From an uncultured Pelagibacteraceae bacterium (GTDB taxonomy: Bacteria; Pseudomonadota; Alphaproteobacteria; Pelagibacterales; Pelagibacteraceae), in assembly GCA_902615975.1 (NCBI GenBank), contig CACMRC010000004.1, positions 52,908 to 116,907 on the forward strand: DNA of 64,000 nt. Reading direction: 5' to 3'. Of this stretch, positions 1-64,000 are shown in pieces. Numbering within the stretch: position 1 is the stretch's first letter; every line of letters starts with the position of its first letter. Under the pieces are notes generated by a model. The model worked only from the letters and a program-made list of their open reading frames with translations. It did no database searches and had not been told where the DNA came from. The translations under genes and the position numbers were made by a program.

Positions 1-1
1 T

Positions 2-604
2 AAAATTATTCTTACTTCAAATACTAAAATTTCAGAACTTTATAAAGAAGGTCTTCAACATGAACAATTTATACCTTTTATAAAAATAATGGAAGATCAG
101 TCAATCGAGCATGAATTAAAAATTGAGGATGATTATAGAAAATCTAATGATAATCAAAAACAAAGATACTTTTTTCCACTTAATCAAGAAACTAATTTTA
201 AGATTAACAAATTTTTTAGAACAATAACAAAAGATAAAAAAAAATCTTCAATAAAAATTAATGTAAAGGGAAGAGAATTTAAAATAGAAAACTTTTATGA
301 AGGAATTGTTAGATGTGACTTTAATCAACTTTGTGATCAAAATTTAGGATCGGAAGATTATTTAGAAATAGTTAAAAACTGTAAATTTATGGTAATAGAT
401 CAAATACCTCAATTTAATGATATAAATTCAAATCAACAACAACGTTTTATCACTTTATTAGATATAATTTATGATAAAAATATTTCATTAGCAGTGACAG
501 CTGATCTAAATTTAAATCAATTTACCTCTTCAAGATTATTAGAAAAACCATTTAAACGAACTATTAGTCGGTTATATGAGCTTACATCTAAGGAGTATAT
601 ATAA
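2..604 (+). CDS. zapE: ZapE/AFG1-type ATPase, C-terminal part (5' truncated by window)
   Basis: The ORF track starts at an internal Met at 89, but the same frame is open back to base 2 and encodes ITSNTKISELYKEGLQ, which fits the AFG1/ZapE family just after its Walker region. The C-terminal half keeps family landmarks: FNQLCDQNLGSEDYL, a FMVIDQIP segment, RFITLLDIIYDKNI and a final FKRTISRLYELTSKEY, close to the usual end of ZapE. The P-loop must lie upstream of the window. ZapE is a P-loop ATPase linked to division-ring dynamics in proteobacteria; its yeast relative AFG1 is mitochondrial. The stop overlaps the yjbQ start (TAATG), suggesting translational coupling. Family assignment is fairly secure; the role in this organism is by analogy. 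Confidence 0.8.
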   Translation, partial: KIILTSNTKISELYKEGLQHEQFIPFIKIMEDQSIEHELKIEDDYRKSNDNQKQRYFFPLNQETNFKINKFFRTITKDKKKSSIKINVKGREFKIENFYEGIVRCDFNQLCDQNLGSEDYLEIVKNCKFMVIDQIPQFNDINSNQQQRFITLLDIIYDKNISLAVTADLNLNQFTSSRLLEKPFKRTISRLYELTSKEYI

Positions 605-1023
605 TGAAACAAGAATTTTATAATCTTCAAATTAAGACTTATGGTCAAAAGTTATATGAGTTTACTAATGATACAATTCATTGGATTGGTCAAAATAACT
701 TTAAAAATGGTATTCTTAATTTAAGTATCCAGCACACAAGCGCCTCATTAATTGTTCAAGAAAATGCAGATCCAGATGTACAAACAGACTTAATAAATTA
801 TTTTGATAAATTAGCTCCTATGGATAACAAACTATATGTTCATACTACGGAGGGAAAAGATGATATGCCTGCACATATTAAATCTACATTAACAAATAAT
901 CAAATTTCTCTAAGTGTGAAAGACAGTGAATTGTTGCTTGGAACTTGGCAGGGTATATATTTATTTGAACACAGATTAGACGCTCAAAAAAGAACTATAA
1001 TTCATCATTTTATTGGAGAATAA
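604..1023 (+). CDS. yjbQ: YjbQ family protein (UPF0047)
   Basis: This 139-residue protein has the usual length of the YjbQ/UPF0047 family. Landmarks are the HTSASLIVQENADP block near residues 44-57, MPAHIKSTL in the middle and GTWQGIYLFEHR near the C-terminus, which in the family contribute conserved His and acidic residues of a putative active site. Some databases call the family secondary thiamine-phosphate synthase, based on weak complementation in E. coli; the true reaction is unsettled. The start codon shares bases with the zapE stop, so it is probably co-translated. It converges on the photolyase gene with only eight bases between stops and no visible terminator. Confidence 0.85.
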   Translation: MKQEFYNLQIKTYGQKLYEFTNDTIHWIGQNNFKNGILNLSIQHTSASLIVQENADPDVQTDLINYFDKLAPMDNKLYVHTTEGKDDMPAHIKSTLTNNQISLSVKDSELLLGTWQGIYLFEHRLDAQKRTIIHHFIGE

Positions 1024-1031
1024 AATTAAAT

Positions 1032-2453
1032 TTATTTTTTCTTCAAAGATTGAAACGCTTCAAGAGCTGCTGCTCTAGCTTTTTCATGAACAACAATTGG
1101 GCCCGGGTAATCTTTGCCAATAATTGTTTTTATAGCTTCTTGATACTTTAATTCCATTTCCCATGGTTTATGAATAAATTTATTTGGAACATTTTTAAGT
1201 TCTGGAACCCATTTTTTTACATAATTGCCTTCTTTATCAAATTTTTCACCCTGAAGTATTGGATTGAATATTCTAAAATAAGGTGCTGCATCTGCACCAC
1301 AGCCAGCAACCCATTGCCATTGAGCAACATTATTTGCTTTGTTAAAATCTAGTAGACAGTTTCTAAAATACTTCTCACCTTCAGTCCAATTAATTCTCAA
1401 ATGTTTGACTAAAAATGAACCAACAACCATTCTTATTCTATTATGCATCCATCCAGTCTCATATAATTCTCTCATACCTGCATCGACAATAGGATAACCG
1501 GTCATTCCCTTTTTCCATGCTTTTAAGAATTTCTCATTTTTTACCCAAGGGAATTTATCAAATTCCTTTCTAAAATTTCCTTTTAAGAATTCTGGGAAAT
1601 AATTAATTAAACTATGCGAAAACTCTCTCCAACCAAGCTCATTAATATATTTTCTATAACCAATTCCTTTTGATTTAATTTCAGAACATTTTTTCCAAAT
1701 ACTGCTTACATGAATTTGGCCATGTTTGATGTAGGGAGATAATTTAGAGGTTCCTTCGATAGATGGTATATCTCGAGAAGTTCCATAATCTTTAATTTTG
1801 TTTTCAATTAAATTTTTAAGTATTTTTTTTGAATCATTTTCTGAAACTTTCCAATATTTATCAAATTTTTTATACCAATTTTTTTTTGGTAAAATCTCTA
1901 TTGGTTCAATACACTTTTTAAAATATGTAACCCTTTTTACTTTCTTTTTAACAATATAATTTTTGCTTGGTGGTTGATTTAAATAAACTTGCTCCGCATT
2001 TCTCCAAAAAGGGGTAAACACTTTAAAGGGAGTTCCATCATTTTTTGTTATTTCTTGAAATTCATTTAAAATATTTCCTTTGAAATATTTATAATTGATT
2101 TCATTTTTAATAAATAAGTCACGTATTTTTTTTCCTTTAGCTATAACATCTGGCTCATAAATTTTATTCCAATAAACTGAAAGCTTATCCTTTTTATTAA
2201 ATTTAGAAAAAATTTCTAATTCGTCACCTTTTACTATTTCAAGATTAATTTTATAATCTGATAATTCTTTTTTTAAAGTTTCTAGAGATTTAAAAACCCA
2301 CCATTTTTGAGCTTCCCTTTTGTTGTCAAAATCATTGTTATTATAAATATATAATGCAATTACATTATCATGATTTTGTGCTGCATAAGATAAAGCAGGA
2401 TTATTTTCAATTCTAAAATCCTCTCTTATCCAAAAAATACCTGTATTACTCAT
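1032..2453 (-). CDS. phrB: Deoxyribodipyrimidine photolyase
   Basis: A 473-residue class I DNA photolyase that repairs cyclobutane pyrimidine dimers using blue light and FADH-. The N-terminal photolyase alpha/beta domain opens with GIFWIREDFRIENNPAL, followed by the helical FAD domain with ELGWREFSHSLI, GYPIVDAGMRELYETGWMHNR and NNVAQWQWVAGCGADAAPYFR, which carry the FAD-contacting and electron-transfer Trp residues of the family. Length is normal. It is the last gene of a minus-strand group: four bases separate it from the ammonia-lyase-like gene upstream. Light repair is expected in a surface-ocean bacterium; its position behind nitrogen genes is probably just operon packing. A cryptochrome function cannot be excluded from sequence alone. 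Confidence 0.92.
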   Translation of the reverse strand: MSNTGIFWIREDFRIENNPALSYAAQNHDNVIALYIYNNNDFDNKREAQKWWVFKSLETLKKELSDYKINLEIVKGDELEIFSKFNKKDKLSVYWNKIYEPDVIAKGKKIRDLFIKNEINYKYFKGNILNEFQEITKNDGTPFKVFTPFWRNAEQVYLNQPPSKNYIVKKKVKRVTYFKKCIEPIEILPKKNWYKKFDKYWKVSENDSKKILKNLIENKIKDYGTSRDIPSIEGTSKLSPYIKHGQIHVSSIWKKCSEIKSKGIGYRKYINELGWREFSHSLINYFPEFLKGNFRKEFDKFPWVKNEKFLKAWKKGMTGYPIVDAGMRELYETGWMHNRIRMVVGSFLVKHLRINWTEGEKYFRNCLLDFNKANNVAQWQWVAGCGADAAPYFRIFNPILQGEKFDKEGNYVKKWVPELKNVPNKFIHKPWEMELKYQEAIKTIIGKDYPGPIVVHEKARAAALEAFQSLKKK

Positions 2454-2457
2454 TGGT

Positions 2458-3588
2458 TTAATTTTGGTTAATTAACTTTTGATACATTTCTTGATCAGTA
2501 TCTCCCTCACAACCAAAAACCAAAATATTAGATTTTTCATTTAGATCTAATTTTTCTTTAATTGCTTGATCTTCACAACTTGTAATCAAACTAATTACGC
2601 CAGGAGCTGAATTTTCTCCTGCAATTATTTTATCATCACTAAAGCTTGAATTTCCAAGTAATTTCATAGTTTTTGCAATATCATCATCTGGTAAACTTAT
2701 ACAATGTTTAACTGAATTTTTGAGTATTTCCCATGGGACCAATGATACTTCACCACAAGACATACCACCCATTAAGCTTTCTCTTTTAATATCTATTTTT
2801 TCTATTTTACCAGTTTTAATGCTTTCCATTACACACGCAGCACTATCAGGTTCAACAACTATAATTGTTGGAACATAATTCAAATATCTTGCAATACCTG
2901 CAACCATGGCAGCAGCCATGCCACCAACACCAGCCTGTAAAATGATGTGAGTTATTTCCTCCTCTTGGATTTGATTAGTTATCTCCTTCATCATTACCGT
3001 ATAGCCTGCCATTGTATACTTGGGGACGACCATGTAATCTTTCCAAGCAACATCCTGAACTATTTGCCAATTATTTTCAGTAGACTGTTTTATGCATTCC
3101 ATTAATGATTTTTCATAATTACCTTTTACTTTGACTACATCTGCTCCAAGTGCAGACATAGCTTTGCCTCTTGCATCACTTACAAATTCACTAATAAATA
3201 TTTTACATTTTAACCCCAATCTTCTTGCTCCCCAGGCAACAGATCTTCCATGATTACCGGCAGTAGCTGTTGCTACTACTATATCTTTATTTCCTCTGGT
3301 TACCTTTTCTACCGCATAAGCTCCGCCTAAAGCTTTAAAAGATTTTAAATCAAATCTTTTATTTTCATCTTTATAAAAAATTTTGTTTAAACTTAATTCT
3401 TTTGAAAGTTTATTTAAGGAAAGCAGGGGAGTAGGAGAATAACCTTTCCACTTAGAAATACTTTTATAAGCATCATCAATTTCTTCTGACGTTAAAGAAT
3501 TAAGAATTTTTTTTTTGTCAAATGAGTAATTTTTATTTTCTATAAATTCTGTGTGTTTCCACTGATGACCGTTAGATAATATAGTCAT
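2458..3588 (-). CDS. dpaL: Diaminopropionate ammonia-lyase-like PLP enzyme
   Basis: A 376-residue fold-type II PLP enzyme. The RFDLKSFKALGGAYAV block near residue 80 matches diaminopropionate ammonia-lyase, with the Schiff-base Lys in the SFKALGG context; VATATAGNHGRSVAWG is the phosphate/substrate loop and LQAGVGGMAAAM the Gly-rich PLP phosphate cup. Known DpaL enzymes convert 2,3-diaminopropionate to pyruvate and ammonia; related members act as threonine or serine deaminases, so the substrate here is uncertain. It sits three bases downstream of the gmaS-like gene and four bases upstream of phrB, so it is probably co-transcribed with methylamine nitrogen genes. An ammonia-releasing enzyme there is plausible but unproven. 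Confidence 0.72.
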   Translation of the reverse strand: MTILSNGHQWKHTEFIENKNYSFDKKKILNSLTSEEIDDAYKSISKWKGYSPTPLLSLNKLSKELSLNKIFYKDENKRFDLKSFKALGGAYAVEKVTRGNKDIVVATATAGNHGRSVAWGARRLGLKCKIFISEFVSDARGKAMSALGADVVKVKGNYEKSLMECIKQSTENNWQIVQDVAWKDYMVVPKYTMAGYTVMMKEITNQIQEEEITHIILQAGVGGMAAAMVAGIARYLNYVPTIIVVEPDSAACVMESIKTGKIEKIDIKRESLMGGMSCGEVSLVPWEILKNSVKHCISLPDDDIAKTMKLLGNSSFSDDKIIAGENSAPGVISLITSCEDQAIKEKLDLNEKSNILVFGCEGDTDQEMYQKLINQN

Positions 3589-3591
3589 GTA

Positions 3592-4917
3592 CTAGCAATC
3601 TAAAGTATTATCTTTTTCCCACTTAGTAACATCTTTTGTTTTATCAAAACTATCTTTTGATTTGAATTCATTCATTTCCGAACTTCTTAACTTTATATAA
3701 CTTTCAATAACATCTTTGCCGAAAGCATCATTCATATCTTTATTATTTTTTAATAAATTTAATGATTGTGCAAGTTCATCAGGTAGTTTAGGTAAGTTGG
3801 GGTATTTATGATGATCTTCATACATATTGCAATCCAAAGGTTTACCTGGATCAACTTTATTTTTTAAACCATATAGACCAGCTGCTAAAACACTTGCTTG
3901 CAATAAGTAAGGATTAGCAGAACCATCCATTAATCTTAATTCAAATCTTCCGGGATCAGGAATTCTTATCATGTGTGTTCGATTATTACCTGTGTAAGAA
4001 ATACTACTCGGAGACCATGATGCTCCAGATTTTGTAGGTGGTGCATTTATTCTTCTGTAACTATTGATTGTTGGGTTAAAAAACGCAGATAACGATGAAG
4101 CATTTTTAATTACACCACCTAAAAAATTATAAGCCATTTTACTTAAACCAAGTTTATCTTTATTATCTAAAAATTTATTTTTACTACCTTGCCAAACTGA
4201 TACGTGGGCATGACAACCATTGCCGGTTAAATTTCCAAATGGTTTAGGCATAAATGTTGCTCTTAATCCGTGCTTTTCAGCAATTGTTTTTACCATAAAC
4301 TTAAAAAAGGTATGTCTGTCTGCAGTTTTTAGGCAATCTGAATAATCCCAATTCATTTCAAACTGACCGTTAGCATCCTCGTGATCGTTTTGATAAGGGC
4401 CCCATCCCATTTCAATCATACAGTCGCAAATTTCCTTAATTAAATCATACCTTCTCATTAATGCAGATTGGTCGTAACAAGGTTTGGATTGTGTATCTCT
4501 TAGATCTGCAATTGAGTTTCCATCAGATGAAATTAAAAAATATTCACACTCAACCCCCGATTTCATTGTTAAATTTTGTTTTTTTAGTTTTTTTATTTGA
4601 TTTTTTAACATCACTCTGGGGGATGCATCTACAGGTTTGCCATTCATCCATAAGTCAGAAGCTAACCATCCAACTTCTTTATTCCATGGAAGTTGAATTA
4701 AACTATCTGGATCAGGAATTCCAAACATGTCTGAGTCAGCTGGTGTCATATCTAACCATGCTGCAAATCCAGCAAAACCAGCTCCTGCATTTTGCATTTC
4801 TTTTATTGCATGAGCAGGTACTAATTTTGATCTTAATACACCAAATAAATCTACAAAACTGATTAAAAAATATTTAATTTTTTTTTGCTTAGCAATTTGA
4901 AATAAATTTTTAGACAC
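3592..4917 (-). CDS. gmaS: Type III glutamine synthetase family, probable gamma-glutamylmethylamide synthetase
   Basis: A 441-residue glutamine synthetase superfamily protein. It has the KSGVECEYFLIS beta-grasp/catalytic junction, an NDHEDANGQFEMNW block near residue 180, NGCHAHVS near 233 and YTGNNRTHMIRIPDPGR near 308. EDANGQF and TGNNRTH are, as I recall, the motifs used for gmaS marker primers and separate GmaS from ordinary GlnA. GmaS ligates methylamine to glutamate using ATP. The GlxBCD/MgsABC-like trio and Amt nearby support a methylamine role. The start is GTG at 4917 (TTG at 4919 is an alternative) with no clear Shine-Dalgarno, so translation may be coupled to the small ORF ending 17 bases upstream. 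A plain type III glutamine synthetase is the alternative. Confidence 0.75.
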   Translation of the reverse strand: MSKNLFQIAKQKKIKYFLISFVDLFGVLRSKLVPAHAIKEMQNAGAGFAGFAAWLDMTPADSDMFGIPDPDSLIQLPWNKEVGWLASDLWMNGKPVDASPRVMLKNQIKKLKKQNLTMKSGVECEYFLISSDGNSIADLRDTQSKPCYDQSALMRRYDLIKEICDCMIEMGWGPYQNDHEDANGQFEMNWDYSDCLKTADRHTFFKFMVKTIAEKHGLRATFMPKPFGNLTGNGCHAHVSVWQGSKNKFLDNKDKLGLSKMAYNFLGGVIKNASSLSAFFNPTINSYRRINAPPTKSGASWSPSSISYTGNNRTHMIRIPDPGRFELRLMDGSANPYLLQASVLAAGLYGLKNKVDPGKPLDCNMYEDHHKYPNLPKLPDELAQSLNLLKNNKDMNDAFGKDVIESYIKLRSSEMNEFKSKDSFDKTKDVTKWEKDNTLDC

Positions 4918-4934
4918 AACTTAAGTTAACACAA

Positions 4935-5087
4935 TTATTTAAAAAAAGATAAAATTGTTTCTTTATAATAAATTAAATTAACAAGAATAATTACAATTAC
5001 AGCTAGTATCACTCCATACTTAGCTTTAGGAAATGCTACCCCTCTCATTTTAGAAGGTCTTAGTTCTTCGTTATCTTTATCATCCAT
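4935..5087 (-). CDS. Small single-span membrane protein (50 aa), not in ORF track
   Basis: I found this ORF by reading the minus strand between gmaS and the 76-aa gene. It runs from ATG at 5087 to TAA at 4935 and encodes 50 residues: a charged, hydrophilic N-terminus (MDDKDNEELRPSKMRG), then one hydrophobic span of about 20 residues (YGVILAVIVIILVNLIYY) and a short basic/aromatic tail. It lies just downstream of a strong terminator hairpin and 17 bases before the gmaS start. The composition, a complete reading frame filling the gap and the following gene's weak start favour a real gene. Function unknown. Confidence 0.55.
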   Translation of the reverse strand: MDDKDNEELRPSKMRGVAFPKAKYGVILAVIVIILVNLIYYKETILSFFK

Positions 5088-5091
5088 ATTT

Positions 5092-5127
5092 TCTAAAAAA
5101 AAAGGGCGCCACAATTAAGTAGCGCCC
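5092..5127 (-). terminator. Rho-independent terminator after amt / 76-aa gene
   Basis: On the minus strand the stem GGGCGC pairs with GCGCCC around a 12-base loop and is followed directly by nine T residues. It stands out strongly in this AT-rich sequence. It lies downstream of the 76-aa gene and just upstream of the 50-aa ORF and gmaS, so it should end or attenuate the amt transcript; gmaS then depends on read-through or its own promoter. Confidence 0.85.
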
Positions 5128-5142
5128 AAATTTATTTTTTAC

Positions 5143-5373
5143 TTACCAATCGGTAATATTGCTTTTATGGTCGTTAGCACCATGTCTTTTTCTAGCTAGT
5201 CTTGAAAGTTCTTCACTCTCAGATTTAGCTGTTAAAACATGCCAACCAACCCACAAAATAATAGCAATGATTACCAGTATTCCTTCACTAGATCCAGCAC
5301 CAGGATAAACAGCACCAGCAACCTCTTCAGCTGGTTTGTTAAGGTGATCTATCCAGTTTGTAACTGTAGCCAT
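5143..5373 (-). CDS. Small single-span membrane protein next to amt (76 aa)
   Basis: A 76-residue protein of unknown family. Residues about 1-28 are hydrophilic (VTNWIDHLNKPAEEV), residues about 30-48 form one transmembrane helix (GILVIIAIILWVGWHVL), and the C-terminus is charged and basic (SRLARKRHGAND). A strong Shine-Dalgarno (AGGAGAG) sits between the amt stop and this ATG, only 13 bases apart, and a terminator follows it, so amt and this gene make a compact two-gene transcript. A small membrane partner or regulator of the Amt channel is a natural guess, but no homology supports it. Confidence 0.7.
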   Translation of the reverse strand: MATVTNWIDHLNKPAEEVAGAVYPGAGSSEGILVIIAIILWVGWHVLTAKSESEELSRLARKRHGANDHKSNITDW

Positions 5374-5386
5374 ATATTACTCTCCT

Positions 5387-6787
5387 TTACCTGGTTGCGG
5401 ACGCAACTGCTTTTTCGTCCTCTTTAGCAGTCTCCATTATTTCATAGTCTAGTCCAGCTATCTCAACTTCACGAGGGATTCTTAGTTTACCCATACCGTT
5501 AAGAACTTTAGCTATGATGTAGCCTGGTATTAGTCCAAGAACAACGAACATTATTAATGCACCGATGAATTGACCTAATGGGTTAATTGTAGCATAAGTT
5601 GTTCCATCCCACATAGCGCCAACACTGTAACCAGATGATGGGTAACCATTTAAGACAAAACCACAAATTACTAGACCAATAAATCCAGCATATCCATGTA
5701 CCGCTACTGCACCAACTGCATCATCAATTTTGAACTTACGTTCAACCCAGTAATGTAGTTTGTATGAAATAACAACACCGATCATACCGATGATCATTGC
5801 TTGAATTGGATGATATAAATCATTTCCAGCTGAAGCACATATGATACCTGCTAGTCCACTAGAGTATGTCCAGAAAGGATCACCTTTAGCAATCCAATAA
5901 CCGGCTAATAATCCTCCTGATAATGACATCAAGAAGTTAAAAGTTATACCACTAAGTGTAGTAGGGGTTACGTATATGTTTGTAGCTGTCCAATAACTTA
6001 TGCCTTCCATCCCATATTCGGGTCCAAGGTCAAAGATTGGTATATTACATGCTGCATAAAATCCCCAGAAGCCAGTATAAATTAAAAATAATCCAATTGT
6101 TACTAGCCAAGGATTTCTCGGCCCAATGTTTCTTGGTTCACCACTAGATGAAAACTTACCTATTCTTGGTCCTAAAACAAATAGAACACCTAAAGCAAAT
6201 CCACCTGCAATAGCGTGAATAACTCCTGACGCATAAGCATCATGATATCCTAAAAGTTTTAACATCCATCCATCAAAGTGCCATCCCCAAGCAGCATCGA
6301 TCGTCCAAAAAACAGATCCAATTGCAATTGCTAAAATTCCAAATGCAAAAGTCGTAATTCTTTCAATGATTGCTCCAGAAACGATGGATGCAGCCGTCCA
6401 AGAGAAAAGTAAAAAGGCAGCCCAGAAGACACCAGAAATATGGTCTCCTAAATTGACAGCCATTAAATCACTTGTAGCCGTATACCATGTTGCACTAAAT
6501 GCTGACTCGTCCGTGATGAGCGCAGTGCTTTCATTCATTATTGATGGCGCTAATCCAGGTCCTGTTGGAAAAGCCCAGTAAATCCACCAACCAAATAAAA
6601 ACCATGTTACTGTTACCAATGGTATCAGCATCGTGTTTTTCATAAGAGTATGTTGATGGTGTTTGTATCGAGAAGCTCCAACTTCATACATACAGAAACC
6701 GACGTGAATTAGGAACATCAGTACCACTGTCACCCAGTAGTAAAATTCTGTAAATATGGTTGTAAGAGCACCTAACTGATCAGTCAT
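5387..6787 (-). CDS. amt: Amt family ammonium/methylammonium transporter
   Basis: A 466-residue polytopic protein of the Amt/Mep/Rh family with about eleven predicted spans. The pore twin-histidine positions appear as SGVIHAIAGGFALG and VAVHGYAGFIGLVI, and the family segment before the first His is present as DAAWGWHFDGWML. The sequence is divergent from E. coli AmtB, and the N-terminus (FTEFYYWVTVVLMFLIHVG) is cytoplasmic-loop poor. Its C-terminal tail is rich in charged residues (EIMETAKEDEKAV), where such channels are often regulated by GlnK. It has a good ribosome site (GGAGAGAG) and stands alone upstream of the 76-aa gene. Context with gmaS and the Glx trio suggests uptake of ammonium or monomethylammonium. 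Confidence 0.88.
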   Translation of the reverse strand: MTDQLGALTTIFTEFYYWVTVVLMFLIHVGFCMYEVGASRYKHHQHTLMKNTMLIPLVTVTWFLFGWWIYWAFPTGPGLAPSIMNESTALITDESAFSATWYTATSDLMAVNLGDHISGVFWAAFLLFSWTAASIVSGAIIERITTFAFGILAIAIGSVFWTIDAAWGWHFDGWMLKLLGYHDAYASGVIHAIAGGFALGVLFVLGPRIGKFSSSGEPRNIGPRNPWLVTIGLFLIYTGFWGFYAACNIPIFDLGPEYGMEGISYWTATNIYVTPTTLSGITFNFLMSLSGGLLAGYWIAKGDPFWTYSSGLAGIICASAGNDLYHPIQAMIIGMIGVVISYKLHYWVERKFKIDDAVGAVAVHGYAGFIGLVICGFVLNGYPSSGYSVGAMWDGTTYATINPLGQFIGALIMFVVLGLIPGYIIAKVLNGMGKLRIPREVEIAGLDYEIMETAKEDEKAVASATR

Positions 6788-6853
6788 ATTCTCTCTCCAT
6801 ATTAGTTTATGCGAGCCTATTAAATTTTGTGATTCGATACAAATATAAAAACC

Positions 6854-6887
6854 TTTAAAAACCTAGCGTGTGCACAAGGTTTTTAAA
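6854..6887 (-). terminator. Hairpin terminator after the Glx/136-aa operon
   Basis: TTTAAAAACCT and AGGTTTTTAAA are perfect 11-base arms around a 12-base loop that contains its own small palindrome (TGTGCACA). On the minus strand the U-rich arm and following GGTTTTTATA can serve as the termination tract; the element is nearly symmetrical. It separates the glutamine synthetase-glxBCD-136-aa group from amt, implying separate transcription. Confidence 0.65.
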
Positions 6888-6911
6888 AAAAATCAACTTT
6901 TAATTGAAATA

Positions 6912-7322
6912 TTAAAATTTTAAATAAGCTTTTTTCAAATCAACAAGTGGATGTTTTGGAGACATTTGAAACTTAACCAAAAGTTCTCTTGCAATCATAT
7001 CTCTATCTTGTTGGTTATTTGGTAGTTTAATTGACTTTGGAATTGTAACCCAACCATTTGCATTTCTGCAGAATACAGCAGGTCTATCATCTTCATAGCC
7101 CATATGGACATCTTCCAACCAATTTAAATCATCCCACCCCATCGCTTCTATATATTTCTTAAGAAATGGAGTTAATTTAGAATAGTCAGGTAAAAGATTA
7201 ACATCGTATCTGTAACCAATAGACTGGCCAATCATTTTTTCTCTGGCAGTCTCTTTTTTTTTGCCTAATTGTCCTTTTATCTCTTTTGTTTTTGCTACTT
7301 TTTTATTTTTTTTTTTGGGCAT
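6912..7322 (-). CDS. Unknown Glx-cluster protein with lysine-rich N-terminus (136 aa)
   Basis: I do not recognise this 136-residue protein. The first 30 residues are strongly basic (MPKKKNKKVAKTKE), nearly the same leader as the adjacent GlxD protein (MPKKKSKKVKK). The rest looks like a small soluble domain with many aromatic and acidic residues (FLKKYIEAMGWDDLNWLED, then RPAVFCRNANGWVTIPK) and no membrane span. It starts eight bases after the glxD stop with an AGGTAAC ribosome site and ends at a terminator, so it is the last gene of that operon. An accessory subunit or stability factor for the GlxBCD complex is my inference from position and shared leader only. Confidence 0.75.
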   Translation of the reverse strand: MPKKKNKKVAKTKEIKGQLGKKKETAREKMIGQSIGYRYDVNLLPDYSKLTPFLKKYIEAMGWDDLNWLEDVHMGYEDDRPAVFCRNANGWVTIPKSIKLPNNQQDRDMIARELLVKFQMSPKHPLVDLKKAYLKF

Positions 7323-7330
7323 AGTTACCT

Positions 7331-8743
7331 CTATATTTTGTGGTAGTTATCAACACCAACTGTGTAGTTAGTTCCAGCCAAAGGAACTTTTGCTAAAGCT
7401 GATGCTTCTGATGTTAAAGCAGCTAAATCTTCAGGCTCTAGAGAGTGGATATTTGTTTTTCCACAAGCTCTTGCTAATAGCTGAGCTTCTAGAGTCATTG
7501 AGTGAAGATAATTGTAAACTCTTAGTGCAGCATCATCAGGGTTTAATCTTGCTCTTAATTTAGGATCTTGAGTAGCAACACCAACTGGGCAACGTCCAGT
7601 ATGGCAGTGATAACATTCACCTGCTTTTACACCCATCTCTTTTTCAAAGTCAGCTTCAGGGATATCTTTATTGCAATTTAATGCAATCATTGATCCAGTA
7701 CCAATAGCGATTGCATCAGCTCCAAGAGCTAAAGCTTTAGCCATGTCAGCACCGTCTCTTACTCCACCAGCATAAATTAATGTTACTTTCCCAGTTTTAC
7801 CGACATCATCAATTGCTCTTCTAGCCTCTCTAATTGCAGCAATACCAGGAATACCAGTGTTTGCAGCAGCAATATGCGGACCAGCTCCTGTAGAACCTTC
7901 CATTCCATCTAAGTAAATAGAGTCAGGATCACATTTTGCAGCCATACGCACATCATCATAAACTTTAGATGCACCTAGCTTTAATTGAATTGGCACTTTA
8001 TTTTTTGTTAACTGTCTTAGCTCTTCTACTTTTAACGCTAAATCATCTGGTCCTAACCAGTCTGGGTGTCTCGCTGGAGATCTTTGGTCAATACCAGATG
8101 GTAATGATCTCATCTCGGCAACTTGGTCAGTAACTTTTTGACCCATTAAGTGTCCGCCCATTCCAACTTTTTGACCTTGTCCAATAAATACTTCAATCCC
8201 ATCTGCTAATTGTGCATGATGTGGATTAAAACCGTATCTTGATTGAATACATTGGTAATACCATTTTTCAGAGTATCTTCTTTCATCAGGTATCATTCCA
8301 CCCTCACCTGAACATGTAGCACTACCAGCCATAGTTGCTCCTCTTGCTAAAGCAGTTTTTGCTTCATAAGAAAGCGCACCAAAACTCATTCCTGTAATAT
8401 AAACTGGAATATCTAATTCAATTGGATTTTCACATCTTGGTCCAATAACAGTCTTTGTTTCACATTTTTCTCTGTAACCTTCGATTACAAATCTAGTTAG
8501 TGTTCCAGGTAAGAAAACTAAATCATCAAAAGTAGGAATTTTTTTCATTAATGCCATTCCTCGCATTCTGTATCTTCCTAATTGAGATTTAATATGAATA
8601 TCGTCTATTACTTCAGGTGTAAATATAGCGTTATGACCTAATAAACTTTTATTTCTTTTACCTTCTTCATGTGCGTGGACATCAGCTTTTCCACCAACAC
8701 CTTTTCCATTTTTTTTAACTTTTTTAGATTTTTTCTTAGGCAT
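7331..8743 (-). CDS. glxD: GlxD/MgsC-like glutamate synthase FMN-domain subunit
   Basis: A 470-residue protein matching the central FMN/iron-sulfur domain of glutamate synthase. Landmarks are PVYITGMSFGALSYEAKTAL, the GMEGSTGAGP and YAGGVRDGADMAKALALGADA flavin/phosphate blocks and CYHCHTGRCPVGVATQDP, the Cys cluster that binds a 3Fe-4S centre in GltB. In methylotrophs this subunit with GlxB- and GlxC-like partners is N-methylglutamate synthase (MgsABC), which makes N-methylglutamate from methylamine-derived gamma-glutamylmethylamide. The N-terminal 25 residues are an unusual Lys-rich extension. The start shares TAATG with the glxC stop. Gene name follows the rhizobial glx genes; mgsC is equally apt. 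Confidence 0.85.
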   Translation of the reverse strand: MPKKKSKKVKKNGKGVGGKADVHAHEEGKRNKSLLGHNAIFTPEVIDDIHIKSQLGRYRMRGMALMKKIPTFDDLVFLPGTLTRFVIEGYREKCETKTVIGPRCENPIELDIPVYITGMSFGALSYEAKTALARGATMAGSATCSGEGGMIPDERRYSEKWYYQCIQSRYGFNPHHAQLADGIEVFIGQGQKVGMGGHLMGQKVTDQVAEMRSLPSGIDQRSPARHPDWLGPDDLALKVEELRQLTKNKVPIQLKLGASKVYDDVRMAAKCDPDSIYLDGMEGSTGAGPHIAAANTGIPGIAAIREARRAIDDVGKTGKVTLIYAGGVRDGADMAKALALGADAIAIGTGSMIALNCNKDIPEADFEKEMGVKAGECYHCHTGRCPVGVATQDPKLRARLNPDDAALRVYNYLHSMTLEAQLLARACGKTNIHSLEPEDLAALTSEASALAKVPLAGTNYTVGVDNYHKI

Positions 8744-9597
8744 TATATTGCTCCCTTCTTCTCGGTAGGTTCCAAATTGTCATAATTCCAAAGTTTTTTA
8801 CCAGCTACAATTTTTTTCATTTTACTAACGTCAAAATTTTCACCAATCTCAGCTACTTTCAATTTTCTTTTAAGCCAATCTTGATCACTTGATGTTAATT
8901 CAGCGTCTACAGCATCACTACCATATGATCCAATTTCTCCACCTACGAAAATTGTCCCATCATACATTGAGTCACCTAAGTTTATTCCTACGTCTCCAAG
9001 AATAATTATTCTCCCTCTTTGCATCATAAAACCAGTAAAGGCACCAGCATCACCACCAATTATTATAGTTCCACCTTTCATATCAATACCAGTTCTGGCA
9101 CCAACACTACCTTTACAAATTAAATCACCACCTCTAATTGCCGCACCAAAACAAGATCCAGCATTCTTTTCGATCACTACTTTACCAGCCATTAAATTTT
9201 CTGCACATGACCATCCAACTCTTCCATTAATTCTAACTATTGGACCATCACAAGAACCCATTCCAAAGTACCCTAAACTTCCTTCAAAAATTAAATTTAG
9301 TTTATTTAAAATACCAACTCCAAGACTGTGTTTACCTTGAGGGTTTTTTATTACTATTGTTCCATATCCTTGGCTCATTAAATTATCGATTTCTTTATTA
9401 GCCTCAGGCGCTGTCATGTCCTTAACATCAAGATCAGTTCTTTTATTAAAATCTACATCGTATGTGCCAAAGTAGTAAAAGTTTTCTGCTTCATCAGGAT
9501 TAAAGAATTTTTGTTGAGTTCTCCCTGTTAAAACCTCAGTGTGCATACCCATTGATTGGGCTTTTGATTTTTTCGTTACTGTTTTTAGATTTGCCAT
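8743..9597 (-). CDS. glxC: GlxC/MgsB-like GXGXG-domain protein
   Basis: A 284-residue protein with the right-handed beta-helix GXGXG domain found at the C-terminus of glutamate synthase and in formylmethanofuran dehydrogenase subunit C. Repeats are visible: VGWSCAENLMAGKVVIEKNAG, GAAIRGGDLICKGSVGARTG, KGGTIIIGGDAGAFTG, QRGRIIILGDVG and YDGTIFVGGEIG. In the separate-subunit form it links the amidotransferase and FMN subunits of N-methylglutamate synthase. It overlaps glxB by 13 bases and shares TAATG with glxD, so the three are tightly coupled. A basic N-terminus (TVTKKSKAQ) echoes the charged leaders of its neighbours, though less strongly. Confidence 0.85.
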   Translation of the reverse strand: MANLKTVTKKSKAQSMGMHTEVLTGRTQQKFFNPDEAENFYYFGTYDVDFNKRTDLDVKDMTAPEANKEIDNLMSQGYGTIVIKNPQGKHSLGVGILNKLNLIFEGSLGYFGMGSCDGPIVRINGRVGWSCAENLMAGKVVIEKNAGSCFGAAIRGGDLICKGSVGARTGIDMKGGTIIIGGDAGAFTGFMMQRGRIIILGDVGINLGDSMYDGTIFVGGEIGSYGSDAVDAELTSSDQDWLKRKLKVAEIGENFDVSKMKKIVAGKKLWNYDNLEPTEKKGAI

Positions 9598-10529
9598 ACT
9601 TTAACCTCCCCATCAAACGGATCATATGTATCAATTTCTTGTGGTAATACAGATCTAATTGCAATTTCTTCAGACCCCATAGCAACTAAATCATCAGACT
9701 CATATAAGACCAGAGGTTTTGCAGCCATAGTATCTTTAGCCATTCCTAAAGAGTCTTTTGTTGCAACAAAGTAAGTAAAAACACCATCTAAACCAGTTAA
9801 AGATGCTTTCATTCCTTCTTCTAAAGTTGCACCGTCTCTCATTTTTTCAGCAAGGTAAACTGCAATTAATTCCGAGTCACACTCTGACATAAATCTCATA
9901 CCTTTGTTTTCTAAAACTCTTCTGTTATTCCAGTAGTTAGTTAATTGTCCATTATGAACTACTGATACATCACTAAATGGATATCCCCAAAAAGGGTGGG
10001 CAGATTTGATATCTACACCAGACTCTGTAGCCATTCTAGCATGACCTATAGCATGTGTTCCAACAACTTTATCTAAGCTATATCTATCACAAACCATTTT
10101 AGCGTTTCCAAGATCTTTAATCACTTCTAAAGATTTACCCATAGAAAGAATTTCAACACCTGGAATACTTTCTATACGTTGTGAAAATTCTAACAGATCT
10201 TTAACATTATAATCAATTTCATATCTTAAAGAGTAGGGAAGAGTTCTTTCTTCTTTAACTATTTTAGCTCCCATTTCAGTCAGAGTTTCATCTACAATTT
10301 TTTTTCTTTCATCGTAAACAGATACATCCTCCATAACTGATGAACTACCTTCTCCAACGTTTTCTCCAACTTTAAAACGCATGATGAAGTTTTTTCCATC
10401 CGTATCGCCATATAAAGCGTAACCTGTTGAATCTTCTCCTCTATGTTTTAATGCTTGAAGCATACCTTGCAATTCACTTCCAACATTTGAAGATTTCCCT
10501 CTATGAATTAAACCTGCTATTCCACACAT
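9585..10529 (-). CDS. glxB: GlxB/MgsA-like class II glutamine amidotransferase
   Basis: A 314-residue Ntn-type amidotransferase starting MCGIAGLIH, so Met removal exposes the catalytic Cys. Later family motifs are GHARMATESGVDIKSAHPFW and VVHNGQLTNY, and MSECDSELIAVYLAEK. It should release nitrogen from a glutamine-type amide (glutamine or gamma-glutamylmethylamide) and channel it to the GlxD-like subunit. Compared with GlmS or PurF it lacks a C-terminal sugar/PRPP domain, as expected for a separate GATase subunit. An AAAGGG ribosome site precedes the ATG. It follows the glutamine synthetase paralogue by 32 bases and overlaps glxC. Confidence 0.85.
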   Translation of the reverse strand: MCGIAGLIHRGKSSNVGSELQGMLQALKHRGEDSTGYALYGDTDGKNFIMRFKVGENVGEGSSSVMEDVSVYDERKKIVDETLTEMGAKIVKEERTLPYSLRYEIDYNVKDLLEFSQRIESIPGVEILSMGKSLEVIKDLGNAKMVCDRYSLDKVVGTHAIGHARMATESGVDIKSAHPFWGYPFSDVSVVHNGQLTNYWNNRRVLENKGMRFMSECDSELIAVYLAEKMRDGATLEEGMKASLTGLDGVFTYFVATKDSLGMAKDTMAAKPLVLYESDDLVAMGSEEIAIRSVLPQEIDTYDPFDGEVKVWQI

Positions 10530-10561
10530 ATATTTATACCCTTTCTATCTATTTCTGTGAC

Positions 10562-12031
10562 CTACGGTAGACAATCAAGATAAGTATCCAGATCCCATTG
10601 TGTTGTTGCACCAAGAAATCTTTCCCACTCATCGTTTTTGTACCAATGGAAAACTTTATACATTTCATCTGGCATTGCAGATTTGATGACTTCATCCTCA
10701 GCCAGTCTATCTAAAGCTTCACCTAAACTTAATGGAAGTTTTTTAACATCTTTACCAGCTTTTTGAGCTTCATAAATATTTCTAGACTCTGGGGCTGCTG
10801 GTTTCATTTTTTTAGTTATACCTTCATCGCAAGCTTTTAATAAAGCAGCACCTAATAAGTAAGGATTGTGCATCGAGTCTACTGATCTATACTCAAATCT
10901 TCCTGGAGCAGAAACTCTTAGACCACAAGTTCTGTTTTGATATCCCCAATCAGCGTAAACGGGAGCCCAAAATCCTTGATCCCATAATCTTCTATAAGAA
11001 TTTACAGTTGAAGATCCAAGAGCTGTTAATGCTGGTAAGTGCTTCATGATACCTGCAATCGATTGTAAACCAATTTTACCTGGTAATTGCATATCCTTAG
11101 TATCAGGCATAAAAGTATTTGTTCCACCTTCAACATAACTAAATACTTCTTCAACACCCGGAAGTGTTTTGTTTCCAAGTTTGTTAAGTTTTATTTTTCC
11201 ACCTTTCCATAAAGACATGTTTGTATGACAACCACTAGCAGAAACACCCATAAATGGTTTTGTCATAAAGCAAGCAATTAAATTATGTTCTCTAGCAACC
11301 TGAGCACAAATTTGTCTGTAAGTTGACAATCTATCTGCATTTCTTAGAACGTTATCGTAAGTCCAGTTTAATTCTAATTGGCCTGGAGCATCTTCGTGAT
11401 CTCCTTGAATCATATCAAGACCCATTGCTTTTGCGTATTCAATAACCTTCATAAACACTGGTCTTAATGACTCAAATTGATCAATGTGATAACAGAATGG
11501 TTTAGAAAAACCTTTACCTGTAGGCGTTCCATCCTCATTTTTTGTTAACCACATCATTTCAGGCTCAGTACCAACTCTCAATTCTAGACCATGTTTTTTC
11601 TTAAATTCATCCATGAAAATTCTTAGATTTCCTCTGCAGTCTGAAGTTAAATGACCGCCTGGATTTTTTCTTTCTTCCCTGTTTCTAAAACAAGTTACAA
11701 ATACTCTTCCAACTCTTTTATCCCATGGTAATTGAACAAAAGTTTCAGGATCAGGTATTCCAACAAGCTCCATAGCCTCTGGTCCATATCCAATGTAATT
11801 ATTATGACGATCTAAAAACAAGTTTGCGGTAGCACCGTAAACTAATTGAAATCCTTTTTCAGCTGTTCTTTCCCAGTGATCTGCAGGTATACCTTTACCA
11901 ACAACTCTACCAGTTACAGAAATGAATTGATAATAAATATAAGTGATACCAAGTTCATTAATTTTTTCTCTAACTTTTTTAACTAATTTTGCTCTACCTG
12001 GCTGGTTAACATGTTTCTCTAGATCTGTCAT
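10562..12031 (-). CDS. glnT: Glutamine synthetase family protein, paralogue linked to glxBCD
   Basis: A glutamine synthetase superfamily protein of 489 residues. GTEPEMMWL, GDHEDAPGQLELNW, ASGCHTNMSLWKG and NRTCGLRVSAPGRFEYRS mark the catalytic core. It differs from the gmaS-like paralogue at the key positions (EDAPGQL rather than EDANGQF; YQNRTCG rather than TGNNRTH) and is closer to the type III forms carried in rhizobial glx/glnT regions. The ORF track uses a GTG at 12037, but GAGGGG overlaps that GTG and sits five bases before the ATG at 12031, so I choose ATG. First gene of the glx operon, so it probably supplies the gamma-glutamyl amide used by GlxBCD. Substrate unresolved. Confidence 0.78.
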   Translation of the reverse strand: MTDLEKHVNQPGRAKLVKKVREKINELGITYIYYQFISVTGRVVGKGIPADHWERTAEKGFQLVYGATANLFLDRHNNYIGYGPEAMELVGIPDPETFVQLPWDKRVGRVFVTCFRNREERKNPGGHLTSDCRGNLRIFMDEFKKKHGLELRVGTEPEMMWLTKNEDGTPTGKGFSKPFCYHIDQFESLRPVFMKVIEYAKAMGLDMIQGDHEDAPGQLELNWTYDNVLRNADRLSTYRQICAQVAREHNLIACFMTKPFMGVSASGCHTNMSLWKGGKIKLNKLGNKTLPGVEEVFSYVEGGTNTFMPDTKDMQLPGKIGLQSIAGIMKHLPALTALGSSTVNSYRRLWDQGFWAPVYADWGYQNRTCGLRVSAPGRFEYRSVDSMHNPYLLGAALLKACDEGITKKMKPAAPESRNIYEAQKAGKDVKKLPLSLGEALDRLAEDEVIKSAMPDEMYKVFHWYKNDEWERFLGATTQWDLDTYLDCLP

Positions 12032-12100
12032 TTTCACCCCTCAATGAATTTAATTTATTCAAACGTAGCTGAAAAATTTATTTGTGTCTAGGCTTTGAGT

Positions 12101-13429
12101 CTAGCTCCATGGAAACGGACTGTTCGAAGTAGGGTGAAGTTCACCCTTCTCGTAACGGTTGAATCTAAATGGTTTTAACAAATCACTTTCAGTACCAAGA
12201 ATTTCTTTTGCAACAAGTTCTCCTACCCCAATCATTTTATAACCGTGATTGGCATCTGCAATCATGTAAACGTTTTCAAAAAATCTATCAAAGATTGGAA
12301 ACGAGTCTGGTGTCATACATCCAAGTCCGCCCGATGGTCCTTTTCTATATAAATCAGATTTACCTTCAAATCTTTTTTGACAATGTGCTAAAGCTGAACA
12401 CCACATTTCACTAAATGCGTCTGTTGTTTGATATTCAGGTGACTCAATTCCATAAGGATCAACATTAACTTGATCAAAATGTTTTTTAACTATGTAAGGA
12501 GAAGTTCCCCCTTGTACACCTAAACCTTCAATGTCAGGTTTGTAATAAATTCCCCAAATTTTATCTGTTAATAATTTTTTTGTTTTGTCTGAATATAACG
12601 GAGCAGTCGAGTCTACATGAACCACAGGAGGTTGTTTTCCATCATTTGTTTTTAGAAAATCTGGCTCAACACCAATAACACCTTCTTGTAGCATCCAGTA
12701 TGTCCACATATCTGTTACATGCATTTTTCCATCTTTGCCTTTAATGTTAGCCGTTTTAGGTAACTCTAACATATTCCAAAAATCTCTCGCCCATGGACCT
12801 GCACCGATAACAACCTGTTCGCACTCAATTGTACCTTTGTCTGTCTCTATTCCTGTAACAGCTTGACTGTTACTTCCTCTTTTAAAACCTGTTACTTTTA
12901 CACCTTTCATAACCTGAACACCGTTTGATGTAGATTTACTTTCAAGTGCTTTAATTGAATCTTTGTTAAATGCGTATCCACCTTTTTTTTCATGAAGTAT
13001 TGAAGTGATGCCTTGTGCTTGCCAATCATCAAAAATACTTTTCATATAATTCGAACAATCTTTTTCACCTTCAATAAATTCTGACTCATATCCGATTGCT
13101 TTTTGTTGCTCATAAATGCTTGCAACATCTTCGTGCATTACTTCAGGTGAAATTTGTAAGTAGCCAACAGGATTATATTTAAATGCTTTCGGATCACTCT
13201 CCCAAACTGAAACTGAGTGAGCCATAAGCTCTCTCATTGCTGGTTGGAAATAATTATTTCTTACAACGCCACAAGCAATTCCGCTTGCACCAGCTGCAGT
13301 ATCTTTTTTCTCTAATACAATTATTTCACCAGGATTTTTATATGTTTCAGAAAGTTTCCAAGCAGTACTAAGACCATGAATTCCACCACCGATGATTACT
13401 ACTTTTGCTTTCGAAGGTAATGTCGTCAT
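12101..13429 (-). CDS. DAO-family FAD-dependent oxidoreductase
   Basis: A 442-residue flavoprotein with an N-terminal Rossmann motif (KVVIIGGGIHGLSTAWKL), an AAGASGIACGVVRNNYFQPAMREL segment typical of the sarcosine oxidase beta/DAO superfamily and a C-terminal FAD return strand (PSGGLGCMTPDSFPIFD; IADANHGYKMIGVGE). Family members oxidise secondary or tertiary amines such as sarcosine, N-methylamino acids or D-amino acids. No GcvT or zinc-subunit gene flanks it, so it looks single-subunit. It lies between the MarR/tdm genes and the glx operon, so a methylated-amine substrate is likely. Because a dimethylamine-oxidising enzyme is otherwise missing from this pathway, it is an interesting candidate, but that is inference. 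Confidence 0.75.
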   Translation of the reverse strand: MTTLPSKAKVVIIGGGIHGLSTAWKLSETYKNPGEIIVLEKKDTAAGASGIACGVVRNNYFQPAMRELMAHSVSVWESDPKAFKYNPVGYLQISPEVMHEDVASIYEQQKAIGYESEFIEGEKDCSNYMKSIFDDWQAQGITSILHEKKGGYAFNKDSIKALESKSTSNGVQVMKGVKVTGFKRGSNSQAVTGIETDKGTIECEQVVIGAGPWARDFWNMLELPKTANIKGKDGKMHVTDMWTYWMLQEGVIGVEPDFLKTNDGKQPPVVHVDSTAPLYSDKTKKLLTDKIWGIYYKPDIEGLGVQGGTSPYIVKKHFDQVNVDPYGIESPEYQTTDAFSEMWCSALAHCQKRFEGKSDLYRKGPSGGLGCMTPDSFPIFDRFFENVYMIADANHGYKMIGVGELVAKEILGTESDLLKPFRFNRYEKGELHPTSNSPFPWS

Positions 13430-13530
13430 GTAAAAACATTATTTTTTGCAAATAGTAATTAATATAATTTTTTATAGAACTAAAAATTATATATATAATT
13501 TAGATATTTCAATTTTTGTGAAATTTGTCC

Positions 13531-13881
13531 CTAATAACTTATATTTTTTAAGGTATCCAGGTATTCATTAAATTCTCTAATAAAAGAGTCACTAGGTATT
13601 ATATTCTTTACCCTTTGGTCTGTTGATGTTTTTTCAAGACGAAAGAATCCTTTTTCACAAGCTTCAGTAATAATTAATGCAGATTTAGGTCTAGATGTTT
13701 TAAATAATTTAGTTTTAAGTTCCTCAACAGATAGTTTTTTATTTTCTTTATGTGCAGACATTACTAATAACATCATATGATAGTGAGAAGGAGATTTTCT
13801 AAAAAAATAGTTACTAGCTGTATGCGACTGTCTCATTTGATCTTCCCAAAAATCTAATAAAGTCTTTTTTTCTTTTGGCAT
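13531..13881 (-). CDS. MarR-like winged-helix transcriptional regulator
   Basis: A 116-residue soluble protein. The segment SVEELKTKLFKTSRPKSALIITEACEKGFF reads as helix-turn-helix, and LEKTSTDQRVKNIIPSDSFI fits the MarR-type wing with its D-x-R and following basic residues, then a C-terminal dimerisation helix. It is shorter than usual MarR proteins (about 140-150), with a reduced N-terminal helix. It lies five bases downstream of tdm and is followed by a 101-base gap before the DAO gene. A local regulator of the TMAO/methylamine genes is the obvious hypothesis. The fold assignment is by eye. Confidence 0.6.
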   Translation of the reverse strand: MPKEKKTLLDFWEDQMRQSHTASNYFFRKSPSHYHMMLLVMSAHKENKKLSVEELKTKLFKTSRPKSALIITEACEKGFFRLEKTSTDQRVKNIIPSDSFIREFNEYLDTLKNISY

Positions 13882-13886
13882 TATTT

Positions 13887-16226
13887 TTAAGCTCTGACTC
13901 TTGATTTGGTTGGATCGTAGAATGGAAAACCAACAACTTTTGCACCAATCCTTTTTTGATGACCATCGATTTTACCTATTTCAACTTCAGCACCGATTTC
14001 TGAGTATTGAACATCTATTCTGCAAAGAGCAATATTTTTATTCAAAGTAGAGGACAAACATCCACTGGTAACTATACCAACCTGTGATCTTCCAATATGA
14101 ACACAGTCTCCATGTCCTGCTATTTCTTTTCCATTAAGTTCTAGGCCTACCAATTTCTTTTGTGGGTTAGCTTTTCTTTTAATCAATTCCTCTTTACCAA
14201 TAAAATCTTCTTCTTTTGTTTTCAGTGGAACGGTAAAACCAATACCAGCTTCAAAAGGATCTTGCTCTCCATCAAACTCTGCGCCAAATAAAATTAAACC
14301 TGCCTCAATTCTTAGTTTGTCTAAGGCAGCAAACCCTGCTGGTATCAATCCATCATCTTTACCTGCTTCCATTAATTTATCCCAAACTTCGGGAGCATGT
14401 TTTGGATGACACCAAACCTCATAACCTAATTCACCAGTATAACCTGTTCTAGAAACAATTAATGGAATACCTTGAAGTTCTTCTATTCTACAAATAGTAA
14501 ATCTAAACCAGCCTAACTCATCTATCGAAGGCTGTGTTGGTGGTGTAAAGATAATTTTCTTTAAAATTTCTCTACTTTTTGGACCTTGCAAAGATACATT
14601 GCTAATTTGATCAGTAGAGTTTTTAACAATAGCATTAAAATTCTTTTTCTTTGCAATTTCTTTTAGCCATTCTCCACCATATTCATCTCCACATATCCAT
14701 CTAAAACCTGTTTCGCTTAATCTTAAAAGAGTTCCATCATCGAACATCATTCCATTTTCGTAACACATCGCAGAATATACAACCTGTCCAACAGAAAGTT
14801 TTTTTATATTTCTCGTAAGAGTGTAGTTCATTAACTCTTCAGCATCAGGGCCAATTATTTCAAACTTTCTTAGTGATGATAGATCAATTAAAACAGCATC
14901 ATTTCTACAAGCATTGTATTCATTAACCAAACCATGTTTGGTGTAATCGTTTGGAAGCCAAAACCCTCTAGCATCAACAAAGTTTCTAGTTAATTTTGAA
15001 GTTTTTTCATAAAAACCAGAATTTCTAGTGAGTTTATTTTCAGAGTCTGTTTTCATTCTAAAACCAAATGACTTTCTAAATTCTTTGTTTTTGTCGTAAG
15101 TTCTAACAAATATATTAGTAGGATTCCATGAATTACAAGGATCTATATCACTTGGACATGCAGTTGTTCCAATTGTTAAATCTTTTAAGGCCTTAAACAT
15201 TACATAGTCACCGGGTCTAGAATAAGATTCATCAGAAATAACAGAATTTAATCCTCCAGCTGAGGTGTTAAAAAACAAATTAATTGCATGCCAACCTTTT
15301 TGTTTCTGAACACCGTATTTCGACATACTTTCAGTTAAATTATCTGAACAATTTGGATGACCAAAATATCCTGCGTCTTCATAATATTTTGATGTACATG
15401 CAAGATTAAAAGTATCATGTTTACCTACAGTATCTCTTATAACTTCAACAAGAGGCTCATGATCTGTGTCATAAAATTTAGAGAACAAACCTGGTCCTGG
15501 GAAAGTATTACCCATGAATGTTCTTGTGGTTTGCCAATCTAATCCTTTTTCAATTCCTTTTTCTAATTTTCTTGTATCGAATGCCACAAAGTCAGAACAT
15601 TGTCTGCCAGTTGGACTTATCACTTGAATATAATCTCCTTCTTTAACCTCATAAGATATTGAAGTTTCTTTAATTATATTCTCTTCATAAACAGGCTCGA
15701 AAACAGGATCAGGAATTACATTTAATTCCTTATCATTAACAATTTTAGCTCTTTTAACAAATATAGTTATATCAGTTGGTGGATTTTGTTTTGTAACATC
15801 CATATCTTCGCCAGGTGCTGAAAATATTGTGTAACATTTATCTTTTGATTTTAATTTAATTTTTTCACCAGGTTTTGTGTCTAAATCAAATATAATTGAT
15901 GATTTTGAATTAGAAATTTTTAAATTTCTTTTTTTTAATTGATAGTTGGTTGCTAAAATTGTTTCATCGTTTCCGCTAAGAATATTTCTTATGAAGTTTT
16001 TTTCATTGTTTGATTTGAGATTTAATATTCCAACATCTGAATTTCCATCCTTATCAAAACAAATAATCTCACATATTTGATTTCCTTCATTATTGATTAT
16101 TTCTATTTCATCATCGGGAAAAATCTGAAAACCAGTTAGACCGCCACCATTAACAACATGTCTTTCAACTCCAGGTGGTAAAATATTTAAACCAGGATAT
16201 TTGATATCTTTGCTTGTACCTAACAT
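13887..16226 (-). CDS. tdm: Trimethylamine N-oxide demethylase (DUF1989-GcvT fusion)
   Basis: A two-module protein. After an N-terminal region of about 190 residues comes a DUF1989 domain with conserved Cys/His (SPTGRQCSDFVAFD, FGHPNCSDNL, TTACPSDIDPC). A full GcvT-type THF domain follows (IDLSSLRKFEIIGPDAEELM, SLQGPKSREILKK, SRTGYTGELGYEVW, FIGKEEL). This architecture and length match TMAO demethylase, in which the zinc-containing DUF1989 part forms dimethylamine and formaldehyde and the THF domain captures formaldehyde as methylene-THF. The ORF track starts at a TTG at 16259; the ATG at 16226 (MLGTSKDIKYPG) is more likely. It is divergent from an OpuAC-type transporter, as expected for TMAO uptake genes. 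Confidence 0.85.
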   Translation of the reverse strand: MLGTSKDIKYPGLNILPPGVERHVVNGGGLTGFQIFPDDEIEIINNEGNQICEIICFDKDGNSDVGILNLKSNNEKNFIRNILSGNDETILATNYQLKKRNLKISNSKSSIIFDLDTKPGEKIKLKSKDKCYTIFSAPGEDMDVTKQNPPTDITIFVKRAKIVNDKELNVIPDPVFEPVYEENIIKETSISYEVKEGDYIQVISPTGRQCSDFVAFDTRKLEKGIEKGLDWQTTRTFMGNTFPGPGLFSKFYDTDHEPLVEVIRDTVGKHDTFNLACTSKYYEDAGYFGHPNCSDNLTESMSKYGVQKQKGWHAINLFFNTSAGGLNSVISDESYSRPGDYVMFKALKDLTIGTTACPSDIDPCNSWNPTNIFVRTYDKNKEFRKSFGFRMKTDSENKLTRNSGFYEKTSKLTRNFVDARGFWLPNDYTKHGLVNEYNACRNDAVLIDLSSLRKFEIIGPDAEELMNYTLTRNIKKLSVGQVVYSAMCYENGMMFDDGTLLRLSETGFRWICGDEYGGEWLKEIAKKKNFNAIVKNSTDQISNVSLQGPKSREILKKIIFTPPTQPSIDELGWFRFTICRIEELQGIPLIVSRTGYTGELGYEVWCHPKHAPEVWDKLMEAGKDDGLIPAGFAALDKLRIEAGLILFGAEFDGEQDPFEAGIGFTVPLKTKEEDFIGKEELIKRKANPQKKLVGLELNGKEIAGHGDCVHIGRSQVGIVTSGCLSSTLNKNIALCRIDVQYSEIGAEVEIGKIDGHQKRIGAKVVGFPFYDPTKSRVRA

Positions 16227-16265
16227 TTTATTAATTAAGTGAGACCATAATATAATCAAAACGAG

Positions 16266-16294
16266 TTGACTATAACTTTAAATAGGAACATACT
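16266..16294 (+). promoter_or_regulatory. Sigma70-type promoter for the tmoX-like gene
   Basis: TTGACT at 16266-16271 and CATACT at 16289-16294 are separated by 17 bases, giving good -35 and fair -10 matches. Transcription would start about 30 bases before the ATG at 16329. A strong ribosome site (GAGGGG) lies at about 16317-16323. The region also has to contain the divergent tdm promoter. Confidence 0.6.
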
Positions 16295-16328
16295 TTATTA
16301 TTAATATATTAATTATAGAGGGGTATAT

Positions 16329-17282
16329 ATGAAAAAAATAATATCATTATTTTCCGCTGTAATATTAACATTTGCTCTAACTTTAAGTAGTGCAAATGCA
16401 GATAAGAGCGGAGTAGTAAAAATCCCAACTCATAACTGGTCAAGTCAATTAGTTGGAGCAGAAGTAGTTGGTGAATTATTAAAAATGGTTGGTGAAAAAG
16501 TTGAATATATCAACATGGATTCACAAGCTGTTTACCAAGCCATGGCTGATGGAGATATAGATTTAGTTCATGAAATTTGGGAAGGTGCTTTTGGTGCTTC
16601 TTATGAAAAGGCGAAAGCAGGTGGAGGAATTGAAGAAATTCTTACACACGATGCAGTAACTAGAGAGGACTGGTGGTATCCAGACCATGTAGAGAAATTA
16701 TGTCCAGGTTTACCTGACTGGAAGGCATTAGATAAATGTAGCGATAAGTTTGCTAGAGCTGACTCGGGTGGAAAAGGAGTATTTATTGGTGGTCCAGTTG
16801 ACTGGTTAAAGCACGATGCTGAAAAAGTTGAAGCATTAGGCATGAATTTTATGGTTAAAAATGCAGGATCAGCAGATGCAATTTGGGCAGAGTTAGATGC
16901 TGGTGTCGCTCAAGGTAAAGCAGTTGTAGTTTTTAACTGGTCGCCAAACTTCATAGGTGCAAAATATCCAGGAAAATTTGTTGAGTTTCCAAAGCATGAC
17001 CCTGCTTGTACAAAGGATCCGGCTTGGGGAATTAATAAAACAGCACTATATGACTGTGGTAACCCAGCTAGTGGTTATTTAAAATTAGCAGTAAATGCTG
17101 ACTTTAAGAATAATCATCCAAATGGATATAAATTACTGAAACAGATGAACTTTTCTGGTCCAGACATCGACAAGATGGCAAATTACAAAGACACAGATGG
17201 ACTTGAAGTATCTGCTGCCGCTCAGAAATGGTTAAATGATCATAAATCTAAGTGGGAGCCTTGGGTTGCTTCATCAAAATAA
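16329..17282 (+). CDS. tmoX: OpuAC/TmoX-type substrate-binding protein, probably TMAO
   Basis: A 317-residue periplasmic binding protein. A Sec signal peptide covers about residues 1-24 (MKKIISLFSAVILTFALTL, cleavage after ANA). The mature part is the OpuAC type: IPTHNWSSQLVGAEVVGELL, MADGDIDLVHEIWEG and AVVVFNWSPNF, with many Trp residues suited to an aromatic cage for a quaternary amine. OpuAC proteins bind glycine betaine, choline, proline betaine or TMAO. The divergent tdm makes TMAO the best guess, and the gene name is given on that basis. It has its own promoter, a strong GAGGGG ribosome site and a terminator before the ATPase gene, consistent with excess binding protein. Confidence 0.75.
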   Translation: MKKIISLFSAVILTFALTLSSANADKSGVVKIPTHNWSSQLVGAEVVGELLKMVGEKVEYINMDSQAVYQAMADGDIDLVHEIWEGAFGASYEKAKAGGGIEEILTHDAVTREDWWYPDHVEKLCPGLPDWKALDKCSDKFARADSGGKGVFIGGPVDWLKHDAEKVEALGMNFMVKNAGSADAIWAELDAGVAQGKAVVVFNWSPNFIGAKYPGKFVEFPKHDPACTKDPAWGINKTALYDCGNPASGYLKLAVNADFKNNHPNGYKLLKQMNFSGPDIDKMANYKDTDGLEVSAAAQKWLNDHKSKWEPWVASSK

Positions 17283-17298
17283 GTAATTGAAAACATAT

Positions 17299-17336
17299 AA
17301 ACGAACCGATTTTTATAAGTCGGTTCGTTTTTTTTT
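17299..17336 (+). terminator. Rho-independent terminator between binding protein and ATPase
   Basis: AAACGAACCGA and TCGGTTCGTTT form an 11-base stem around a ten-base loop, followed by a long run of T. It sits between the binding-protein stop and the ATPase start. Partial termination here would keep binding-protein mRNA in excess over the membrane components, a common arrangement in ABC importers. Confidence 0.9.
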
Positions 17337-17362
17337 ATTTTATGATAAATTAAAATTTAAGC

Positions 17363-18391
17363 ATGAACAAAGAAGCGAAAATATCCTGCAAAAATATCTG
17401 GAAATTATATGGTGAAGCTCCAGAAAAGTTTCTAAAGAATACAAATAACAACCCTACAACAGAAGAGATTAAAAAAAATAATTATATACCTGCTGTAAGG
17501 GATGCATCGATAGATGTTAATACAGGTGAAATACTAGTTATTATGGGACTAAGCGGTTCAGGAAAATCAACATTGCTTAGATGTATGTCAAAATTAATTG
17601 AACCAACTCATGGCCAGGTATTTTTTGAGGGAAGTGATTTGTTAAAAGCTTCTGAAAAAGAATTAATAGATATAAGACGGCATAAGATGGGTATGGTATT
17701 CCAACACTTTGCACTTTTACCTCACCGAACAGTTTTGCAAAATGTTGCATTTCCACTTGAGGTTCAAGGACAAGAAATTCAAAAAAGAGAGGAAAGAGCA
17801 AAAGATGTAATAAAGCTAGTAGGTTTAGAAGGAAGAGAAAAATATTATCCAAGGGAATTATCAGGAGGACAACAACAAAGAGTTGGTCTTGCGAGATCTT
17901 TAGCAGTTGAACCAGATGTTTGGTTTTTAGATGAACCTTTTTCTGCATTAGATCCATTAATAAGAAAAGAAATGCAAAATGAGTTTTTAAGACTTCAAAG
18001 TATGTTAAAGAAAACGATTGTTTTTATTACCCATGATTTTGACGAGGCAATTAGATTAGCAGATAGGATAGCAATAATGTATGAGGGATTAATTGTTCAA
18101 GTAGGAACTCCCGAAGAATTGATTACAAAACCAGCTACTGATTATGTTGCAGAATTTACAAAAGATATACCGAGATCAAAATTATTAAATGCAGAAAGCA
18201 TTATGAACGAAAAAGATAAAAAACCTTACGAAAACACAGTTAATTATAGTGATAAAATTGAAAAAATTGCATCAAAAGTTTTAAAGTCAGAAAGTATTTT
18301 TTCTGTAGTTGATGACAACAAAGAGGTTTTAGGTTCAGTGAGTAAAAAAGAATTAATTAAAGCTTTATTTGCTGAAGACAAAAATGAATAA
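17363..18391 (+). CDS. tmoW: Betaine/TMAO-type ABC transporter ATP-binding protein
   Basis: A 342-residue ProV-like ATPase. Walker A is GLSGSGKST, the signature LSGGQQQRVGLARSLAVEP, Walker B DVWFLDEPFSALD and the switch His is in FITHDFDEAIRLADR. As in ProV, the N-terminus has an insert before Walker A (APEKFLKNTNNN). The C-terminal 60 residues (VLKSESIFSVVDDNKEVLGS) look like half of a CBS pair, shorter than the two CBS domains of ProV. It overlaps the permease gene by eight bases. Assignment to TMAO rather than glycine betaine rests on tdm next door. It may also energise the ATPase-less system at 43-45 kb. Confidence 0.8.
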   Translation: MNKEAKISCKNIWKLYGEAPEKFLKNTNNNPTTEEIKKNNYIPAVRDASIDVNTGEILVIMGLSGSGKSTLLRCMSKLIEPTHGQVFFEGSDLLKASEKELIDIRRHKMGMVFQHFALLPHRTVLQNVAFPLEVQGQEIQKREERAKDVIKLVGLEGREKYYPRELSGGQQQRVGLARSLAVEPDVWFLDEPFSALDPLIRKEMQNEFLRLQSMLKKTIVFITHDFDEAIRLADRIAIMYEGLIVQVGTPEELITKPATDYVAEFTKDIPRSKLLNAESIMNEKDKKPYENTVNYSDKIEKIASKVLKSESIFSVVDDNKEVLGSVSKKELIKALFAEDKNE

Positions 18392-20396
18392 AATTAAAAC
18401 CATTTTAACGGGAAAATTTTTTTTTATATTTGGGCCTTTCATTCTCTTGTGGCTCTTACGTTATGTTATTCCAAATTATACTATTTCATCTAAAACACCT
18501 CATTGGGCTTACATTCCACCAAAAAGTTGCTTAGGTGGCTGTGGATCAATAGATGGTCTTATACCTTTTGTGGATTGGACAAATGCATTAATTCAATTTC
18601 TTAGAAAGTACGAAATATTCGGTTTGTTTACTTTTAGAGATTTTACAAGAGGTATTGCCAACTATGTTGATAAATTTTTAGATTTTACAGAAGCAGTTTT
18701 ACACAAAGGTTTTCCAAGTTATGATGTAGGACCTTTACCTTGGATATTTATCTTAACTCTTACAATTATATTAGGATTTTATTTAAGAGGCTGGAGATTA
18801 GCTTTATTGGGTGGAGCATGTTTTTCATATTTAATATTATTTAGCAAAAGAGGGATTTGGGAGCTATCTATGAAATCTTTGGCAGCCATCTCTGTTTCAG
18901 CACCTCTAGCAGCATTAATCGGACTGTGTTTAGGTATACTTGCGGTAAAAAGAAAAAGATTTGCAAACTTTTTATGGCCAATGCTTAACATTTTACAATC
19001 GTTACCTCATTTTTCATATTTAATATTAGTAGTTATATTTGTTGGAATAGGCACAAAAGCCGGAGTGATAGCAACTGTTATATTTGCATTTCCTCCCATG
19101 GCTAGATTAACGATATTAGGCTTACAAAATATATCTCAAGAAATAAAAGAGGCAGGTGTCATGGCTGGCTGCACAAAGTGGCAAATGTTATTTAAAGTTG
19201 AGATTCCAGCAGCTAGGTCTCCAATAATGTTAGGGATAAATCAGGTTATTATGCAATGTCTTGCTATGATTGTTATAGCAGCATTTATTGGTCAACCAGG
19301 TCTTGGTCATGATCTATTAATTAGGTTACAAGGTTTAAGATTAGGGGAAGCTTTTGAAATAGGTGTTGCGGTAGTTTTGATTGCAATTACACTTGATAGA
19401 TATAGTCAAGCTTTAGCATTAAAAGAACCAGAGAGAAGAGAGGGAAATTTTGTAAAGAGAAATCCATATTTATGCGCAACTTTTTTTGCAATTATAATTT
19501 GCTCTATCTTAGTTTTTCTTTTTCCATTTTTTAATGAATATCCAAAGGAGTTAACAGTTTCAGCATCTGTATATTTAGATAATGCCATTAAATCATTTAC
19601 AAGATCTTTGTTTGTACCGTTAGGAATATTTAGAGATTGGATGTTAATATATTTTTTGATGCCTCTTAAAGCTGTATTTCAATCTATGCCATGGACTGGA
19701 GTAATTTTATTTGTCGGAGCAATTGGATGGAAACTTGGTAAAATGAGACTAGCTTTGACAGTTATGCTGTTTGTATTTTTTATTGCTTCATCTGGCTACT
19801 GGGTGAGGGCAATGATTACGGTGTACATGGTTTTTGCTTCATTAGTTATTTGTGCTCTAATTGGAATACCATTAGGAATATGGGCATCTAAGAAAGAAAG
19901 TAGAACAAAGATTGTTTTAAATATTTGTGATATTTTTCAAACATTTCCGTCATTTATATACTTGCTTCCAGCAATAATGTTATTTCAAATTAGTGATGTT
20001 TCAGCAATATTTGCAATCGTAATATATTCTTCAATACCAATGGTCAGGTACACTGTTTTTGGTTTAAGAAATGTACCTCAGCAAATTATAGAAGCATCTA
20101 TTACTTCAGGGTGTACAGACAGACAATTATTATGGAAAGTAAAAATGCCACTAGCTTTTCCTGAAATAATACTTGGAGCTAATCAAACATTAATGTTTGC
20201 ATTATTTATGGTTATGATTGCAGGATTTATTGGAACAGTTGATTTATCTCAAGAAATATTTAGGGCTTTATCATTTAGTGACGGAGGCAAAGGTTTGATA
20301 ATTGGTTTATGCGTTGCATTTATAGGTTTAACTGCTGACAGACTTTTAGTTGAATGGTCATCACAGATGAAATCAAAATTAGGCTTTAAAGTTTAA
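18384..20396 (+). CDS. tmoV: Betaine/TMAO-type ABC permease, tandem fused domains
   Basis: A large permease of 670 residues with two BPD_transp_1 modules in one chain. The first is near residues 160-335 (SVSAPLAALIGLCLG; GVMAGCTKWQMLFKVEIPAARSPIM) and the second near 480-660 (ALIGIPLGIWASKKE; ASITSGCTDRQLLWKVKMPLAFPEI). Each carries the EAA-type cytoplasmic loop that contacts the ATPase, so one polypeptide can supply both halves of the channel. The N-terminal 100 residues include a membrane segment and a Cys-rich periplasmic stretch (PKSCLGGCGSIDG). The ORF track starts at TTG 18369, but ATG 18384, which overlaps the ATPase stop, is preferred. This is about twice the length of ProW. Confidence 0.8.
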   Translation: MNKIKTILTGKFFFIFGPFILLWLLRYVIPNYTISSKTPHWAYIPPKSCLGGCGSIDGLIPFVDWTNALIQFLRKYEIFGLFTFRDFTRGIANYVDKFLDFTEAVLHKGFPSYDVGPLPWIFILTLTIILGFYLRGWRLALLGGACFSYLILFSKRGIWELSMKSLAAISVSAPLAALIGLCLGILAVKRKRFANFLWPMLNILQSLPHFSYLILVVIFVGIGTKAGVIATVIFAFPPMARLTILGLQNISQEIKEAGVMAGCTKWQMLFKVEIPAARSPIMLGINQVIMQCLAMIVIAAFIGQPGLGHDLLIRLQGLRLGEAFEIGVAVVLIAITLDRYSQALALKEPERREGNFVKRNPYLCATFFAIIICSILVFLFPFFNEYPKELTVSASVYLDNAIKSFTRSLFVPLGIFRDWMLIYFLMPLKAVFQSMPWTGVILFVGAIGWKLGKMRLALTVMLFVFFIASSGYWVRAMITVYMVFASLVICALIGIPLGIWASKKESRTKIVLNICDIFQTFPSFIYLLPAIMLFQISDVSAIFAIVIYSSIPMVRYTVFGLRNVPQQIIEASITSGCTDRQLLWKVKMPLAFPEIILGANQTLMFALFMVMIAGFIGTVDLSQEIFRALSFSDGGKGLIIGLCVAFIGLTADRLLVEWSSQMKSKLGFKV

Positions 20397-20410
20397 TTTT
20401 AATTTATTTG

Positions 20411-21889
20411 ATGAAAAAATTTATAGTATCAATTGACCAAGGAACGACATCATCTAGAGTGGTTTTGTTTGATACTAAAGGGAACATTAAATTTATTTCA
20501 CAACATGAATTTAAACAATTCTTTCCTAGAAATGGTTGGGTAGAGCATAATCCAAATGAAATTTGGTCGACAACAATTAAAGCACTAAAACAAGTAATTA
20601 AAAAAGCTAAGAGTTTAAAAGGTCATATACTTACTATCGGAATTACAAATCAAAGAGAAACTACAATTTTGTGGAATAAAAAAACTGGAAAACCTATTTA
20701 TAATGCAATCGTGTGGCAAGATAGAAGAACACAGGAATATTGTAAATCTTTAAAGAATAAAAATTATGAAAATATTTTTAGAAAAAAAACAGGATTATTT
20801 ATAGATCCTTATTTTTCTGCTACTAAAATAAAATGGATTTTAGATAATGTAAAAGTTTCAAAAAAGTTACTAAAAACTAATAATTTATTGTTTGGTACAG
20901 TAGATACATTCTTAATATGGAAATTGACTAAAGGTAAACAGCATTTAACCGAAGCCACCAACGCAAGTAGAACAATGTTGTTTAATATCAATAATAATAA
21001 ATGGGATAATGAAATTTTACAGAAATTAAAAATTCCAAGTAGCATCTTGCCAGAGGTAAAAAATTCTGCAGATAATTTTGGAAAAACAGACAAGAGAGTT
21101 ATAGGAAAAGAAATACCCATTTCAGCTGTGTTAGGAGATCAACAGTCAGCTGCCGTAGGACAAGCTTGTTTTGAAAAAGGATCTATAAAAAGTACTTATG
21201 GTACTGGTGCTTTTATAATAATGAACACTGGATCAAAAAAAATTAATTCAAAAAATAAGTTATTAACTACAATTTGCTATAGATTGAACAATAAGACCAC
21301 GTATGCTCTTGAAGGATCTATTTTCATAGCAGGAGCAGGCGTACAATGGTTAAGGGATAAAATTAAATTAATAAACAATGCTTATGAAACTGAAAAAATA
21401 GCTAAATCAACAAAAAGTAATAATGAAGTTTATGTAGTCCCAGCTTTTAGTGGAATAGGCGCACCTTATTGGAGACCTGATGCAAGAGGTTTAATAACAG
21501 GACTTACAAGAGATAGTGATTGGAAAACTTTAGTGAGAGCAACAGTCGAGTCAGTTGCTTATCAAAGTTATGATTTATTTTATTCAATGAAGAAAGATGG
21601 CTTAAAGCCTAGAATAGTTAAAATTGATGGTGGCATGGTAGCTAATAATTGGTTTTCACAATTTTTGGCAAATGTAATTAATTTAAAAGTAATTCGACCT
21701 AAAGTTTTAGAAACCACTGCTCTTGGAGCGGCTCTGTTGGCAGGTTATCAAGTAGGAGAATTCAAATCATTAAATCAGATTAAAAATACATGGAAAAAAG
21801 ATAAAGCTTTTAAGCCAAAAATTAACAAAAAACTTAGAAATCATATATTGCATGGTTGGAAGCAAGCAATTAAAAAAACCTTAGCATAA
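20411..21889 (+). CDS. glpK: Glycerol kinase
   Basis: A 492-residue FGGY-family kinase. The N-terminal phosphate motif is VSIDQGTTSSRVVLFD; TNQRETTILWNKKTGKPIYNAIVWQDRR is diagnostic of glycerol kinase. SAVLGDQQSAAVGQACFEKGSIKSTYGTG and the C-terminal FGGY signature region (GGMVANNWFSQFLANVINLKV; TTALGAALLAGYQVG) are intact. It phosphorylates glycerol to sn-glycerol 3-phosphate. The track includes a TTG one codon upstream; the ATG at 20411 is used. It follows the transporter by 14 bases and precedes a GpsA-like dehydrogenase, which fits glycerol or glycerophospholipid use. Many Lys codons give it a basic character compared with the enterobacterial enzyme. Confidence 0.92.
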   Translation: MKKFIVSIDQGTTSSRVVLFDTKGNIKFISQHEFKQFFPRNGWVEHNPNEIWSTTIKALKQVIKKAKSLKGHILTIGITNQRETTILWNKKTGKPIYNAIVWQDRRTQEYCKSLKNKNYENIFRKKTGLFIDPYFSATKIKWILDNVKVSKKLLKTNNLLFGTVDTFLIWKLTKGKQHLTEATNASRTMLFNINNNKWDNEILQKLKIPSSILPEVKNSADNFGKTDKRVIGKEIPISAVLGDQQSAAVGQACFEKGSIKSTYGTGAFIIMNTGSKKINSKNKLLTTICYRLNNKTTYALEGSIFIAGAGVQWLRDKIKLINNAYETEKIAKSTKSNNEVYVVPAFSGIGAPYWRPDARGLITGLTRDSDWKTLVRATVESVAYQSYDLFYSMKKDGLKPRIVKIDGGMVANNWFSQFLANVINLKVIRPKVLETTALGAALLAGYQVGEFKSLNQIKNTWKKDKAFKPKINKKLRNHILHGWKQAIKKTLA

Positions 21890-21897
21890 AGATAAAA

Positions 21898-22854
21898 ATG
21901 AAAAAAATATTAATTGTTGGTGCAGGAGCTATGGGAGCTGCTTTCTCAATACCATTGTTAGATAATGGTCACTCGGTTACTTTAACAGAGCCATACAACT
22001 TAAAATTATTACAAAAATTAAACTCAAAAAAAAAAATTCACCCATCATTGAAAATAAATTTGCCAAAAAAATTAAAAATAAATAAATTTTCAAGTGACAT
22101 TTTAAATAGCAAATGGGACTTAATTGTAATTGCTGTGAGTTCGATCGGAATAGACTTGATTGGAAAAAATCTATCAAAAATTAAAAATAAATCACCTATT
22201 TTGGTATTAACAAAAGGTCTTAAATTAGATGGTAGAAATTTGATTTCAATGTCTAGCTTATTAAGAAAGTATAATAAAAATTTAAATATTTCAGTTTTGA
22301 AGGGCCCATGTTTAGCAATAGAATTAGCTAAAAAAGTTAAAAGCTTCACCGTTGTTGCAAACAAAAATATTAACATTGCAAAAAAAATTGGAAAATTAAT
22401 TTCAACAAATTATTATCAAACTGAATTTAGCAGAGATGTTGATGGAGTTGAGTTTTTATCTGCTATAAAAAATATTTATTCTATGATAATTGGAGCTGGA
22501 CAGTGGCACAATACATCATCGGCTTTATTCAGAAAATCAATTGATGAAATGAAATATCTTGCAAATTATTTTAAAGGAAAAAAAGAAACTGTCTATGGCT
22601 TGGCAGGTTTGGGAGACTTATATGTAAGTGCAATGGGAGGAAGAAATAGTAAAATGGGAGAATATCTTGGAAAAGGCTATACTTTTACCCAAGCAAAGAA
22701 AAAATTTATGAAAAATGATACAGTAGAAGGTGCTGATTTAGCAATAGAAATAGCTCCTTTTATATTTAAAAAAATTAATAAAAGAAAAATTCCATTAATG
22801 TTTTCTTTGTTGATAGCAATTGTTAAAAATAAAAAATTAAAAATAAATTATTAA
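21898..22854 (+). CDS. gpsA: Glycerol-3-phosphate dehydrogenase [NAD(P)+]-like
   Basis: A 318-residue GpsA-type protein. The nucleotide motif is IVGAGAMGAAFSIPLLDNGH (GAGAMG rather than the usual GxGxWG), followed by LKGPCLAIELA, the catalytic-Lys region FLSAIKNIYSMIIGAGQ and GLGDLYVSAMGGRNSKMGEYLG, which is the GDL block of GpsA. The divergent dinucleotide motif suggests a specialised family member. It probably interconverts glycerol 3-phosphate and dihydroxyacetone phosphate after glpK eight bases upstream. Alternatives are related hydroxyacid or octopine-type dehydrogenases of the same fold. Very Lys/Asn-rich. Confidence 0.75.
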   Translation: MKKILIVGAGAMGAAFSIPLLDNGHSVTLTEPYNLKLLQKLNSKKKIHPSLKINLPKKLKINKFSSDILNSKWDLIVIAVSSIGIDLIGKNLSKIKNKSPILVLTKGLKLDGRNLISMSSLLRKYNKNLNISVLKGPCLAIELAKKVKSFTVVANKNINIAKKIGKLISTNYYQTEFSRDVDGVEFLSAIKNIYSMIIGAGQWHNTSSALFRKSIDEMKYLANYFKGKKETVYGLAGLGDLYVSAMGGRNSKMGEYLGKGYTFTQAKKKFMKNDTVEGADLAIEIAPFIFKKINKRKIPLMFSLLIAIVKNKKLKINY

Positions 22855-22862
22855 TTATTATT

Positions 22863-24017
22863 ATGGTCAATTGGAATTATCCTACCACTATGTGGATAGG
22901 AGAAAATAGAATTGAAGACTTATCCTTAGCATGTAAAGAGTTAAATATTTCAAATCCATTATTTGTAACAGACAAGGATTTAATTAACTTGGATTTAATA
23001 AAAAATATAATATTAAGATTAAAAAAAAGTTTTCAAAATTTAGTTACCTTTTCTAATTTTATGGGAAATCCGATTGGAGAAAATGTAGAAGAAGGCGTTA
23101 AAGTTTATAATGCCTCGAACTGTGATGGCGTAATAGCTTTAGGAGGTGGAAGTGGTTTAGATGTTGGAAAAGCTATAGCATTTATGTGTAATCAATCTAG
23201 ACCGTTATGGGATTTCGAAGATATTGGTGATTACTGGACAAGAGCTGATAGTTCTAAAATTTCAAAAATTATTGCAGTTCCAACCACTGCTGGAACAGGA
23301 TCCGAAACAGGTAGAGCATCTGCAATTATAAATAAAGAAACAGGTGCAAAAAAAATTATTTTTCACCCAAAAATGTTACCTTCTATTGTTATTTTAGATC
23401 CTTTAGTTACACTAGATTTATCTCCAAGATTAACAGCAGCAACTGGAATGGATGCACTAGCTCATAATTTAGAAGCGTTTTGCGCGCCAGGATATCATCC
23501 AATGGCTGATGGTATGGCAATAGAAGGAATGAAATTAATTAAAAATTCATTAATTAAAGCATTTACAAATGGAAAAGATGTTAACGCTAGAATGGATTTA
23601 CTTTCAGCTGCTTCAATGGGCTCGACTGCATTTCAGAAGGGATTGGGAGCAATTCATTCATTGAGCCACCCAGTAAACGGTAAATTTAATGTTCACCACG
23701 GCTTATCAAACGCAATATTTATGCCTTATGTTTTAACATTTAATAAAACTTCAATCGAAAATAAAATAATTTCGATTTGTGATTATCTTAATTTAAATAA
23801 AAATTTTGATAGTTTTTTAAATTGGATTTTGGAATTAAGAAAAAATTTAAATATTCCACACAAATTGTCAGAAGTGATGGATTGTAATAATATTGATTTA
23901 GATGAACTTTCTTTAATGGCATTTGAAGATCCATCTACAGGAGGAAATCCTAAGAAATTAAGTCAAAATGATTTAAAAGAGATGTATATAAAAAGCATTT
24001 CTGGAGAATTATTTTAA
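22863..24017 (+). CDS. Iron-containing alcohol dehydrogenase
   Basis: A 384-residue group III (iron-type) alcohol dehydrogenase. Cofactor motifs are IALGGGSGLDVGKAIAF and VPTTAGTGSETGRASAI; metal ligands are in TGMDALAHNLEAFCAPGYHP (Asp and His) and AIHSLSHPVNGKFNVHHGLSNAI (two His). All four expected ligands are present, so it should be active. The substrate is not predictable; lactaldehyde, 1,3-propanediol, ethanolamine-derived alcohols and methanol-type dehydrogenases all share the fold. It is eight bases after gpsA and overlaps the next gene by one base, so it belongs to the glycerol operon. Oxidation of an aldehyde or alcohol linked to glycerol is reasonable. Confidence 0.85.
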   Translation: MVNWNYPTTMWIGENRIEDLSLACKELNISNPLFVTDKDLINLDLIKNIILRLKKSFQNLVTFSNFMGNPIGENVEEGVKVYNASNCDGVIALGGGSGLDVGKAIAFMCNQSRPLWDFEDIGDYWTRADSSKISKIIAVPTTAGTGSETGRASAIINKETGAKKIIFHPKMLPSIVILDPLVTLDLSPRLTAATGMDALAHNLEAFCAPGYHPMADGMAIEGMKLIKNSLIKAFTNGKDVNARMDLLSAASMGSTAFQKGLGAIHSLSHPVNGKFNVHHGLSNAIFMPYVLTFNKTSIENKIISICDYLNLNKNFDSFLNWILELRKNLNIPHKLSEVMDCNNIDLDELSLMAFEDPSTGGNPKKLSQNDLKEMYIKSISGELF

Positions 24018-24805
24018 TGAAAAAAATATTGATAGTAGAAGGAAACTTACGAGAAGAAAATCAAAGTTTTTCTGCAGCTGGTATTCAAACACATACAGAA
24101 AGCCTTAAAGATAGTTTGGTGTATTTTACAGATAAATTAGAAACCCACGTGGTTAATCCTTCCTCAGATGAAAATATTGATAAAAATATTGATGCACTTG
24201 AAAGTTACGATGGCCTTATTTGGGGCGGAAGTAGTTTAAATATTTATAACAATACCCCAGAAATAAAAAGACAAATTGAATTTATGAAGGAGTGTCAGAA
24301 AAAAATTAAAAAAATTCTAGCAATATGCTGGGGTATGCAAGTAGCTGTGACCGCAGCAGGAGGGCAGGTAAAAAAAGCGATAAAAGGTTCTCATAGAGGC
24401 ATTGCATCAAATATAGAAATTAATGAAAATGGTTTAAACCATCCACTTTATAAAAATAAAAATCAAAAATTTAATACTCCAGCATTTAATTTTGATGAGG
24501 TAGTAACAATGCCAGAAAATTCAATTTTATTAGCCTCAAACTCAATTAATAATGTTCAAGGAATAAATTTTAAAGTTGGTGACTGTAATATATGGGGACT
24601 TCAATACCATCCTGAGATTACTTATAATAAAATGATCAATTTGATTATTTTTAGAAAAAAGAGACTTTTAGAAAAAGGAGCTTTCAAAGATGAGAATGAA
24701 ATAGATAATCACATTAAACATATAGAAACTGAGAATAATAAATTAGATAAAGTTTCTAGAATGAGAGAATTAGAAAACTGGTTAGACTACTTGAATTTAG
24801 AATAA
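24017..24805 (+). CDS. Class I glutamine amidotransferase-like protein
   Basis: A 262-residue stand-alone GATase1 domain. The catalytic Cys is in [17 protein letters not shown], and His/Glu in LQYHPEITY complete the triad. An oxyanion Gly motif appears as [16 protein letters not shown]. There is no synthetase domain, unlike GuaA or CarA; the extra C-terminal 50 residues are helical and charged. Such free-standing members include gamma-glutamyl-compound hydrolases and nitrogen donors for unknown partners. The start shares TAATG with the alcohol dehydrogenase stop. The 3' end overlaps the convergent fhs gene by nine bases. Given the gamma-glutamyl-methylamide genes nearby, hydrolysis of a gamma-glutamyl amide is possible but speculative. 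Confidence 0.78.
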
Positions 24806-26479
24806 ACCTTCTATTTCACCTTTGTCATTTAATTTTATTGAGTCGGCTGCAGGAACTCTTGGAAGCCCTGGCATTGTCATAATTTCTCCACACACAACAA
24901 CTATAAACTCAGCACCAGAAGAAAGTCTTACCTCTCTTACAGGTAAAACATGACCTGTGGGTGCACCTTTTAAATTTGGATCTGTTGAAAAACTATATTG
25001 AGTTTTTGCAATACAAACTGGTAACTTGCCATAACCCTTTTCTTCGAAATCTTTTAATTGCTGTCTCACTTTTGTATCTGCTACCACTTCAGAGGCGCTA
25101 TAAATTTCTTGTGCAATTTTTTCTATTTTTTTGAATAACGGAAGATCATCTTCATATAAAAATTTAAATGTATCTTTTTTATCTTCACAAATTTCTGTAA
25201 CATTTTTAGCTAGTTCAACTGTTCCTTCACTTCCATTTGACCAATGAGTACATTTAGAGGCTTTTACTCCTTGGGTTTCACAAAAATCTAACAATGTTTT
25301 CATTTCATCTTCTGTATCAGTAATAAAATGATTAACTGCAACAGTAACAGGTAATCCAAATTTTCTAATATTATTTATATGTCTACGTAAATTTACCATT
25401 CCCTCTTTAAGTGCTGATACATTTTCTTTTTTTAAATCTTCTTTAGCAACTCCTCCATGCATTTTTAGTGCTCTGATTGTTGCTACAATAACAACGCAAT
25501 CTGGTTTGAGATCAGATTTTCTACATTTAATATCAAGAAATTTTTCTGCTCCTAAATCAGCTCCGAATCCCGCCTCTGTTACAACGTAGTCAGCTAATTT
25601 AAGTCCAGCTTTAGTTGCAATAACCGAATTACATCCGTGAGCAATATTCGCAAAAGGACCACCATGAATTATTGCAGGATTGTTTTCTAGAGTTTGAGTT
25701 ACATTGGGTCTTATCGCTTCTTTTAGTAAAACAGTCATTGGACCTTGTGCATTTAAATCTTTTGCATAAATTGATTGCTTATCTCTTGTATAACCAATTG
25801 TAATATTACCAATTCTATTTTCTAAATCTTTAAGGTCTGTTGCTAAACAAAAAATAGCCATAAGCTCAGATGCAACTGTAATATCAAAACTATCTTGTCT
25901 AGGGTAACCATTAGCCACTCCTCCCAGATCAACAATGATAGATCTTAAGGATCTATCATTCATATCCATTACTCTTCTCCAAACAACTCTTCTAACATCA
26001 ATGTTAAGTTTGTTACCCCAATAAATATGATTATCAATTAATGCAGATAATAAATTATGTGCAGATGTAATAGCATGAAAGTCACCTGTAAAATGAAGAT
26101 TGATTTGTTCCATAGGTACTACTTGGGCATAACCACCGCCAGCAGCTCCACCCTTCATTCCAAATGATGGACCAAGACTTGGTTCTCTTAAACAAACAAT
26201 AGATTTTTTTCCAATTTTATTTAAACCGTCATTTAAACCAACAGAAGTTGTAGTTTTACCTTCACCAGCAGGAGTGGGAGTGATTGCTGTAACTAAAATT
26301 AATTTACCATTTTCTTTTTTAAGAGTTTTTAAATATTCCAGATTTATTTTGGCTATGTGTCTTCCCATTGGACTAAAAGCAAAATTTTCATCAGGGACAC
26401 CAACCTTAGAAAGAATATCTTTTATTGGTTGCATCTTAGCTTCTCGAGCTATTTGAATGTCAGATTTTACTTCGGCCAT
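24797..26479 (-). CDS. fhs: Formate-tetrahydrofolate ligase
   Basis: A 560-residue FTHFS of normal length. The P-loop-like motif [22 protein letters not shown] and [27 protein letters not shown] are diagnostic, as is [17 protein letters not shown]. It reversibly forms 10-formyl-THF from formate, THF and ATP. In methyl-group catabolism the reverse reaction can drain formyl-THF to formate with ATP gain. It is divergent from the soxBDAG-type operon with 130 bases between, linking it to the THF-dependent demethylation enzymes. No other folate gene (folD, purU) is adjacent. Confidence 0.95.
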
Positions 26480-26609
26480 AAATAATTCAAATAAATTAAA
26501 AGTTTTTTATCTGTGACTTCTTATCCTTTTTTGCTATTTTTGGAAACTTCTAAAAAATATATATAAAAAAAATAAGCACTATTTAAATTGATTGTTATAA
26601 AATTATTAA

Positions 26610-27866
26610 ATGCAAAAATATTCTATATTTAACCTTGTTAAAAACGCTTTTTCAAACCATGAGAATTGGGATTTAGCCTGGAAAGATCCAACACCTAAAG
26701 AGGAATATGATGTTGTAATTATAGGTGGTGGAGGCCATGGATTAGCTACAGCGTATTATCTTGCTAAAGAACATAACATTACAAAAGTTGCAATTATTGA
26801 GAAAGGATGGATTGGTGGAGGAAATGTAGGACGGAACACTACAATTATTAGATCCAATTACATGCATGACGAAAATGGTTTGTTCAGTGAGTTTGGAATG
26901 GATTTATGGAGAAAGATGAGTCAGGATCTTAACTACAATGTAATGTTTTCTCCAAGAGGAATAATTAATCTTGCGCATTCTGATGCACAAATGAATGCAT
27001 ACGCAAGAAGAGGAAATTCTATGAGATTAAATGGAATAGATGCTGTTCTTTTAAATAGAGAGCAAGTTAAAGAAATTATTCCAATGGCTGATTTTTCTGA
27101 AAACGTAAGATTTCCAATTTTTGGTGGTTTGATGCAACCAAGTGCAGGTACAGCAAGACATGATGCTGTTGCATGGGGTTATGCACGTCAGGCAGACTCC
27201 ATGGGGGTAGATATTATTCAGAATTGTGAAGTAATTGGATTTGATGTTTCAGCAGGAAAAATAAATGGCATTAGAACTTCCAGAGGAAATATTAAAGCAA
27301 AAAAAGTTGGTTTATGTGTTGCTGGTAGCACAAATATTTTAGCAGAAAAATTAAATATGACGTTACCAATTGAAACTCATTTACTTCAAGCATGTGTTTC
27401 TGAGCCAGTTAAACCAGTTTTAGATAATGTAGTTACGTTTGGTGCAGGACACTTTTATGTAAGTCAATCTGACAAAGGTGAGATGGTAATGGGCGGCGAT
27501 CTTGATGGTTATAATAGTTATGCTCAAAGAGGAAACTTACCAACATTACAACACGTTTTAACTGAAGGAATAGCGATGATGCCATTTTTAAGTAAATTAA
27601 AAATGCTTAGAACTTGGGGTGGTATTATGGATATGTCAATGGACGGTTCACCAATTATTGATAAAACTCATATTGAAGGTTTGTATTTAAATTGTGGATG
27701 GTGCTATGGAGGATTTAAAGCTACACCTGCATCGGGTTGGACATTTGCTCATACTATTGCGCAAGATAGAGTTCATGAATTAAACGCTGGTTACAGTTTA
27801 AATAGATTTAGTACTGGCCACCTTATTGATGAAAAGGGACTTGGAACAAAAACCTGGATATCATAA
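26610..27866 (+). CDS. soxB: Heterotetrameric sarcosine oxidase / N-methylglutamate dehydrogenase, beta subunit
   Basis: A 418-residue flavoprotein subunit. The Rossmann motif is DVVIIGGGGHGLATAYYL; GGGNVGRNTTIIRSNYMHDENG matches the SoxB region that holds the covalently bound FMN, and CGWCYGGFKATPASGWTFAH closes the FAD domain. In the heterotetramer SoxB oxidises the N-methyl group. First of four genes in the order B-D-A-G with one-base to four-base junctions. The same order and folds are used by N-methylglutamate dehydrogenase (mgdABCD), so with gmaS and MgsABC-like genes in the same window, the substrate may be N-methylglutamate instead of sarcosine. An upstream AT-rich region has a TATAAA close to the ATG, so the leader may be very short. 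Confidence 0.85.
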   Translation: MQKYSIFNLVKNAFSNHENWDLAWKDPTPKEEYDVVIIGGGGHGLATAYYLAKEHNITKVAIIEKGWIGGGNVGRNTTIIRSNYMHDENGLFSEFGMDLWRKMSQDLNYNVMFSPRGIINLAHSDAQMNAYARRGNSMRLNGIDAVLLNREQVKEIIPMADFSENVRFPIFGGLMQPSAGTARHDAVAWGYARQADSMGVDIIQNCEVIGFDVSAGKINGIRTSRGNIKAKKVGLCVAGSTNILAEKLNMTLPIETHLLQACVSEPVKPVLDNVVTFGAGHFYVSQSDKGEMVMGGDLDGYNSYAQRGNLPTLQHVLTEGIAMMPFLSKLKMLRTWGGIMDMSMDGSPIIDKTHIEGLYLNCGWCYGGFKATPASGWTFAHTIAQDRVHELNAGYSLNRFSTGHLIDEKGLGTKTWIS

Positions 27867-28136
27867 ATGCTTTACATAAATTGCCCACACTGTGGAATGA
27901 GATCTCAGAATGAATTTTCATACGGTGGTGATGCAAGCGTTAAAAGACCAGAACTTAATAAAGAAGTTTCTGATCAAGAATGGGATAATTTTGTTTACAA
28001 TAGAAAAAGTTTAAGAGGAAAGCATTTAGAGCTATGGCAACATATTTCTGGATGTAGACAATGGATAAAGGTTGAGAGAGATACTGCAACCCATGAAATT
28101 TTTAGAACTTTTAAAGCTGATGAGGAATTTGCTTAA
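27867..28136 (+). CDS. soxD: Sarcosine oxidase / N-methylglutamate dehydrogenase, delta subunit
   Basis: An 89-residue zinc-binding subunit. YINCPHCGMRSQNEF gives the first Cys-x2-Cys pair, and LWQHISGCRQWIKVERDT gives the His and Cys that complete a zinc site in known SoxD structures. Length is normal (about 90-100). The ATG follows the soxB stop directly and the stop overlaps the soxA start (TAATG). It has a structural role in the heterotetramer. All ligands look intact. Confidence 0.9.
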   Translation: MLYINCPHCGMRSQNEFSYGGDASVKRPELNKEVSDQEWDNFVYNRKSLRGKHLELWQHISGCRQWIKVERDTATHEIFRTFKADEEFA

Positions 28137-31132
28137 TGACCCAAGCTTTTAGAATTGAAAATGGGGGATTAATAAATAGAGATAAAAAGTTATCTTTTAA
28201 ATTTAATGGTAAAACTTACTTTGGCTATGAGGGTGACACATTAGCCTCAGCTTTATTAGCAAATGGAGTTCATTTAGTTGGAAGAAGTTTTAAATATCAC
28301 AGACCCAGAGGTTTTTTTGGAGCAGGTGTAGATGAACCTTATGCAGTTGTTCAACTTTATAGAAATGGCGAAACAGAACCTAATATTAAAGCAACAGAGC
28401 AGGAACTATTTGAAGGTTTAGAAGCAAAAAGTGTTAATTGTTGGCCAAGTGTTAATTTTGATATAGGTGCAATCAATAATTTTTTGAGGATTTTTTTACC
28501 AGCAGGTTTTTATTACAAAACTTTTATGTGGCCAAAAAGTTTTTGGTATCGAATTTATGAGCCTTTCATAAGAAAAGCAGCTGGTTTAGGTGTAGCTTCA
28601 ACTAAACATGATAAAGAAAGGTATGAACATAAATACGAACATTGTGATTTATTAATTGCAGGCTCAGGACCTTCGGGATTAGCTGGTGCATATGCAGCAG
28701 CAAAAAATGGAGCTAAAGTAATTTTGGCTGAAGACAAACCAAGATTTGGTGGATCTTTATTAACTAGTGATGTCAATATTGGCAATCAATCAGGAAAAGA
28801 TTGGGCTGAAGGAATAATTGCAGAACTTAAAACAATGCCAAATGTCGTTGTAAAAAATAGATCTCAAATTTTTGGATACTATGATCATAACATGCTTGTG
28901 ATGTCGGAAAAAGTTAGTGATCATTTACCATCAACTAAAAAATATCACCCTAACAAAAGGTTATGGTACATTCGAGCAAAAGAAGTTTTGATTTCCTCAG
29001 GATCAATTGAAAGACCAATAGTTTTTGGAAATAATGATACACCAGGGGTAATGCTTTCCTCAGCTGCTAAAGAATATTTAAAAGTATATGGTGTTTTAGT
29101 TGGAAGAAAACCACTGGTGTTTACAAATAATGATAGTGGATACGAAACAGCAATTGAATTTAAAAAACATGGAGTAGATCCAGTTGTTTTAGACTCAAGA
29201 AAAAATCCTGATTCAGAAATAATTGATGAGGCAAATAATTTAGGAATTAATATTAAAAATTCATATGTTGTTGTTGCAGCACAAGGATACAAAAAAGTAA
29301 AATCAGCAGATATTGCAAGTATTTCTGAAGACAAAAAACAACTTGGTAAAATAGAAAATATTCAATGTGATTGTATTTGCGTTTCAGGTTTTTGGACACC
29401 AACTATTCATTTAGCCTCACAATCAGGAAATAAAACAAAATTTAAAGAGGAAATTGATGCATTTGTCCCAGGTCAGTCAAAACAAAATGAAATCACTTTA
29501 GGTGCAGCTAATGGAGAATTTTCACTAGAGGAAACTTTAAAAACATCATTTACAGCAGGAAGTGAATTATCAAAAAAAATTACTGAAAATGATAATAAGA
29601 TAGCTATTCCAAATGTTGTTGAAAAGAAATCTTCTCAGCATGATAAGTTTTGGTGTGTTCCATTGCCAAAAGGTAAAAGTTATAAAAGATTTTTAGATTT
29701 TCAAAACGATGTAGCGGTATCTGATGTGGAAATAGCTTTAAGAGAAGGGTATCGATCAATTGAACACGTTAAAAGATATACCACTCTAGGAATGGCAACA
29801 GATCAAGGAAAAACAAGTAATTTAAATGGATTACAATTAGTATCCGAAATTGAAAACAAAGTTGTTCCTGCAGTAGGCCATACGACTTTTAGGCCTCCAT
29901 ATACTCCTGTTTCTATTGGAGCAATAGTAGGAAGAGAGGTTGGAAAACATTCAAAACCAACAAGAAAATCTCCAATGCATTCATGGCATGAAAAAAATAA
30001 TGCAGTCTTTGTTGATGCAGGTGTTTGGTTAAGACCCAGGTATTATAGAAGAGGAAATGAAAATTTATTTGAGGGATCAAAAAGAGAAGCAAAAAATGTA
30101 AGAACAAATGTAGGTGTTTGCGATGTAACTACATTAGGTAAAATAGATATTAAAGGACCAGATGCAGCGGAGTTATTAAATAGAGTCTATACAAATGCAT
30201 GGTTGAAGCTACCAGTTGGTAAAGCTAGATATGGTGTAATGTTAAGAGAAGATGGAATTGTAATGGATGACGGAACAACCACAAGAATTTCTGAAAATCA
30301 TTATCATATGACTACGACAACAGCTCAGGCAGCAAACGTTCTTTCGCATTTAGAATATTATTTGCAACTTGTTTGGCCTGAATTAAATGTGAATGTAGTT
30401 TCAACTACAGAACAGTGGGCTGGTGCAGCTATAGCTGGACCTAAATCTCGAGATTTATTACAAAAATTATTTCCAAACTCTGATGTATCAAATGAAGGCT
30501 TACCTTTTATGGGCTATATGGAGGGAGATTTATTTGGTGTAAAAGCAAGAATATATAGAATTTCGTTTTCAGGCGAGCTTGCTTATGAGGTAAATGTTGA
30601 GTCTGATTATGGAAATTTTATGTGGGAAAAAATAATTGAAGTTGGTGAAGAATTTAATATTCAACCATATGGAACTGAAGCATTATCAACTCTTAGAATT
30701 GAAATGGGACATGTTGCAGGATCAGAACTTGATGGTAGAACAATTCCATTCGACAACGCTTTAGAAGGTCTTGTTAGTAAAAAGAAAGATTTTATTGGAA
30801 AAAGATCATTACAAAGATCTGCATTTATAGCTGAAGATAGACAAAGAATAGTGGGCGTAGTTCCATTAGATAAACAAACAAGTATACCAGAAGGCTCTCA
30901 CTTAGTTAAAGATGATAAAGCACCGTTACCAAATCCAAAATTAGGTCATATCTCTGCATCTTGTTGGAGTGTTGAATATGATAATCCTTTTTCTTTAGCA
31001 ATTTTGAAAGATGGAAAAAATATGATCGGTCAAAAGCTTTTTGCGATGTCTCCACTTAAAAACAAAGTAATACCAGTTGAGATAGTTTCATCACATTATG
31101 TAGATCCGAAAGGTGAAAGAGTTAGATCATGA
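28136..31132 (+). CDS. soxA: Sarcosine oxidase / N-methylglutamate dehydrogenase, alpha subunit
   Basis: A 998-residue SoxA. The N-terminal ferredoxin-like part ([36 protein letters not shown]) precedes an NAD-binding domain with [21 protein letters not shown]. From about residue 600 to the end comes a GcvT-like THF-binding module ([57 protein letters not shown]). In the complex this module accepts the methyl carbon as methylene-THF. It overlaps soxG by four bases (ATGA). Length is normal. As for soxB, a MgdC role is equally consistent. Confidence 0.9.
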
Positions 31133-31716
31133 CATTAATTTCAGCTTTATCAAATGTTCATGCAAAAGGTCAATTCGGAGATTATGAAGGTAAAAATGAA
31201 AATGATATACTTAAAATATCTGAAATCAAAAATTTATTAATTGTTCAAATAGTTCAGTACAAAAATTCTTCAGTTTCATTTAAGGGTATTGATATTGATG
31301 GTTTAAAATTAAAAAATGAACCTTTGGCCGTAGTATTTAATGAAAATACGAGGATTATGTGGAATGGACCAAAAAACTGGCTTTTAGTTTCAATAAAAAA
31401 AAATTTAATAAAAAATGTAGAAGATAAATTTAAAGATACAGATTTTGCTGTAACAGATTTATCTCATTCTAGAGCTATTATAGAAATCGAAGGAAATAAT
31501 ACGATAGAAGTTTTGAAAAAAGGATGTCCTTTTAATTTTAATAAATTAGATAAAAACAATTCAATTAACTCAACTTATAATGGAATAGCTTTTACTGTAG
31601 ATAGGTTGAGTGATAATCCAAATAAAGTAAGGATATTTACGCTAAGAAGTTTTGGCGAGTCTTTATATCATTCTATCACAGATGCATCTCTAGAGTTTGG
31701 TTTTGAAACTATATAA
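31129..31716 (+). CDS. soxG: Sarcosine oxidase / N-methylglutamate dehydrogenase, gamma subunit
   Basis: A 195-residue SoxG-type protein, itself a shortened GcvT-fold subunit. [42 protein letters not shown] and the C-terminal [22 protein letters not shown] match the family. It completes the four-gene complex. Sequence conservation is low in this subunit generally, and here it is Lys/Asn-rich. It ends ten bases before the convergent EamA pseudogene with no obvious terminator. Confidence 0.82.
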
Positions 31717-31726
31717 ACTTAAGGTT

Positions 31727-32574
31727 TCAATCTCTTGTTGCAATATAAACACCTATAGAAGTAATTAGAAATCCAATTAAATCTAAGCTAGTTAAACTTT
31801 CATTTAAGAAAACCCATGCCATAAAAGCAGAAGTTGCTGGAATTAAAAAAAATATAGAAACAGTTTTGCTAGCAGAATTATTTTTTATTAAAAACATCAA
31901 TATTGTAAATGCACCAAATGACACCAAAAATATTTGATGGCTCATTGCAATGATAAATGTTTGTGAGAAATCAATATATGGATCAACAAATAAAACAATT
32001 ATTGATAAATGAAATATACATCCACCAATAGCTTGATTCATATTACTTACAGACAATGGTAAGTTGTTGCTTAATTTTTTTTGCCATAAAGTTGAAAATG
32101 TAATTGCTAATAAAGCTATTATTGTTGCGATCAATCCTGTTGCTGGTATTTTAGAACCAACATCAAAACCTAATACAAGTCCTGCACCAGCAAATCCTAA
32201 CAAAACACCTATCCATTGTTTTATAGATACTTTCTCATTTAAAATTGGACCACTTAATGCATTTGTGAGAACTGGTTGAAGGGTTACAATTAACGCTGCT
32301 ATTGCTGTGGGCATGCCTATTGATATTGAGTAAAAGACACCACCAAGATAAAAACCATGAAACAAGACACCGCTAAAAAAGATTCAAAAAAATTTCTTTT
32401 ACTTACAATAATTTTTTGTTTTGAATAAATTGAAAATAAAAAAAAACCGAAAGCAACTAATGCAAATCTAAAAGCTAGAGCAGCAAATGGATCACTATTG
32501 TCTATGATAGGTTTGGTTGTTATGAAAGCGGAAGACCATAGAAGTATAAATATGAAAGGAAATATTTTAATCAT
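31727..32574 (-). pseudogene. EamA/DMT-family transporter, single-base frameshift
   Basis: Two ORFs join into one drug/metabolite transporter. The 85-residue ORF (32317-32574) gives the first spans (MIKIFPFIFILLWSSAFITTKPII). The 212-residue ORF (31727-32365) gives the rest (GVFYSISIGMPTAIAALIVTLQP; FLLIPATSAFMAWVFLNESLTSLD), and its nominal start is a TTG with no initiation context. Reading across 32366-32380, adding one base to the T6 run on the minus strand restores ESFFSGVLFHGFYLGG, the normal EamA path, and about ten spans in total. This is either a recent inactivating deletion, a population variant or a homopolymer sequencing error. Confidence 0.75.
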
Positions 32575-32677
32575 CTTGTTTAATAAACAAATAAATCAAA
32601 TAAAATCAAACAAATCGGTGCCTATTATGAACAAATTAGAAGTGGAAATGAAATACCAAATCACCTAAGTTTCAACT

Positions 32678-33064
32678 ATGAAGTTTAAAATGTTTCGAAT
32701 TTTAACTGTTATACTGTCTTTCTTCTTATTGACAGGCTTTGTGCCCATTCTTTCATTTGTTGGTCCAGGTGTAACCGCTCTTACTTCAGGTAATATCTAT
32801 AAAGCTAGTGCACAATTTATAGTTAATCAACGTATAGAAAAAGAAACTGGAAAGAATTCTTTAGCTTTAATTAAAGAAACGTTGATCGAAGAAACAGATA
32901 TAAAAATAAAAAAAAATTCATTTGACGAAGATTTAAGACAATTAGTCGAAACAAGAATTAAAATGACTAAACAAAAATTAGATAATCAAAATTTACAAAA
33001 ATTGCTTAAAAAGCGAATAGAGGTTACTAGATCAATACTTAATATAAATAATATTACTCAATAA
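32678..33064 (+). CDS. Unknown exported protein (128 aa)
   Basis: A 128-residue protein I do not recognise. The N-terminus is a signal peptide or membrane anchor (FRILTVILSFFLLTGFVPILSFVG), followed by a small-residue stretch and then a long, charged, probably helical C-terminal half (NQRIEKETGKNSLALIKETL; RQLVETRIKMTKQKLDNQNLQKLLKKRIE) with heptad-like spacing that could form a coiled coil. No Cys, no recognisable enzyme motif. It converges on the 146-aa gene and overlaps its 3' end by 11 bases. A small periplasmic or envelope protein is likely. Confidence 0.6.
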   Translation: MKFKMFRILTVILSFFLLTGFVPILSFVGPGVTALTSGNIYKASAQFIVNQRIEKETGKNSLALIKETLIEETDIKIKKNSFDEDLRQLVETRIKMTKQKLDNQNLQKLLKKRIEVTRSILNINNITQ

Positions 33065-33494
33065 TATTAAGATATATTAAGTTTTCTTGTTTAGTTTCTT
33101 TGCACCACATTTCATAGCTTTCACAAACCCTCCACAAGTGATCAAAAGCTCTTTGTGAAATTTCTAGTGGAAAATGACTCTTAGTATAATAAAGCTTTGG
33201 TATCTTCATTAAAAATTTTACCATAGAATCTTTTTGAAGTTCTAAAAGTCTTAAAGTTTCTTGATTTATTTCTTTTTTAGTTATTTGGTCAATAAATTTA
33301 TTATTCTTAAGTTCTAAAAACCATTTATCATGAAATTCTCCAGAACTTAAAATGTCATATTCCTTAGAAGTCATAAAAATTTCAAAAGCTTGTATATTAT
33401 TTATTTCAGGATTTTGTTTTTTAATTTCTATTATATTTGAATAAACAAATTCAGCAGCTCTCAACACATATGGCTTTTCAGTCTTGTTAGACAT
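33054..33494 (-). CDS. Unknown cytoplasmic protein (146 aa)
   Basis: A 146-residue hydrophilic protein without signal or membrane spans and no motif I recognise. Features are an N-terminal helical region (LRAAEFVYSNIIEIKKQNPEINNIQAFEIFM), a middle part rich in Lys/Leu (ETLRLLELQKDSMVKFLMKIP) and an aromatic C-terminus (AFDHLWRVCESYEMWC). It is three bases downstream of the Asp/Glu racemase gene, so the two are probably co-transcribed. The frame is long and complete, so it is likely real. Confidence 0.55.
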   Translation of the reverse strand: MSNKTEKPYVLRAAEFVYSNIIEIKKQNPEINNIQAFEIFMTSKEYDILSSGEFHDKWFLELKNNKFIDQITKKEINQETLRLLELQKDSMVKFLMKIPKLYYTKSHFPLEISQRAFDHLWRVCESYEMWCKETKQENLIYLNIIE

Positions 33495-33497
33495 AAA

Positions 33498-34244
33498 CTA
33501 GTTTTTATGTTTAACCATAGCTGAATGAGCCAAAATTAAGTTAGGATCTAAGAAAACTTTTGAGGATTTAACATTTTTAAATGATTTAAATGCAAAAATT
33601 GCAATAGGGAGCTCTGTACAACCTAAAATGATTTTTTTACAATTCATTTTAATTAAGGAATCAATTGCAGGTTTAATTGCTTTTGCTGCAGCCTTTACAT
33701 TACCCATTTTAACTAATTTAATTGCTTTATTAACTGACATTTTTTGTATTTTTTGAGATGGCTCAATTAATTGATAATTTTTTTCAAAAAATTTTTTATA
33801 AACTCCAGTTTTAAGAGTACCCTCGGTTGCTAAGAGACCAACTTTGGAGTTTTTCTTACATTTTTTTTTTGTAAATTTGAAAACCTCTTTTGGCATATTG
33901 ATTATTGGAATATTAATTTTATTCTGCAAATCATCGAACCAATAATGAGCTGTATTACAAGGTATAACTATAAATTTACATTTATTCTTTTCCAGAAGCT
34001 TACAACCTTTGAGCAAACTCTTTAAAACTTTATTATATTTTGCTTTACTTTTTTTATTTGTAGATTTGTTGGAAAGATTTTTAGTTTGAGAGCCAATAGA
34101 TTCAGGTCTACCAGGAATATTTGATTTATTATAAAGTATAAATAATGGATACTCTTGGTCTATTTTTCCTCTATTTAAAACTGCAAGCTTGTTACAAAAA
34201 TCAAGACCAGCTTGAGTTCCCATTCCACCTAAAATTCCAATCAT
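33498..34244 (-). CDS. Aspartate/glutamate racemase family protein
   Basis: A 248-residue Asp/Glu/hydantoin racemase-fold protein. The N-terminus is IGILGGMGTQAGLDFCNKL, and both catalytic Cys are present in IVIPCNTAHYWFD and KIILGCTELPIAI, so a two-base racemisation mechanism is possible. The length suits aspartate racemase more than MurI glutamate racemase. It would interconvert L- and D-aspartate or a related acidic amino acid. Upstream is a 140-base gap with the cspA 3' hairpin. Substrate not determinable. Confidence 0.82.
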   Translation of the reverse strand: MIGILGGMGTQAGLDFCNKLAVLNRGKIDQEYPLFILYNKSNIPGRPESIGSQTKNLSNKSTNKKSKAKYNKVLKSLLKGCKLLEKNKCKFIVIPCNTAHYWFDDLQNKINIPIINMPKEVFKFTKKKCKKNSKVGLLATEGTLKTGVYKKFFEKNYQLIEPSQKIQKMSVNKAIKLVKMGNVKAAAKAIKPAIDSLIKMNCKKIILGCTELPIAIFAFKSFKNVKSSKVFLDPNLILAHSAMVKHKN

Positions 34245-34322
34245 AATTTTTGATTAATTTATTAATTTTTTTATTTAATTCTATAATTAATAATTGTGTT
34301 TAAAGATTGTTATTAATTAAGG

Positions 34323-34372
34323 TATTGGCTGAATATTGAGTTTGTTATTACAAATAAAATTTTCAGCCAATA
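34323..34372. repeat. Long inverted repeat (hairpin) downstream of cspA
   Basis: TATTGGCTGAA at 34323-34333 and TTCAGCCAATA at 34362-34372 are perfect 11-base complements. The 28-base loop between them contains a second small stem (TTTGT/ACAAA). It lies 13-62 bases past the cspA stop on the minus strand, but no T run follows, so it resembles a 3' stabilising or processing structure more than a simple terminator. Confidence 0.7.
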
Positions 34373-34384
34373 GGAAGTGTGAAA

Positions 34385-34591
34385 TTATGCAGTTTTTAAG
34401 TTAACTGCTGAAGGACCTTTAGGACCATCTTCAACATCGAAAGTCAAAGCTTGACCCTCATCTAAACCGTTCATACCAGCATCTCTTACTGCTGAAACAT
34501 GTACAAACACATCTTTTTCTTTATCTTCTCTTTCAATAAAACCAAAACCTTTGGTTGGATTGAACCATTTAACTTTACCTTGTAGACTCAT
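34385..34591 (-). CDS. cspA: Cold-shock-domain RNA chaperone
   Basis: A 68-residue single cold-shock domain. RNP1 is KGFGFIERE and RNP2 is DVFVHVSAV; the start [13 protein letters not shown] and end [16 protein letters not shown] are typical. It binds single-stranded RNA/DNA and melts secondary structure. Normal length. The gene stands alone with about 118 bases of AT-rich leader and a hairpin downstream, consistent with RNA-level regulation of csp genes. Confidence 0.95.
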
Positions 34592-34625
34592 ATTTTTTCT
34601 TCTTACTTTTTTGTTTTATATAATT

Positions 34626-34645
34626 ATTACTTAAAATTAAGTAAT
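34626..34645. repeat. Near-perfect palindrome in the cspA leader
   Basis: ATTACTTAA and TTAAGTAAT flank a two-base centre, giving a 20-base inverted repeat about 35 bases upstream of the cspA ATG. It could be a regulator site or a weak mRNA hairpin. In AT-rich DNA chance occurrence is possible. Confidence 0.4.
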
Positions 34646-34674
34646 ATTGGCTTTGTTTAGATTTTATTGGGTTT

Positions 34675-34680
34675 TGTCAA
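34675..34680 (-). promoter_or_regulatory. Possible -35 element for cspA
   Basis: The minus strand has a perfect TTGACA about 85 bases upstream of the cspA ATG. No strong -10 is seen at 16-18 bases; TAAACA is the best nearby. It would give a leader of about 60 bases including the palindrome. Confidence 0.35.
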
Positions 34681-34709
34681 CAAAATAGATCAACTATTAA
34701 AATAATATT

Positions 34710-35177
34710 TTAAATATCATCAATAAGCATAGTTAAATAAACAGAATTAATGTCTTCTTTATAGTGTGCAAAAGGTTCGCACACAGTGAAACCAGTTTTT
34801 TTGAACAGTTTTCTTGCCGGTATAAAAAAATCACCTGCTCCTGTTTCAATACTTAATCTTTTTATTTTAAGCTTTCTAGCTTCATTAATTAAATGATTAA
34901 TTACATTAATACCTTGACCTTGCATCCTAAAATTATCGTGAATTCTTATCGATTTAAATTCTCCATGTTCTTTATCTAAAAATTTTAAAGCACCACAACC
35001 AATCAGTTTTTTATCATCCCACAAGCTCCAAAATTTAATTGATGGCACTTTTAAACCAGGAATATCTAGTACGTGAGCACTTCCCTCTGGAGAGGCAGCT
35101 CTAAGCTCAACAAAATGTTTGGTTAGAAGCTCATTAACTTCTGGATTATCAAAATTGCCTTCTATCGATTTTAACAT
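34710..35177 (-). CDS. GNAT family N-acetyltransferase
   Basis: A 155-residue GNAT acetyltransferase. The acetyl-CoA loop region is KSIRIHDNFRMQGQGINVINHL (Q/R-x-x-G-x-G/A pattern), preceded by WDDKKLIGCGALKFLDKEHGEFKSI. The C-terminal RKLFKKTGFTVCEPFAHYKED closes the fold and resembles the ElaA/YedL type of small acetyltransferases. Substrate unknown. It starts immediately before the purK stop in transcription order, with no gap between the genes, so it is likely the last gene of the purE-purK operon. Cytoplasmic. Confidence 0.82.
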   Translation of the reverse strand: MLKSIEGNFDNPEVNELLTKHFVELRAASPEGSAHVLDIPGLKVPSIKFWSLWDDKKLIGCGALKFLDKEHGEFKSIRIHDNFRMQGQGINVINHLINEARKLKIKRLSIETGAGDFFIPARKLFKKTGFTVCEPFAHYKEDINSVYLTMLIDDI

Positions 35178-36224
35178 TTATACTAAAGTTGTGATATGAC
35201 CCATTTTTCTTTTTTCTTTTATATTTTTTTTTAAATAATCAAAGAAAAATTCATTTTCATTAAACTTTTGAATATTTCTATAATGAGTAATTTGATCGCC
35301 AAGCAAATTCATCATTTTTGCATTAGATATTTTTTTTAAAGGAATTTGTTCTAAACCACATACAGCTCTTACATGATTTTCAAATTGACTTACATTAAAA
35401 GCATTTATTGTTAAATGTCCTGAGTTATGTACCCTCGGTGCAATTTCATTAACATAAAGATTATCATTTCTGTCAATAAAAAATTCTACACATAAAGTTC
35501 CAACATACTTAAGCTCTTCAGCAATTAGCATTGCCCAATCTTTAGATTGATTAAAAATCTTTTCATTAATTTCAGCAGGTATTTTTGAATATTTTAAAAT
35601 TTGATCTTCGTGAGAGTTTTCTATTGGTTCATAAATTTCATATTTATTGTTACTAAATCTTGTAATTATAATTGAAATTTCTTTTTTTAATTTAACAAGT
35701 TTTTCAAGAATATATCCTTTTGAAAAATCAATATTCAAAGAATCAAGTTCATTACCTGATTTTATTGGATATTGACCTTTGCCATCGTATCCTAGCGTTG
35801 TTGTTTTGAGAATACCTGGTAAAAAATCCTCTAAAGCATCAATGTCAGATTTTTTTTCAATTGAAACATATCTTGTTGTTCTAATATTTAATTTATTAAC
35901 AAAATCTTTTTCAGCCAATCGATGTTGAATTAATCTGTTAACTGATGGCTTAGGCAAAACAGGTTTAAATTTATTTATTTCATTTAATGTTTCAAATGGA
36001 ATATTTTCAAATTCATAAGTTACTAAATCAACTTGATTCATAAATTCTGATATTTTTTCTTTATTATCATAACTTCCTGTAACAAATTGATTGCAAAAAT
36101 TTTGTGCTGGCCCATCTATGTCATCACAAAAAACTACAGTTTTAACATTTAATTTTTTAGCTGCTATTGCAAGCATACTTCCAAGTTGACCACCCCCAAT
36201 GATACCAAGAGTAATTTCTGACAT
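35178..36224 (-). CDS. purK: N5-carboxyaminoimidazole ribonucleotide synthase
   Basis: A 348-residue ATP-grasp enzyme. The start LGIIGGGQLGSMLAIAAKKL is the PurK N-terminal motif; KTTTLGYDGKGQYPIKS is the ATP-binding loop, and YVNEIAPRVHNSGHLTINAF carries Mg/ATP ligands. It makes N5-CAIR from AIR, bicarbonate and ATP in purine synthesis. It is immediately followed by purE in pathway terms (purE is upstream by one base in the operon). Length normal. Confidence 0.95.
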   Translation of the reverse strand: MSEITLGIIGGGQLGSMLAIAAKKLNVKTVVFCDDIDGPAQNFCNQFVTGSYDNKEKISEFMNQVDLVTYEFENIPFETLNEINKFKPVLPKPSVNRLIQHRLAEKDFVNKLNIRTTRYVSIEKKSDIDALEDFLPGILKTTTLGYDGKGQYPIKSGNELDSLNIDFSKGYILEKLVKLKKEISIIITRFSNNKYEIYEPIENSHEDQILKYSKIPAEINEKIFNQSKDWAMLIAEELKYVGTLCVEFFIDRNDNLYVNEIAPRVHNSGHLTINAFNVSQFENHVRAVCGLEQIPLKKISNAKMMNLLGDQITHYRNIQKFNENEFFFDYLKKNIKEKRKMGHITTLV

Positions 36225-36225
36225 T

Positions 36226-36717
36226 TTATTTTGGAGATTTCTTTACAGATTTAGTTTGTGATGTTCTAAAATTTTTAAGTTTTTTTCGAACATTTGAATT
36301 ATTATTAGCAATTATTGCTGCTGCTAATAAAGCAGCATTAATAGCGCCGTCCTCTCCTATAGCAAGCGTTCCTACAGGAATTCCTTTAGGCATTTGTGCA
36401 ATTGATAACAAACTATCCAAACCTTTAAGTTTTTTACTTTCAACAGGAACACCAAGTACTGGCACATGTGTAAGTGCTGATACCATACCTGGAAGATGAG
36501 CAGATCCTCCGGCACCCGCAATAATTACTCCTATATTATTTTGCTCAACTTTTGTAGCATATTCATACATTCTTTGTGGTGTTCTGTGAGCAGATATAAT
36601 TTTTGTTTCAAATGAAACTCCAATTTTTTTTAGGGTTTTTTCGGCTTGTTTCATTACTTTATAGTCAGATTGACTTCCCATTATGATTGAAACTTTTAAT
36701 TTACTATTTTTTTTCAT
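36226..36717 (-). CDS. purE: N5-carboxyaminoimidazole ribonucleotide mutase
   Basis: A 163-residue class I PurE. SIIMGSQSDYKVMKQAEKTL, SAHRTPQRMYEYA and IIAGAGGSAHLPGMVSALT are the substrate and catalytic blocks, including the Ser-Ala-His-Arg active-site segment; VPVLGVPVESKKLKGLDSLLSIAQMPKGIPVGT is typical. It converts N5-CAIR to CAIR. It has an extra Lys-rich C-terminal tail. It is divergent from the dipeptidase cassette with about 94 bases between. Confidence 0.95.
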   Translation of the reverse strand: MKKNSKLKVSIIMGSQSDYKVMKQAEKTLKKIGVSFETKIISAHRTPQRMYEYATKVEQNNIGVIIAGAGGSAHLPGMVSALTHVPVLGVPVESKKLKGLDSLLSIAQMPKGIPVGTLAIGEDGAINAALLAAAIIANNNSNVRKKLKNFRTSQTKSVKKSPK

Positions 36718-36811
36718 GAAAATTGATCAATCTGTTTATTTCAAAATTAACTTAAAATTTCAATAAAATTAATAGTATTTAAAATACATATTGATTAGAG
36801 TTAAGCATACT

Positions 36812-37777
36812 ATGAATTATAAAATCGATAATCTTCAATATTGCAATTGGTCTAGGAAAATCTTTGAGATAAATAGATCTGCCGGATTAGATGCTGTCCA
36901 TGTTACCATTGTCTACCATGAAGATTTTGATGAATTACAACTTGAAATTAAAAAATGGGAAAAATTATTTCATGAAAATTCTGATTTAATTTTTCTTGGT
37001 AAGAATTTCCAAGATATTGATAAAGCTAACAAAGAAAACAAAACCGCAATATTTTTTGGTTTTCAAAACTGTTCACCAATTGAAGATGACATAAATCTTG
37101 TTGAAAAGGTTCATCAATTAGGATGCAGATTTATGCAACTTACTTATAATAACCAGTCTTTGCTAGCAACAGGTTGTTATGAAAAAGTAGATAGCGGAGT
37201 TACAAATTTTGGACGTGAGGTTATAAGAGAAATGAATAAAGTTGGCCTCGTGGTAGACATGTCACATTCTGCAGAAAAAAGTACTCTAGATGCAATTGAA
37301 TTCAGTGAAAAACCAATAGCAATTACTCATGCTAATCCTTCTTTTTGGCATCCAGCTAAAAGAAATAAATCCTCAGATTTATTAAAAATTTTGAGTGATA
37401 GTGGTGGTATGTTGGGTTTATCATTATACCCTCATCACTTAAAAGATAACACAAATTGTACTCTAGATAGTTTTTGTGAAATGGTGGCAAAAACAGCCGA
37501 AATAATGGATGTAAAAAAAATAGGAATAGGATCAGATCTTTGTTTAGATCATCCAGATAGTGTTGTTGAATGGATGAGAAATGGTTCTTGGTCTAAAAGT
37601 AAAAATTATGGTGAAGGTTCGAAAAATAAACCAGGTTTTCCTAAACAACCTGACTGGTTTCTTGATGCAAGAGGGTTCTCAAATATTGAAAAAGGTCTAA
37701 AAAAAGCAGGTTTTTCAGATACCGAGACACATGGAATACTTGGAAATAACTGGTACAATTTTTATAAAACTATTTAA
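36812..37777 (+). CDS. Atypical membrane dipeptidase (peptidase M19) family protein
   Basis: About 321 residues from the ATG at 36812 (the track's TTG at 36791 adds seven unlikely residues). The fold is M19: VVDMSHSAEKSTLDAI and PIAITHANPSFWHPAKRNKSSD supply the two later His and the Arg, and IGIGSDLCLDHP the Asp. However, the N-terminal metal pair expected as D-G-H-x-D reads IDNLQYCNW, and the bridging Glu position reads FGFQNCSP, so three canonical metal ligands seem absent. Either the metal site is reorganised or the reaction differs from dipeptide hydrolysis. It starts a cassette with a 553-aa unknown, DUF3726 and a CxxC protein, with two-base gaps. Confidence 0.75.
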   Translation: MNYKIDNLQYCNWSRKIFEINRSAGLDAVHVTIVYHEDFDELQLEIKKWEKLFHENSDLIFLGKNFQDIDKANKENKTAIFFGFQNCSPIEDDINLVEKVHQLGCRFMQLTYNNQSLLATGCYEKVDSGVTNFGREVIREMNKVGLVVDMSHSAEKSTLDAIEFSEKPIAITHANPSFWHPAKRNKSSDLLKILSDSGGMLGLSLYPHHLKDNTNCTLDSFCEMVAKTAEIMDVKKIGIGSDLCLDHPDSVVEWMRNGSWSKSKNYGEGSKNKPGFPKQPDWFLDARGFSNIEKGLKKAGFSDTETHGILGNNWYNFYKTI

Positions 37778-37779
37778 TT

Positions 37780-39441
37780 ATGAAAGTTGAATTAAGAGAC
37801 CCGAATAAGATAATGAAATTATCAAGGCTAGGATCTTTTCATCAATCAAAATTATCTTTTTTAAGAAGTTTTCTTAATGAATTTAAAGAGTGGGAGTATA
37901 AAAGAGATTTATTTAATTTAAATGAAAATGGTTTTGGAGAAGCTGTTTACTCATTTAAAAAAAATAAAAGAGTTTATTCTTTAATTTGTTTTGCAAATGA
38001 AATCAAAGATGAAGAAAGATCAGACAGAGTTATTGCAACAAAATGGGATGCAGCTTTTACATTACACGATGGAGTTCCTACAAAAAAAGATATTGAAAGA
38101 TTAAAAAATGAAGTTCCAAAACAAGAAGTTGGCAGACTTTCTTATAAAGAATTAACTTTATCGAGAGCAAACAAATCAGTAAGAATTTATAATCATGTAG
38201 TTGAAAGTTTGAGCAAAGGTCAGCAGCCAGATTTAAACTTATTATCAAAAGTAGGCTATTTATATAGGACTACAGCAGTATATGGCTCAGGCAAATTTGG
38301 TCTTGCAGATCGATTTAGAATTAAAAATCGTGAAGAAATTAATGGTCCATTCAGATTAGAAATGATGCTGGTTTATTTGGTAAGACAATTTACTTTTGAT
38401 CAAGTTAATCATGTTGCTTATCATAAAAATCCAAAAATAGCTGTTAAGCTAGATGATAATATTTGTAAAAACTTGGGAATAGGTAATTCCACAGGTTTGG
38501 GTATGGCTCCATTTATAGTCAATCACCCAACTCTATTAAATAATTGGATTTTAAGTAGAGAAAAAGCACTAAAGAAAATTAGAGAAATCAAAGATGTAGA
38601 AAGTCAAGATAGCGATTTGTTTATAGATTGTGTAAAAAAATCATTAAAAAATATTACAAGCTGGAATACTGATAGCAAATATCAGCAAAAAAAAATTTCT
38701 TCATTATTAAAGGATGTTGAAAAGTTCTTAAATTTTATAGATAAAGATTTTAATTTTAAGAGCGAATATCCTTTTGACAAAATCTATCAATGGTTAGAGG
38801 ATAATACTTGCGAGGAATGTATTGAATACATAGTGTCAATAATGATGGAGCCTTATAACGATATTATAAATCCTTTGGTAAAAGAAATGAGTTCAGACGA
38901 AGAAAAATATTTTAATATTCCAACTTATAGAAAAGTTGATGAATTGAGGAATATCATTGAAGCAAAGTATCCCAATATTCTAGATATTAATTTTGAAGAA
39001 AAAGAAAATAATAAAAACTTTTGGTTTATTTCAAAAAATAAAGAAGAACCTAGATTGGCAGATCGTTTTGAAGAACATGGATCAGAATTAGAACAACCTT
39101 TAGCAATAGCAAGAGATATAAAAAAACTTTATGACAAATTATTAGTCTCAAAAAATAGTTTAACTATCGCTGAGTTTTTAACATCAAATTCTGAGTTAAG
39201 ACATGTTGTAAGAAGAGCGTTTATTGTAGAAAAATTTCCTTATTCAGAAATACAAGATAATACAATTGGTAAAGATTTAATGCCAATTGATATGCTAAGA
39301 TTAAAATTGTCTTTTTTTGGTGCATTAAAATTTGATCCACGATCTGACAAATGGTTAAGAATTTGCATGTTCCAAGGTGCTCCACTTCCAAATGAGTTAA
39401 AAAGTTATGACGAGCAGTGGGTATATAAAACCAATATTTAA
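37780..39441 (+). CDS. Unknown 553-aa protein of the DUF3726 cassette
   Basis: A 553-residue soluble protein with no signal or membrane span. I do not recognise its family. It has an N-terminal block (RLGSFHQSKLSFLRSFLNEF), a WDAAFTLHDGVPTKKDIERL segment, a probable core around residues 160-250 (YLYRTTAVYGSGKFGLADRF; RLEMMLVYLVRQFTFDQVNHVAY; LGIGNSTGLGMAPF) and a C-terminal region rich in charged residues with FFGALKFDPRSDKWLRICMFQG near the end. The GNSTGLGMAPF stretch looks like a conserved loop. It lies two bases after the M19-like gene and two before DUF3726, so it is almost certainly functionally linked to them. Confidence 0.75.
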   Translation: MKVELRDPNKIMKLSRLGSFHQSKLSFLRSFLNEFKEWEYKRDLFNLNENGFGEAVYSFKKNKRVYSLICFANEIKDEERSDRVIATKWDAAFTLHDGVPTKKDIERLKNEVPKQEVGRLSYKELTLSRANKSVRIYNHVVESLSKGQQPDLNLLSKVGYLYRTTAVYGSGKFGLADRFRIKNREEINGPFRLEMMLVYLVRQFTFDQVNHVAYHKNPKIAVKLDDNICKNLGIGNSTGLGMAPFIVNHPTLLNNWILSREKALKKIREIKDVESQDSDLFIDCVKKSLKNITSWNTDSKYQQKKISSLLKDVEKFLNFIDKDFNFKSEYPFDKIYQWLEDNTCEECIEYIVSIMMEPYNDIINPLVKEMSSDEEKYFNIPTYRKVDELRNIIEAKYPNILDINFEEKENNKNFWFISKNKEEPRLADRFEEHGSELEQPLAIARDIKKLYDKLLVSKNSLTIAEFLTSNSELRHVVRRAFIVEKFPYSEIQDNTIGKDLMPIDMLRLKLSFFGALKFDPRSDKWLRICMFQGAPLPNELKSYDEQWVYKTNI

Positions 39442-39443
39442 TA

Positions 39444-40055
39444 ATGAAATCACTGAGTGAAATTGAAACTACTGTTAAAAGAGCTTCAAAGGCGGCAGGA
39501 TATTCTTGGGGGGTTTCTGAGGAAACAGGAAAAAGTATTAGGTTATTAGAGCTATTTAGTTTACCGGGTATTAAGCACCTTAATGAATATTTTAATGAAA
39601 AAAACAAAAGTAAATTTGAAAATTTAAATTTAATTAATGAAAATAACTCTTCATCAAACAATCCTTACTGTCCAATTACTTTAGGTGTTAGTTTTTTAGA
39701 TCAAATAAATGTTTTAGAAAATTTAAAAAAAATTGAATTCAAAAATGTTGCTTATCCAATAATTTTTATATCCTTTATAAGTCGTTCATCAGAAATTATT
39801 GGAAAAAAAATTTATTTAAAAATGGATGAGAAAAAAATTTTACTAAATTTAAATGTAAATATTAGTTCAAATTTTATTGAACAAGAATTTCCAAAATTAG
39901 CGAATACAATTGAGGTAAATCTACTTGAAAATGAAGACAACTTTACAGACTATGAATGGAATAATTTATACAAGTTATCTGAAGAAACTTTTGTCGAAGA
40001 AAGTGACAGTTTAAAAGAAGGTGCGGCAGGTGCTGGTTTGACTGATAATGACTGA
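39444..40055 (+). CDS. DUF3726 family protein
   Basis: A 203-residue protein whose N-terminus (SLSEIETTVKRASKAAGYSWGVSEETGKSIRLLE) matches my memory of DUF3726, a family of unknown function found in marine alphaproteobacteria. The remainder is poorly conserved, Lys/Asn-rich, with an acidic C-terminal tail ending EGAAGAGLTDND. The Gly/Ala-rich end is also typical. It is co-transcribed with the M19-like and 553-aa genes and overlaps the next small ORF by eight bases. No catalytic motif seen. Confidence 0.7.
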   Translation: MKSLSEIETTVKRASKAAGYSWGVSEETGKSIRLLELFSLPGIKHLNEYFNEKNKSKFENLNLINENNSSSNNPYCPITLGVSFLDQINVLENLKKIEFKNVAYPIIFISFISRSSEIIGKKIYLKMDEKKILLNLNVNISSNFIEQEFPKLANTIEVNLLENEDNFTDYEWNNLYKLSEETFVEESDSLKEGAAGAGLTDND

Positions 40056-40215
40056 TAAAACTGATGAAAAATATCTTAATACAGATACTGAAGAATTAAA
40101 CAATATTTGTGATGAATGCAGAGAAGAAGACGAGAGTGTTACTCAAAATTTAATTCTTACTGGGTTTAAATTATGTAAATCTTGTAGAGTATCTAAAACT
40201 ATATTTCCACTTTAA
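40048..40215 (+). CDS. Small two-CxxC protein (55 aa), not in ORF track
   Basis: Reading past the DUF3726 stop reveals an ORF from ATG at 40048 to TAA at 40215, overlapping DUF3726 by eight bases. It encodes 55 residues with an acidic N-terminus and two Cys pairs, NICDECREED and KLCKSCRVS, spaced about 19 residues apart. Four Cys in this layout suggest a small zinc ribbon or a metal/iron-sulfur carrier. Its last four bases overlap the convergent YIP1-like gene. The overlap and the paired Cys argue that it is real and the fourth member of the cassette. Confidence 0.65.
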   Translation: MTDKTDEKYLNTDTEELNNICDECREEDESVTQNLILTGFKLCKSCRVSKTIFPL

Positions 40216-40757
40216 CTGATTTGACTTACTGGAAGCATATTCATTCTACTCATCACAAATGAGATAGATAAAAATGCAATAATTAAAAAGGATAAAAGCA
40301 CAATCCCAAAAGATTTAAAATTAGATTTTAAACTCAATATTTGTTTAGTTGAAATTATTAAACCTGCAAAAATCCAGAATTGAGTAAGAAAAATTATTGG
40401 TATCATTAAATCTGGTGTGACTGCAAAAAATCTTAATAAACCAGGGGCATGTGCAAATCCAACCGCTGTTAAAACTTTTTTGAACGAAACTTTGGTTTGT
40501 TTATCAGGAAATAATTTAACTCCAATTACAAAGATAAAAATCGCCCATATTAGCCAAGTAACTATTGCAGTTAGACCAGACATTGCAATAGCTGTTTTAA
40601 TAATGGTATTAGCTGCTACTGCTCCAGCGATACCATCTAGGATCATTATAATACCAGCAAAGTAAATTGATGCTTCTCCAAAATTTTTATTATCCGAATA
40701 AAGAGTTTTGTCTAATTTTATTGACTTAAAAATTATATTTAAAAATTCAGCAAACAT
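40212..40757 (-). CDS. YIP1-like integral membrane protein
   Basis: A 181-residue polytopic protein with about five spans (YFAGIIMILDGIAGAVAANTI; AIVTWLIWAIFIFVIGVKLF; FGIVLLSFLIIAFLSISFVM). The central VSFKKVLTAVGFAHAPGLLRFF segment is the kind of amphipathic loop between spans seen in the YIP1 domain family, so I assign it there tentatively. Bacterial members are uncharacterised membrane proteins. Its start codon overlaps the stop of a 36-aa membrane peptide gene. Function unknown. Confidence 0.6.
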   Translation of the reverse strand: MFAEFLNIIFKSIKLDKTLYSDNKNFGEASIYFAGIIMILDGIAGAVAANTIIKTAIAMSGLTAIVTWLIWAIFIFVIGVKLFPDKQTKVSFKKVLTAVGFAHAPGLLRFFAVTPDLMIPIIFLTQFWIFAGLIISTKQILSLKSNFKSFGIVLLSFLIIAFLSISFVMSRMNMLPVSQIS

Positions 40758-40867
40758 TAATCTTTTTTATTTTTATTTTTTTGAGCCTTATAAGAAACAA
40801 TTAATGGAAATATTATTAAAGCAATAGCAATGATAATGCAAACTGCTATTAGAAAACTTTTGATCAT
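40757..40867 (-). CDS. Small membrane peptide (36 aa) overlapping the YIP1-like gene
   Basis: A short ORF from ATG at 40867 to TAA at 40757 encodes 36 residues: one hydrophobic helix (SFLIAVCIIIAIALIIFPL) and a basic tail (YKAQKNKNKKD). The stop and the next ATG share TAATG, implying translational coupling to the membrane protein. It is too short for the ORF track. Positive-inside topology would place the tail in the cytoplasm. Function unknown; real status moderately likely. Confidence 0.45.
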   Translation of the reverse strand: MIKSFLIAVCIIIAIALIIFPLIVSYKAQKNKNKKD

Positions 40868-40875
40868 CAGAGTTT

Positions 40876-40902
40876 AAAAGGGGAGCTGAAATTAGCTCCC
40901 CC
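40876..40902 (-). terminator. Hairpin terminator after the DmdA-like gene
   Basis: GGGGAGCT and AGCTCCCC pair around a six-base loop, ten bases beyond the stop of the gene ending at 40912. On the minus strand TTTT follows the stem. It is GC-rich relative to the surroundings and is a good, though short-tailed, terminator. Confidence 0.75.
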
Positions 40903-40911
40903 TAGTAAATT

Positions 40912-42270
40912 TTAGCCTTTTACAACTTCTCTTGTATTTGCGTTGAAAGACTCTTTGAATGGAATATCCACAACTACTGCATCCACAGGTGTTCCTGGAG
41001 TGTCCGAGTATTTTTCTGGAAGATGAACTTTAAACTTAGTACCAACCTTATTTTTTGGAAATCCATTAGGGTTTAAAGTTCCATCAAACGGAACGTATCC
41101 CATAGCAATATTGGTTTTCTTCTCTGGATGCCACCATGGTGAAGTAATAAACCCAACTGGATCTCCACCACTTTCTGGTGATACTAGCCAAAAGTCTGGC
41201 GCATAATCGTCAATTGGTTTACCACCTAACTCCATTCCAACTAATTGAAGTTTATACGGTTTTTTTCCAGCTTTTATATCTGCTCCCATTTTTTCTAATG
41301 CAGTTTTACCAACATAATCAGCTTTTTTATTCCATTCACCTTTACCAGATAATGAAACTTGATAACCTAAATTACATTGAAACGGATTATGCTGTTGATC
41401 CATGTCTTGCCCCCAAGAAAGAATACCCGCTTGTATTCTTCTGTGGTGTGCAGGTGCAATCACCATCAATTTATGTTTTTTTCCTGCATCTAATACTGCG
41501 TTCCACATATCTTCAGCATATAAAGTCGCATTTCTTAAATATATTTCGTAACCAGCTTCTCCTGAAAAACCAGATTGAGAAATTACACAACTTCTTCCAC
41601 CAACCGTTGCTTCTGCCAATCCATAAAAAGGCATATTATCAAAATCAACTTGATCACCACAAAGGTCTTGCATTAAAGCTTTCGATTTAGGACCTTGAAT
41701 TTGTACTGGACATGCATCTATTTCCTCAATTGTACAATTAAATTTTCCATCTGCATTTACACCTTGCAAATACATTCCAATATCAGAATCTGATAACGAA
41801 AACCAAAATTCATCTTTTGAAATTCTTAAAAGAATTGGATCGTTTAAAACTCCTCCGTAAGCATTACATAATATTACATATCTTGCTCTCATAGGGGAAA
41901 TTTTTGTTGCATCTCTAGTTATAACGTAGTCAGTAAATTTTTCTGCATCTGGACCTTTAACTCTTATTTGTCTTTCAACAGCTACATTCCACATTGTCAC
42001 GTGGTTTACGATTGCATCGTACTCAACCATTGCTCCACCATCTTCAGGTTTTACATAACCTCTTGGATGATAAATACGATTGTATACAGTTGCTCTCCAA
42101 CAACCTGCCTGCATTGATAAATGCCAATAAGGTGACTTTCTTACCCTTGTTGAAATTAATAATTCAACTTTAGTTGGCCCACTCTGTCTTAAATTGTATG
42201 GTACTTCTCTATCTGATTGATCAACAGAAGTAACATGTTGTACTTTAGTATAGTCAAACTCTTTAGACAT
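40912..42270 (-). CDS. DmdA/GcvT-like tetrahydrofolate-dependent methyltransferase
   Basis: A 452-residue member of the GcvT/DmdA superfamily. HVTMWNVAVERQIRVKGPDAEKFTDYVITRD, GVLNDPILLRISKDEFWFSLSDSD, VQIQGPKSKALMQDL, ISQSGFSGEAGYEIYL and NPFQCNLGYQVSL follow the DMSP demethylase pattern as I remember it (W-x-VA-x-ERQ; NDP; DSD; IQGPKS). It is about 80 residues longer than SAR11 DmdA, with an N-terminal extension and insertions in the C-terminal part. DmdA moves a methyl group to THF, giving 5-methyl-THF. The next gene upstream is MetF-like and overlaps it by eight bases, fitting methyl-THF as product. Substrate unknown: DMSP, a betaine or an aromatic O-methyl ether are options. Confidence 0.75.
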   Translation of the reverse strand: MSKEFDYTKVQHVTSVDQSDREVPYNLRQSGPTKVELLISTRVRKSPYWHLSMQAGCWRATVYNRIYHPRGYVKPEDGGAMVEYDAIVNHVTMWNVAVERQIRVKGPDAEKFTDYVITRDATKISPMRARYVILCNAYGGVLNDPILLRISKDEFWFSLSDSDIGMYLQGVNADGKFNCTIEEIDACPVQIQGPKSKALMQDLCGDQVDFDNMPFYGLAEATVGGRSCVISQSGFSGEAGYEIYLRNATLYAEDMWNAVLDAGKKHKLMVIAPAHHRRIQAGILSWGQDMDQQHNPFQCNLGYQVSLSGKGEWNKKADYVGKTALEKMGADIKAGKKPYKLQLVGMELGGKPIDDYAPDFWLVSPESGGDPVGFITSPWWHPEKKTNIAMGYVPFDGTLNPNGFPKNKVGTKFKVHLPEKYSDTPGTPVDAVVVDIPFKESFNANTREVVKG

Positions 42271-42991
42271 AACTATTCTCCTTCAACCACTTGTTAGTTT
42301 CCTTCAAGCCGCCGAATGTATAAATGTGGAAGTTATCAGTATGCGATTTAACTTTCCCAATTAAATCATTAGGGTCTTTAGGTTTCAATAAATCTAATGC
42401 CTTAGTAAAATTAGATTTAAGAAAGTTAATGGAATTTTTTGCCCCTACAATATTAGCAAATTTAATTAAGCTAGATATTTTTAAAGGCCCAGTGATTCCC
42501 ACATGCACTGGTACGCTTTGCTTAGAAATAAAATCTATAATAGGCTGAGGATCAAGTAACCATTGTGTTACAATATAATCTGCGTAAGGCTTTTTATCTA
42601 TCATAGCTTTCTCTAAATCTGAGTCGGATATATCAGGACTCCCCTCAGGATGTCCAGCAATTCCTATTTTCATTTTTTCAAAATAACCAGTCTCTAAAAG
42701 TTGAAATGAACTATCAAATTTACCCGCTGGCTCTCTCCCACCTCCAATAATCAAGGCTTGCTTTACGCCTCCATCTTTGCATCTAGAAACATAATCTTTA
42801 AGCTCTTTTTCATCATGCATTGATCTAGCAGGAAAATGAGGTACGGGATTAAATCCTTTTTTTACAAGTTCTACTGCTTTGTCAGCAGTTTCTCTATAAT
42901 CACCTCCAGGTAGCATCGTTATATAAATGTCAGACAACGCTGGAACTGTATCAACCTCTGTTTTAGGACCTATTTCCAATGAAAAATTCAT
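42263..42991 (-). CDS. Short methylenetetrahydrofolate reductase-like protein
   Basis: A 242-residue protein with the MetF TIM-barrel pattern in compressed form: FSLEIGPKTEVDTVPAL at the N-terminus, PVPHFPARSMHDEKELKDYV, QALIIGGGREPAG and IGIAGHPEGSP near the middle, and YADYIVTQWLLDPQPIIDFI, matching the MetF order of strands and FAD/substrate loops. It is about 50 residues shorter than E. coli MetF. Paired with a DmdA-like methyltransferase it would oxidise 5-methyl-THF to methylene-THF. A precedent is the ligM-metF pairing in vanillate demethylation of Sphingobium. Overlaps the downstream gene by eight bases. Confidence 0.78.
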   Translation of the reverse strand: MNFSLEIGPKTEVDTVPALSDIYITMLPGGDYRETADKAVELVKKGFNPVPHFPARSMHDEKELKDYVSRCKDGGVKQALIIGGGREPAGKFDSSFQLLETGYFEKMKIGIAGHPEGSPDISDSDLEKAMIDKKPYADYIVTQWLLDPQPIIDFISKQSVPVHVGITGPLKISSLIKFANIVGAKNSINFLKSNFTKALDLLKPKDPNDLIGKVKSHTDNFHIYTFGGLKETNKWLKENSYV

Positions 42992-43048
42992 AGAGAAGAT
43001 CTTTATTTATTTTGAAATATGAGTCTAGAAAATTCGATTGAGACTAAT

Positions 43049-43936
43049 TTACTTTTTTAACTGACCTCTGTGCTTTTGAATTCTTTGTCCGTACTGTTGA
43101 GTTACTCTATCAAAGATAATTGCCAGAGCTACGATTGCTAAACCATTCATCATTCCAAGAGCTAAATATTGGTTGGAAATAGCCTGTAAAATAGGGACTC
43201 CCAAGCCTTTTACACCTATCATTGAAGCAATCACTACCATTGCTAAAGCCATCATAATCGTTTGGTTAATCCCAGCAAAAATAGTTGGTAGAGAAAGTGG
43301 GATTTGAACAGATCTTAATTTTTGCATCGGTGTTGCCCCAAAAGCTTCGCTAGCTTCTAAAGTTTCTTTATCAACTTCTCTAATCCCTAGATTTGTTAAT
43401 CTTACAATAGGGGGGAGAGCATAAATACATACAGCAAGCAAACCAGGCACTTTACCAATACCAAGAAGCATAATTATAGGTATAAGATACACAAAACTTG
43501 GAATGGTTTGCATCATATCTAAAACAGGTAAAATTGCTTTTTCTGCTCTAGCGGATTTTGACATTACAATTCCAATTGGTATTCCAACAACAATACAAAC
43601 TAATGTAGAAACAGATATTATTGCAACGGTCGCCATACAATTTTTCCACATTCCAAAATAGCCAATAACTATAAAACAAGCTACTGTGCCAATAACAAGC
43701 TTAATACTTCTTGATCCAATCCAAGCTAATAAAGCAAATACACCAATTACTAAAGGCCATGGACTGTTTACTAATAATTTTTCTAACCAAATTAAAAAAT
43801 GTAACAGTGGATCAAAAAAACCCTCAATCCCATCTCCATAAGCTCTTGAAAATTCTTTGAAACTAGAGTCAATTCCTTTTTTAAGCTCTCTAAGAGCTGT
43901 TCTATCCATTACAGGAATTTTATTAAAGAAGTCCAT
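43049..43936 (-). CDS. proW: Betaine-type ABC transporter permease
   Basis: A 295-residue ProW-like permease with about six spans (WPLVIGVFALLAWIGSRSIKLVIGTVACFIVIGYFG etc.). The ATPase-contact EAA loop is EASEAFGATPMQKLRSVQIPLSLPTI, and GIPIGIVMSKSARAEKAILPVLDMMQTIPSFVYLIPIIM is typical. It lies downstream of the binding-protein gene with a stable hairpin in between. There is no ATP-binding protein gene in this operon: the next genes are MetF-like and DmdA-like. The ATPase may come from the system at 17-20 kb or elsewhere. Confidence 0.88.
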   Translation of the reverse strand: MDFFNKIPVMDRTALRELKKGIDSSFKEFSRAYGDGIEGFFDPLLHFLIWLEKLLVNSPWPLVIGVFALLAWIGSRSIKLVIGTVACFIVIGYFGMWKNCMATVAIISVSTLVCIVVGIPIGIVMSKSARAEKAILPVLDMMQTIPSFVYLIPIIMLLGIGKVPGLLAVCIYALPPIVRLTNLGIREVDKETLEASEAFGATPMQKLRSVQIPLSLPTIFAGINQTIMMALAMVVIASMIGVKGLGVPILQAISNQYLALGMMNGLAIVALAIIFDRVTQQYGQRIQKHRGQLKK

Positions 43937-43948
43937 AATTTTTATTAA

Positions 43949-43974
43949 ATCAAACCCGCCGAAGCGGGTTTGAT
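43949..43974 (-). promoter_or_regulatory. C(UUCG)G hairpin between binding protein and permease
   Basis: On the minus strand ATCAAACCCGC-TTCG-GCGGGTTTGAT is a perfect 11-base stem closed by a UUCG tetraloop with a C-G closing pair, an exceptionally stable RNA hairpin. Only a short A/T tail follows, and the permease ATG is 13 bases further on. It probably protects the 3' end of the binding-protein mRNA and/or attenuates permease expression. Confidence 0.8.
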
Positions 43975-43985
43975 AATATTTTTAA

Positions 43986-44996
43986 TTAAAGTGCTTTTTT
44001 GATTTTTTTTGCAGCATCACTTGAAACCCATTTACTCCAAACGCTCTCTTGAGTTTTAAGGAATTCAATTGCAGCATCAGCACCTTCTGCTTGGTTTTCA
44101 CCCATCCAAACTAACATACCGTTCATAACTGGACCTGGGTATGTTCTCTTCTTAAAGTATTCCATACCAGCACTTCCAGCTGTATTTTTGAAATTGTCAG
44201 TTACGATTGTGTAAACTTCAGATTTTGTCCATGAAGTTGCTTTAGGGTCTCCACATTCTTGTTCTGGTAAAACTATACATTTATCCCAGTTATCTTTTCC
44301 ACCCCAAGCTCCCATATCTACAGCTCTCATATCATATTTACCAATGATAGCTGTTGGTGACCAATAGTAACCAAACCAGTTTTCACCTCGCTCAGCAGCT
44401 TTAGCAATTGAACCATCTAATCCTGCAGCAGAACCTGTTTCAACAATAGCCCAACCTTTTGCTTCCATGCCAAAAGCTTTGTAAAGATTTCTATTACTTA
44501 GCTCACAGTTCCAACCTGGAGGACAAATATGAAATCCACCTTTTGATGGATCTTCTGGATGAGGAAACAGATCTGGTCTTGCTAAAATTGCTTCAGCAGT
44601 TGTTAGCTCTGGATGTTTTTTAAGTGTGTGAGGTAATACCCACCATCCTTCACCCAAACCAGTAATTGGCGCTTTATTAAGTGAGTGCATTTTTCCTTCG
44701 TCAACAGCTTTATTCAAAGCAATGATAGCAGCGTTAGCCCAAAATTCTGGAGCAACATCTGGCTCACCTTTTTCTTGCATAGATGTAAACGTAGGCATTG
44801 TAGCACCAGGTACTAATTCTACTGAACATCCGTAACCTTCTTCTAATATGATCTTATCAACTTCAGCCATAAAGTTTGCTGAAGCCCAGTTCATATTAGC
44901 GATCGTTATATTTCCACAAGCTGCATTTGCAACACTTCCAAAAGAAGTAAGACTAAACACAACAGCTAGTGAAAGAAGTATTCTTTTAATCTTCAT
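43986..44996 (-). CDS. proX: Betaine/choline-type ABC substrate-binding protein
   Basis: A binding protein of 336 residues from the ATG at 44996, preceded by GGGAGA; the track's start 24 bases upstream adds a non-signal extension. The signal peptide is MKIKRILLSLAVVFSLTSFGSVANA. The mature part is OpuAC-like (ITIANMNWASANFMAEVDKIIL; PDVAPEFWANAAI; GYYWSPTAIIG) with two Cys-containing loops (CPPGWNCELS; CIVLPEQECGD) that could form disulfides, and conserved Trp residues for a cation cage. It is distinct from the tmoX-like protein and longer. The ligand may be glycine betaine, choline or DMSP. It is divergent from the Rieske/bhmT operon. Confidence 0.82.
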   Translation of the reverse strand: MKIKRILLSLAVVFSLTSFGSVANAACGNITIANMNWASANFMAEVDKIILEEGYGCSVELVPGATMPTFTSMQEKGEPDVAPEFWANAAIIALNKAVDEGKMHSLNKAPITGLGEGWWVLPHTLKKHPELTTAEAILARPDLFPHPEDPSKGGFHICPPGWNCELSNRNLYKAFGMEAKGWAIVETGSAAGLDGSIAKAAERGENWFGYYWSPTAIIGKYDMRAVDMGAWGGKDNWDKCIVLPEQECGDPKATSWTKSEVYTIVTDNFKNTAGSAGMEYFKKRTYPGPVMNGMLVWMGENQAEGADAAIEFLKTQESVWSKWVSSDAAKKIKKAL

Positions 44997-45065
44997 TATA
45001 TCTCCCAACATTTGATTCATTTAAAAGTTAAATTGAACATATCGAGGCTAATAATGCAAATTTAA

Positions 45066-45082
45066 TTCAACTATTGGTTGAA
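45066..45082. promoter_or_regulatory. Inverted repeat TTCAAC-N5-GTTGAA in divergent intergenic region
   Basis: A perfect six-base inverted repeat with five-base spacer lies 70 bases upstream of the binding-protein start and 186 bases upstream of the Rieske gene. The geometry suits a dimeric regulator such as a MarR/TetR/LysR-type protein. Not tested against other copies; chance is possible. Confidence 0.45.
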
Positions 45083-45102
45083 GTAAAATTGTCTTTAACT
45101 GA

Positions 45103-45120
45103 CCTAAATTTTTGTTTAGG
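45103..45120. promoter_or_regulatory. Second inverted repeat CCTAAA-N6-TTTAGG
   Basis: A perfect six-base inverted repeat with six-base T-rich spacer follows the first repeat by 20 bases. It could be an operator or a weak hairpin in a leader transcript. The region from 45000 to 45267 otherwise holds only AT-rich sequence. Confidence 0.35.
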
Positions 45121-45238
45121 GTTTAAGAATGACTTTTTCTGCAAATTTTTTTTTCAAAGAATTTGTTTATATTTTAAATTGCAAAACTGTTTTTCAACAA
45201 ATCATAATTAGAGAAAGATAATTTTAAGCCTCGATTAA

Positions 45239-45264
45239 TTTTTTAATTAATTAAAAAAAGGAGG
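45239..45264 (+). promoter_or_regulatory. 20-base AT palindrome abutting a strong ribosome site
   Basis: TTTTTTAATTAATTAAAAAA is a perfect 20-base palindrome at 45239-45258, immediately followed by AGGAGG (45259-45264) four bases before the Rieske-gene ATG. As RNA it could form a weak hairpin next to the ribosome site. The AGGAGG itself is among the strongest in the window. Confidence 0.5.
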
Positions 45265-45267
45265 TTT

Positions 45268-46455
45268 ATGAATTTAAATAAAAAATTATCAGACATCTTA
45301 GATCCAAATAAAATTGAAGTTGTTAAAAATCCTATAGAGAAAGCTCATGGATTACCTAATGAATGTTATTTGAATAATGATTATTTAGAGTTTGAGAAAG
45401 AAAAAATATTTAAAAATAATTGGACGATGATTGGGGTTGCGAGTTCTGTACCAAATCCAGGCAATGCAAAACCTTTTAATCTTTTAGGAATACCAATACT
45501 AATAGTTAGAAACAAAGAGAACGAAGTAAAAGTTTTTCATAACGTTTGTAGTCATAGAGGTTTCAAACTAGTTGATCAGGAATGTAAATTAAAAAATGTA
45601 ATAAGATGCCCTTATCATTCCTGGTCCTATGATTTTAATGGAAAATTAACTGTTACTCCACATATAGGAGGACTAGGAAAACATGAGGTTGAAGGGTTTG
45701 ATAAAAACAATAGTAACTTAAAAGAAATTAAATCAAATATTTGGATGGATTTAATTTTTATCAATATAAATTCTAATGCAAAACCATTTGAAGATTTTAT
45801 TAAACCTCTAGAGGACAGATGGTCTAAGTTTATTTCTAAAAAAGATCAAAAATTAATTAGACACTCAACTGATAACGGATATTTTAATATGACAGTAAAT
45901 AGTAATTGGAAATTTGCAATTGAGAATTATTGTGAAAGTTATCATTTGCCGTGGATACATCCAGAACTAAATAAAGTTTCAAATATTTCAGATCACTATC
46001 ATATTGAAGATGAGAATTTAAATTTTTCAGGACAAGGAAGTAATAAATATTCACAACAGTTTGATGGAAACATTAAATTTAAATGCTTTCCTAACTGGCC
46101 TACTGAACTTTCTGAAAAATCTGAATATGTATCATTATATCCAAACGTAATGTTAGGAATACATATTGATCATTTCTATGCATTTTGGTTAGAGCCAATT
46201 TCTAACAATCAAACTAAAGAACATTTTGAACTATATTATATTGGAGATGAAAGTGCTTCTAGTGATGAGTTTAAAGATATAAGAGCAAAAAATTTTGCAT
46301 TTTGGCAAGAAGTTATGAATGAAGATGTAACTGCAATAGAAGGAATGCAAAACGGCCGAAATTCACCAGCTTACAATGGTGGGAATTTTTCACCTGTAAT
46401 GGATACTCCTACTTTGATGTTTCATAAGTGGGTTGCAACTAACTTAACAAAATGA
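45268..46455 (+). CDS. Rieske oxygenase alpha subunit (betaine/choline monooxygenase type)
   Basis: A 395-residue Rieske non-haem iron oxygenase. The 2Fe-2S site is Cys94-x-His96 and Cys114-x2-His117 (NVCSHRGFK; IRCPYHSWSY). The mononuclear iron site has Glu223, His226 and His231 in FAIENYCESYHLPWIHPEL. Similar enzymes hydroxylate choline, glycine betaine, stachydrine or carnitine, and position directly upstream of bhmT and DMGDH argues for a quaternary amine, perhaps glycine betaine demethylation in parallel with BHMT. No ferredoxin reductase gene is nearby, so electrons must come from elsewhere. First gene of the long plus-strand run. Confidence 0.82.
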   Translation: MNLNKKLSDILDPNKIEVVKNPIEKAHGLPNECYLNNDYLEFEKEKIFKNNWTMIGVASSVPNPGNAKPFNLLGIPILIVRNKENEVKVFHNVCSHRGFKLVDQECKLKNVIRCPYHSWSYDFNGKLTVTPHIGGLGKHEVEGFDKNNSNLKEIKSNIWMDLIFININSNAKPFEDFIKPLEDRWSKFISKKDQKLIRHSTDNGYFNMTVNSNWKFAIENYCESYHLPWIHPELNKVSNISDHYHIEDENLNFSGQGSNKYSQQFDGNIKFKCFPNWPTELSEKSEYVSLYPNVMLGIHIDHFYAFWLEPISNNQTKEHFELYYIGDESASSDEFKDIRAKNFAFWQEVMNEDVTAIEGMQNGRNSPAYNGGNFSPVMDTPTLMFHKWVATNLTK

Positions 46456-46466
46456 GAGGGTAAATT

Positions 46467-47507
46467 ATGAAAAAAGATCTAATTACAAGATTAAATGAAG
46501 GTCCAATAATGTGTGCAGAAGGCTATCTTTTTGCAATGGAAAGAAGAGGTTATCTTTCAGCAGGTCCATTTGTTCCAGAAGTGGTTTTAGAACATCCAGA
46601 GGTAGTAACTCAATTACATCGAGAATTTATTAGAGCTGGTTCAGATGTTGTTCAGGCATTTACTTATTATGGTCATAGAGAAAAGTTGAGAATAATTGGT
46701 AAAGAACACTTGTTAGAACCAATGCAAAAAGGTGCTCTTAAAATTGCAAAAGATGCTGCAGCTGAGTTTAAAGATTTAGATCTTATGGTTTGTGGAGATG
46801 TGGCAAACACTAATGTATTTGATCCAGGTGATGCCAATACTCATAAACAGTGTCAACAAATGTATGAAGAACAAGTAGCATGGGCAAAAGAAGCTGGTGT
46901 TGATTTTGTTATTGCTGAAACAATAAGTTGGACTGACGAAATGAAAATTGCATTAAAAGCAATTAAAGATGCTGGACTTATTGCAGTTTGTAATTTTGCA
47001 ATCCCTAGAGGGGATAAAACTAGAGAAGGTCATAGTGCTGAGGATGCATGTAAGATGATGGAGGATTTAGGCGCTGATGTCGTTGGATTAAATTGTTACA
47101 GAGGACCCGAGATGACAATGAAACTTTTAAAAAAAGTTAGAGATAAAGTTTCATGCCATGTATCAGGACTTCCTGTTCCTTATAGAACTACTGAAGAAGA
47201 ACCTGGTTTCTTGAATATCACTGATCATGGATGTGACTGTATTCCAGGTGGAAATGCGTTTCCAGTTGCTTTAGACAACTTATTTTGTAACAGATTTGAA
47301 ATGGCAGAATTTGCAAAAGATTGTGTAAAAAATAAAATAAATTTTATTGGTATATGTTGTGGTGCTGAAGCTCACCACGTTAGAGAAATGTCAGTTGCGA
47401 TTGGAAAGAAACCAATTTCAATGAAATATATGCCTGACATGAGTAAACATTTTCATCACGGTACTGATAAATCTTTGAAAAAAGTAAACAAGGAAATTAA
47501 ATATTAA
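46467..47507 (+). CDS. bhmT: Betaine-homocysteine S-methyltransferase
   Basis: A 346-residue zinc-dependent methyltransferase of the Pfam S-methyl_trans family. Zinc Cys are Cys210 (VGLNCYRGP) and Cys297-Cys298 (GICCGAEAHHVREM), matching the BHMT ligand set. The barrel also shows AEGYLFAMERRGYLSAGPFVPEVVL and FAETISW-type motifs (DFVIAETISWTDEM). It transfers a methyl group from glycine betaine to homocysteine, giving methionine and dimethylglycine. The stop overlaps the DMGDH start (TAATG), so product and next enzyme are coupled. SAR11 often controls bhmT by SAM riboswitches; with an 11-base gap before it there is no room for one here. Confidence 0.9.
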   Translation: MKKDLITRLNEGPIMCAEGYLFAMERRGYLSAGPFVPEVVLEHPEVVTQLHREFIRAGSDVVQAFTYYGHREKLRIIGKEHLLEPMQKGALKIAKDAAAEFKDLDLMVCGDVANTNVFDPGDANTHKQCQQMYEEQVAWAKEAGVDFVIAETISWTDEMKIALKAIKDAGLIAVCNFAIPRGDKTREGHSAEDACKMMEDLGADVVGLNCYRGPEMTMKLLKKVRDKVSCHVSGLPVPYRTTEEEPGFLNITDHGCDCIPGGNAFPVALDNLFCNRFEMAEFAKDCVKNKINFIGICCGAEAHHVREMSVAIGKKPISMKYMPDMSKHFHHGTDKSLKKVNKEIKY

Positions 47508-49912
47508 TGGAAAAGAATGCCAAAGTAGTAATCATAGGAGGTGGTGTAGTTGGGTGCTCTATACTTTATCATCTATCTAAATTTGGATTAAAGGATTGTA
47601 TTTTACTTGAGAGAAATGAACTAACATCAGGTTCTTCTTGGCATGCTGCAGGAAATGTTCACGTGATTTCATCTGACCCTAATATCTCTAGGATGATGGC
47701 TTACACAATAGGTTTATACAAAGAGATTGAAAAAGAATCTGGTCACTCAACTGGATTTAAACCTAGCGGGGGTTTTTACTTAGCGTCAAATGAAGTGTGG
47801 GCTGATTATTTAAAGAGAGAAAGATCAAAAGCAAGATACATGGGACTTGATCAAGAATTTATTTCTCTTGAGGAAGTGAAAAAAAAACATCCTTTAATTG
47901 ATCCATCTCGATATTTGTTAGCTTTATGGGATCCTATTGATGGTGAAGTCGATCCATCAGGAGTTACTTACGCTTTTGCAAAAGCAGCAAAAGTTCATGG
48001 TGGAAAATATTACACTCACACTGTCGTAAAAGATACGAAACAAAAAAAGGACGGAACTTGGGATGTCTTTACTGAAAAAGGAAACATTAATGCTGAAATA
48101 GTAATTAATGCAGGTGGTTTGTGGGCAAGAGAAGTTGGACAATTAGCTGGACTTAATCTCCCTGTTCAACCAATGGAGCATCATTATTTAATCACTGAAC
48201 CTATTCCAGAAATTGAAGCAATGGGTGATCAAAGATTGCCTATAGGAACAGATTTTGAAGGAAATATTTACTTTAGACAAGAAGGAAAGGGAATGTTGCT
48301 TGGAACTTATGAACCAAAATCTACTCCTTGGAAAGTAGAAGGAACTCCAATGAATTTTGGACATGAGCTACTTGAGCCAAAGTTAGATAATATTGAAGAT
48401 AGACTGGCAATTGGTTTTGAGAGAATGCCAGCATTAGAGCGTGCAGGTATTAAGAATATAGTTAATGGACCTTTTACTTTTGGTCCAGACGGAAGTCCTC
48501 TTATTGGTCCAGTACCAGGAATGAAAAATTATTGGGTTGCAGTTGGTGTAATGGCTGGATTTTGCCAAGGTGGTGGTGTTGGAAAATGTATTGCTGAGTG
48601 GATTATTGATGGAGAACCTTCCATTGATGTTTGGGCAATGGATGTTGCTCGTTTTGGAGATTACGCTTCACCTCAATATGGAACAATCAAATCCTCAGAA
48701 AATTATGAACGAAGATTTATTATGACATTTCCAAATGAAACTTTACCAAAAGGAAGAAAACAAAAAACTACTGCACTATATGATCGTTTTGTAAATCAAG
48801 GTGCTGTTATGGGAGATAGTTTTGGATTGGAAAATGTTTTGTGGTTTGCAAACAATAAAGAAGATGCTCATGAGGAACCAACAATAAAAAGATCAAGATC
48901 GCATGACTATGTATCAAAAGAAGTTATTAATGTAAGAGAAAACGTTGGTTTAATCGAAGTTGCCAACTTTTCAAAACATGAATTCAAAGGTCCTGATGCT
49001 AGAAAGTTTTTAGATCACATAATGGCTGGAAGACTTCCAAAACCAGGAAGAATATCTTTATCCCCAATGTTGTCATATAGAGGAAAGTTGTGTGGTGATT
49101 TAACTGTAGCTTGCTTAGATGAAAATGAATTCATTGTATTTGGTTCTGGAGCTGCTCAAGAAATGCATAGACGTTGGTTTGAGAGTCATTTAGATAAATT
49201 TAATTTAAGTTATTCTAATAGATCTGATGAGTATCATGGATTGTCTGTTGCAGGACCTAACTCAAGGAAAGTTTTAGAAAAAATTGTAAGAGACGATGTT
49301 TCAAATGAAAAATTTAAATTTAGAGACTCTAGAAGAATGTTTGTTGGGGGAGTTCCAGCAATAATAAATAGAATTTCATTTACTGGTGAACTCGGATATG
49401 AAATTTATGTAGCACCTCACTATCAATTAAAACTTTATGAAGAATTAATGGAGGCTGGAAAAGAATTTAATATTAAACCATTTGGTGGAAGAGCATTAAT
49501 GTCAATGAGATTAGAGAAAAATTGGGGAGCTTGGACATTAGATTATAGACCAGATTTTACCGCAAAAGAGACAGGTTTAGATGCTTTTATTAATTGGGAT
49601 AAAGAGTTTATTGGTAAAGAAAGTGCACAAAAGGAAAATTCTTCAAATAAACTCATACCATTAATTGTTGAAACAAATGATATTGATGTAACAAATAACG
49701 AAGCTGTCATGAATGGAAATGAAAGTATAGGTTACGTTACTTCAGGTGGTTTTGCTCATTTTGTAAATAAAAGTGTGGCGTTTACTTTTGTTGATCAAAA
49801 AAACATTAATTCTGAAAATAAAATTCAAGTAGAGATAAATGGAGATTTATTTAATTGCTCAATTATTAAAGAACCACTTTATGATCCAAGTGGTCAAAAA
49901 ATGAGAAGCTAA
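47507..49912 (+). CDS. dmgdh: Dimethylglycine dehydrogenase (FAD + GcvT domains)
   Basis: An 801-residue protein with an N-terminal DAO domain (VVIIGGGVVGCSILYHLSKFG; the LTSGSSWHAAGNVH segment has the His that carries covalent FAD in mammalian DMGDH), a FAO_M linker (TFGPDGSPLIGPVPGM; GDYASPQYG) and a C-terminal GcvT module from about residue 430 (IEVANFSKHEFKGPDARKFLD, VAGPNSRKVLEKI, ISFTGELGYEIYVAPH, FIGKESAQ). It demethylates dimethylglycine to sarcosine, giving methylene-THF, with electrons passed to ETF, whose genes are in this same run. Directly coupled to bhmT. A second paralogue lies at 56.9 kb. Confidence 0.88.
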   Translation: MEKNAKVVIIGGGVVGCSILYHLSKFGLKDCILLERNELTSGSSWHAAGNVHVISSDPNISRMMAYTIGLYKEIEKESGHSTGFKPSGGFYLASNEVWADYLKRERSKARYMGLDQEFISLEEVKKKHPLIDPSRYLLALWDPIDGEVDPSGVTYAFAKAAKVHGGKYYTHTVVKDTKQKKDGTWDVFTEKGNINAEIVINAGGLWAREVGQLAGLNLPVQPMEHHYLITEPIPEIEAMGDQRLPIGTDFEGNIYFRQEGKGMLLGTYEPKSTPWKVEGTPMNFGHELLEPKLDNIEDRLAIGFERMPALERAGIKNIVNGPFTFGPDGSPLIGPVPGMKNYWVAVGVMAGFCQGGGVGKCIAEWIIDGEPSIDVWAMDVARFGDYASPQYGTIKSSENYERRFIMTFPNETLPKGRKQKTTALYDRFVNQGAVMGDSFGLENVLWFANNKEDAHEEPTIKRSRSHDYVSKEVINVRENVGLIEVANFSKHEFKGPDARKFLDHIMAGRLPKPGRISLSPMLSYRGKLCGDLTVACLDENEFIVFGSGAAQEMHRRWFESHLDKFNLSYSNRSDEYHGLSVAGPNSRKVLEKIVRDDVSNEKFKFRDSRRMFVGGVPAIINRISFTGELGYEIYVAPHYQLKLYEELMEAGKEFNIKPFGGRALMSMRLEKNWGAWTLDYRPDFTAKETGLDAFINWDKEFIGKESAQKENSSNKLIPLIVETNDIDVTNNEAVMNGNESIGYVTSGGFAHFVNKSVAFTFVDQKNINSENKIQVEINGDLFNCSIIKEPLYDPSGQKMRS

Positions 49913-50538
49913 TGGCACAAAAAGATGTAGGGAACAAAATTCCAATTTATAAACTTAAAACTACTGATGAAGTTATGAGGTACTACGATGAGTGGGGAGA
50001 AAAAGATAAGTATAATAAAGATATGGTTGATTGGAACTATACAGGCCCAAAGGAAACCGTAGCAACTTTCAATAAGTACGAAAATAATAAAGACACACTA
50101 ATCTTTGATGCAGGCTGTGGAACAGGTCTAGTTGGAGTTGAATTAAAAAAATATGAGTTTGATAATTTTCATGGAGCCGATTTATCTCAAACTTTATTAG
50201 ATACTGTACCAAAAGACCTTTATCAAAAATTAGTAAAGGTTGATTTAAATAAACCAATAGAGGTTGAGGACAACTTTTATGGTGGAGTTATGTGTGTCGG
50301 AACATTTACTTTTGGGCATGTAAAACCAAATGCATTAGATGAATTTATAAGAATAACAAAACCAGGTGGTTTAATTTGCTTCACGATTAATGAAGGAATT
50401 CATGAAGAGTATGGTTTTGATAAAAAAATTGATATACTGAAAGATAGCAAGAAGTGGGAAGAAGTAGAATTTTTTAAATCTGACTATATTGCGAGCAAAG
50501 ATGTTAACGCATGGTTAGGTTTGTATAGGGTATTATGA
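49912..50538 (+). CDS. Class I SAM-dependent methyltransferase
   Basis: A 208-residue protein with SAM-binding motif I DTLIFDAGCGTGLVGVEL, an acidic loop after the second strand (FHGADLSQTLLDTV) and motif IV-like YGGVMCVGTFTFGHV. The N-terminal VMRYYDEWGEKDKYNKDMVDWNYTGP is typical of small-molecule methyltransferases of the Methyltransf_11/25 type. Substrate unknown. The start shares TAATG with the DMGDH stop and the end overlaps the next gene (ATGA). A methyltransferase inside a demethylation operon could regenerate or detoxify a methylated metabolite. Confidence 0.85.
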   Translation: MAQKDVGNKIPIYKLKTTDEVMRYYDEWGEKDKYNKDMVDWNYTGPKETVATFNKYENNKDTLIFDAGCGTGLVGVELKKYEFDNFHGADLSQTLLDTVPKDLYQKLVKVDLNKPIEVEDNFYGGVMCVGTFTFGHVKPNALDEFIRITKPGGLICFTINEGIHEEYGFDKKIDILKDSKKWEEVEFFKSDYIASKDVNAWLGLYRVL

Positions 50539-51770
50539 GGTTTAGTAGAAAAATAGCTCCTGAGATAAAACCAAGACAAAATTTTATTACTAAAAAAAAA
50601 TTAAGAGAAGATGAGATTGATTTTGATAAATTAAGATCATATCGTTTAGATAGGGTTAGAAAAGAGTTAGTAAAAAACAATTTAGAGGCTTGTATTCTCT
50701 TTGATCCAGTGAATGTTCGTTATGCTTTAGATACTGTAAACATGAGTGTCTATAATATGCATAACTTAACAAGATATTGTTTTGTACCAGTCAATGGACC
50801 AACTATTCTTTATGAGTATTTTAATTGTGAAATATTATCGAAGCATTTAAATCTAATTGACGAAATCAGACCTGCAATCACATGGGATTATTTTAGCAAT
50901 GGAGATCAAGCAAATTTACAATTATCAAAATGGATAAATGAAGTTAAAGATTTATCAAAAAATTATTTTAAAACTAAAAAAATTGCAATCGATGTTTTAA
51001 ATGGTCCTGCGGTTACAGCTTTAAATAAAGAAGGAATTGAAGTTGTAGATGCAAAATTGATTTTAGAACAAGCAAGAGTAATAAAATCACATGATGAATT
51101 GACTTGTATGAAAGCAGCAATAGAAGTTGCAGAAAAAGGTGTATCAAAAATGAGATCAGATCTTAAACCAGGAATGACTGAAGATGAATTGTGGTCAATT
51201 TTACATAAAACGAATATTGAAAATGGAGGTGAGTGGATTGAGTGCAGGATTTTATCGTCTGGTGAAAGAACAAATCCATGGATGCAAGAGAGTAGTAATA
51301 AAGTTTTGCAACAAGGAGAAATTGTTGCTTTTGATACAGATATGGTTGGTCCCTATGGATACTGTGCTGACATATCAAGAGCCTTTGTAGTTGGACATAA
51401 ATTTAATGATGAGCAAAAAAAACTATATTCAATGGCTAGAAATCAAATTGATCATAATTTTAGATTAATAAAACCAGGAATGAGTTTTAAAGAATTTATA
51501 AAAAGATCTTGGGTTTTGCCTGATGAGTATTATGGAAATAGGTATTCATGTATGGTTCATGGAATTGGGTTGTGTGATGAGTGGCCTCAAATAAGATATC
51601 CAACTGATGGTGGAGAAGAAGGTGGAACTTTTGAGAAGAACATGACAATTACACTTGAGAGTTATATTGGTAAAGTTGGTGGTAAAGAAGGTGTAAAACT
51701 TGAACAACAGTATCTTGTAGGTGAAAATGGACTTGAATTAATGTCCCATCATCCGTTAGAAGATATTTAA
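50535..51770 (+). CDS. dddP: DddP-like M24-fold protein, candidate DMSP lyase
   Basis: A 411-residue pita-bread (M24) fold protein. Putative metal ligands are Asp267, Asp269, Asp279, His342, Glu375 and Glu390 (AFDTDMVGPYGYCADISR; VHGIGLCDEWPQI; TLESYIGK; VKLEQQ). Their spacing equals the iron ligands reported for Ruegeria DddP as I recall them (D295, D297, D307, H371, E406, E421), including the extra D-x-D. GGEWIECRILSSGERTNPWMQE also resembles DddP. DddP cleaves DMSP to DMS and acrylate. Ordinary M24 peptidases usually lack the D-x-D. The betaine-operon context is unusual, so another C-N/C-S cleaving or peptidase role remains possible. Overlaps both neighbours by one to four bases. Confidence 0.7.
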   Translation: MRFSRKIAPEIKPRQNFITKKKLREDEIDFDKLRSYRLDRVRKELVKNNLEACILFDPVNVRYALDTVNMSVYNMHNLTRYCFVPVNGPTILYEYFNCEILSKHLNLIDEIRPAITWDYFSNGDQANLQLSKWINEVKDLSKNYFKTKKIAIDVLNGPAVTALNKEGIEVVDAKLILEQARVIKSHDELTCMKAAIEVAEKGVSKMRSDLKPGMTEDELWSILHKTNIENGGEWIECRILSSGERTNPWMQESSNKVLQQGEIVAFDTDMVGPYGYCADISRAFVVGHKFNDEQKKLYSMARNQIDHNFRLIKPGMSFKEFIKRSWVLPDEYYGNRYSCMVHGIGLCDEWPQIRYPTDGGEEGGTFEKNMTITLESYIGKVGGKEGVKLEQQYLVGENGLELMSHHPLEDI

Positions 51771-52180
51771 TGAAAATTATTTTAGTAATGGGTTTGCCTG
51801 GAGCTGGCAAAACAACTCTAGCAGATGAAATGGCACCACTCTTAAATGCAAAAAGACTGAATGCAGACGAAGTGAGAAAAGCAGCAAACGATTGGGATTT
51901 TTCTGAAGAGGGAAGAGTAAGACAAGCAAAAAGAATGGCTGAAGCTGCTTTAAAATTAAAAGCAGAAGGTCATTATGTAATTGCAGATTTTATTGCACCA
52001 ACTCCTCAAGCAAGAAGCTTGTTTCCAGCGGATTTTAGAGTTTGGGTCGATACAATTAAAGAAGGAAGATTTGAAGATACAAATCAAATGTTTGTTAATC
52101 CTAAGAATTTTGATTTTCACGTAACAACTCAGGATGCAAAAAGTTGGGCACCAAAAATAATAGAGGAGATAAAAAAATGA
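51770..52180 (+). CDS. Small P-loop kinase (adenylylsulfate-kinase-like)
   Basis: A 136-residue P-loop protein. Walker A is VMGLPGAGKTTLADEMAPLL; NADEVRKAANDWDFSEEGRVRQAKRM and VIADFIAPTPQARSLFP resemble the APS kinase substrate loops, but it is shorter than CysC (about 175-200) and lacks clear lid conservation. It probably phosphorylates a small hydroxyl compound. It is followed by a nucleotidylyltransferase with an ATGA overlap, so the two likely act in sequence (kinase then nucleotidyl transfer). Confidence 0.7.
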   Translation: MKIILVMGLPGAGKTTLADEMAPLLNAKRLNADEVRKAANDWDFSEEGRVRQAKRMAEAALKLKAEGHYVIADFIAPTPQARSLFPADFRVWVDTIKEGRFEDTNQMFVNPKNFDFHVTTQDAKSWAPKIIEEIKK

Positions 52181-52551
52181 CACACCAATGGGATAACAAA
52201 AAACCAACAGCACAAATGCTAGGAAGATGGCAACCTTTTCACGATGGACATTATACTTTGTTTAAAGAAATAATTAAAAAGACTGAACAAGTTTGTATTC
52301 AAATTAGAGATGTACAAGGTGTAGATGATAATCCTTTTGATTTTGAAACAGTAAAAAAAAACATTGAAGACAAATTAAATCCTGAATTTGAAGGACAATT
52401 TAAAATAATGTTAGTACCTAATATTACAAATATTTGTTATGGTAGGGGAGTTGGATATAAGATTGAAGAAATAGTTTTGGACGAAGAAACTCAAAAAATA
52501 TCAGCTACAAAAATAAGAGCAAAAATGAGAGAAGAGGGAAAGTTAAAATAA
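52177..52551 (+). CDS. Small nucleotidylyltransferase (HxGH superfamily)
   Basis: A 124-residue protein from ATG 52177 (the track's TTG start at 52144 lies within the preceding gene; GAGGAG precedes the ATG). The HxGH motif is in MLGRWQPFHDGHYTLFKEI and the C-terminal ISATKIRAKM corresponds to the ISSTxxR signature. This superfamily includes NMN, phosphopantetheine, glycerol-3-phosphate and phosphocholine-type nucleotidylyltransferases. Length is at the small end. Next to a kinase, it could activate a phosphorylated head group to an NDP-derivative. Substrate unknown. Confidence 0.75.
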   Translation: MTHQWDNKKPTAQMLGRWQPFHDGHYTLFKEIIKKTEQVCIQIRDVQGVDDNPFDFETVKKNIEDKLNPEFEGQFKIMLVPNITNICYGRGVGYKIEEIVLDEETQKISATKIRAKMREEGKLK

Positions 52552-52557
52552 AATTAA

Positions 52558-53409
52558 ATGAACGATAGACTCAAGACTATTGTAGATTTAAAAAAATATC
52601 CAATATACGATTTAGATTCACCAATAATTAAAAATCTTGTAAAAAAATGTAAAGAAGAACTGGATCAAAATAGTTGTTCAACAATTCCAAATTTTATTTT
52701 GCCTAAATCACTTAAGGTAATGAATTCTGAGTTGGAAAAACAATTAGATGAAGTTTATATGTCTAAAGAAAGTATAAATGCTTACTTGTATGCAAAGGAC
52801 GATCCCTCATTACCAAAAGATCATCCAAAAAGAACTTTTATGAATAGATACAATGGATATTTAAATTCAGATTGTTTTCCAAAAGATTCCGAAATGAAAT
52901 ATCTATACGAAACAGAGGAACTTTTAAATTTTGTATCTGCTTGTTTAGGTGTTTCTCCTATTTACAGATGGGCAGATCCTTTAGCCTGTCATGCTTATAA
53001 TGTTATGAAACCAGACGGAGTACTCCCATGGCATTTTGATAGTTGTGAATTTACACTAAGTTTAATGATACAAAAACCTGAGAAGGGTGGAGTATTTGAG
53101 TATTGTCCAAACATTAGAGAACCTGGAAATGAAAATTTTAAAGAAGTTCAAAAAGTTATAGCCGGAGATAGAACTAAAGTAAGACAATTGAAGTTAGAGC
53201 CAGGAGATTTACAAATATTTAAAGGAAGATTTACTTTACATAGAGTAACAAAGGTTGAGGGCCAAAAATCAAGATATATGTGTATTCCAGCTTATGTTTT
53301 AGATCCATGGAGAGTAAACACCCCAGAACATTCCAAAGCTATTTATGGTAAAGTTTTGCCAATTCATATAGAAAGAAATCAGGCCAGATCCGATGGATTA
53401 ACTGATTAA
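52558..53409 (+). CDS. Fe(II)/2-oxoglutarate-dependent oxygenase (HalD/BesD-like family)
   Basis: A 283-residue non-haem oxygenase. The facial triad is His159-x-Asp161 (LPWHFDSCEFTLSLMI) and His228 (FTLHRVTKV), with Arg239 (KSRYMCIPAY) for 2-oxoglutarate. GGVFEYCPNIREP and LKLEPGDLQIFKGR are typical of the HalD/BesD group, which includes amino acid halogenases, but the carboxylate ligand is retained here, so hydroxylation is more likely than halogenation. The substrate could be an amino acid or a betaine-type compound. Six bases downstream of the nucleotidylyltransferase and adjacent to a crotonase gene. Confidence 0.8.
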   Translation: MNDRLKTIVDLKKYPIYDLDSPIIKNLVKKCKEELDQNSCSTIPNFILPKSLKVMNSELEKQLDEVYMSKESINAYLYAKDDPSLPKDHPKRTFMNRYNGYLNSDCFPKDSEMKYLYETEELLNFVSACLGVSPIYRWADPLACHAYNVMKPDGVLPWHFDSCEFTLSLMIQKPEKGGVFEYCPNIREPGNENFKEVQKVIAGDRTKVRQLKLEPGDLQIFKGRFTLHRVTKVEGQKSRYMCIPAYVLDPWRVNTPEHSKAIYGKVLPIHIERNQARSDGLTD

Positions 53410-54189
53410 ATGACTAGTAAAATTAAAATTAAAAAAAATAACAACGACGTTTCATCAATTATTATTGATGAACCAAAAACTTATAACTCTTTATCATTCA
53501 AAAATCTTTCAGATTTATTAAAGGCATTAAAAAAATTAGATGCTGATAAAAAAGTTAAAGTAATAATATTAGAGGGTGCCGGTAAAGGATTTAGTGCAGG
53601 TCATAATTTAAAAGAAGTTAGAGGTTTAAAAAAGAGAGATAAATATTTAAAATTATTTAATCTTTGTTCAAAAGTAATGCTTCAAATTGTTGAAGGTAGA
53701 AAACCTGTAATTGCTAAAGTTCATGGAGCTGCATTTGCAGCTGGCTGTCAATTGGTTGCAAGTTGTGATTTAGCTTATAGTACTAAGGACGCATTGTTTG
53801 CTACTCCTGGTGTAAATATTGGTTTGTTTTGTAGTACACCTATGGTTGCTGTCAGTAGAAAGGTAAATCGAAAACCTATGATGAAAATGTTGCTAACTGG
53901 AGAACCTATCAATGCAAATTATGCAAAAGAAATAGGCTTGATAAATGATAATTTTTCAAAAGCCAAATTAAACAACGAAGTCTTAAAAGTAGCAAATAAA
54001 ATTGCTTCTAAATCTAATTTAACAATAAAAATTGGAAAGCAAGCTTTTTACAAACAATTAGAAATGCCATTAAGTAAAGCTTACGCTTATACAAGTAAAA
54101 TGATGACTCTAAATATGATGGCAATGGATGCAAAAGAAGGAATTTCTGCTTTTTTAGAAAAAAGAAGACCAAATTGGAAAAATAAATAG
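53410..54189 (+). CDS. ECHDC3-like crotonase family protein
   Basis: A 259-residue enoyl-CoA hydratase/isomerase superfamily protein. The oxyanion segments are GKGFSAGHNLKEV and VHGAAFAAGCQLVASCDLAY. The position of a catalytic Glu reads FATPGVNIGLFCSTP, with Gly in place of Glu, as in the ECHDC3 subgroup, so classical hydratase activity is doubtful. Members are sometimes annotated as enoyl-CoA hydratase by default. The start directly follows the oxygenase stop and its own stop precedes a GTG-started small gene. Role unknown. Confidence 0.82.
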   Translation: MTSKIKIKKNNNDVSSIIIDEPKTYNSLSFKNLSDLLKALKKLDADKKVKVIILEGAGKGFSAGHNLKEVRGLKKRDKYLKLFNLCSKVMLQIVEGRKPVIAKVHGAAFAAGCQLVASCDLAYSTKDALFATPGVNIGLFCSTPMVAVSRKVNRKPMMKMLLTGEPINANYAKEIGLINDNFSKAKLNNEVLKVANKIASKSNLTIKIGKQAFYKQLEMPLSKAYAYTSKMMTLNMMAMDAKEGISAFLEKRRPNWKNK

Positions 54190-54374
54190 TGATAAAAAAT
54201 ATTTTAATAGTAGTTTTTATTATTATTGGTGCATTGGTAATTTATAATTTTAAGGATCATAATCAAAAAAGAGCAATAGATGCATGTATTGCTGGTAGCC
54301 AAAAACTAGAAAAACCAATGACAGTTCCTGAAGCTAAAATATTTTGTGAAGAACAAATTAAAAATAATAAATGA
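54189..54374 (+). CDS. Small membrane-anchored protein (61 aa)
   Basis: A 61-residue ORF starting with GTG that overlaps the crotonase stop by one base. An N-terminal hydrophobic anchor (ILIVVFIIIGALVIYNF) is followed by a polar part with two Cys (RAIDACIAGSQ; AKIFCEEQIK) that could form a disulfide in the periplasm. The end overlaps the next gene (ATGA). Small proteins of this form are common in SAR11. Function unknown. Confidence 0.65.
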   Translation: MIKNILIVVFIIIGALVIYNFKDHNQKRAIDACIAGSQKLEKPMTVPEAKIFCEEQIKNNK

Positions 54375-54805
54375 CTGATATCAAAGAAGTTCTTTCTAAA
54401 TATAAATCAATTGCAATGGTAGGGGTTAGTAACGATCCAACAAAAGCATCAACTATAGTTATGAAATATATGCAAAAATATGGATTTAAAGTTTATCCTG
54501 TCAATCCTAGAGCCGAGGGTCAAAAAATTCTAGGAGAAGAAGTTTTCGCTAAAATATCTGATATTAATGATCAGGTTGATATTGTTGATGTTTTCAGACC
54601 ATCAAAAGAAGTTTATGCTATTGCAGAAGATGTAGTTAAAATTGGTGCTAAAGTTTTATGGTTACAGCTCGGTATACGAGACGAAAAGGCAAAAGAATTG
54701 ATGGAAAAAAATGATATTAAGTATATTGAAAATAAATGTACTAAAATGGAATATCAAAAATATTTTTTAAAAGTTAGACAAGCTTTTCCAGTTTTGACTG
54801 ACTAA
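54371..54805 (+). CDS. CoA-binding (YccU-type) protein
   Basis: A 144-residue Rossmann-type CoA_binding domain protein. IAMVGVSNDPTKASTIVMKYMQKYGFKVYPVNPRA is the nucleotide loop, IVDVFRPSKEVYAIAEDVVKIGAKVLWLQLGI the second half; IENKCTKMEY closes it. Related proteins bind CoA; the reaction is unknown and the domain also forms the N-terminus of succinyl-CoA synthetase alpha and acyl-CoA synthetases. Coupled by ATGA and TAATG overlaps to both neighbours. Its position beside a crotonase hints at acyl-CoA handling. Confidence 0.82.
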   Translation: MTDIKEVLSKYKSIAMVGVSNDPTKASTIVMKYMQKYGFKVYPVNPRAEGQKILGEEVFAKISDINDQVDIVDVFRPSKEVYAIAEDVVKIGAKVLWLQLGIRDEKAKELMEKNDIKYIENKCTKMEYQKYFLKVRQAFPVLTD

Positions 54806-56415
54806 TGAGCAAAATAATTAAATTTTTAGACAGCACATTTTTAGATTTGGGTCGTCAATTTAAATGGACTTATCTACCTCCATTAATGGTTTATATGGCT
54901 GCAGGTATTTCTGGTTTAACAGGTATTGTTGGTACATTTTTTGTTAAAGATTATTTAAATTTATCAGCAGCATTTTTAGCAGGCCTAGGTTTTTGGGCTG
55001 GAATTCCTTGGGCATTAAAAATGCCATTAGGACATTTAGTAGATCTAATCTGGGAGAGAAAAAATTACATGGTCTACTTTGGAGCTTCACTGATAGCTCT
55101 TAGTTTACTAATTATGTATGGATTGATTATTCATACTGAGGATATGTCCCAGGTATTTTCTGTAGAAACATGGTTTGTAATAAGTGTGATTTTAGCTCCA
55201 GTTGGTTATGTGGTCCAGGACGTTGTAGCCGATGCTATGACAGTTGAGGCAGTTCCTTTGGTTGATGAAACAGGAAATGATTATTCTAAAGATCAAATAA
55301 AAATAATGCATACAACAATGCAGACACTTGGAAGGTTTGCTATTATTGGTGGCACAGTACTTGTTGCATTAGTTAATGTAATTTTGTTTAGAGATGTGGA
55401 AAGCCTTGAGCAGGCCGATAAGATAAATTTATATGGAACTATCTATATTTATGCTCTTGTAATACCTTTAGTTTCTATACTAGGTGTAATTTTAGCAAAT
55501 TATTTAAGACATAAAAAAATACAATCTTTAAAATCTAAAGGTTTAGAATTTAAAGATGAAAGAGGTAATGAAAAAACAAAAATAAACTGGTGGATATTAG
55601 GAGGAAGTTTAGTTTTTGTTATTTTCACATTGTCTATTGGTTCCTTTAAGGTTCCGTTTGCACAAGAAATTGTTTTTATAGGCTCAGTTATAATCATTTT
55701 ATTTTTAATGTTTAAACTTATTAAGGAATTACCTCAGGAGCTAAGATTAACAATTGTAGGTACAGCAGTAATAATATTTATATTTAGAGCCATGCCAGGT
55801 CCTGGTCCTGGTTTAACATGGTTCGAAATTGATGAACTAGGATTTAATGAGCAGTTTTTTTCTGTTCTATCATTATTAGCATCAATTTTAACATTAGCTG
55901 GTATTGTTTTATTAAGACCTTTTATGGCGAATAATTCAATTGCTAAAATAATTGTAGTTTTAAGTATTGCGGGTGCGATTTTGTTTTTACCAAGTGTTGG
56001 AATGTATTATGGTTTTCATGATTGGACAGCTTCATTAACAGGTGGAGTAGTTGATGCTAAGTTCATCGCATTAATAAATACAGCTCTCGAATCTCCTTTG
56101 GGACAAGTCTCAATGATTCCTCTTTTAGCATGGATAGCAAAAAATGCTCCAGCACACTTAAAAGCAACTTTTTTTGCAGTTTTTGCATCCTTTACAAATC
56201 TTGCGCTATCAGCAAGTGCACTAGGAACCAAGTATTTAAATGAAATCTTTACGGTTACAAGAGAAGTAAAGGATAAAGTTTCAGGTGAAATTCAAACTAC
56301 AGCAGATTATTCTGAACTTGGGATTTTATTAATTGTTGTGACACTTTTGACATTAATTCTTCCAATATTATTTGTAATTATTATCAATAATAGTAAATAC
56401 AAAACATCGGAGTAA
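54805..56415 (+). CDS. BT1/MFS-type membrane transporter, possibly folate/pterin
   Basis: A 536-residue polytopic protein with about 12 spans. The N-terminal FLAGLGFWAGIPWALKMPLGHLVDLIWERKNYMVYFG and the segment PVGYVVQDVVADAMTVEAVP fit the BT1 (folate-biopterin transporter) branch of MFS, where the D-x-V-A-D-x-x-x-E pattern is conserved. A large cytoplasmic loop is charged (KIQSLKSKGLEFKDERGNEKTK). Folate or pterin uptake would make sense in an operon full of THF enzymes, but the family also includes other substrates. Coupled to the preceding gene by TAATG and 11 bases before the next gene. Confidence 0.68.
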   Translation: MSKIIKFLDSTFLDLGRQFKWTYLPPLMVYMAAGISGLTGIVGTFFVKDYLNLSAAFLAGLGFWAGIPWALKMPLGHLVDLIWERKNYMVYFGASLIALSLLIMYGLIIHTEDMSQVFSVETWFVISVILAPVGYVVQDVVADAMTVEAVPLVDETGNDYSKDQIKIMHTTMQTLGRFAIIGGTVLVALVNVILFRDVESLEQADKINLYGTIYIYALVIPLVSILGVILANYLRHKKIQSLKSKGLEFKDERGNEKTKINWWILGGSLVFVIFTLSIGSFKVPFAQEIVFIGSVIIILFLMFKLIKELPQELRLTIVGTAVIIFIFRAMPGPGPGLTWFEIDELGFNEQFFSVLSLLASILTLAGIVLLRPFMANNSIAKIIVVLSIAGAILFLPSVGMYYGFHDWTASLTGGVVDAKFIALINTALESPLGQVSMIPLLAWIAKNAPAHLKATFFAVFASFTNLALSASALGTKYLNEIFTVTREVKDKVSGEIQTTADYSELGILLIVVTLLTLILPILFVIIINNSKYKTSE

Positions 56416-56426
56416 TTATTTTTAAA

Positions 56427-56888
56427 ATGAAAACTATCCTTAAAGTATTAATTTTATTATTGATATCTTCGACTTTTTCAAATGCTGAATTATTAAATCC
56501 AAATAGTACTATTAAACCAAAAGAAGTTATAAAGATTCAACTTAATGGACTTCAAAAAAATGACTCAAAATTCAAGGATAGTGGAATAGAGCAAACATGG
56601 AATTTTGCTCACCCAAACAATAAGAGAGTAACAGGACCATTAAGCAAATTTAAAATGATGTTAAAAAGTGACTCTTATGGGATGATGATTAATCACCTAA
56701 GTCATACAATTACTGAGCTTGGAAGCAGTGACAAATGGGCACAATTTGAAGTAATCATTCTTGATCAAAATAAGATCTATCACAAGTTTAATTGGCAAGT
56801 TGAAAAGTATACTTTGGATGGAAGTTTAAAAGACTGTTGGTTAACTACAATGGTATCTAGCCCAATCCCTCTAGGAAGCTCAATTTGA
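56427..56888 (+). CDS. DUF4864-like exported protein
   Basis: A 153-residue protein with a signal peptide (MKTILKVLILLLISSTFSNA) and an NTF2-like mature region: VIKIQLNGLQKNDSKFKDSGIEQTWNFAHPNN, KFKMMLKSDSYGMMI and YHKFNWQVEKYTLDGSLKDCWLTTMVS fit DUF4864, a periplasmic family of unknown function. It lies 11 bases after the BT1-type gene and 55 bases before the second DMGDH-like gene. That is the largest gap in the run and could hold a weak promoter; none is clear to me. Confidence 0.65.
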   Translation: MKTILKVLILLLISSTFSNAELLNPNSTIKPKEVIKIQLNGLQKNDSKFKDSGIEQTWNFAHPNNKRVTGPLSKFKMMLKSDSYGMMINHLSHTITELGSSDKWAQFEVIILDQNKIYHKFNWQVEKYTLDGSLKDCWLTTMVSSPIPLGSSI

Positions 56889-56943
56889 TTTTCAACATAC
56901 ATTTTTGTTTCGTAATAATTAAAAATTTAGTAGGAATCGCTGA

Positions 56944-59376
56944 ATGAAAACAAAAACTAAAGTCGTAGTAGTTGGTGGAGGAGTAGTAGGTGTAAGTGCT
57001 CTTTATCACCTAGCAAAAAAAGGTTGGTCTGACGTTGTCCTTGTTGAGAGAAAAGAGTTAACTTCAGGATCTACTTGGCATGCAGCTGGTTTATTGCCTT
57101 TGTTTAATATGAGTTATTCTGTAGGACAACTACATAAATATGCAGTTAATCTTTATAAAACACTTGAAGAAGAAACTGGAAAAAATGTTGGATTTAGTGT
57201 TGTTTCAAATATTCGTTTAGCAAGCACAAAAGATAGGATGGATGAATACCATCAATACGCAGGTGTCGCGCGAACTATCGGAGTAGATGTTAAATTTTTG
57301 AAACCAGAACAAGTAAAAGAAATTTGGCCATTGTGTCATACAGATGATTTAGTTGGCGCAATACAACATCCTGAAGATGGATATATTCAACCAGCAGATT
57401 TAACACAAGCATTGGCAACAGGTGCAAGAAATAGAGGAGCAGAAATTTATAGAAACACAACTGTCCTATCAATGAGACAAACTAAAGATGGATGGATTGT
57501 AGAAACAGATAAGGGATCAATAGAATGCGAACATGTTATTTCTTGTTCAGGGAATTTTGCAAGACAAACAGGTGAAATGGTAGGATTAGATATTCCAGTA
57601 ATACCTGTTGAACATCAATACATTGTTACAGAACCGCATCCTGCAATTCAAAAAAGAAAAAAAGATGGATTACCAGAAATGGGAGTTTTAAGAGATAGTG
57701 ATAGCAGATGGTATATGAGAGAAGAAGCTGGAGGATTAATTTTAGGCCCTTATGAAGATGGTGCACCAGCTTGTTATGTAGAGGGGCCATCAAAAAATTC
57801 TGAATATGAATTATTTCAAGAAGACTTAGACAGATTAGCTCCACATATAGAGGGAGCAATTCATAGAGTTCCTGCATTTGGAGAAGTTGGAGTAAAGAAA
57901 GTTTATAATGGAGCAATCTGTTATACTCCAGATGGTAATCCAATTGTTGGACCAGCTTGGGGACTTAAGAATTTTTGGATTAATGAAGGACATAGTTTTG
58001 GAATAACAGCAGCAGGTGGTGCAGGTTGGCAACTAGCAGAGTGGATAGTTGATGGTGAACCTACAATTGACATGTTAGGAGTCGAACCAAGACGTTATGG
58101 TAATTATGCAACTAAATCTTATTTAAAAGCAAAAAATGAAGAAGCATACAGTCATGTATTTATTGTCCATTATCCAGATGAAGAAAGACCAGCAGCAAGA
58201 CCACTAAGAACAGCTCCTTGTTATGAAAGAATGAAAAATTTAGGTGCTGTGTTTGGTCAAAAGTTTGGATGGGAAAGACCTAATTTCTTTGCAACAGATG
58301 GAATGGAGCAAAAAGATGATTGGTCATTTAGAAGATCAAAATGGTTTGATGCTATTAAAAAAGAATGTCAAAATGTAAAACAAAACGTAGGTCTTTTAGA
58401 TATGACTGCATTTGCAAAATGTAGAATTAGAGGGCCTAAGGCAGAGGAATTTTTAGATTATCTAGTAGCTAATAAACTTCCAAAAAAGATTGGAAGGATA
58501 AATTTATGTCATGCCTTGAACACTAAAGGAGGAGTACATTCAGAATTTACGATAATGAAAGAAGCAGAAAATAGTTATTATTTAGTTTCTGCCGGAGCAA
58601 ATTTAAGATTAGACCATGATTGGATCCAAAAATGGATGCCAGATGATGGATCTGTTATTTTTGAAGATCTAACTAACAGTACAGGAGTTTTGGTAGTAGC
58701 TGGTCCAAAAGCCAGACAATTAATGCAAAAGGTTTCAACAGATGACTTTTCAAATGAAAATTTCAAATGGCTAACTGCAAAAAATGTAAATGTTGGATAC
58801 GCTCCAGTAAATGCAATGAGAGTAAACTTTGTTGGTGAGCTTGGTTGGGAATTACATCATCCAATTGAATATCAAAATCATATTTTTGATAAATTAATGG
58901 AAGCGGGAAAAGATTTAGGAATTAAACCTTTTGGAATTAGAGCTATGAATAGTTTAAGAGTTGAAAAATCTTACAAGCTAGTTGGAACAGAATTATCAAT
59001 TGAATATTCACCATATGAGTCTGGTCTTGATAGATTTGTTCATCCAAATAAAGGAAACTTTATTGGGTTAGAAGCACTTAATAAATGGAGAGAAAAAGGT
59101 TTTGATAATAAATTGGTCACTTTAGAGGTTCACAATACTAAAGATGCAGATGTGCTTGGAAATAACCCAATTTTTAAAGACGGAAAAGTTGTTGGAAGAG
59201 CAACCGGAGGTGAATTTGGGTTTAGATTAGATAAATCAATAGCACTCGCGATGGTTAAACCTGACTGTTCGAATGTGGGCGACAAATTACAAGTTGATAT
59301 ATTAGGTGAAATGTATGACGCTACCGTCTTGGATGAGAGTCCATACGATTCAGAAAATAATTTATTGAGAGCTTAA
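56944..59376 (+). CDS. Second DMGDH/SARDH-type FAD-GcvT dehydrogenase
   Basis: An 810-residue paralogue of the DMGDH at 47.5 kb. DAO domain: [21 protein letters not shown] with the covalent-FAD His in [14 protein letters not shown]; linker: [16 protein letters not shown] and [12 protein letters not shown]; GcvT module from about residue 440: [60 protein letters not shown]. It presumably oxidises sarcosine (SARDH) or dimethylglycine and feeds ETF, whose beta subunit gene starts at its stop (TAATG). With one enzyme per demethylation step, dimethylglycine and sarcosine could be divided between the two copies; which is which is not clear from sequence. Confidence 0.85.
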
Positions 59377-60125
59377 TGAAAATTTTAGTAGCAGTAAAAA
59401 GGGTTATTGATTACAATGTTCAAATAAGAGTTAAAGAAGACAGAACGGGTGTAGTTACTGACAATGTTAAAATGTCAACTAATCCTCCTGATGATAATGC
59501 AATAGAAGAGGCTGTAAAAATTAAAGAGGCAGGTAAAGCTACAGAAGTAGTTGCAGTAACTGTCGGAGAAGAAAAAGCTCAAGAAACTGTTAGGAAAGCT
59601 TTAGCGGTTGGTGCGGACAGAGGTATTCATGTGAAAATCGATGGAATTTTAGAACCACTCGCTGTTTCAAAAATTTTACAAAAAATAGTAGATAAAGAAA
59701 AACCAGATTTAGTATTTATGGGTAAACAAGCAATAGACGATGATTGCAATCAAACAGGCCAAATGTTGAGTGCTTTATTAAATTGGCCACAAGCAACATT
59801 TGCCTCAAAGATTGATGTCAAAGATAATAAATTAGAAGTAACTAGAGAAATAGATGAAGGTCTTGAAACAATTGAAATAAATGTTCCAGCTATTGTAACT
59901 TGTGATCTTAGGCTGAATGAACCAAGATATGCATCACTACCAAATATAATGAAGGCTAAGAAAAAACCTATAGAAGAAATTGTTGCTTCTGATTTAGGTG
60001 TAGATGTATCACCAAGATTAGAACAATTAAAAGTAGAAGAACCTCCAAAAAGAAAAGCAGGTATAAAAGTAGCAAATGTTGCTGAATTAGTTCAAAAGTT
60101 AAAAAATGAGGCGAAGGTAATCTAA
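59376..60125 (+). CDS. etfB: Electron transfer flavoprotein beta subunit
   Basis: A 249-residue Etf[23 protein letters not shown], the [23 protein letters not shown] region and the ETF-beta signature ([24 protein letters not shown]) are typical. With EtfA it carries electrons from DMGDH/SARDH and acyl-CoA dehydrogenases. The start overlaps the dehydrogenase stop (TAATG) and the stop overlaps etfA, so expression is coupled to an ETF-dependent enzyme. Confidence 0.96.
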
Positions 60126-61078
60126 TGGCAGTTTTACTTATAGCGGAACATAATAATAAAGAATTAAGACCATTTACTCTTAATGCAGCTACAGCAGCAT
60201 CTCAAATTGATACAGAAGTTCATGCTGTAATTATTGGTCAAAACTCTGCAGATGCTGCAAAACAATTATCTGAACTTCCAGTAGTAAAAAAAGTATTGAG
60301 TGTGGAAGGATCTCACTATGAAAACTTCACAGCAGAAAATTTTGCTCCAGTGATTGTCAAACTTGCAGAAAATTATTCTCACATTATTTGTTCAGCAAAT
60401 ACATTTGGAAAAAATTTGATGCCACGAATTGCTGCTCATCTTGATACATCACAGGTTAGTGACATTATTAAAGTAATATCACCAGATACTTTTTTAAGAC
60501 CAATTTATGCAGGTAATGCTTTTGCAACAATTAAGAGTAATGATGCTAAAAAATGCGTTACAATCAGACCCACTTCTTTCGATCCATGTGAAAGCACAGG
60601 TGGATCAGCCCCAATTGAAAAAGTAGATCCTAGTGAAGAGTTTTCAAATACAAAATTTATCAAAAGAGAAGAAATTAAATCAGATAGACCTGAACTTGGA
60701 ACAGCAAGAATAGTTGTATCAGGCGGCAGAGGAATGCAAAGTGGAGACAATTTTAAATTAATTACAGAAATTGCTGACAAATTAGGTGCAGCAATTGGAG
60801 CGTCAAGAGCGGCAGTAGATGCTGGATATATAAGTAATGATCATCAAGTAGGGCAAACAGGAAAAGTAGTGGTACCAGATCTATATATCGCTGTTGGAAT
60901 TTCAGGTGCTATTCAGCATTTAGCAGGAATGAAGGAAAGTAAAGTTATAGTTGCAATTAATAAAGATGGTGAAGCTCCAATCTTTAGTGTTGCAGATTAT
61001 GGACTTGAAGCTGATTTATTTGAGGCACTCCCTCAGTTCATGGAAGAGCTGAACAAATTAAACACTATACAAAAATAA
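60125..61078 (+). CDS. etfA: Electron transfer flavoprotein alpha subunit
   Basis: A 317-residue EtfA. The C-terminal FAD domain has RIVVSGGRGMQSGDNFKLI, GASRAAVDAGYISNDHQVGQTGKVV, LYIAVGISGAIQHLAGM and VAINKDGEAPIFSVADYGLEADL, the standard FAD-binding blocks. The N-terminal domain pairs with EtfB. Normal length. Overlaps etfB (TAATG) and is 23 bases before etf-QO. Confidence 0.96.
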   Translation: MAVLLIAEHNNKELRPFTLNAATAASQIDTEVHAVIIGQNSADAAKQLSELPVVKKVLSVEGSHYENFTAENFAPVIVKLAENYSHIICSANTFGKNLMPRIAAHLDTSQVSDIIKVISPDTFLRPIYAGNAFATIKSNDAKKCVTIRPTSFDPCESTGGSAPIEKVDPSEEFSNTKFIKREEIKSDRPELGTARIVVSGGRGMQSGDNFKLITEIADKLGAAIGASRAAVDAGYISNDHQVGQTGKVVVPDLYIAVGISGAIQHLAGMKESKVIVAINKDGEAPIFSVADYGLEADLFEALPQFMEELNKLNTIQK

Positions 61079-61101
61079 TCCTTACAGTTAAAAACTAGAG
61101 T

Positions 61102-62721
61102 ATGTCTAGAGAATCGATGGAATATGATGTTGTAATTATAGGTGGAGGACCATCAGGATTATCAACCGCAATAAAGTTAAAACAATTAGATGCAAATTTA
61201 AATGTTTGTTTATTAGAAAAAGCATCAGAAATTGGAGCTCATATTTTAAGTGGAAATGTATTTGAAACACGTGCTCTAGATGAATTATTACCAAATTGGA
61301 GAGAGTTAAATTCTCCAATTAAAACAAAAGTAACTAAAGAAAAATTTTTATTTTTAGGAAAAACCAAATCTTTAAGTTGGCCAACTTGGTTACTACCTGC
61401 GGTACAACAAAATCATAAAAATTATATTATCAGTTTAGCAAATTTATGTAGATGGCTTGCTGAACAAGCTGAAAATTTAGGTGTTGAGATATTTCCAGGA
61501 TTTCCAGCAAGTGAAATTTTATATAATGATGATGGATCTGTTAAAGGTGTAGCCACCCAAGACATGGGAATAGATAAAGATGGAAATAAAAAAGATAGTT
61601 TTGAACCTGGTATAGAGCTTTTAGGTAAAGTAACTGTTTTTGCAGAAGGGTGCAGAGGTCATTTAGGAAAACAATTGATTGAAAAATTTGAATTAAATAA
61701 AGATAAAGATCCTCAACAATACGGAATTGGTTTTAAAGAAATTTGGGAAATAGAGGATAAAAATCATGAAGAAGGTTTAGTCATGCATACAGCTGGATGG
61801 CCACTAGATAACAATACCTATGGTGGCAGTTTTATGTATCACGCAGAAAATAAACAAGTTTTTTTGGGTTATGTAATTGGATTAGATTATAAAAACCCTC
61901 ACCTGTCTCCTTACGATGAATTTCAGAGGTTTAAAACGCATCCTGCAATAAAAAAAATTATAGAAGGTGGAAAAAGAATTTCTTACGGTGCAAGAGCTTT
62001 AATTGAAGGTGGATTTCAAAGTTTGCCAAAAATGTTTATGCCTGGAGCTTTATTAGTTGGTTGTGATGCTGGAACTTTGAATATGCCAAAAATTAAAGGC
62101 TCTCATACAGCAATGAAAAGTGGAATAATTGCAGCCGAAACTATTAATGAACATTTAAAAGAAAAAAAAGATTTATCCATTTATGAAGATAAATTTAAAA
62201 ATAGTTGGTTACATAGGGAGCTTTACGAAGCTCGAAACGTAAAACCTAGTTTTAGTTGGGGGTTAATTTTAGGAATTATCTTTACTGGTATTGATCAAAT
62301 TTTATTTAGAGGGAAACTTCCTTTTACTCTCAAACATAAACACGCTGATCACGAAACATTAAACCCTGCAAATCAAATGCCAAAAATAGAATATCCAAAG
62401 TATGACAATGTAATAACTTTTGACAAAACAAGTTCAGTGTATTTAACAGGAACCAATCATGCTGAGAATCAACCAGTTCATTTAAAACTTAAAGACCCTA
62501 ATTTACCTATCAACTATACTTTAGAAAAATTTGATGAACCTGCTCAAAGATATTGTCCTGCTGGAGTTTATGAAGTTCAAAAAGAGAATGAAGTAAATAA
62601 ATTTGTAATAAATTCCCAAAATTGTATTCATTGTAAAACATGCGATATTAAAGAGCCTTCTCAAAATATAACTTGGGTTACGCCAGAGGGAAGCGGTGGT
62701 CCAAGATATGGTAATATGTAA
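61102..62721 (+). CDS. etfD: Electron transfer flavoprotein-ubiquinone oxidoreductase
   Basis: A 539-residue ETF-QO. The FAD motif is DVVIIGGGPSGLSTAIKL; the quinone/membrane-associated region includes PTWLLPAVQQNHKNYIISL, HTAGWPLDNNTYGGSFMYH and GCDAGTLNMPKIKGSHTAMKSG; the C-terminal 4Fe-4S site has Cys in RYCPAGVYE and CIHCKTCDIKEPSQNI. It passes ETF electrons to ubiquinone at the inner membrane. An alternative Met lies five codons downstream. Last gene of the plus-strand run; adjacent to a convergent DUF2237 gene with no space between stops. Confidence 0.96.
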   Translation: MSRESMEYDVVIIGGGPSGLSTAIKLKQLDANLNVCLLEKASEIGAHILSGNVFETRALDELLPNWRELNSPIKTKVTKEKFLFLGKTKSLSWPTWLLPAVQQNHKNYIISLANLCRWLAEQAENLGVEIFPGFPASEILYNDDGSVKGVATQDMGIDKDGNKKDSFEPGIELLGKVTVFAEGCRGHLGKQLIEKFELNKDKDPQQYGIGFKEIWEIEDKNHEEGLVMHTAGWPLDNNTYGGSFMYHAENKQVFLGYVIGLDYKNPHLSPYDEFQRFKTHPAIKKIIEGGKRISYGARALIEGGFQSLPKMFMPGALLVGCDAGTLNMPKIKGSHTAMKSGIIAAETINEHLKEKKDLSIYEDKFKNSWLHRELYEARNVKPSFSWGLILGIIFTGIDQILFRGKLPFTLKHKHADHETLNPANQMPKIEYPKYDNVITFDKTSSVYLTGTNHAENQPVHLKLKDPNLPINYTLEKFDEPAQRYCPAGVYEVQKENEVNKFVINSQNCIHCKTCDIKEPSQNITWVTPEGSGGPRYGNM

Positions 62722-63096
62722 TTAAGATAAGTCTATTGCAAACTTTTTTAAAGTTTCGATAGGAAGATGTTTAAGGGTATTTTTATGAGTTCTTTTTAGA
62801 AATATTGGACATCCTTTACCGGCTTCAACTGCTCTTGCATACCAACTAGCACACACACACCAACCATCTCCATCTTTTAATCCTGGAAATCCAAATTCTG
62901 GATGGGGAGTAATCAAATCATTTCCTGCTTCTTTTAACCATTCCAAAAACTCAGTTGTTACTTTTGCACAAACTGTATGAACACCATGATCATTTTGATC
63001 AGTGTTGCAACAACCATCACGAAACCAACCTGTTAAAGGATCATTTGAACATTCTTCCAATTCTTCACCTAGAACATTTTGTTGTTTTTTATTCAT
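62722..63096 (-). CDS. DUF2237 family protein
   Basis: A 124-residue Cys/His-containing protein. QNVLGEELEECSNDPLTGWFRDGCCNT, HTVCAKVTTEFLEWLKEAGNDL and WCVCASWYARAVEAGKGCPIFLKRTH are the conserved blocks of DUF2237, a widespread small family of unknown function. Several conserved Cys (CSNDP, GCCN, WCVCA) suggest metal binding or redox chemistry. It lies downstream of the 2OG-type gene by 11 bases. Normal length. Confidence 0.88.
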   Translation of the reverse strand: MNKKQQNVLGEELEECSNDPLTGWFRDGCCNTDQNDHGVHTVCAKVTTEFLEWLKEAGNDLITPHPEFGFPGLKDGDGWCVCASWYARAVEAGKGCPIFLKRTHKNTLKHLPIETLKKFAIDLS

Positions 63097-63107
63097 TAAT
63101 TTTTTTA

Positions 63108-63737
63108 TTAATTAATATTGTAAATATTATCATCTATTCTTGCATTAAATGAAACAGATCTCCTTTCGTCTTTTCCATAAAAAGGAAATACTGAATGCAT
63201 CATATAATTTGGAAAAAAATAAAAATCACCCACTTTAGGTTTTATATTAATTATTGATGATGAATTAAACATTTTGCTTCCGTGTATTAATGATAAATTA
63301 CCATTTAAATTATTTTTTTTTACAGACTGAAACGTTTCACCAAAACTCTCAGGAAGTTTTAAATATCCAACACCAGAGATATGGCCCCCATGCCAATGAA
63401 TAGGATTGTATTCATTTTCAAATTGTCTTACTATCCAGCTAGAAATAATATTAAATTCTGTAATTTTTTTATTCTCAGTTATTTCCAACCACCTACTTGT
63501 TTTGCTAGCTAGAAAATTTAAAAATCCAGTTTCTTCCATGATATGATTTTCAAGTTTGAATTCTTGTTTTACATTTCCAGCTAATTTGTTCCCATTATCT
63601 AATTCTTTTGATTTTTCTTCATCTTTTATTATTTGATCCACATAATCATTTAGTTTTTCAATTATAATTATTGGTAGTTCTACTTTTGCAATACTTGGAC
63701 CAAATGGTCTAATAATATTTATTTTATCTTCTGACAT
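63108..63737 (-). CDS. Putative 2OG-Fe(II) oxygenase (TIGR02466-like)
   Basis: A 209-residue protein resembling the TIGR02466 group of putative 2-oxoglutarate oxygenases. The iron-site region is NPIHWHGGHISGVGYLKLPE, with the distal His in GDFYFFPNYMMHSVFPF and Arg in ERRSVSFNARI for 2-oxoglutarate. The first motif is H-W-H-G-G rather than H-x-D, as is common in this family. These enzymes act on unknown proteins or small molecules. It is between hisI (upstream in transcription) and DUF2237. Confidence 0.72.
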   Translation of the reverse strand: MSEDKINIIRPFGPSIAKVELPIIIIEKLNDYVDQIIKDEEKSKELDNGNKLAGNVKQEFKLENHIMEETGFLNFLASKTSRWLEITENKKITEFNIISSWIVRQFENEYNPIHWHGGHISGVGYLKLPESFGETFQSVKKNNLNGNLSLIHGSKMFNSSSIINIKPKVGDFYFFPNYMMHSVFPFYGKDERRSVSFNARIDDNIYNIN

Positions 63738-63750
63738 AAATTAAATATTT

Positions 63751-64000
63751 TTAAATTTTTGTTGGATTTGGTTGATCTTTATAAACTTCTTCAGGATCAA
63801 ATTTTTTTTCTTTTTCAAGAAATTCCATTTCAACTTTTCTTCCATTTTCTATTGGTCCCATTGGAATTGATCTATAAAAACATGATCTATAACCAACATG
63901 ACAACTAGCTCCATCGCCAATATCAACCGTTAACCATATTGAGTCTTGATCATCATCAATTCTTATTTCTGTTACCTTTTGTGTAAAGCCACTTGTTTTA
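63751..64000 (-). CDS. hisI: Phosphoribosyl-AMP cyclohydrolase, C-terminal part (5' truncated by window)
   Basis: Not in the ORF track because its start is outside the window. The open minus-strand frame ending with TAA at 63751 encodes KTSGFTQKVTEIRIDDDQD, then WLTVDIGDGASCHVGYRSCFYR, the HisI zinc/catalytic block (G-A-x-C-H-x-G-x-x-S-C-F). A charged C-terminal tail follows (EVYKDQPNPTKI). HisI opens the ring of phosphoribosyl-AMP in histidine synthesis. Only the last 82 codons or so are visible. Confidence 0.88.
   Translation of the reverse strand, partial: KTSGFTQKVTEIRIDDDQDSIWLTVDIGDGASCHVGYRSCFYRSIPMGPIENGRKVEMEFLEKEKKFDPEEVYKDQPNPTKI

Follow-up and report, generated by a model that had tools for sequence, protein, structure and literature searches.

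Three adjacent genes of an uncultured SAR11 bacterium, encoding an M19-family (amidohydrolase) protein, a 553-residue protein (P553) and a DUF3726 protein, probably constitute the conserved core of an operon for the catabolism of a phytoplankton-derived methylated betaine, most likely homarine (N-methylpicolinate). We infer the substrate, the order of the steps and every catalytic role from gene context. The trio lies in a stretch of 64,000 nucleotides (hereafter the window) from an assembly that totals 1.19 Mb, and the closest relatives of the window are Pelagibacteraceae single-cell genomes, with P553 identities of up to 99%. An earlier note, made from the sequence alone, had grouped these genes with a fourth ORF, for a 55-residue CxxC peptide, as an undescribed four-gene cassette (Table 1).

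Table 1. Features of the window around the trio
Feature	Coordinates	Strand	Basis or remark
purE	36226..36717	-	left border of the trio's insertion point
M19-family (amidohydrolase) protein, Q85/Y112 subfamily, 321 aa	36812..37777	+	PF01244, 2i5g, ligand positions
P553, 553 aa	37780..39441	+	no Pfam, NCBIfam or PDB relative; obligate DUF3726 partner
DUF3726 protein, 203 aa	39444..40055	+	PF12525; putative diverged Ldh_2-like domain and conserved C-terminal GAGAGLTDND-type tail
CxxC peptide, 55 aa, two CxxC pairs	40048..40215	+	real gene, overlaps DUF3726, outside the unit
GcvT/DmdA-like protein, 452 aa	40912..42270	-	right-hand neighbour block with MTHFR-like gene
soxB, soxD, soxA, soxG, heterotetrameric sarcosine oxidase type	26610..31716	+	TIGR01373, TIGR01372 above cut-off

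Gene organization at the purE site

The tight packing reported for the four ORFs is accurate, with gaps of 2 bp (37777/37780 and 39441/39444) and an overlap of 8 bp (40048 versus 40055), and all four are coding and kept in about 80 Pelagibacter species. The usual order in 80 Pelagibacter loci is purK-purE, M19-P553-DUF3726-CxxC and Yip-like-GcvT-MTHFR, M19 being upstream of P553-DUF3726 in 80/80 SAR11 loci. Three genomes (G029, G036 and G016) have purE followed on one contig by CxxC-Yip-GcvT-MTHFR with the trio absent, six loci (L053, L059, L084, L085, L145 and L188) contain the trio without the CxxC gene, and G030 carries the trio on one contig and the CxxC-Yip-GcvT block on another. From the empty sites and the trio loci without CxxC it therefore follows that the trio is gained or lost together and that the CxxC gene belongs to the adjacent block. 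The conserved unit is thus three genes, M19-P553-DUF3726, which come or go as one at the purE site, while the CxxC gene is separable and part of the neighbouring Yip-like/GcvT/MTHFR block. A unit of four genes was rejected in view of the genomes in which purE leads directly into the CxxC block.

Distribution and operon context

The pairing of P553 with DUF3726 is obligate: of 288 alphaproteobacterial genomes, 41 contain P553 and 34 contain DUF3726, the two share 34 genomes (about 5 being expected by chance), and in 34/34 the DUF3726 gene follows P553 on its strand, starting no more than about 85 bp further downstream. Of 38 loci sampled, 32 have M19 upstream of the pair and in the same orientation. 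Co-occurrence of DUF3726 with all three of its neighbours, on which the earlier note had staked its cassette, accordingly holds for P553 (34/34) and M19 (32/38 loci) and fails for the CxxC gene. P553 was also detected in 30 of 349 Pseudomonadota genomes, nine outside Alphaproteobacteria; a search of viral contigs for more diverse P553 proteins found none. Where the gene after P553 is negative in Pfam, it usually encodes 170-255 aa and bears the DUF3726 tail signature, other classes included.

Annotated plasmids carry the full operon, in which LysR accompanies aldehyde dehydrogenase-M19-P553-DUF3726-Ldh-family oxidoreductase-betaine transporter (BCCT or ProU); these operons come from Phaeobacter, Aliiroseovarius, Rhodobacteraceae M382, Shinella, Aminobacter and Roseateles, not all genes being present in all, and they adjoin sarcosine oxidase, PurU and FolD, or DMSP demethylase genes. 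Rhodobacterales are among the relatives that have the whole set linked. In the sister SAR11 family an aldehyde dehydrogenase gene lies near the trio, and one genus of that family unites a sarcosine oxidase set, the trio, Ldh, aldehyde dehydrogenase and an ABC transporter at a single locus; in L133 a sarcosine oxidase set adjoins M19 in divergent orientation. Gammaproteobacteria-like relatives have aldehyde dehydrogenase-M19-P553 with LysR, BCCT and a DUF3726-tail protein. Ldh is missing from five P553-bearing sister-family genomes that are at least 90% complete (G037, G038, G040, G046 and G048), and the five genes are therefore not a fixed set. A more distant trio in Sinorhizobium has an IclR regulator gene beside it, together with a polyamine-type ABC transporter, so that the core may not be restricted to a single substrate. 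A BCCT-type betaine transporter gene stands between M19 and P553 at nine loci (L147, L153, L195, L199, L200, L201, L204, L205 and L207).

The surroundings of the trio in the window form a methylated-osmolyte island of genes for GcvT/DmdA-like, MTHFR-like, ProW, ProX, Rieske, BHMT-like and DddP-like proteins and a dehydrogenase-GcvT fusion, with soxBDAG upstream. The 452-aa GcvT-like protein, which in Pelagibacter usually occurs together with an MTHFR-like protein of 242 aa, reaches only 224 bits with the model for DMSP demethylase, whose cut-off is 410, and could be another methyltransferase. The ProW/ProX and Rieske genes (43049-46455) exist at the same place in two very different versions among close strains (L033, L035, L036, L038 and L041), with identities of about 99% versus 62-77% for ProW/ProX and 96-98% versus 60-62% for Rieske, which suggests that these betaine uptake and oxidation genes have been replaced among close strains. 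The island also encodes a HalD/WelO5-like protein of the Fe/2-oxoglutarate halogenase family (52558-53406).

Proposed pathway

The recurrence of a transporter, an aldehyde dehydrogenase, a hydrolase, an Ldh-family reductase and an N-demethylase around the trio fits the degradation of a methylated cyclic betaine. In the scheme that we propose, P553 and DUF3726 would act as one hetero-complex that opens the ring at the outset; the semialdehyde so formed would be oxidised by the aldehyde dehydrogenase; the M19-like protein would hydrolyse an N-acyl (formyl) or enamine bond with release of one carbon; the imine would then be handled by the Ldh-family reductase or by spontaneous hydrolysis; and an enzyme of the sarcosine-oxidase/methylglutamate-dehydrogenase type would strip the N-methyl group to leave glutamate. 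Homarine would in this way lose ring carbon 6 and reach N-methylglutamate by ring opening, aldehyde oxidation, deformylation and imine reduction.

The trigonelline pathway, tgnABCDE, begins with ring opening by a flavin monooxygenase/reductase pair and continues with an aldehyde dehydrogenase and a hydrolase. The present scheme resembles it in that an N-methylpyridinium carboxylate ring would be opened before aldehyde dehydrogenase and hydrolase act, whereas P553 and DUF3726 match no family of the monooxygenase and reductase type. A closer parallel is an operon reportedly described in 2026, homABCDER, which is said to comprise five enzymes and a regulator, to yield N-methylglutamate and to occur in Rhodobacterales, SAR11 and SAR116. 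It shares with the full-length operons described here five enzyme genes and a regulator (aldehyde dehydrogenase, M19, P553, DUF3726, Ldh and LysR), a distribution that covers Rhodobacterales and SAR11, and a link to N-methylglutamate and sarcosine oxidase-type demethylation; unlike it, the window and its genus link only three genes, without regulator, aldehyde dehydrogenase or Ldh. By analogy in gene number and distribution, the operon of the trio is likely to be the hom operon, and the label "undescribed" is doubtful because the genomic contexts and distribution fit that operon. Participation of Mgd in homarine catabolism has been documented (PMC13390433), and that article cites a paper on a conserved homarine pathway (Ferrer-Gonzalez et al., Nat Microbiol, 2026).

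The trio may instead break down another methylated betaine or amine (proline betaine, a carnitine-type or a sulfonium compound) by the same logic of opening, hydrolysis and N-demethylation, an alternative that we consider rather unlikely. It would accommodate the variation of the transporters near the operon across taxa (BCCT, ProU, polyamine-type ABC), the presence of DMSP demethylase or NADH:flavin oxidoreductase genes near it in different taxa, and the two P553 copies that some genomes carry; however, the set of aldehyde dehydrogenase, hydrolase and Ldh-family enzyme suits a pyridinium carboxylate, from which one ring carbon is lost on the way to N-methylglutamate, and the distribution agrees with the one reported for homarine catabolism.

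For homarine catabolism in Pelagibacter, the aldehyde dehydrogenase and the reductase would need to be encoded outside the trio locus. The Pelagibacter trio has no adjacent aldehyde dehydrogenase or Ldh gene, the Ldh-like proteins of the window's genome are 31-34% identical to the operon type, and no clear Pelagibacter orthologue of the aldehyde dehydrogenase or Ldh of the operon type was recognised. The soxBDAG set of the window may provide the final, N-demethylating part of the pathway; the genome has two sets of the sarcosine oxidase type (26610-31716 in the window and G000:C3:37-42 kb), and N-methylglutamate can be assigned as substrate to neither. The soxA of the second set (L194:5213-10304, G000 contig C3) is 48% identical to that of the window, and neither gmaS nor mgs was found beside that set.

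The M19-like protein

The earlier note's assignments of M19 and DUF3726 hold, and the M19-like protein matches PF01244 (Peptidase_M19) with E 7e-68 and 229.5 bits (cut-off 26) and aligns over nearly its full length with PDB 2i5g (E 2e-56). The ligand positions were assigned from established knowledge of renal dipeptidase. At these positions L8 and Y10 replace the His and Asp of the HxD pair, Q85 the bridging Glu and Y112 the LTHN His, while H152, H173, R184 and D242 are retained, much as the earlier note had described. The HxD pair, the bridging Glu and the LTHN His are missing in 47/47 homologues sampled; all of these keep H173, R184 and D242, and 46/47 keep H152. The altered site, being fixed in 47 proteins and common to 2i5g, therefore points to a subfamily trait rather than to decay, and the label "degenerate" is not supported. 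The site is probably a type of its own with a single metal (H152, H173, D242), making the protein a candidate mononuclear-metal hydrolase.

Like the window protein, 2i5g from Pseudomonas aeruginosa has Gln for the bridging Glu and no HxD, although it belongs to a separate branch. Renal dipeptidase and the bacterial M19 dipeptidases (1itq, 3id7) have the family, the second His pair, the Arg and the Asp in common with the window protein, but the dinuclear site known from them cannot form in it, for want of HxD and bridging Glu, the residues that mark a two-zinc dipeptidase. A role of the protein in cleaving peptides or dipeptides, to which the name of the family points, with the neighbours as accessories, is consistent with a Peptidase_M19 score well over the cut-off; it is nonetheless improbable, given the absence of three elements of the dinuclear site from every homologue sampled and given linked genes that deal with betaines rather than peptides. 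A possible lead, PA5396/PA5397 (the M19 gene and its neighbour in the Pseudomonas dimethylglycine locus), was not found in the literature text searched.

The P553-DUF3726 pair

The DUF3726 gene matches PF12525 with E 2e-22 and 79.2 bits (cut-off 22.1), and no mention of DUF3726 was found in the literature searched. The AlphaFold model of the protein (mean pLDDT 88.5) has type-2 malate/lactate dehydrogenases as its top PDB matches in Foldseek, the best E value being only 0.05 (probability 0.96, TM 0.41-0.47). In hhalign, DUF3726 aligns with the Ldh family at P 2.4e-5 over 121 collinear columns from the N-terminus, against P 0.12 or worse for all 12 control families, and one DUF3726 member matches PF02615 at E 0.025. 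The Ldh_2 enzymes (type-2 malate/lactate dehydrogenases, ureidoglycolate dehydrogenase and piperideine-2-carboxylate reductase) differ from DUF3726, which is shorter (about 200 aa), carries a GAGAG-DND tail and lacks the SHG motif, the catalytic histidine falling at an alignment gap and not being conserved. From these alignments and the model, DUF3726 may be regarded, with moderate confidence, as a shortened, diverged Ldh_2 relative without the catalytic SHG motif. Its C-terminal signature, with variation allowed, is V-[PE]-x-[ST]-x2-SR-x2-GAGAG-x-[TS]-DND; the 73-residue Pfam model omits the GAGAG-x-TDND tail, which finds members that Pfam misses.

P553 matched no Pfam or NCBIfam family and has no sequence relative in the PDB. 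Its AlphaFold model (mean pLDDT 73, pTM 0.79) gave no fold match in the PDB, a negative that is soft because the model is weakest in the most conserved loops and was built on an alignment of SAR11 sequences only. Conservation among 63 diverse members extends to many Arg, to two His (H211, H249) and to acidic residues (D90, E261, E349, E357, E423) but to no Cys. P553 is thus probably neither an Fe-S nor a Cys-zinc protein; an enzyme that needs a partner or cofactor is plausible. It is a tentative possibility that P553-DUF3726 represents a new two-subunit enzyme class, of unsolved fold, that opens the N-methylpyridinium ring, in which DUF3726 would be a former dehydrogenase, now non-catalytic, whose acidic GAGAG-DND tail docks in the Arg-rich conserved pocket of P553.

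The CxxC peptide

The 55-aa ORF, which has no Pfam or NCBIfam match, was searched for in 61 genomes, after which the loci were inspected. It is kept in 74 of the 78 SAR11 loci with a complete DUF3726 gene, and its conservation is to that extent confirmed. Where the trio is missing, the peptide remains with the Yip-like/GcvT/MTHFR block as a highly conserved Pelagibacter gene. The earlier proposal, in which the peptide would carry metal to a degenerate M19 protein as part of metal-site assembly or of a new chemistry at the metal, could draw on the loss of three classical ligands and on the conserved position of the peptide beside the trio in Pelagibacter, but is very improbable, as the CxxC gene did not turn up in the 24 sister-family genomes searched, it and the trio each occur without the other, the M19 site is invariant and undecayed, and P553 offers no conserved Cys.

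Concluding remarks

SAR11 bacteria are among the most abundant in the ocean, and homarine and other betaines are large labile pools of nitrogen and carbon. The trio includes P553, a protein without known relative or fold, paired with DUF3726, both families being of unknown chemistry; should the pair indeed act by opening a pyridinium ring, it would represent a novel type of ring-opening enzyme. Being either present or cleanly missing at one site, the trio would distinguish SAR11 strains able to use such a compound from those that are not.

Follow-up and report, generated by a model that had tools for sequence, protein, structure and literature searches.

The window, i.e., the entire stretch of 64,000 nucleotides analyzed here, carries on its minus strand a pair of overlapping genes, of which the upstream partner, metF (42263..42991), codes for a short MTHFR of 242 aa and the downstream one (40912..42270) for a 452-aa protein of the GcvT fold, here named DmdL and predicted to be a THF-dependent methyltransferase. 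The initial annotation had placed both ORFs correctly, and the 8-nt overlap between them (42263..42270, minus strand) is real; its length is exactly the same in all 78 SAR11 loci that allowed a measurement. This constancy points to a conserved, probably translational, coupling, and chance adjacency of DmdL and MetF is ruled out by the overlap together with the control loci considered below. The closest named relatives of the window, at 92–99% identity, are genomes of uncultured Pelagibacteraceae and of Candidatus Pelagibacter ubique, and the window can thus be assigned to SAR11 (Pelagibacteraceae). Of 61 genomes, including that of the window, 52 have a DmdL ortholog at an identity of at least 79%, most of the misses being incomplete genomes, and across the two families of SAR11 the identity lies at 84–99%. 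In a sister genus, two complete genomes (G152 and G415) are without DmdL, MetF and DmdA alike; both look like freshwater LD12, a lineage in which betaine and DMSP metabolism are absent (PMC6018831).

Upstream on the same strand lie genes for a ProW/OpuAB-type betaine ABC permease (43049..43936) and an OpuAC-type substrate-binding protein (43986..45020), which had been taken to deliver the substrate of the module. This part of the initial annotation is weak: proW precedes the pair in 43 of 74 SAR11 loci, with a divergent Rieske gene there instead in 23, the OpuAC-type gene is likewise variably linked, no such ABC genes were found beside DmdL in the other lineages, and no ATPase gene adjoins the OpuAC/ProW genes in the window copy, a ProV-type ATPase and a double permease being encoded elsewhere in the window (17363-20396). 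The case for the transporter as part of the unit is weakened by this patchy linkage. Divergently, on the plus strand, follow genes for a Rieske oxygenase alpha subunit only remotely related to GbcA (45268..46455; 130 bits against a cut-off of 670), a betaine-homocysteine-methyltransferase-like (BHMT-like) protein of the accepted type of SAR11 betaine demethylase (46467..47507), and a dimethylglycine/sarcosine dehydrogenase-like (DMGDH-like) protein with DAO and GCV_T domains, predicted to take the next methyl groups (47507..49912). A second DMGDH-like gene on the same strand (56944..59376) is followed by those for ETF subunits and ETF-QO (59376-62721). Two segments of the window (10562-31716 and 45268-62721) form an island of methylated-amine genes, which besides the two DMGDH-like proteins, ETF and ETF-QO includes a TMAO demethylase (1084 bits; cut-off 1100), a glutamine-synthetase-type protein, SoxB and a SoxA-like protein; a 283-aa protein matching halogenase-type families (HalD, WelO5) is encoded at 52558-53409, and GcvT domains occur at nine places in the 1.19 Mb of the genome. 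In the other SAR11 family (f2), the MetF–DmdL genes are divergent from formate-THF ligase, and in one of its genera (g3) a second, sub-cut-off DmdA-like protein (L091:10151-11293; 372 bits) directly follows DmdL and precedes DMGDH and SoxB.

Membership of DmdL in the GcvT/DmdA fold superfamily is evident from its GCV_T domain (Pfam, 1.3e-39; the GCV_T_C match is weak), its fold and its conserved folate-site residues. Within the superfamily, it scores 224 bits against the DmdA model NF009133, where the cut-off is 410 and the true DmdA of the same genome reaches 582, 147 bits against a required 300 with the GcvT model (a separate GcvT is present in the genome), 34 bits against 580 with the LigM/DesA models NF047885 and NF047633, and far below the requirement of the TMAO demethylase model. 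In two maximum-likelihood trees, the first of which has long branches and uncertain deepest joins, DmdL forms a clade of its own (100/100), joined by one divergent protein (L056). This clade is sister to one of DmdA plus other aminomethyltransferases (AMT) rather than inside it, and GcvT, sarcosine oxidase, DMGDH and LigM all branch outside. A GcvT identity is ruled out by the sub-cut-off score and the absence of clustering with GcvT, and a LigM/DesA identity by the score and the different clade. The phylogeny agrees with the initial annotation in placing DmdL outside the proven DmdA, GcvT and LigM clades; since it falls in neither the DmdA nor the GcvT clade, the grouping that would have spoken against that annotation is not observed. 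The protein is also, as had been stated, longer than SAR11 DmdA (~370 aa for the DmdA of the same genome).

An AlphaFold model of DmdL, which rose from a pLDDT of 65 with 21 close orthologs as input to 87 once distant relatives were added, has the DmdA structure 3tfh as its best match (TM 0.93 by target length). Asp144, Glu242 and Tyr244 are invariant in DmdL and align with Asp108, Glu204 and Tyr206 of DmdA, i.e., with the GcvT/DmdA folate site. A single Trp, numbered W171, has been described as key to DMSP contact in DmdA (PMC7487153); by our own mapping, which uses the spacing to the conserved E-x-Y, it equates with W197 of 3tfh, and at this position all 29 DmdL sequences have Phe (Phe235), the DmdA rows of the alignment having Trp in six cases and Tyr in three. 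Other DmdL-specific residues, among them Trp58, Arg59, Arg65, His275, Trp286, Gln288, Tyr303 and Trp379, are retained by almost every one of the 29 sequences, whether bacterial or archaeal. Residues 1-36 are modeled with very low confidence despite a near-invariant run (SVDQSDR..P.NLRQSG) kept across Alphaproteobacteria, which suggests that the N-terminal extension binds a partner or folds upon binding, and MetF may be such a partner.

The 242-aa partner lies just under the Pfam cut-off for MTHFR (23 bits against 24), and its closest structure match is the solved MTHFR 7xg9 (5e-32), which we take to be the Sphingobium SYK-6 enzyme. Homology extends over the catalytic barrel, and the Glu and Gln positions are conserved, with Glu6, presumed to be catalytic, and Gln143 invariant among 17 MetF sequences. 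It had been noted as being about 50 residues shorter than usual, and relatives from other bacteria indeed mostly have 293–317 aa; the SAR11 protein begins right at the FSLE motif and has neither the N-terminal stretch nor the C-terminal tail, with some loop residues missing as well. In the genome, which is 95% complete, it is the single MTHFR match, MetE was not found, and the MetH model matches only the BHMT-like protein. With a sole MTHFR and neither MetE nor MetH found, oxidation is the sensible direction for MetF, and methyl-THF is presumably oxidized by it in the SAR11 cell. Hence, the oxidative running of MetF proposed in the initial annotation gains support, and the ligM-metF precedent invoked there proves apt in view of the match to 7xg9. 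The description of the module as dedicated is too strong: as the only MTHFR of the genome, MetF must also serve DmdA.

Outside SAR11, a sample of 386 alphaproteobacterial genomes yielded DmdL orthologs at 64–81% identity in scattered families. In three small genomes (L071-L073), the genes for sarcosine oxidase subunits, DMGDH, MetF and DmdL are consecutive on one strand; another locus (L083) has DmdL, MetF, formate-THF ligase and DMGDH in this order, with the sarcosine oxidase genes divergent; and at four more (L078, L079, L080 and L082), DMGDH and sarcosine oxidase adjoin DmdL. Five other non-SAR11 loci (L074-L077 and L084) have no betaine or C1 genes near DmdL, and three genomes with DmdL yielded no MetF of this type. 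Within ~9 kb, MetF occurs at 15 of 25 alphaproteobacterial DmdL loci as against none of 36 DmdA/AMT control loci, and DMGDH at 17 of the 25 as against 3 of the 36. Counted per family, the Fisher p-values are 0.024 for MetF and 0.017 for DMGDH, or 0.0024 and 0.0032 with three haloarchaeal families included, the tests being post hoc, the families not fully independent and some of the locus stretches cut short. A genome-wide search for BHMT and the corrinoid MTTB family as alternative first-step enzymes found neither a close BHMT nor an MTTB in nine of the genomes with DmdL; DMGDH lies next to DmdL in six of these nine, and several SAR11 genomes in the sample are likewise without a close BHMT.

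DmdL is also encoded, at 50–57% identity, on 16 haloarchaeal plasmid records (megaplasmids). In Haladaptatus salinisoli, a stretch of ~28 kb combines two FolD-like proteins, pabAB, formate dehydrogenase, formate-THF ligase, FolP and DmdL with GlyA (serine hydroxymethyltransferase), MetF, two FAD oxidoreductases, IlvA (threonine ammonia-lyase) and a BCCT transporter, and variants of this cassette occur in Haloarcula, Halorientalis, Halobellus, Salinigranum and Halomicrococcus. In BLAST searches, the haloarchaeal FAD oxidoreductases match DMGDH-type queries in other lineages, the FAD protein of Haloarcula marismortui having DAO and GCV_T domains. The cassettes thereby hold nearly every other step of a route from glycine betaine via dimethylglycine, sarcosine, glycine and serine to pyruvate, along with C1 oxidation to CO2, and for the first demethylation these stretches offer no recurring candidate other than DmdL. 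A linkage of the DMG-oxidase and BCCT genes in haloarchaea was noted earlier, with no enzyme for the first step (Anderson et al. 2011, PMC3102087). The haloarchaeal DmdL clade is nested within alphaproteobacterial DmdL, next to L084 (98/99), a position that speaks for a transfer from bacteria. On megaplasmid islands (L214-L223 and L254), genes of folate synthesis (folP, pabAB, dihydrofolate reductase or folE) lie with those for C1 oxidation and betaine, which suggests that THF metabolism was acquired jointly with the pathway. Proteins of the creatininase family recur in four cassettes (L216, L221, L222 and L223), most of which also have AstE/AspA-family and uncharacterized ~355–430 aa proteins.

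From this combination of fold, neighbors and distribution, we consider it very likely that DmdL transfers a methyl group to THF and that MetF then oxidizes the product, with the transfer and the direction of MetF both read from homology and gene content. The donor is less firmly indicated; genomic context, namely the proximity of DmdL to the remaining genes of the betaine pathway in lineages as unrelated as Alphaproteobacteria and haloarchaea, makes glycine betaine the probable one. The methyl-to-THF transferase coupled to MetF of the initial annotation is thus retained, while its unknown methylated substrate is narrowed by these contexts to glycine betaine. DmdL would bind THF in its GcvT/DmdA fold and methylate it at N5 with one methyl group taken from a quaternary ammonium compound, likeliest glycine betaine; the products, dimethylglycine and 5-methyl-THF, would be formed independently of B12. 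MetF would convert the latter to 5,10-methylene-THF, from which FolD, formate-THF ligase and formate dehydrogenase could derive NAD(P)H and ATP, and the remaining two methyl groups would be taken off by dimethylglycine and sarcosine dehydrogenases. Taken together, the pair probably acts as a B12-independent glycine betaine:THF methyltransferase feeding an oxidative MetF. Neither a GcvT-type betaine demethylase nor a B12-free betaine:THF methyltransferase was found in the open-access library searched. We lean, with some reserve, towards DmdL as the first member of a novel class of enzymes: a glycine betaine:THF methyltransferase of the GcvT fold that consists of a single protein, needs no corrinoid, is widespread in SAR11 and was passed from Alphaproteobacteria to haloarchaea. 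In HTCC1062, 14C-methyl betaine is converted to CO2 with negligible incorporation (PMC3160333), which would fit a THF-linked first step better than BHMT alone, albeit that the first methyl was not singled out in that experiment.

Certain observations weigh against the betaine reading, among them the five non-SAR11 loci without betaine or C1 genes and the three genomes without a MetF of this type described above. Nor do we know of any case in which a quaternary ammonium compound is shown to pass a methyl group to THF unaided by a corrinoid. In SAR11, BHMT and a Rieske oxygenase, either of which could carry out the first step, are often encoded as well, the DMGDH-like proteins are a broad family that may act on other N-methyl compounds, and the creatininase- and aspartoacylase-family neighbors in haloarchaea could hint at another substrate. 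Thus, DmdL might be a THF methyltransferase for a different osmolyte or N-methyl compound (choline, carnitine, proline betaine, homarine or a creatine-derived one) whose product passes to DMGDH/Sox, and we regard this as unlikely, though still deserving of weight, since the BCCT and OpuAC transporters are not betaine-specific, the creatininase-family and aspartoacylase-type genes recur in several haloarchaeal cassettes, and quaternary amines are not separable by context alone. However, GlyA, IlvA, two DMGDH-like proteins and C1 oxidation fit the route from glycine betaine through glycine and serine to pyruvate, and the cassettes share no recurring genes for ring opening or for other catabolism specific to one substrate. 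It is improbable that betaine is in fact demethylated by the divergent Rieske oxygenase or by BHMT, with DmdL merely aiding folate C1 balance, e.g., as a methyl-/methylene-THF shuttle or a regulator. SAR11 betaine demethylation has been assigned to BHMT (PMC12478193), and the Rieske gene, besides standing next to MetF in the 23 SAR11 loci mentioned above, recurs in distant form in the Haloarcula marismortui cassette; nevertheless, no Rieske gene lies near DmdL in stretches from six other haloarchaeal strains, the Rieske protein is only distantly GbcA-like, many DmdL-bearing genomes are without a close BHMT, and DmdL is the constant part.

The kinship with DmdA raises readings centered on DMSP. 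The guess of Sun et al. 2011 (PMC3160333) that the enzyme performs the second DMSP demethylation is favored by this kinship and by the similar metagenome abundance of the two genes in SAR11, and the searched genomes of SAR11 family f1 have both DmdL and DmdA, except genus g5. Against this stand six DmdL-bearing genomes without any other DmdA-like protein and others without a DmdA above the family cut-off, the haloarchaeal DmdL among betaine/C1 genes, the Phe at the reported DMSP-specific Trp position, and the expression data, in which no mRNA change is listed for either gene of the HTCC1062 pair in sulfur-limited exponential phase (PMC5069961). The occurrence of DmdL without DmdA and in haloarchaea leads us to reject this as the general function, and we hold it to be a quite doubtful one overall. 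Most improbable of all is DmdL as an alternative DmdA, a second DMSP demethylase: its fold and conserved residues are nearest to DmdA, but its score lies well under the DmdA cut-off, its clade is separate, the substrate-site Trp is replaced, true DmdA co-occurs in SAR11, and the contexts elsewhere are those of betaine and C1 metabolism.

In the sea, glycine betaine is one of the major osmolytes, and few heterotrophs of the ocean are as abundant as SAR11. In the accepted BHMT route, the first methyl group ends up in methionine, but the cells oxidize betaine methyls to CO2; a B12-free betaine:THF methyltransferase, if DmdL is one, would explain both this release of CO2 and the SAR11 genomes without a close BHMT. 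It would likewise explain what an extremely conserved gene does in SAR11, a question left open since 2011, fill the first step of the haloarchaeal betaine pathway, and represent, to our knowledge, a new kind of enzyme.

The pair as such is not a new sighting. Sun et al. 2011 (PMC3160333) described SAR11_1265 (AMT) next to metF (SAR11_1264) in HTCC1062 as being of unknown substrate, so that neither the two genes nor the view of MetF as an oxidative enzyme is new to the literature. Judging from how the genes are ordered and described and from their near-universality in SAR11, we regard the window pair as very probably orthologous to it; what differs is the proposed substrate, DMSP in the published guess and betaine, from the wider context, here. 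Transcripts of the two HTCC1062 genes fall together in stationary phase (Smith et al. 2016, PMC5069961). With DmdA (PDB 3tfh, NF009133), DmdL shares the fold, the folate-site residues and the expected methyl-to-THF chemistry, while it differs in its ~25–30% identity to true DmdA, its length (452 vs 369 aa), its own clade, the change of Trp197 to Phe235, a ~38-residue N-terminal extension rich in invariant positions, and its linkage to MetF/DMGDH/Sox rather than to DMSP genes. The LigM/DesA and MetF system of Sphingobium SYK-6, which acts in vanillate/syringate O-demethylation, parallels the proposed module in coupling a GcvT-fold demethylase that yields methyl-THF to an oxidative MetF, and its MetF is of the same subfamily as that of SAR11; however, DmdL lies outside the LigM clade and its context is betaine, not aromatics. 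The net reaction proposed here, betaine + THF to dimethylglycine + methyl-THF followed by MetF, is that of MtgBCD and MetF2 in Ruegeria pomeroyi (PMC12478193), but Mtg is corrinoid-dependent and unrelated, whereas DmdL would need no B12. BHMT, on the other hand, would share with DmdL the single-enzyme, B12-free demethylation of glycine betaine, yet it has another fold and uses homocysteine as the acceptor, so that its product is methionine, not an oxidizable methyl-THF.
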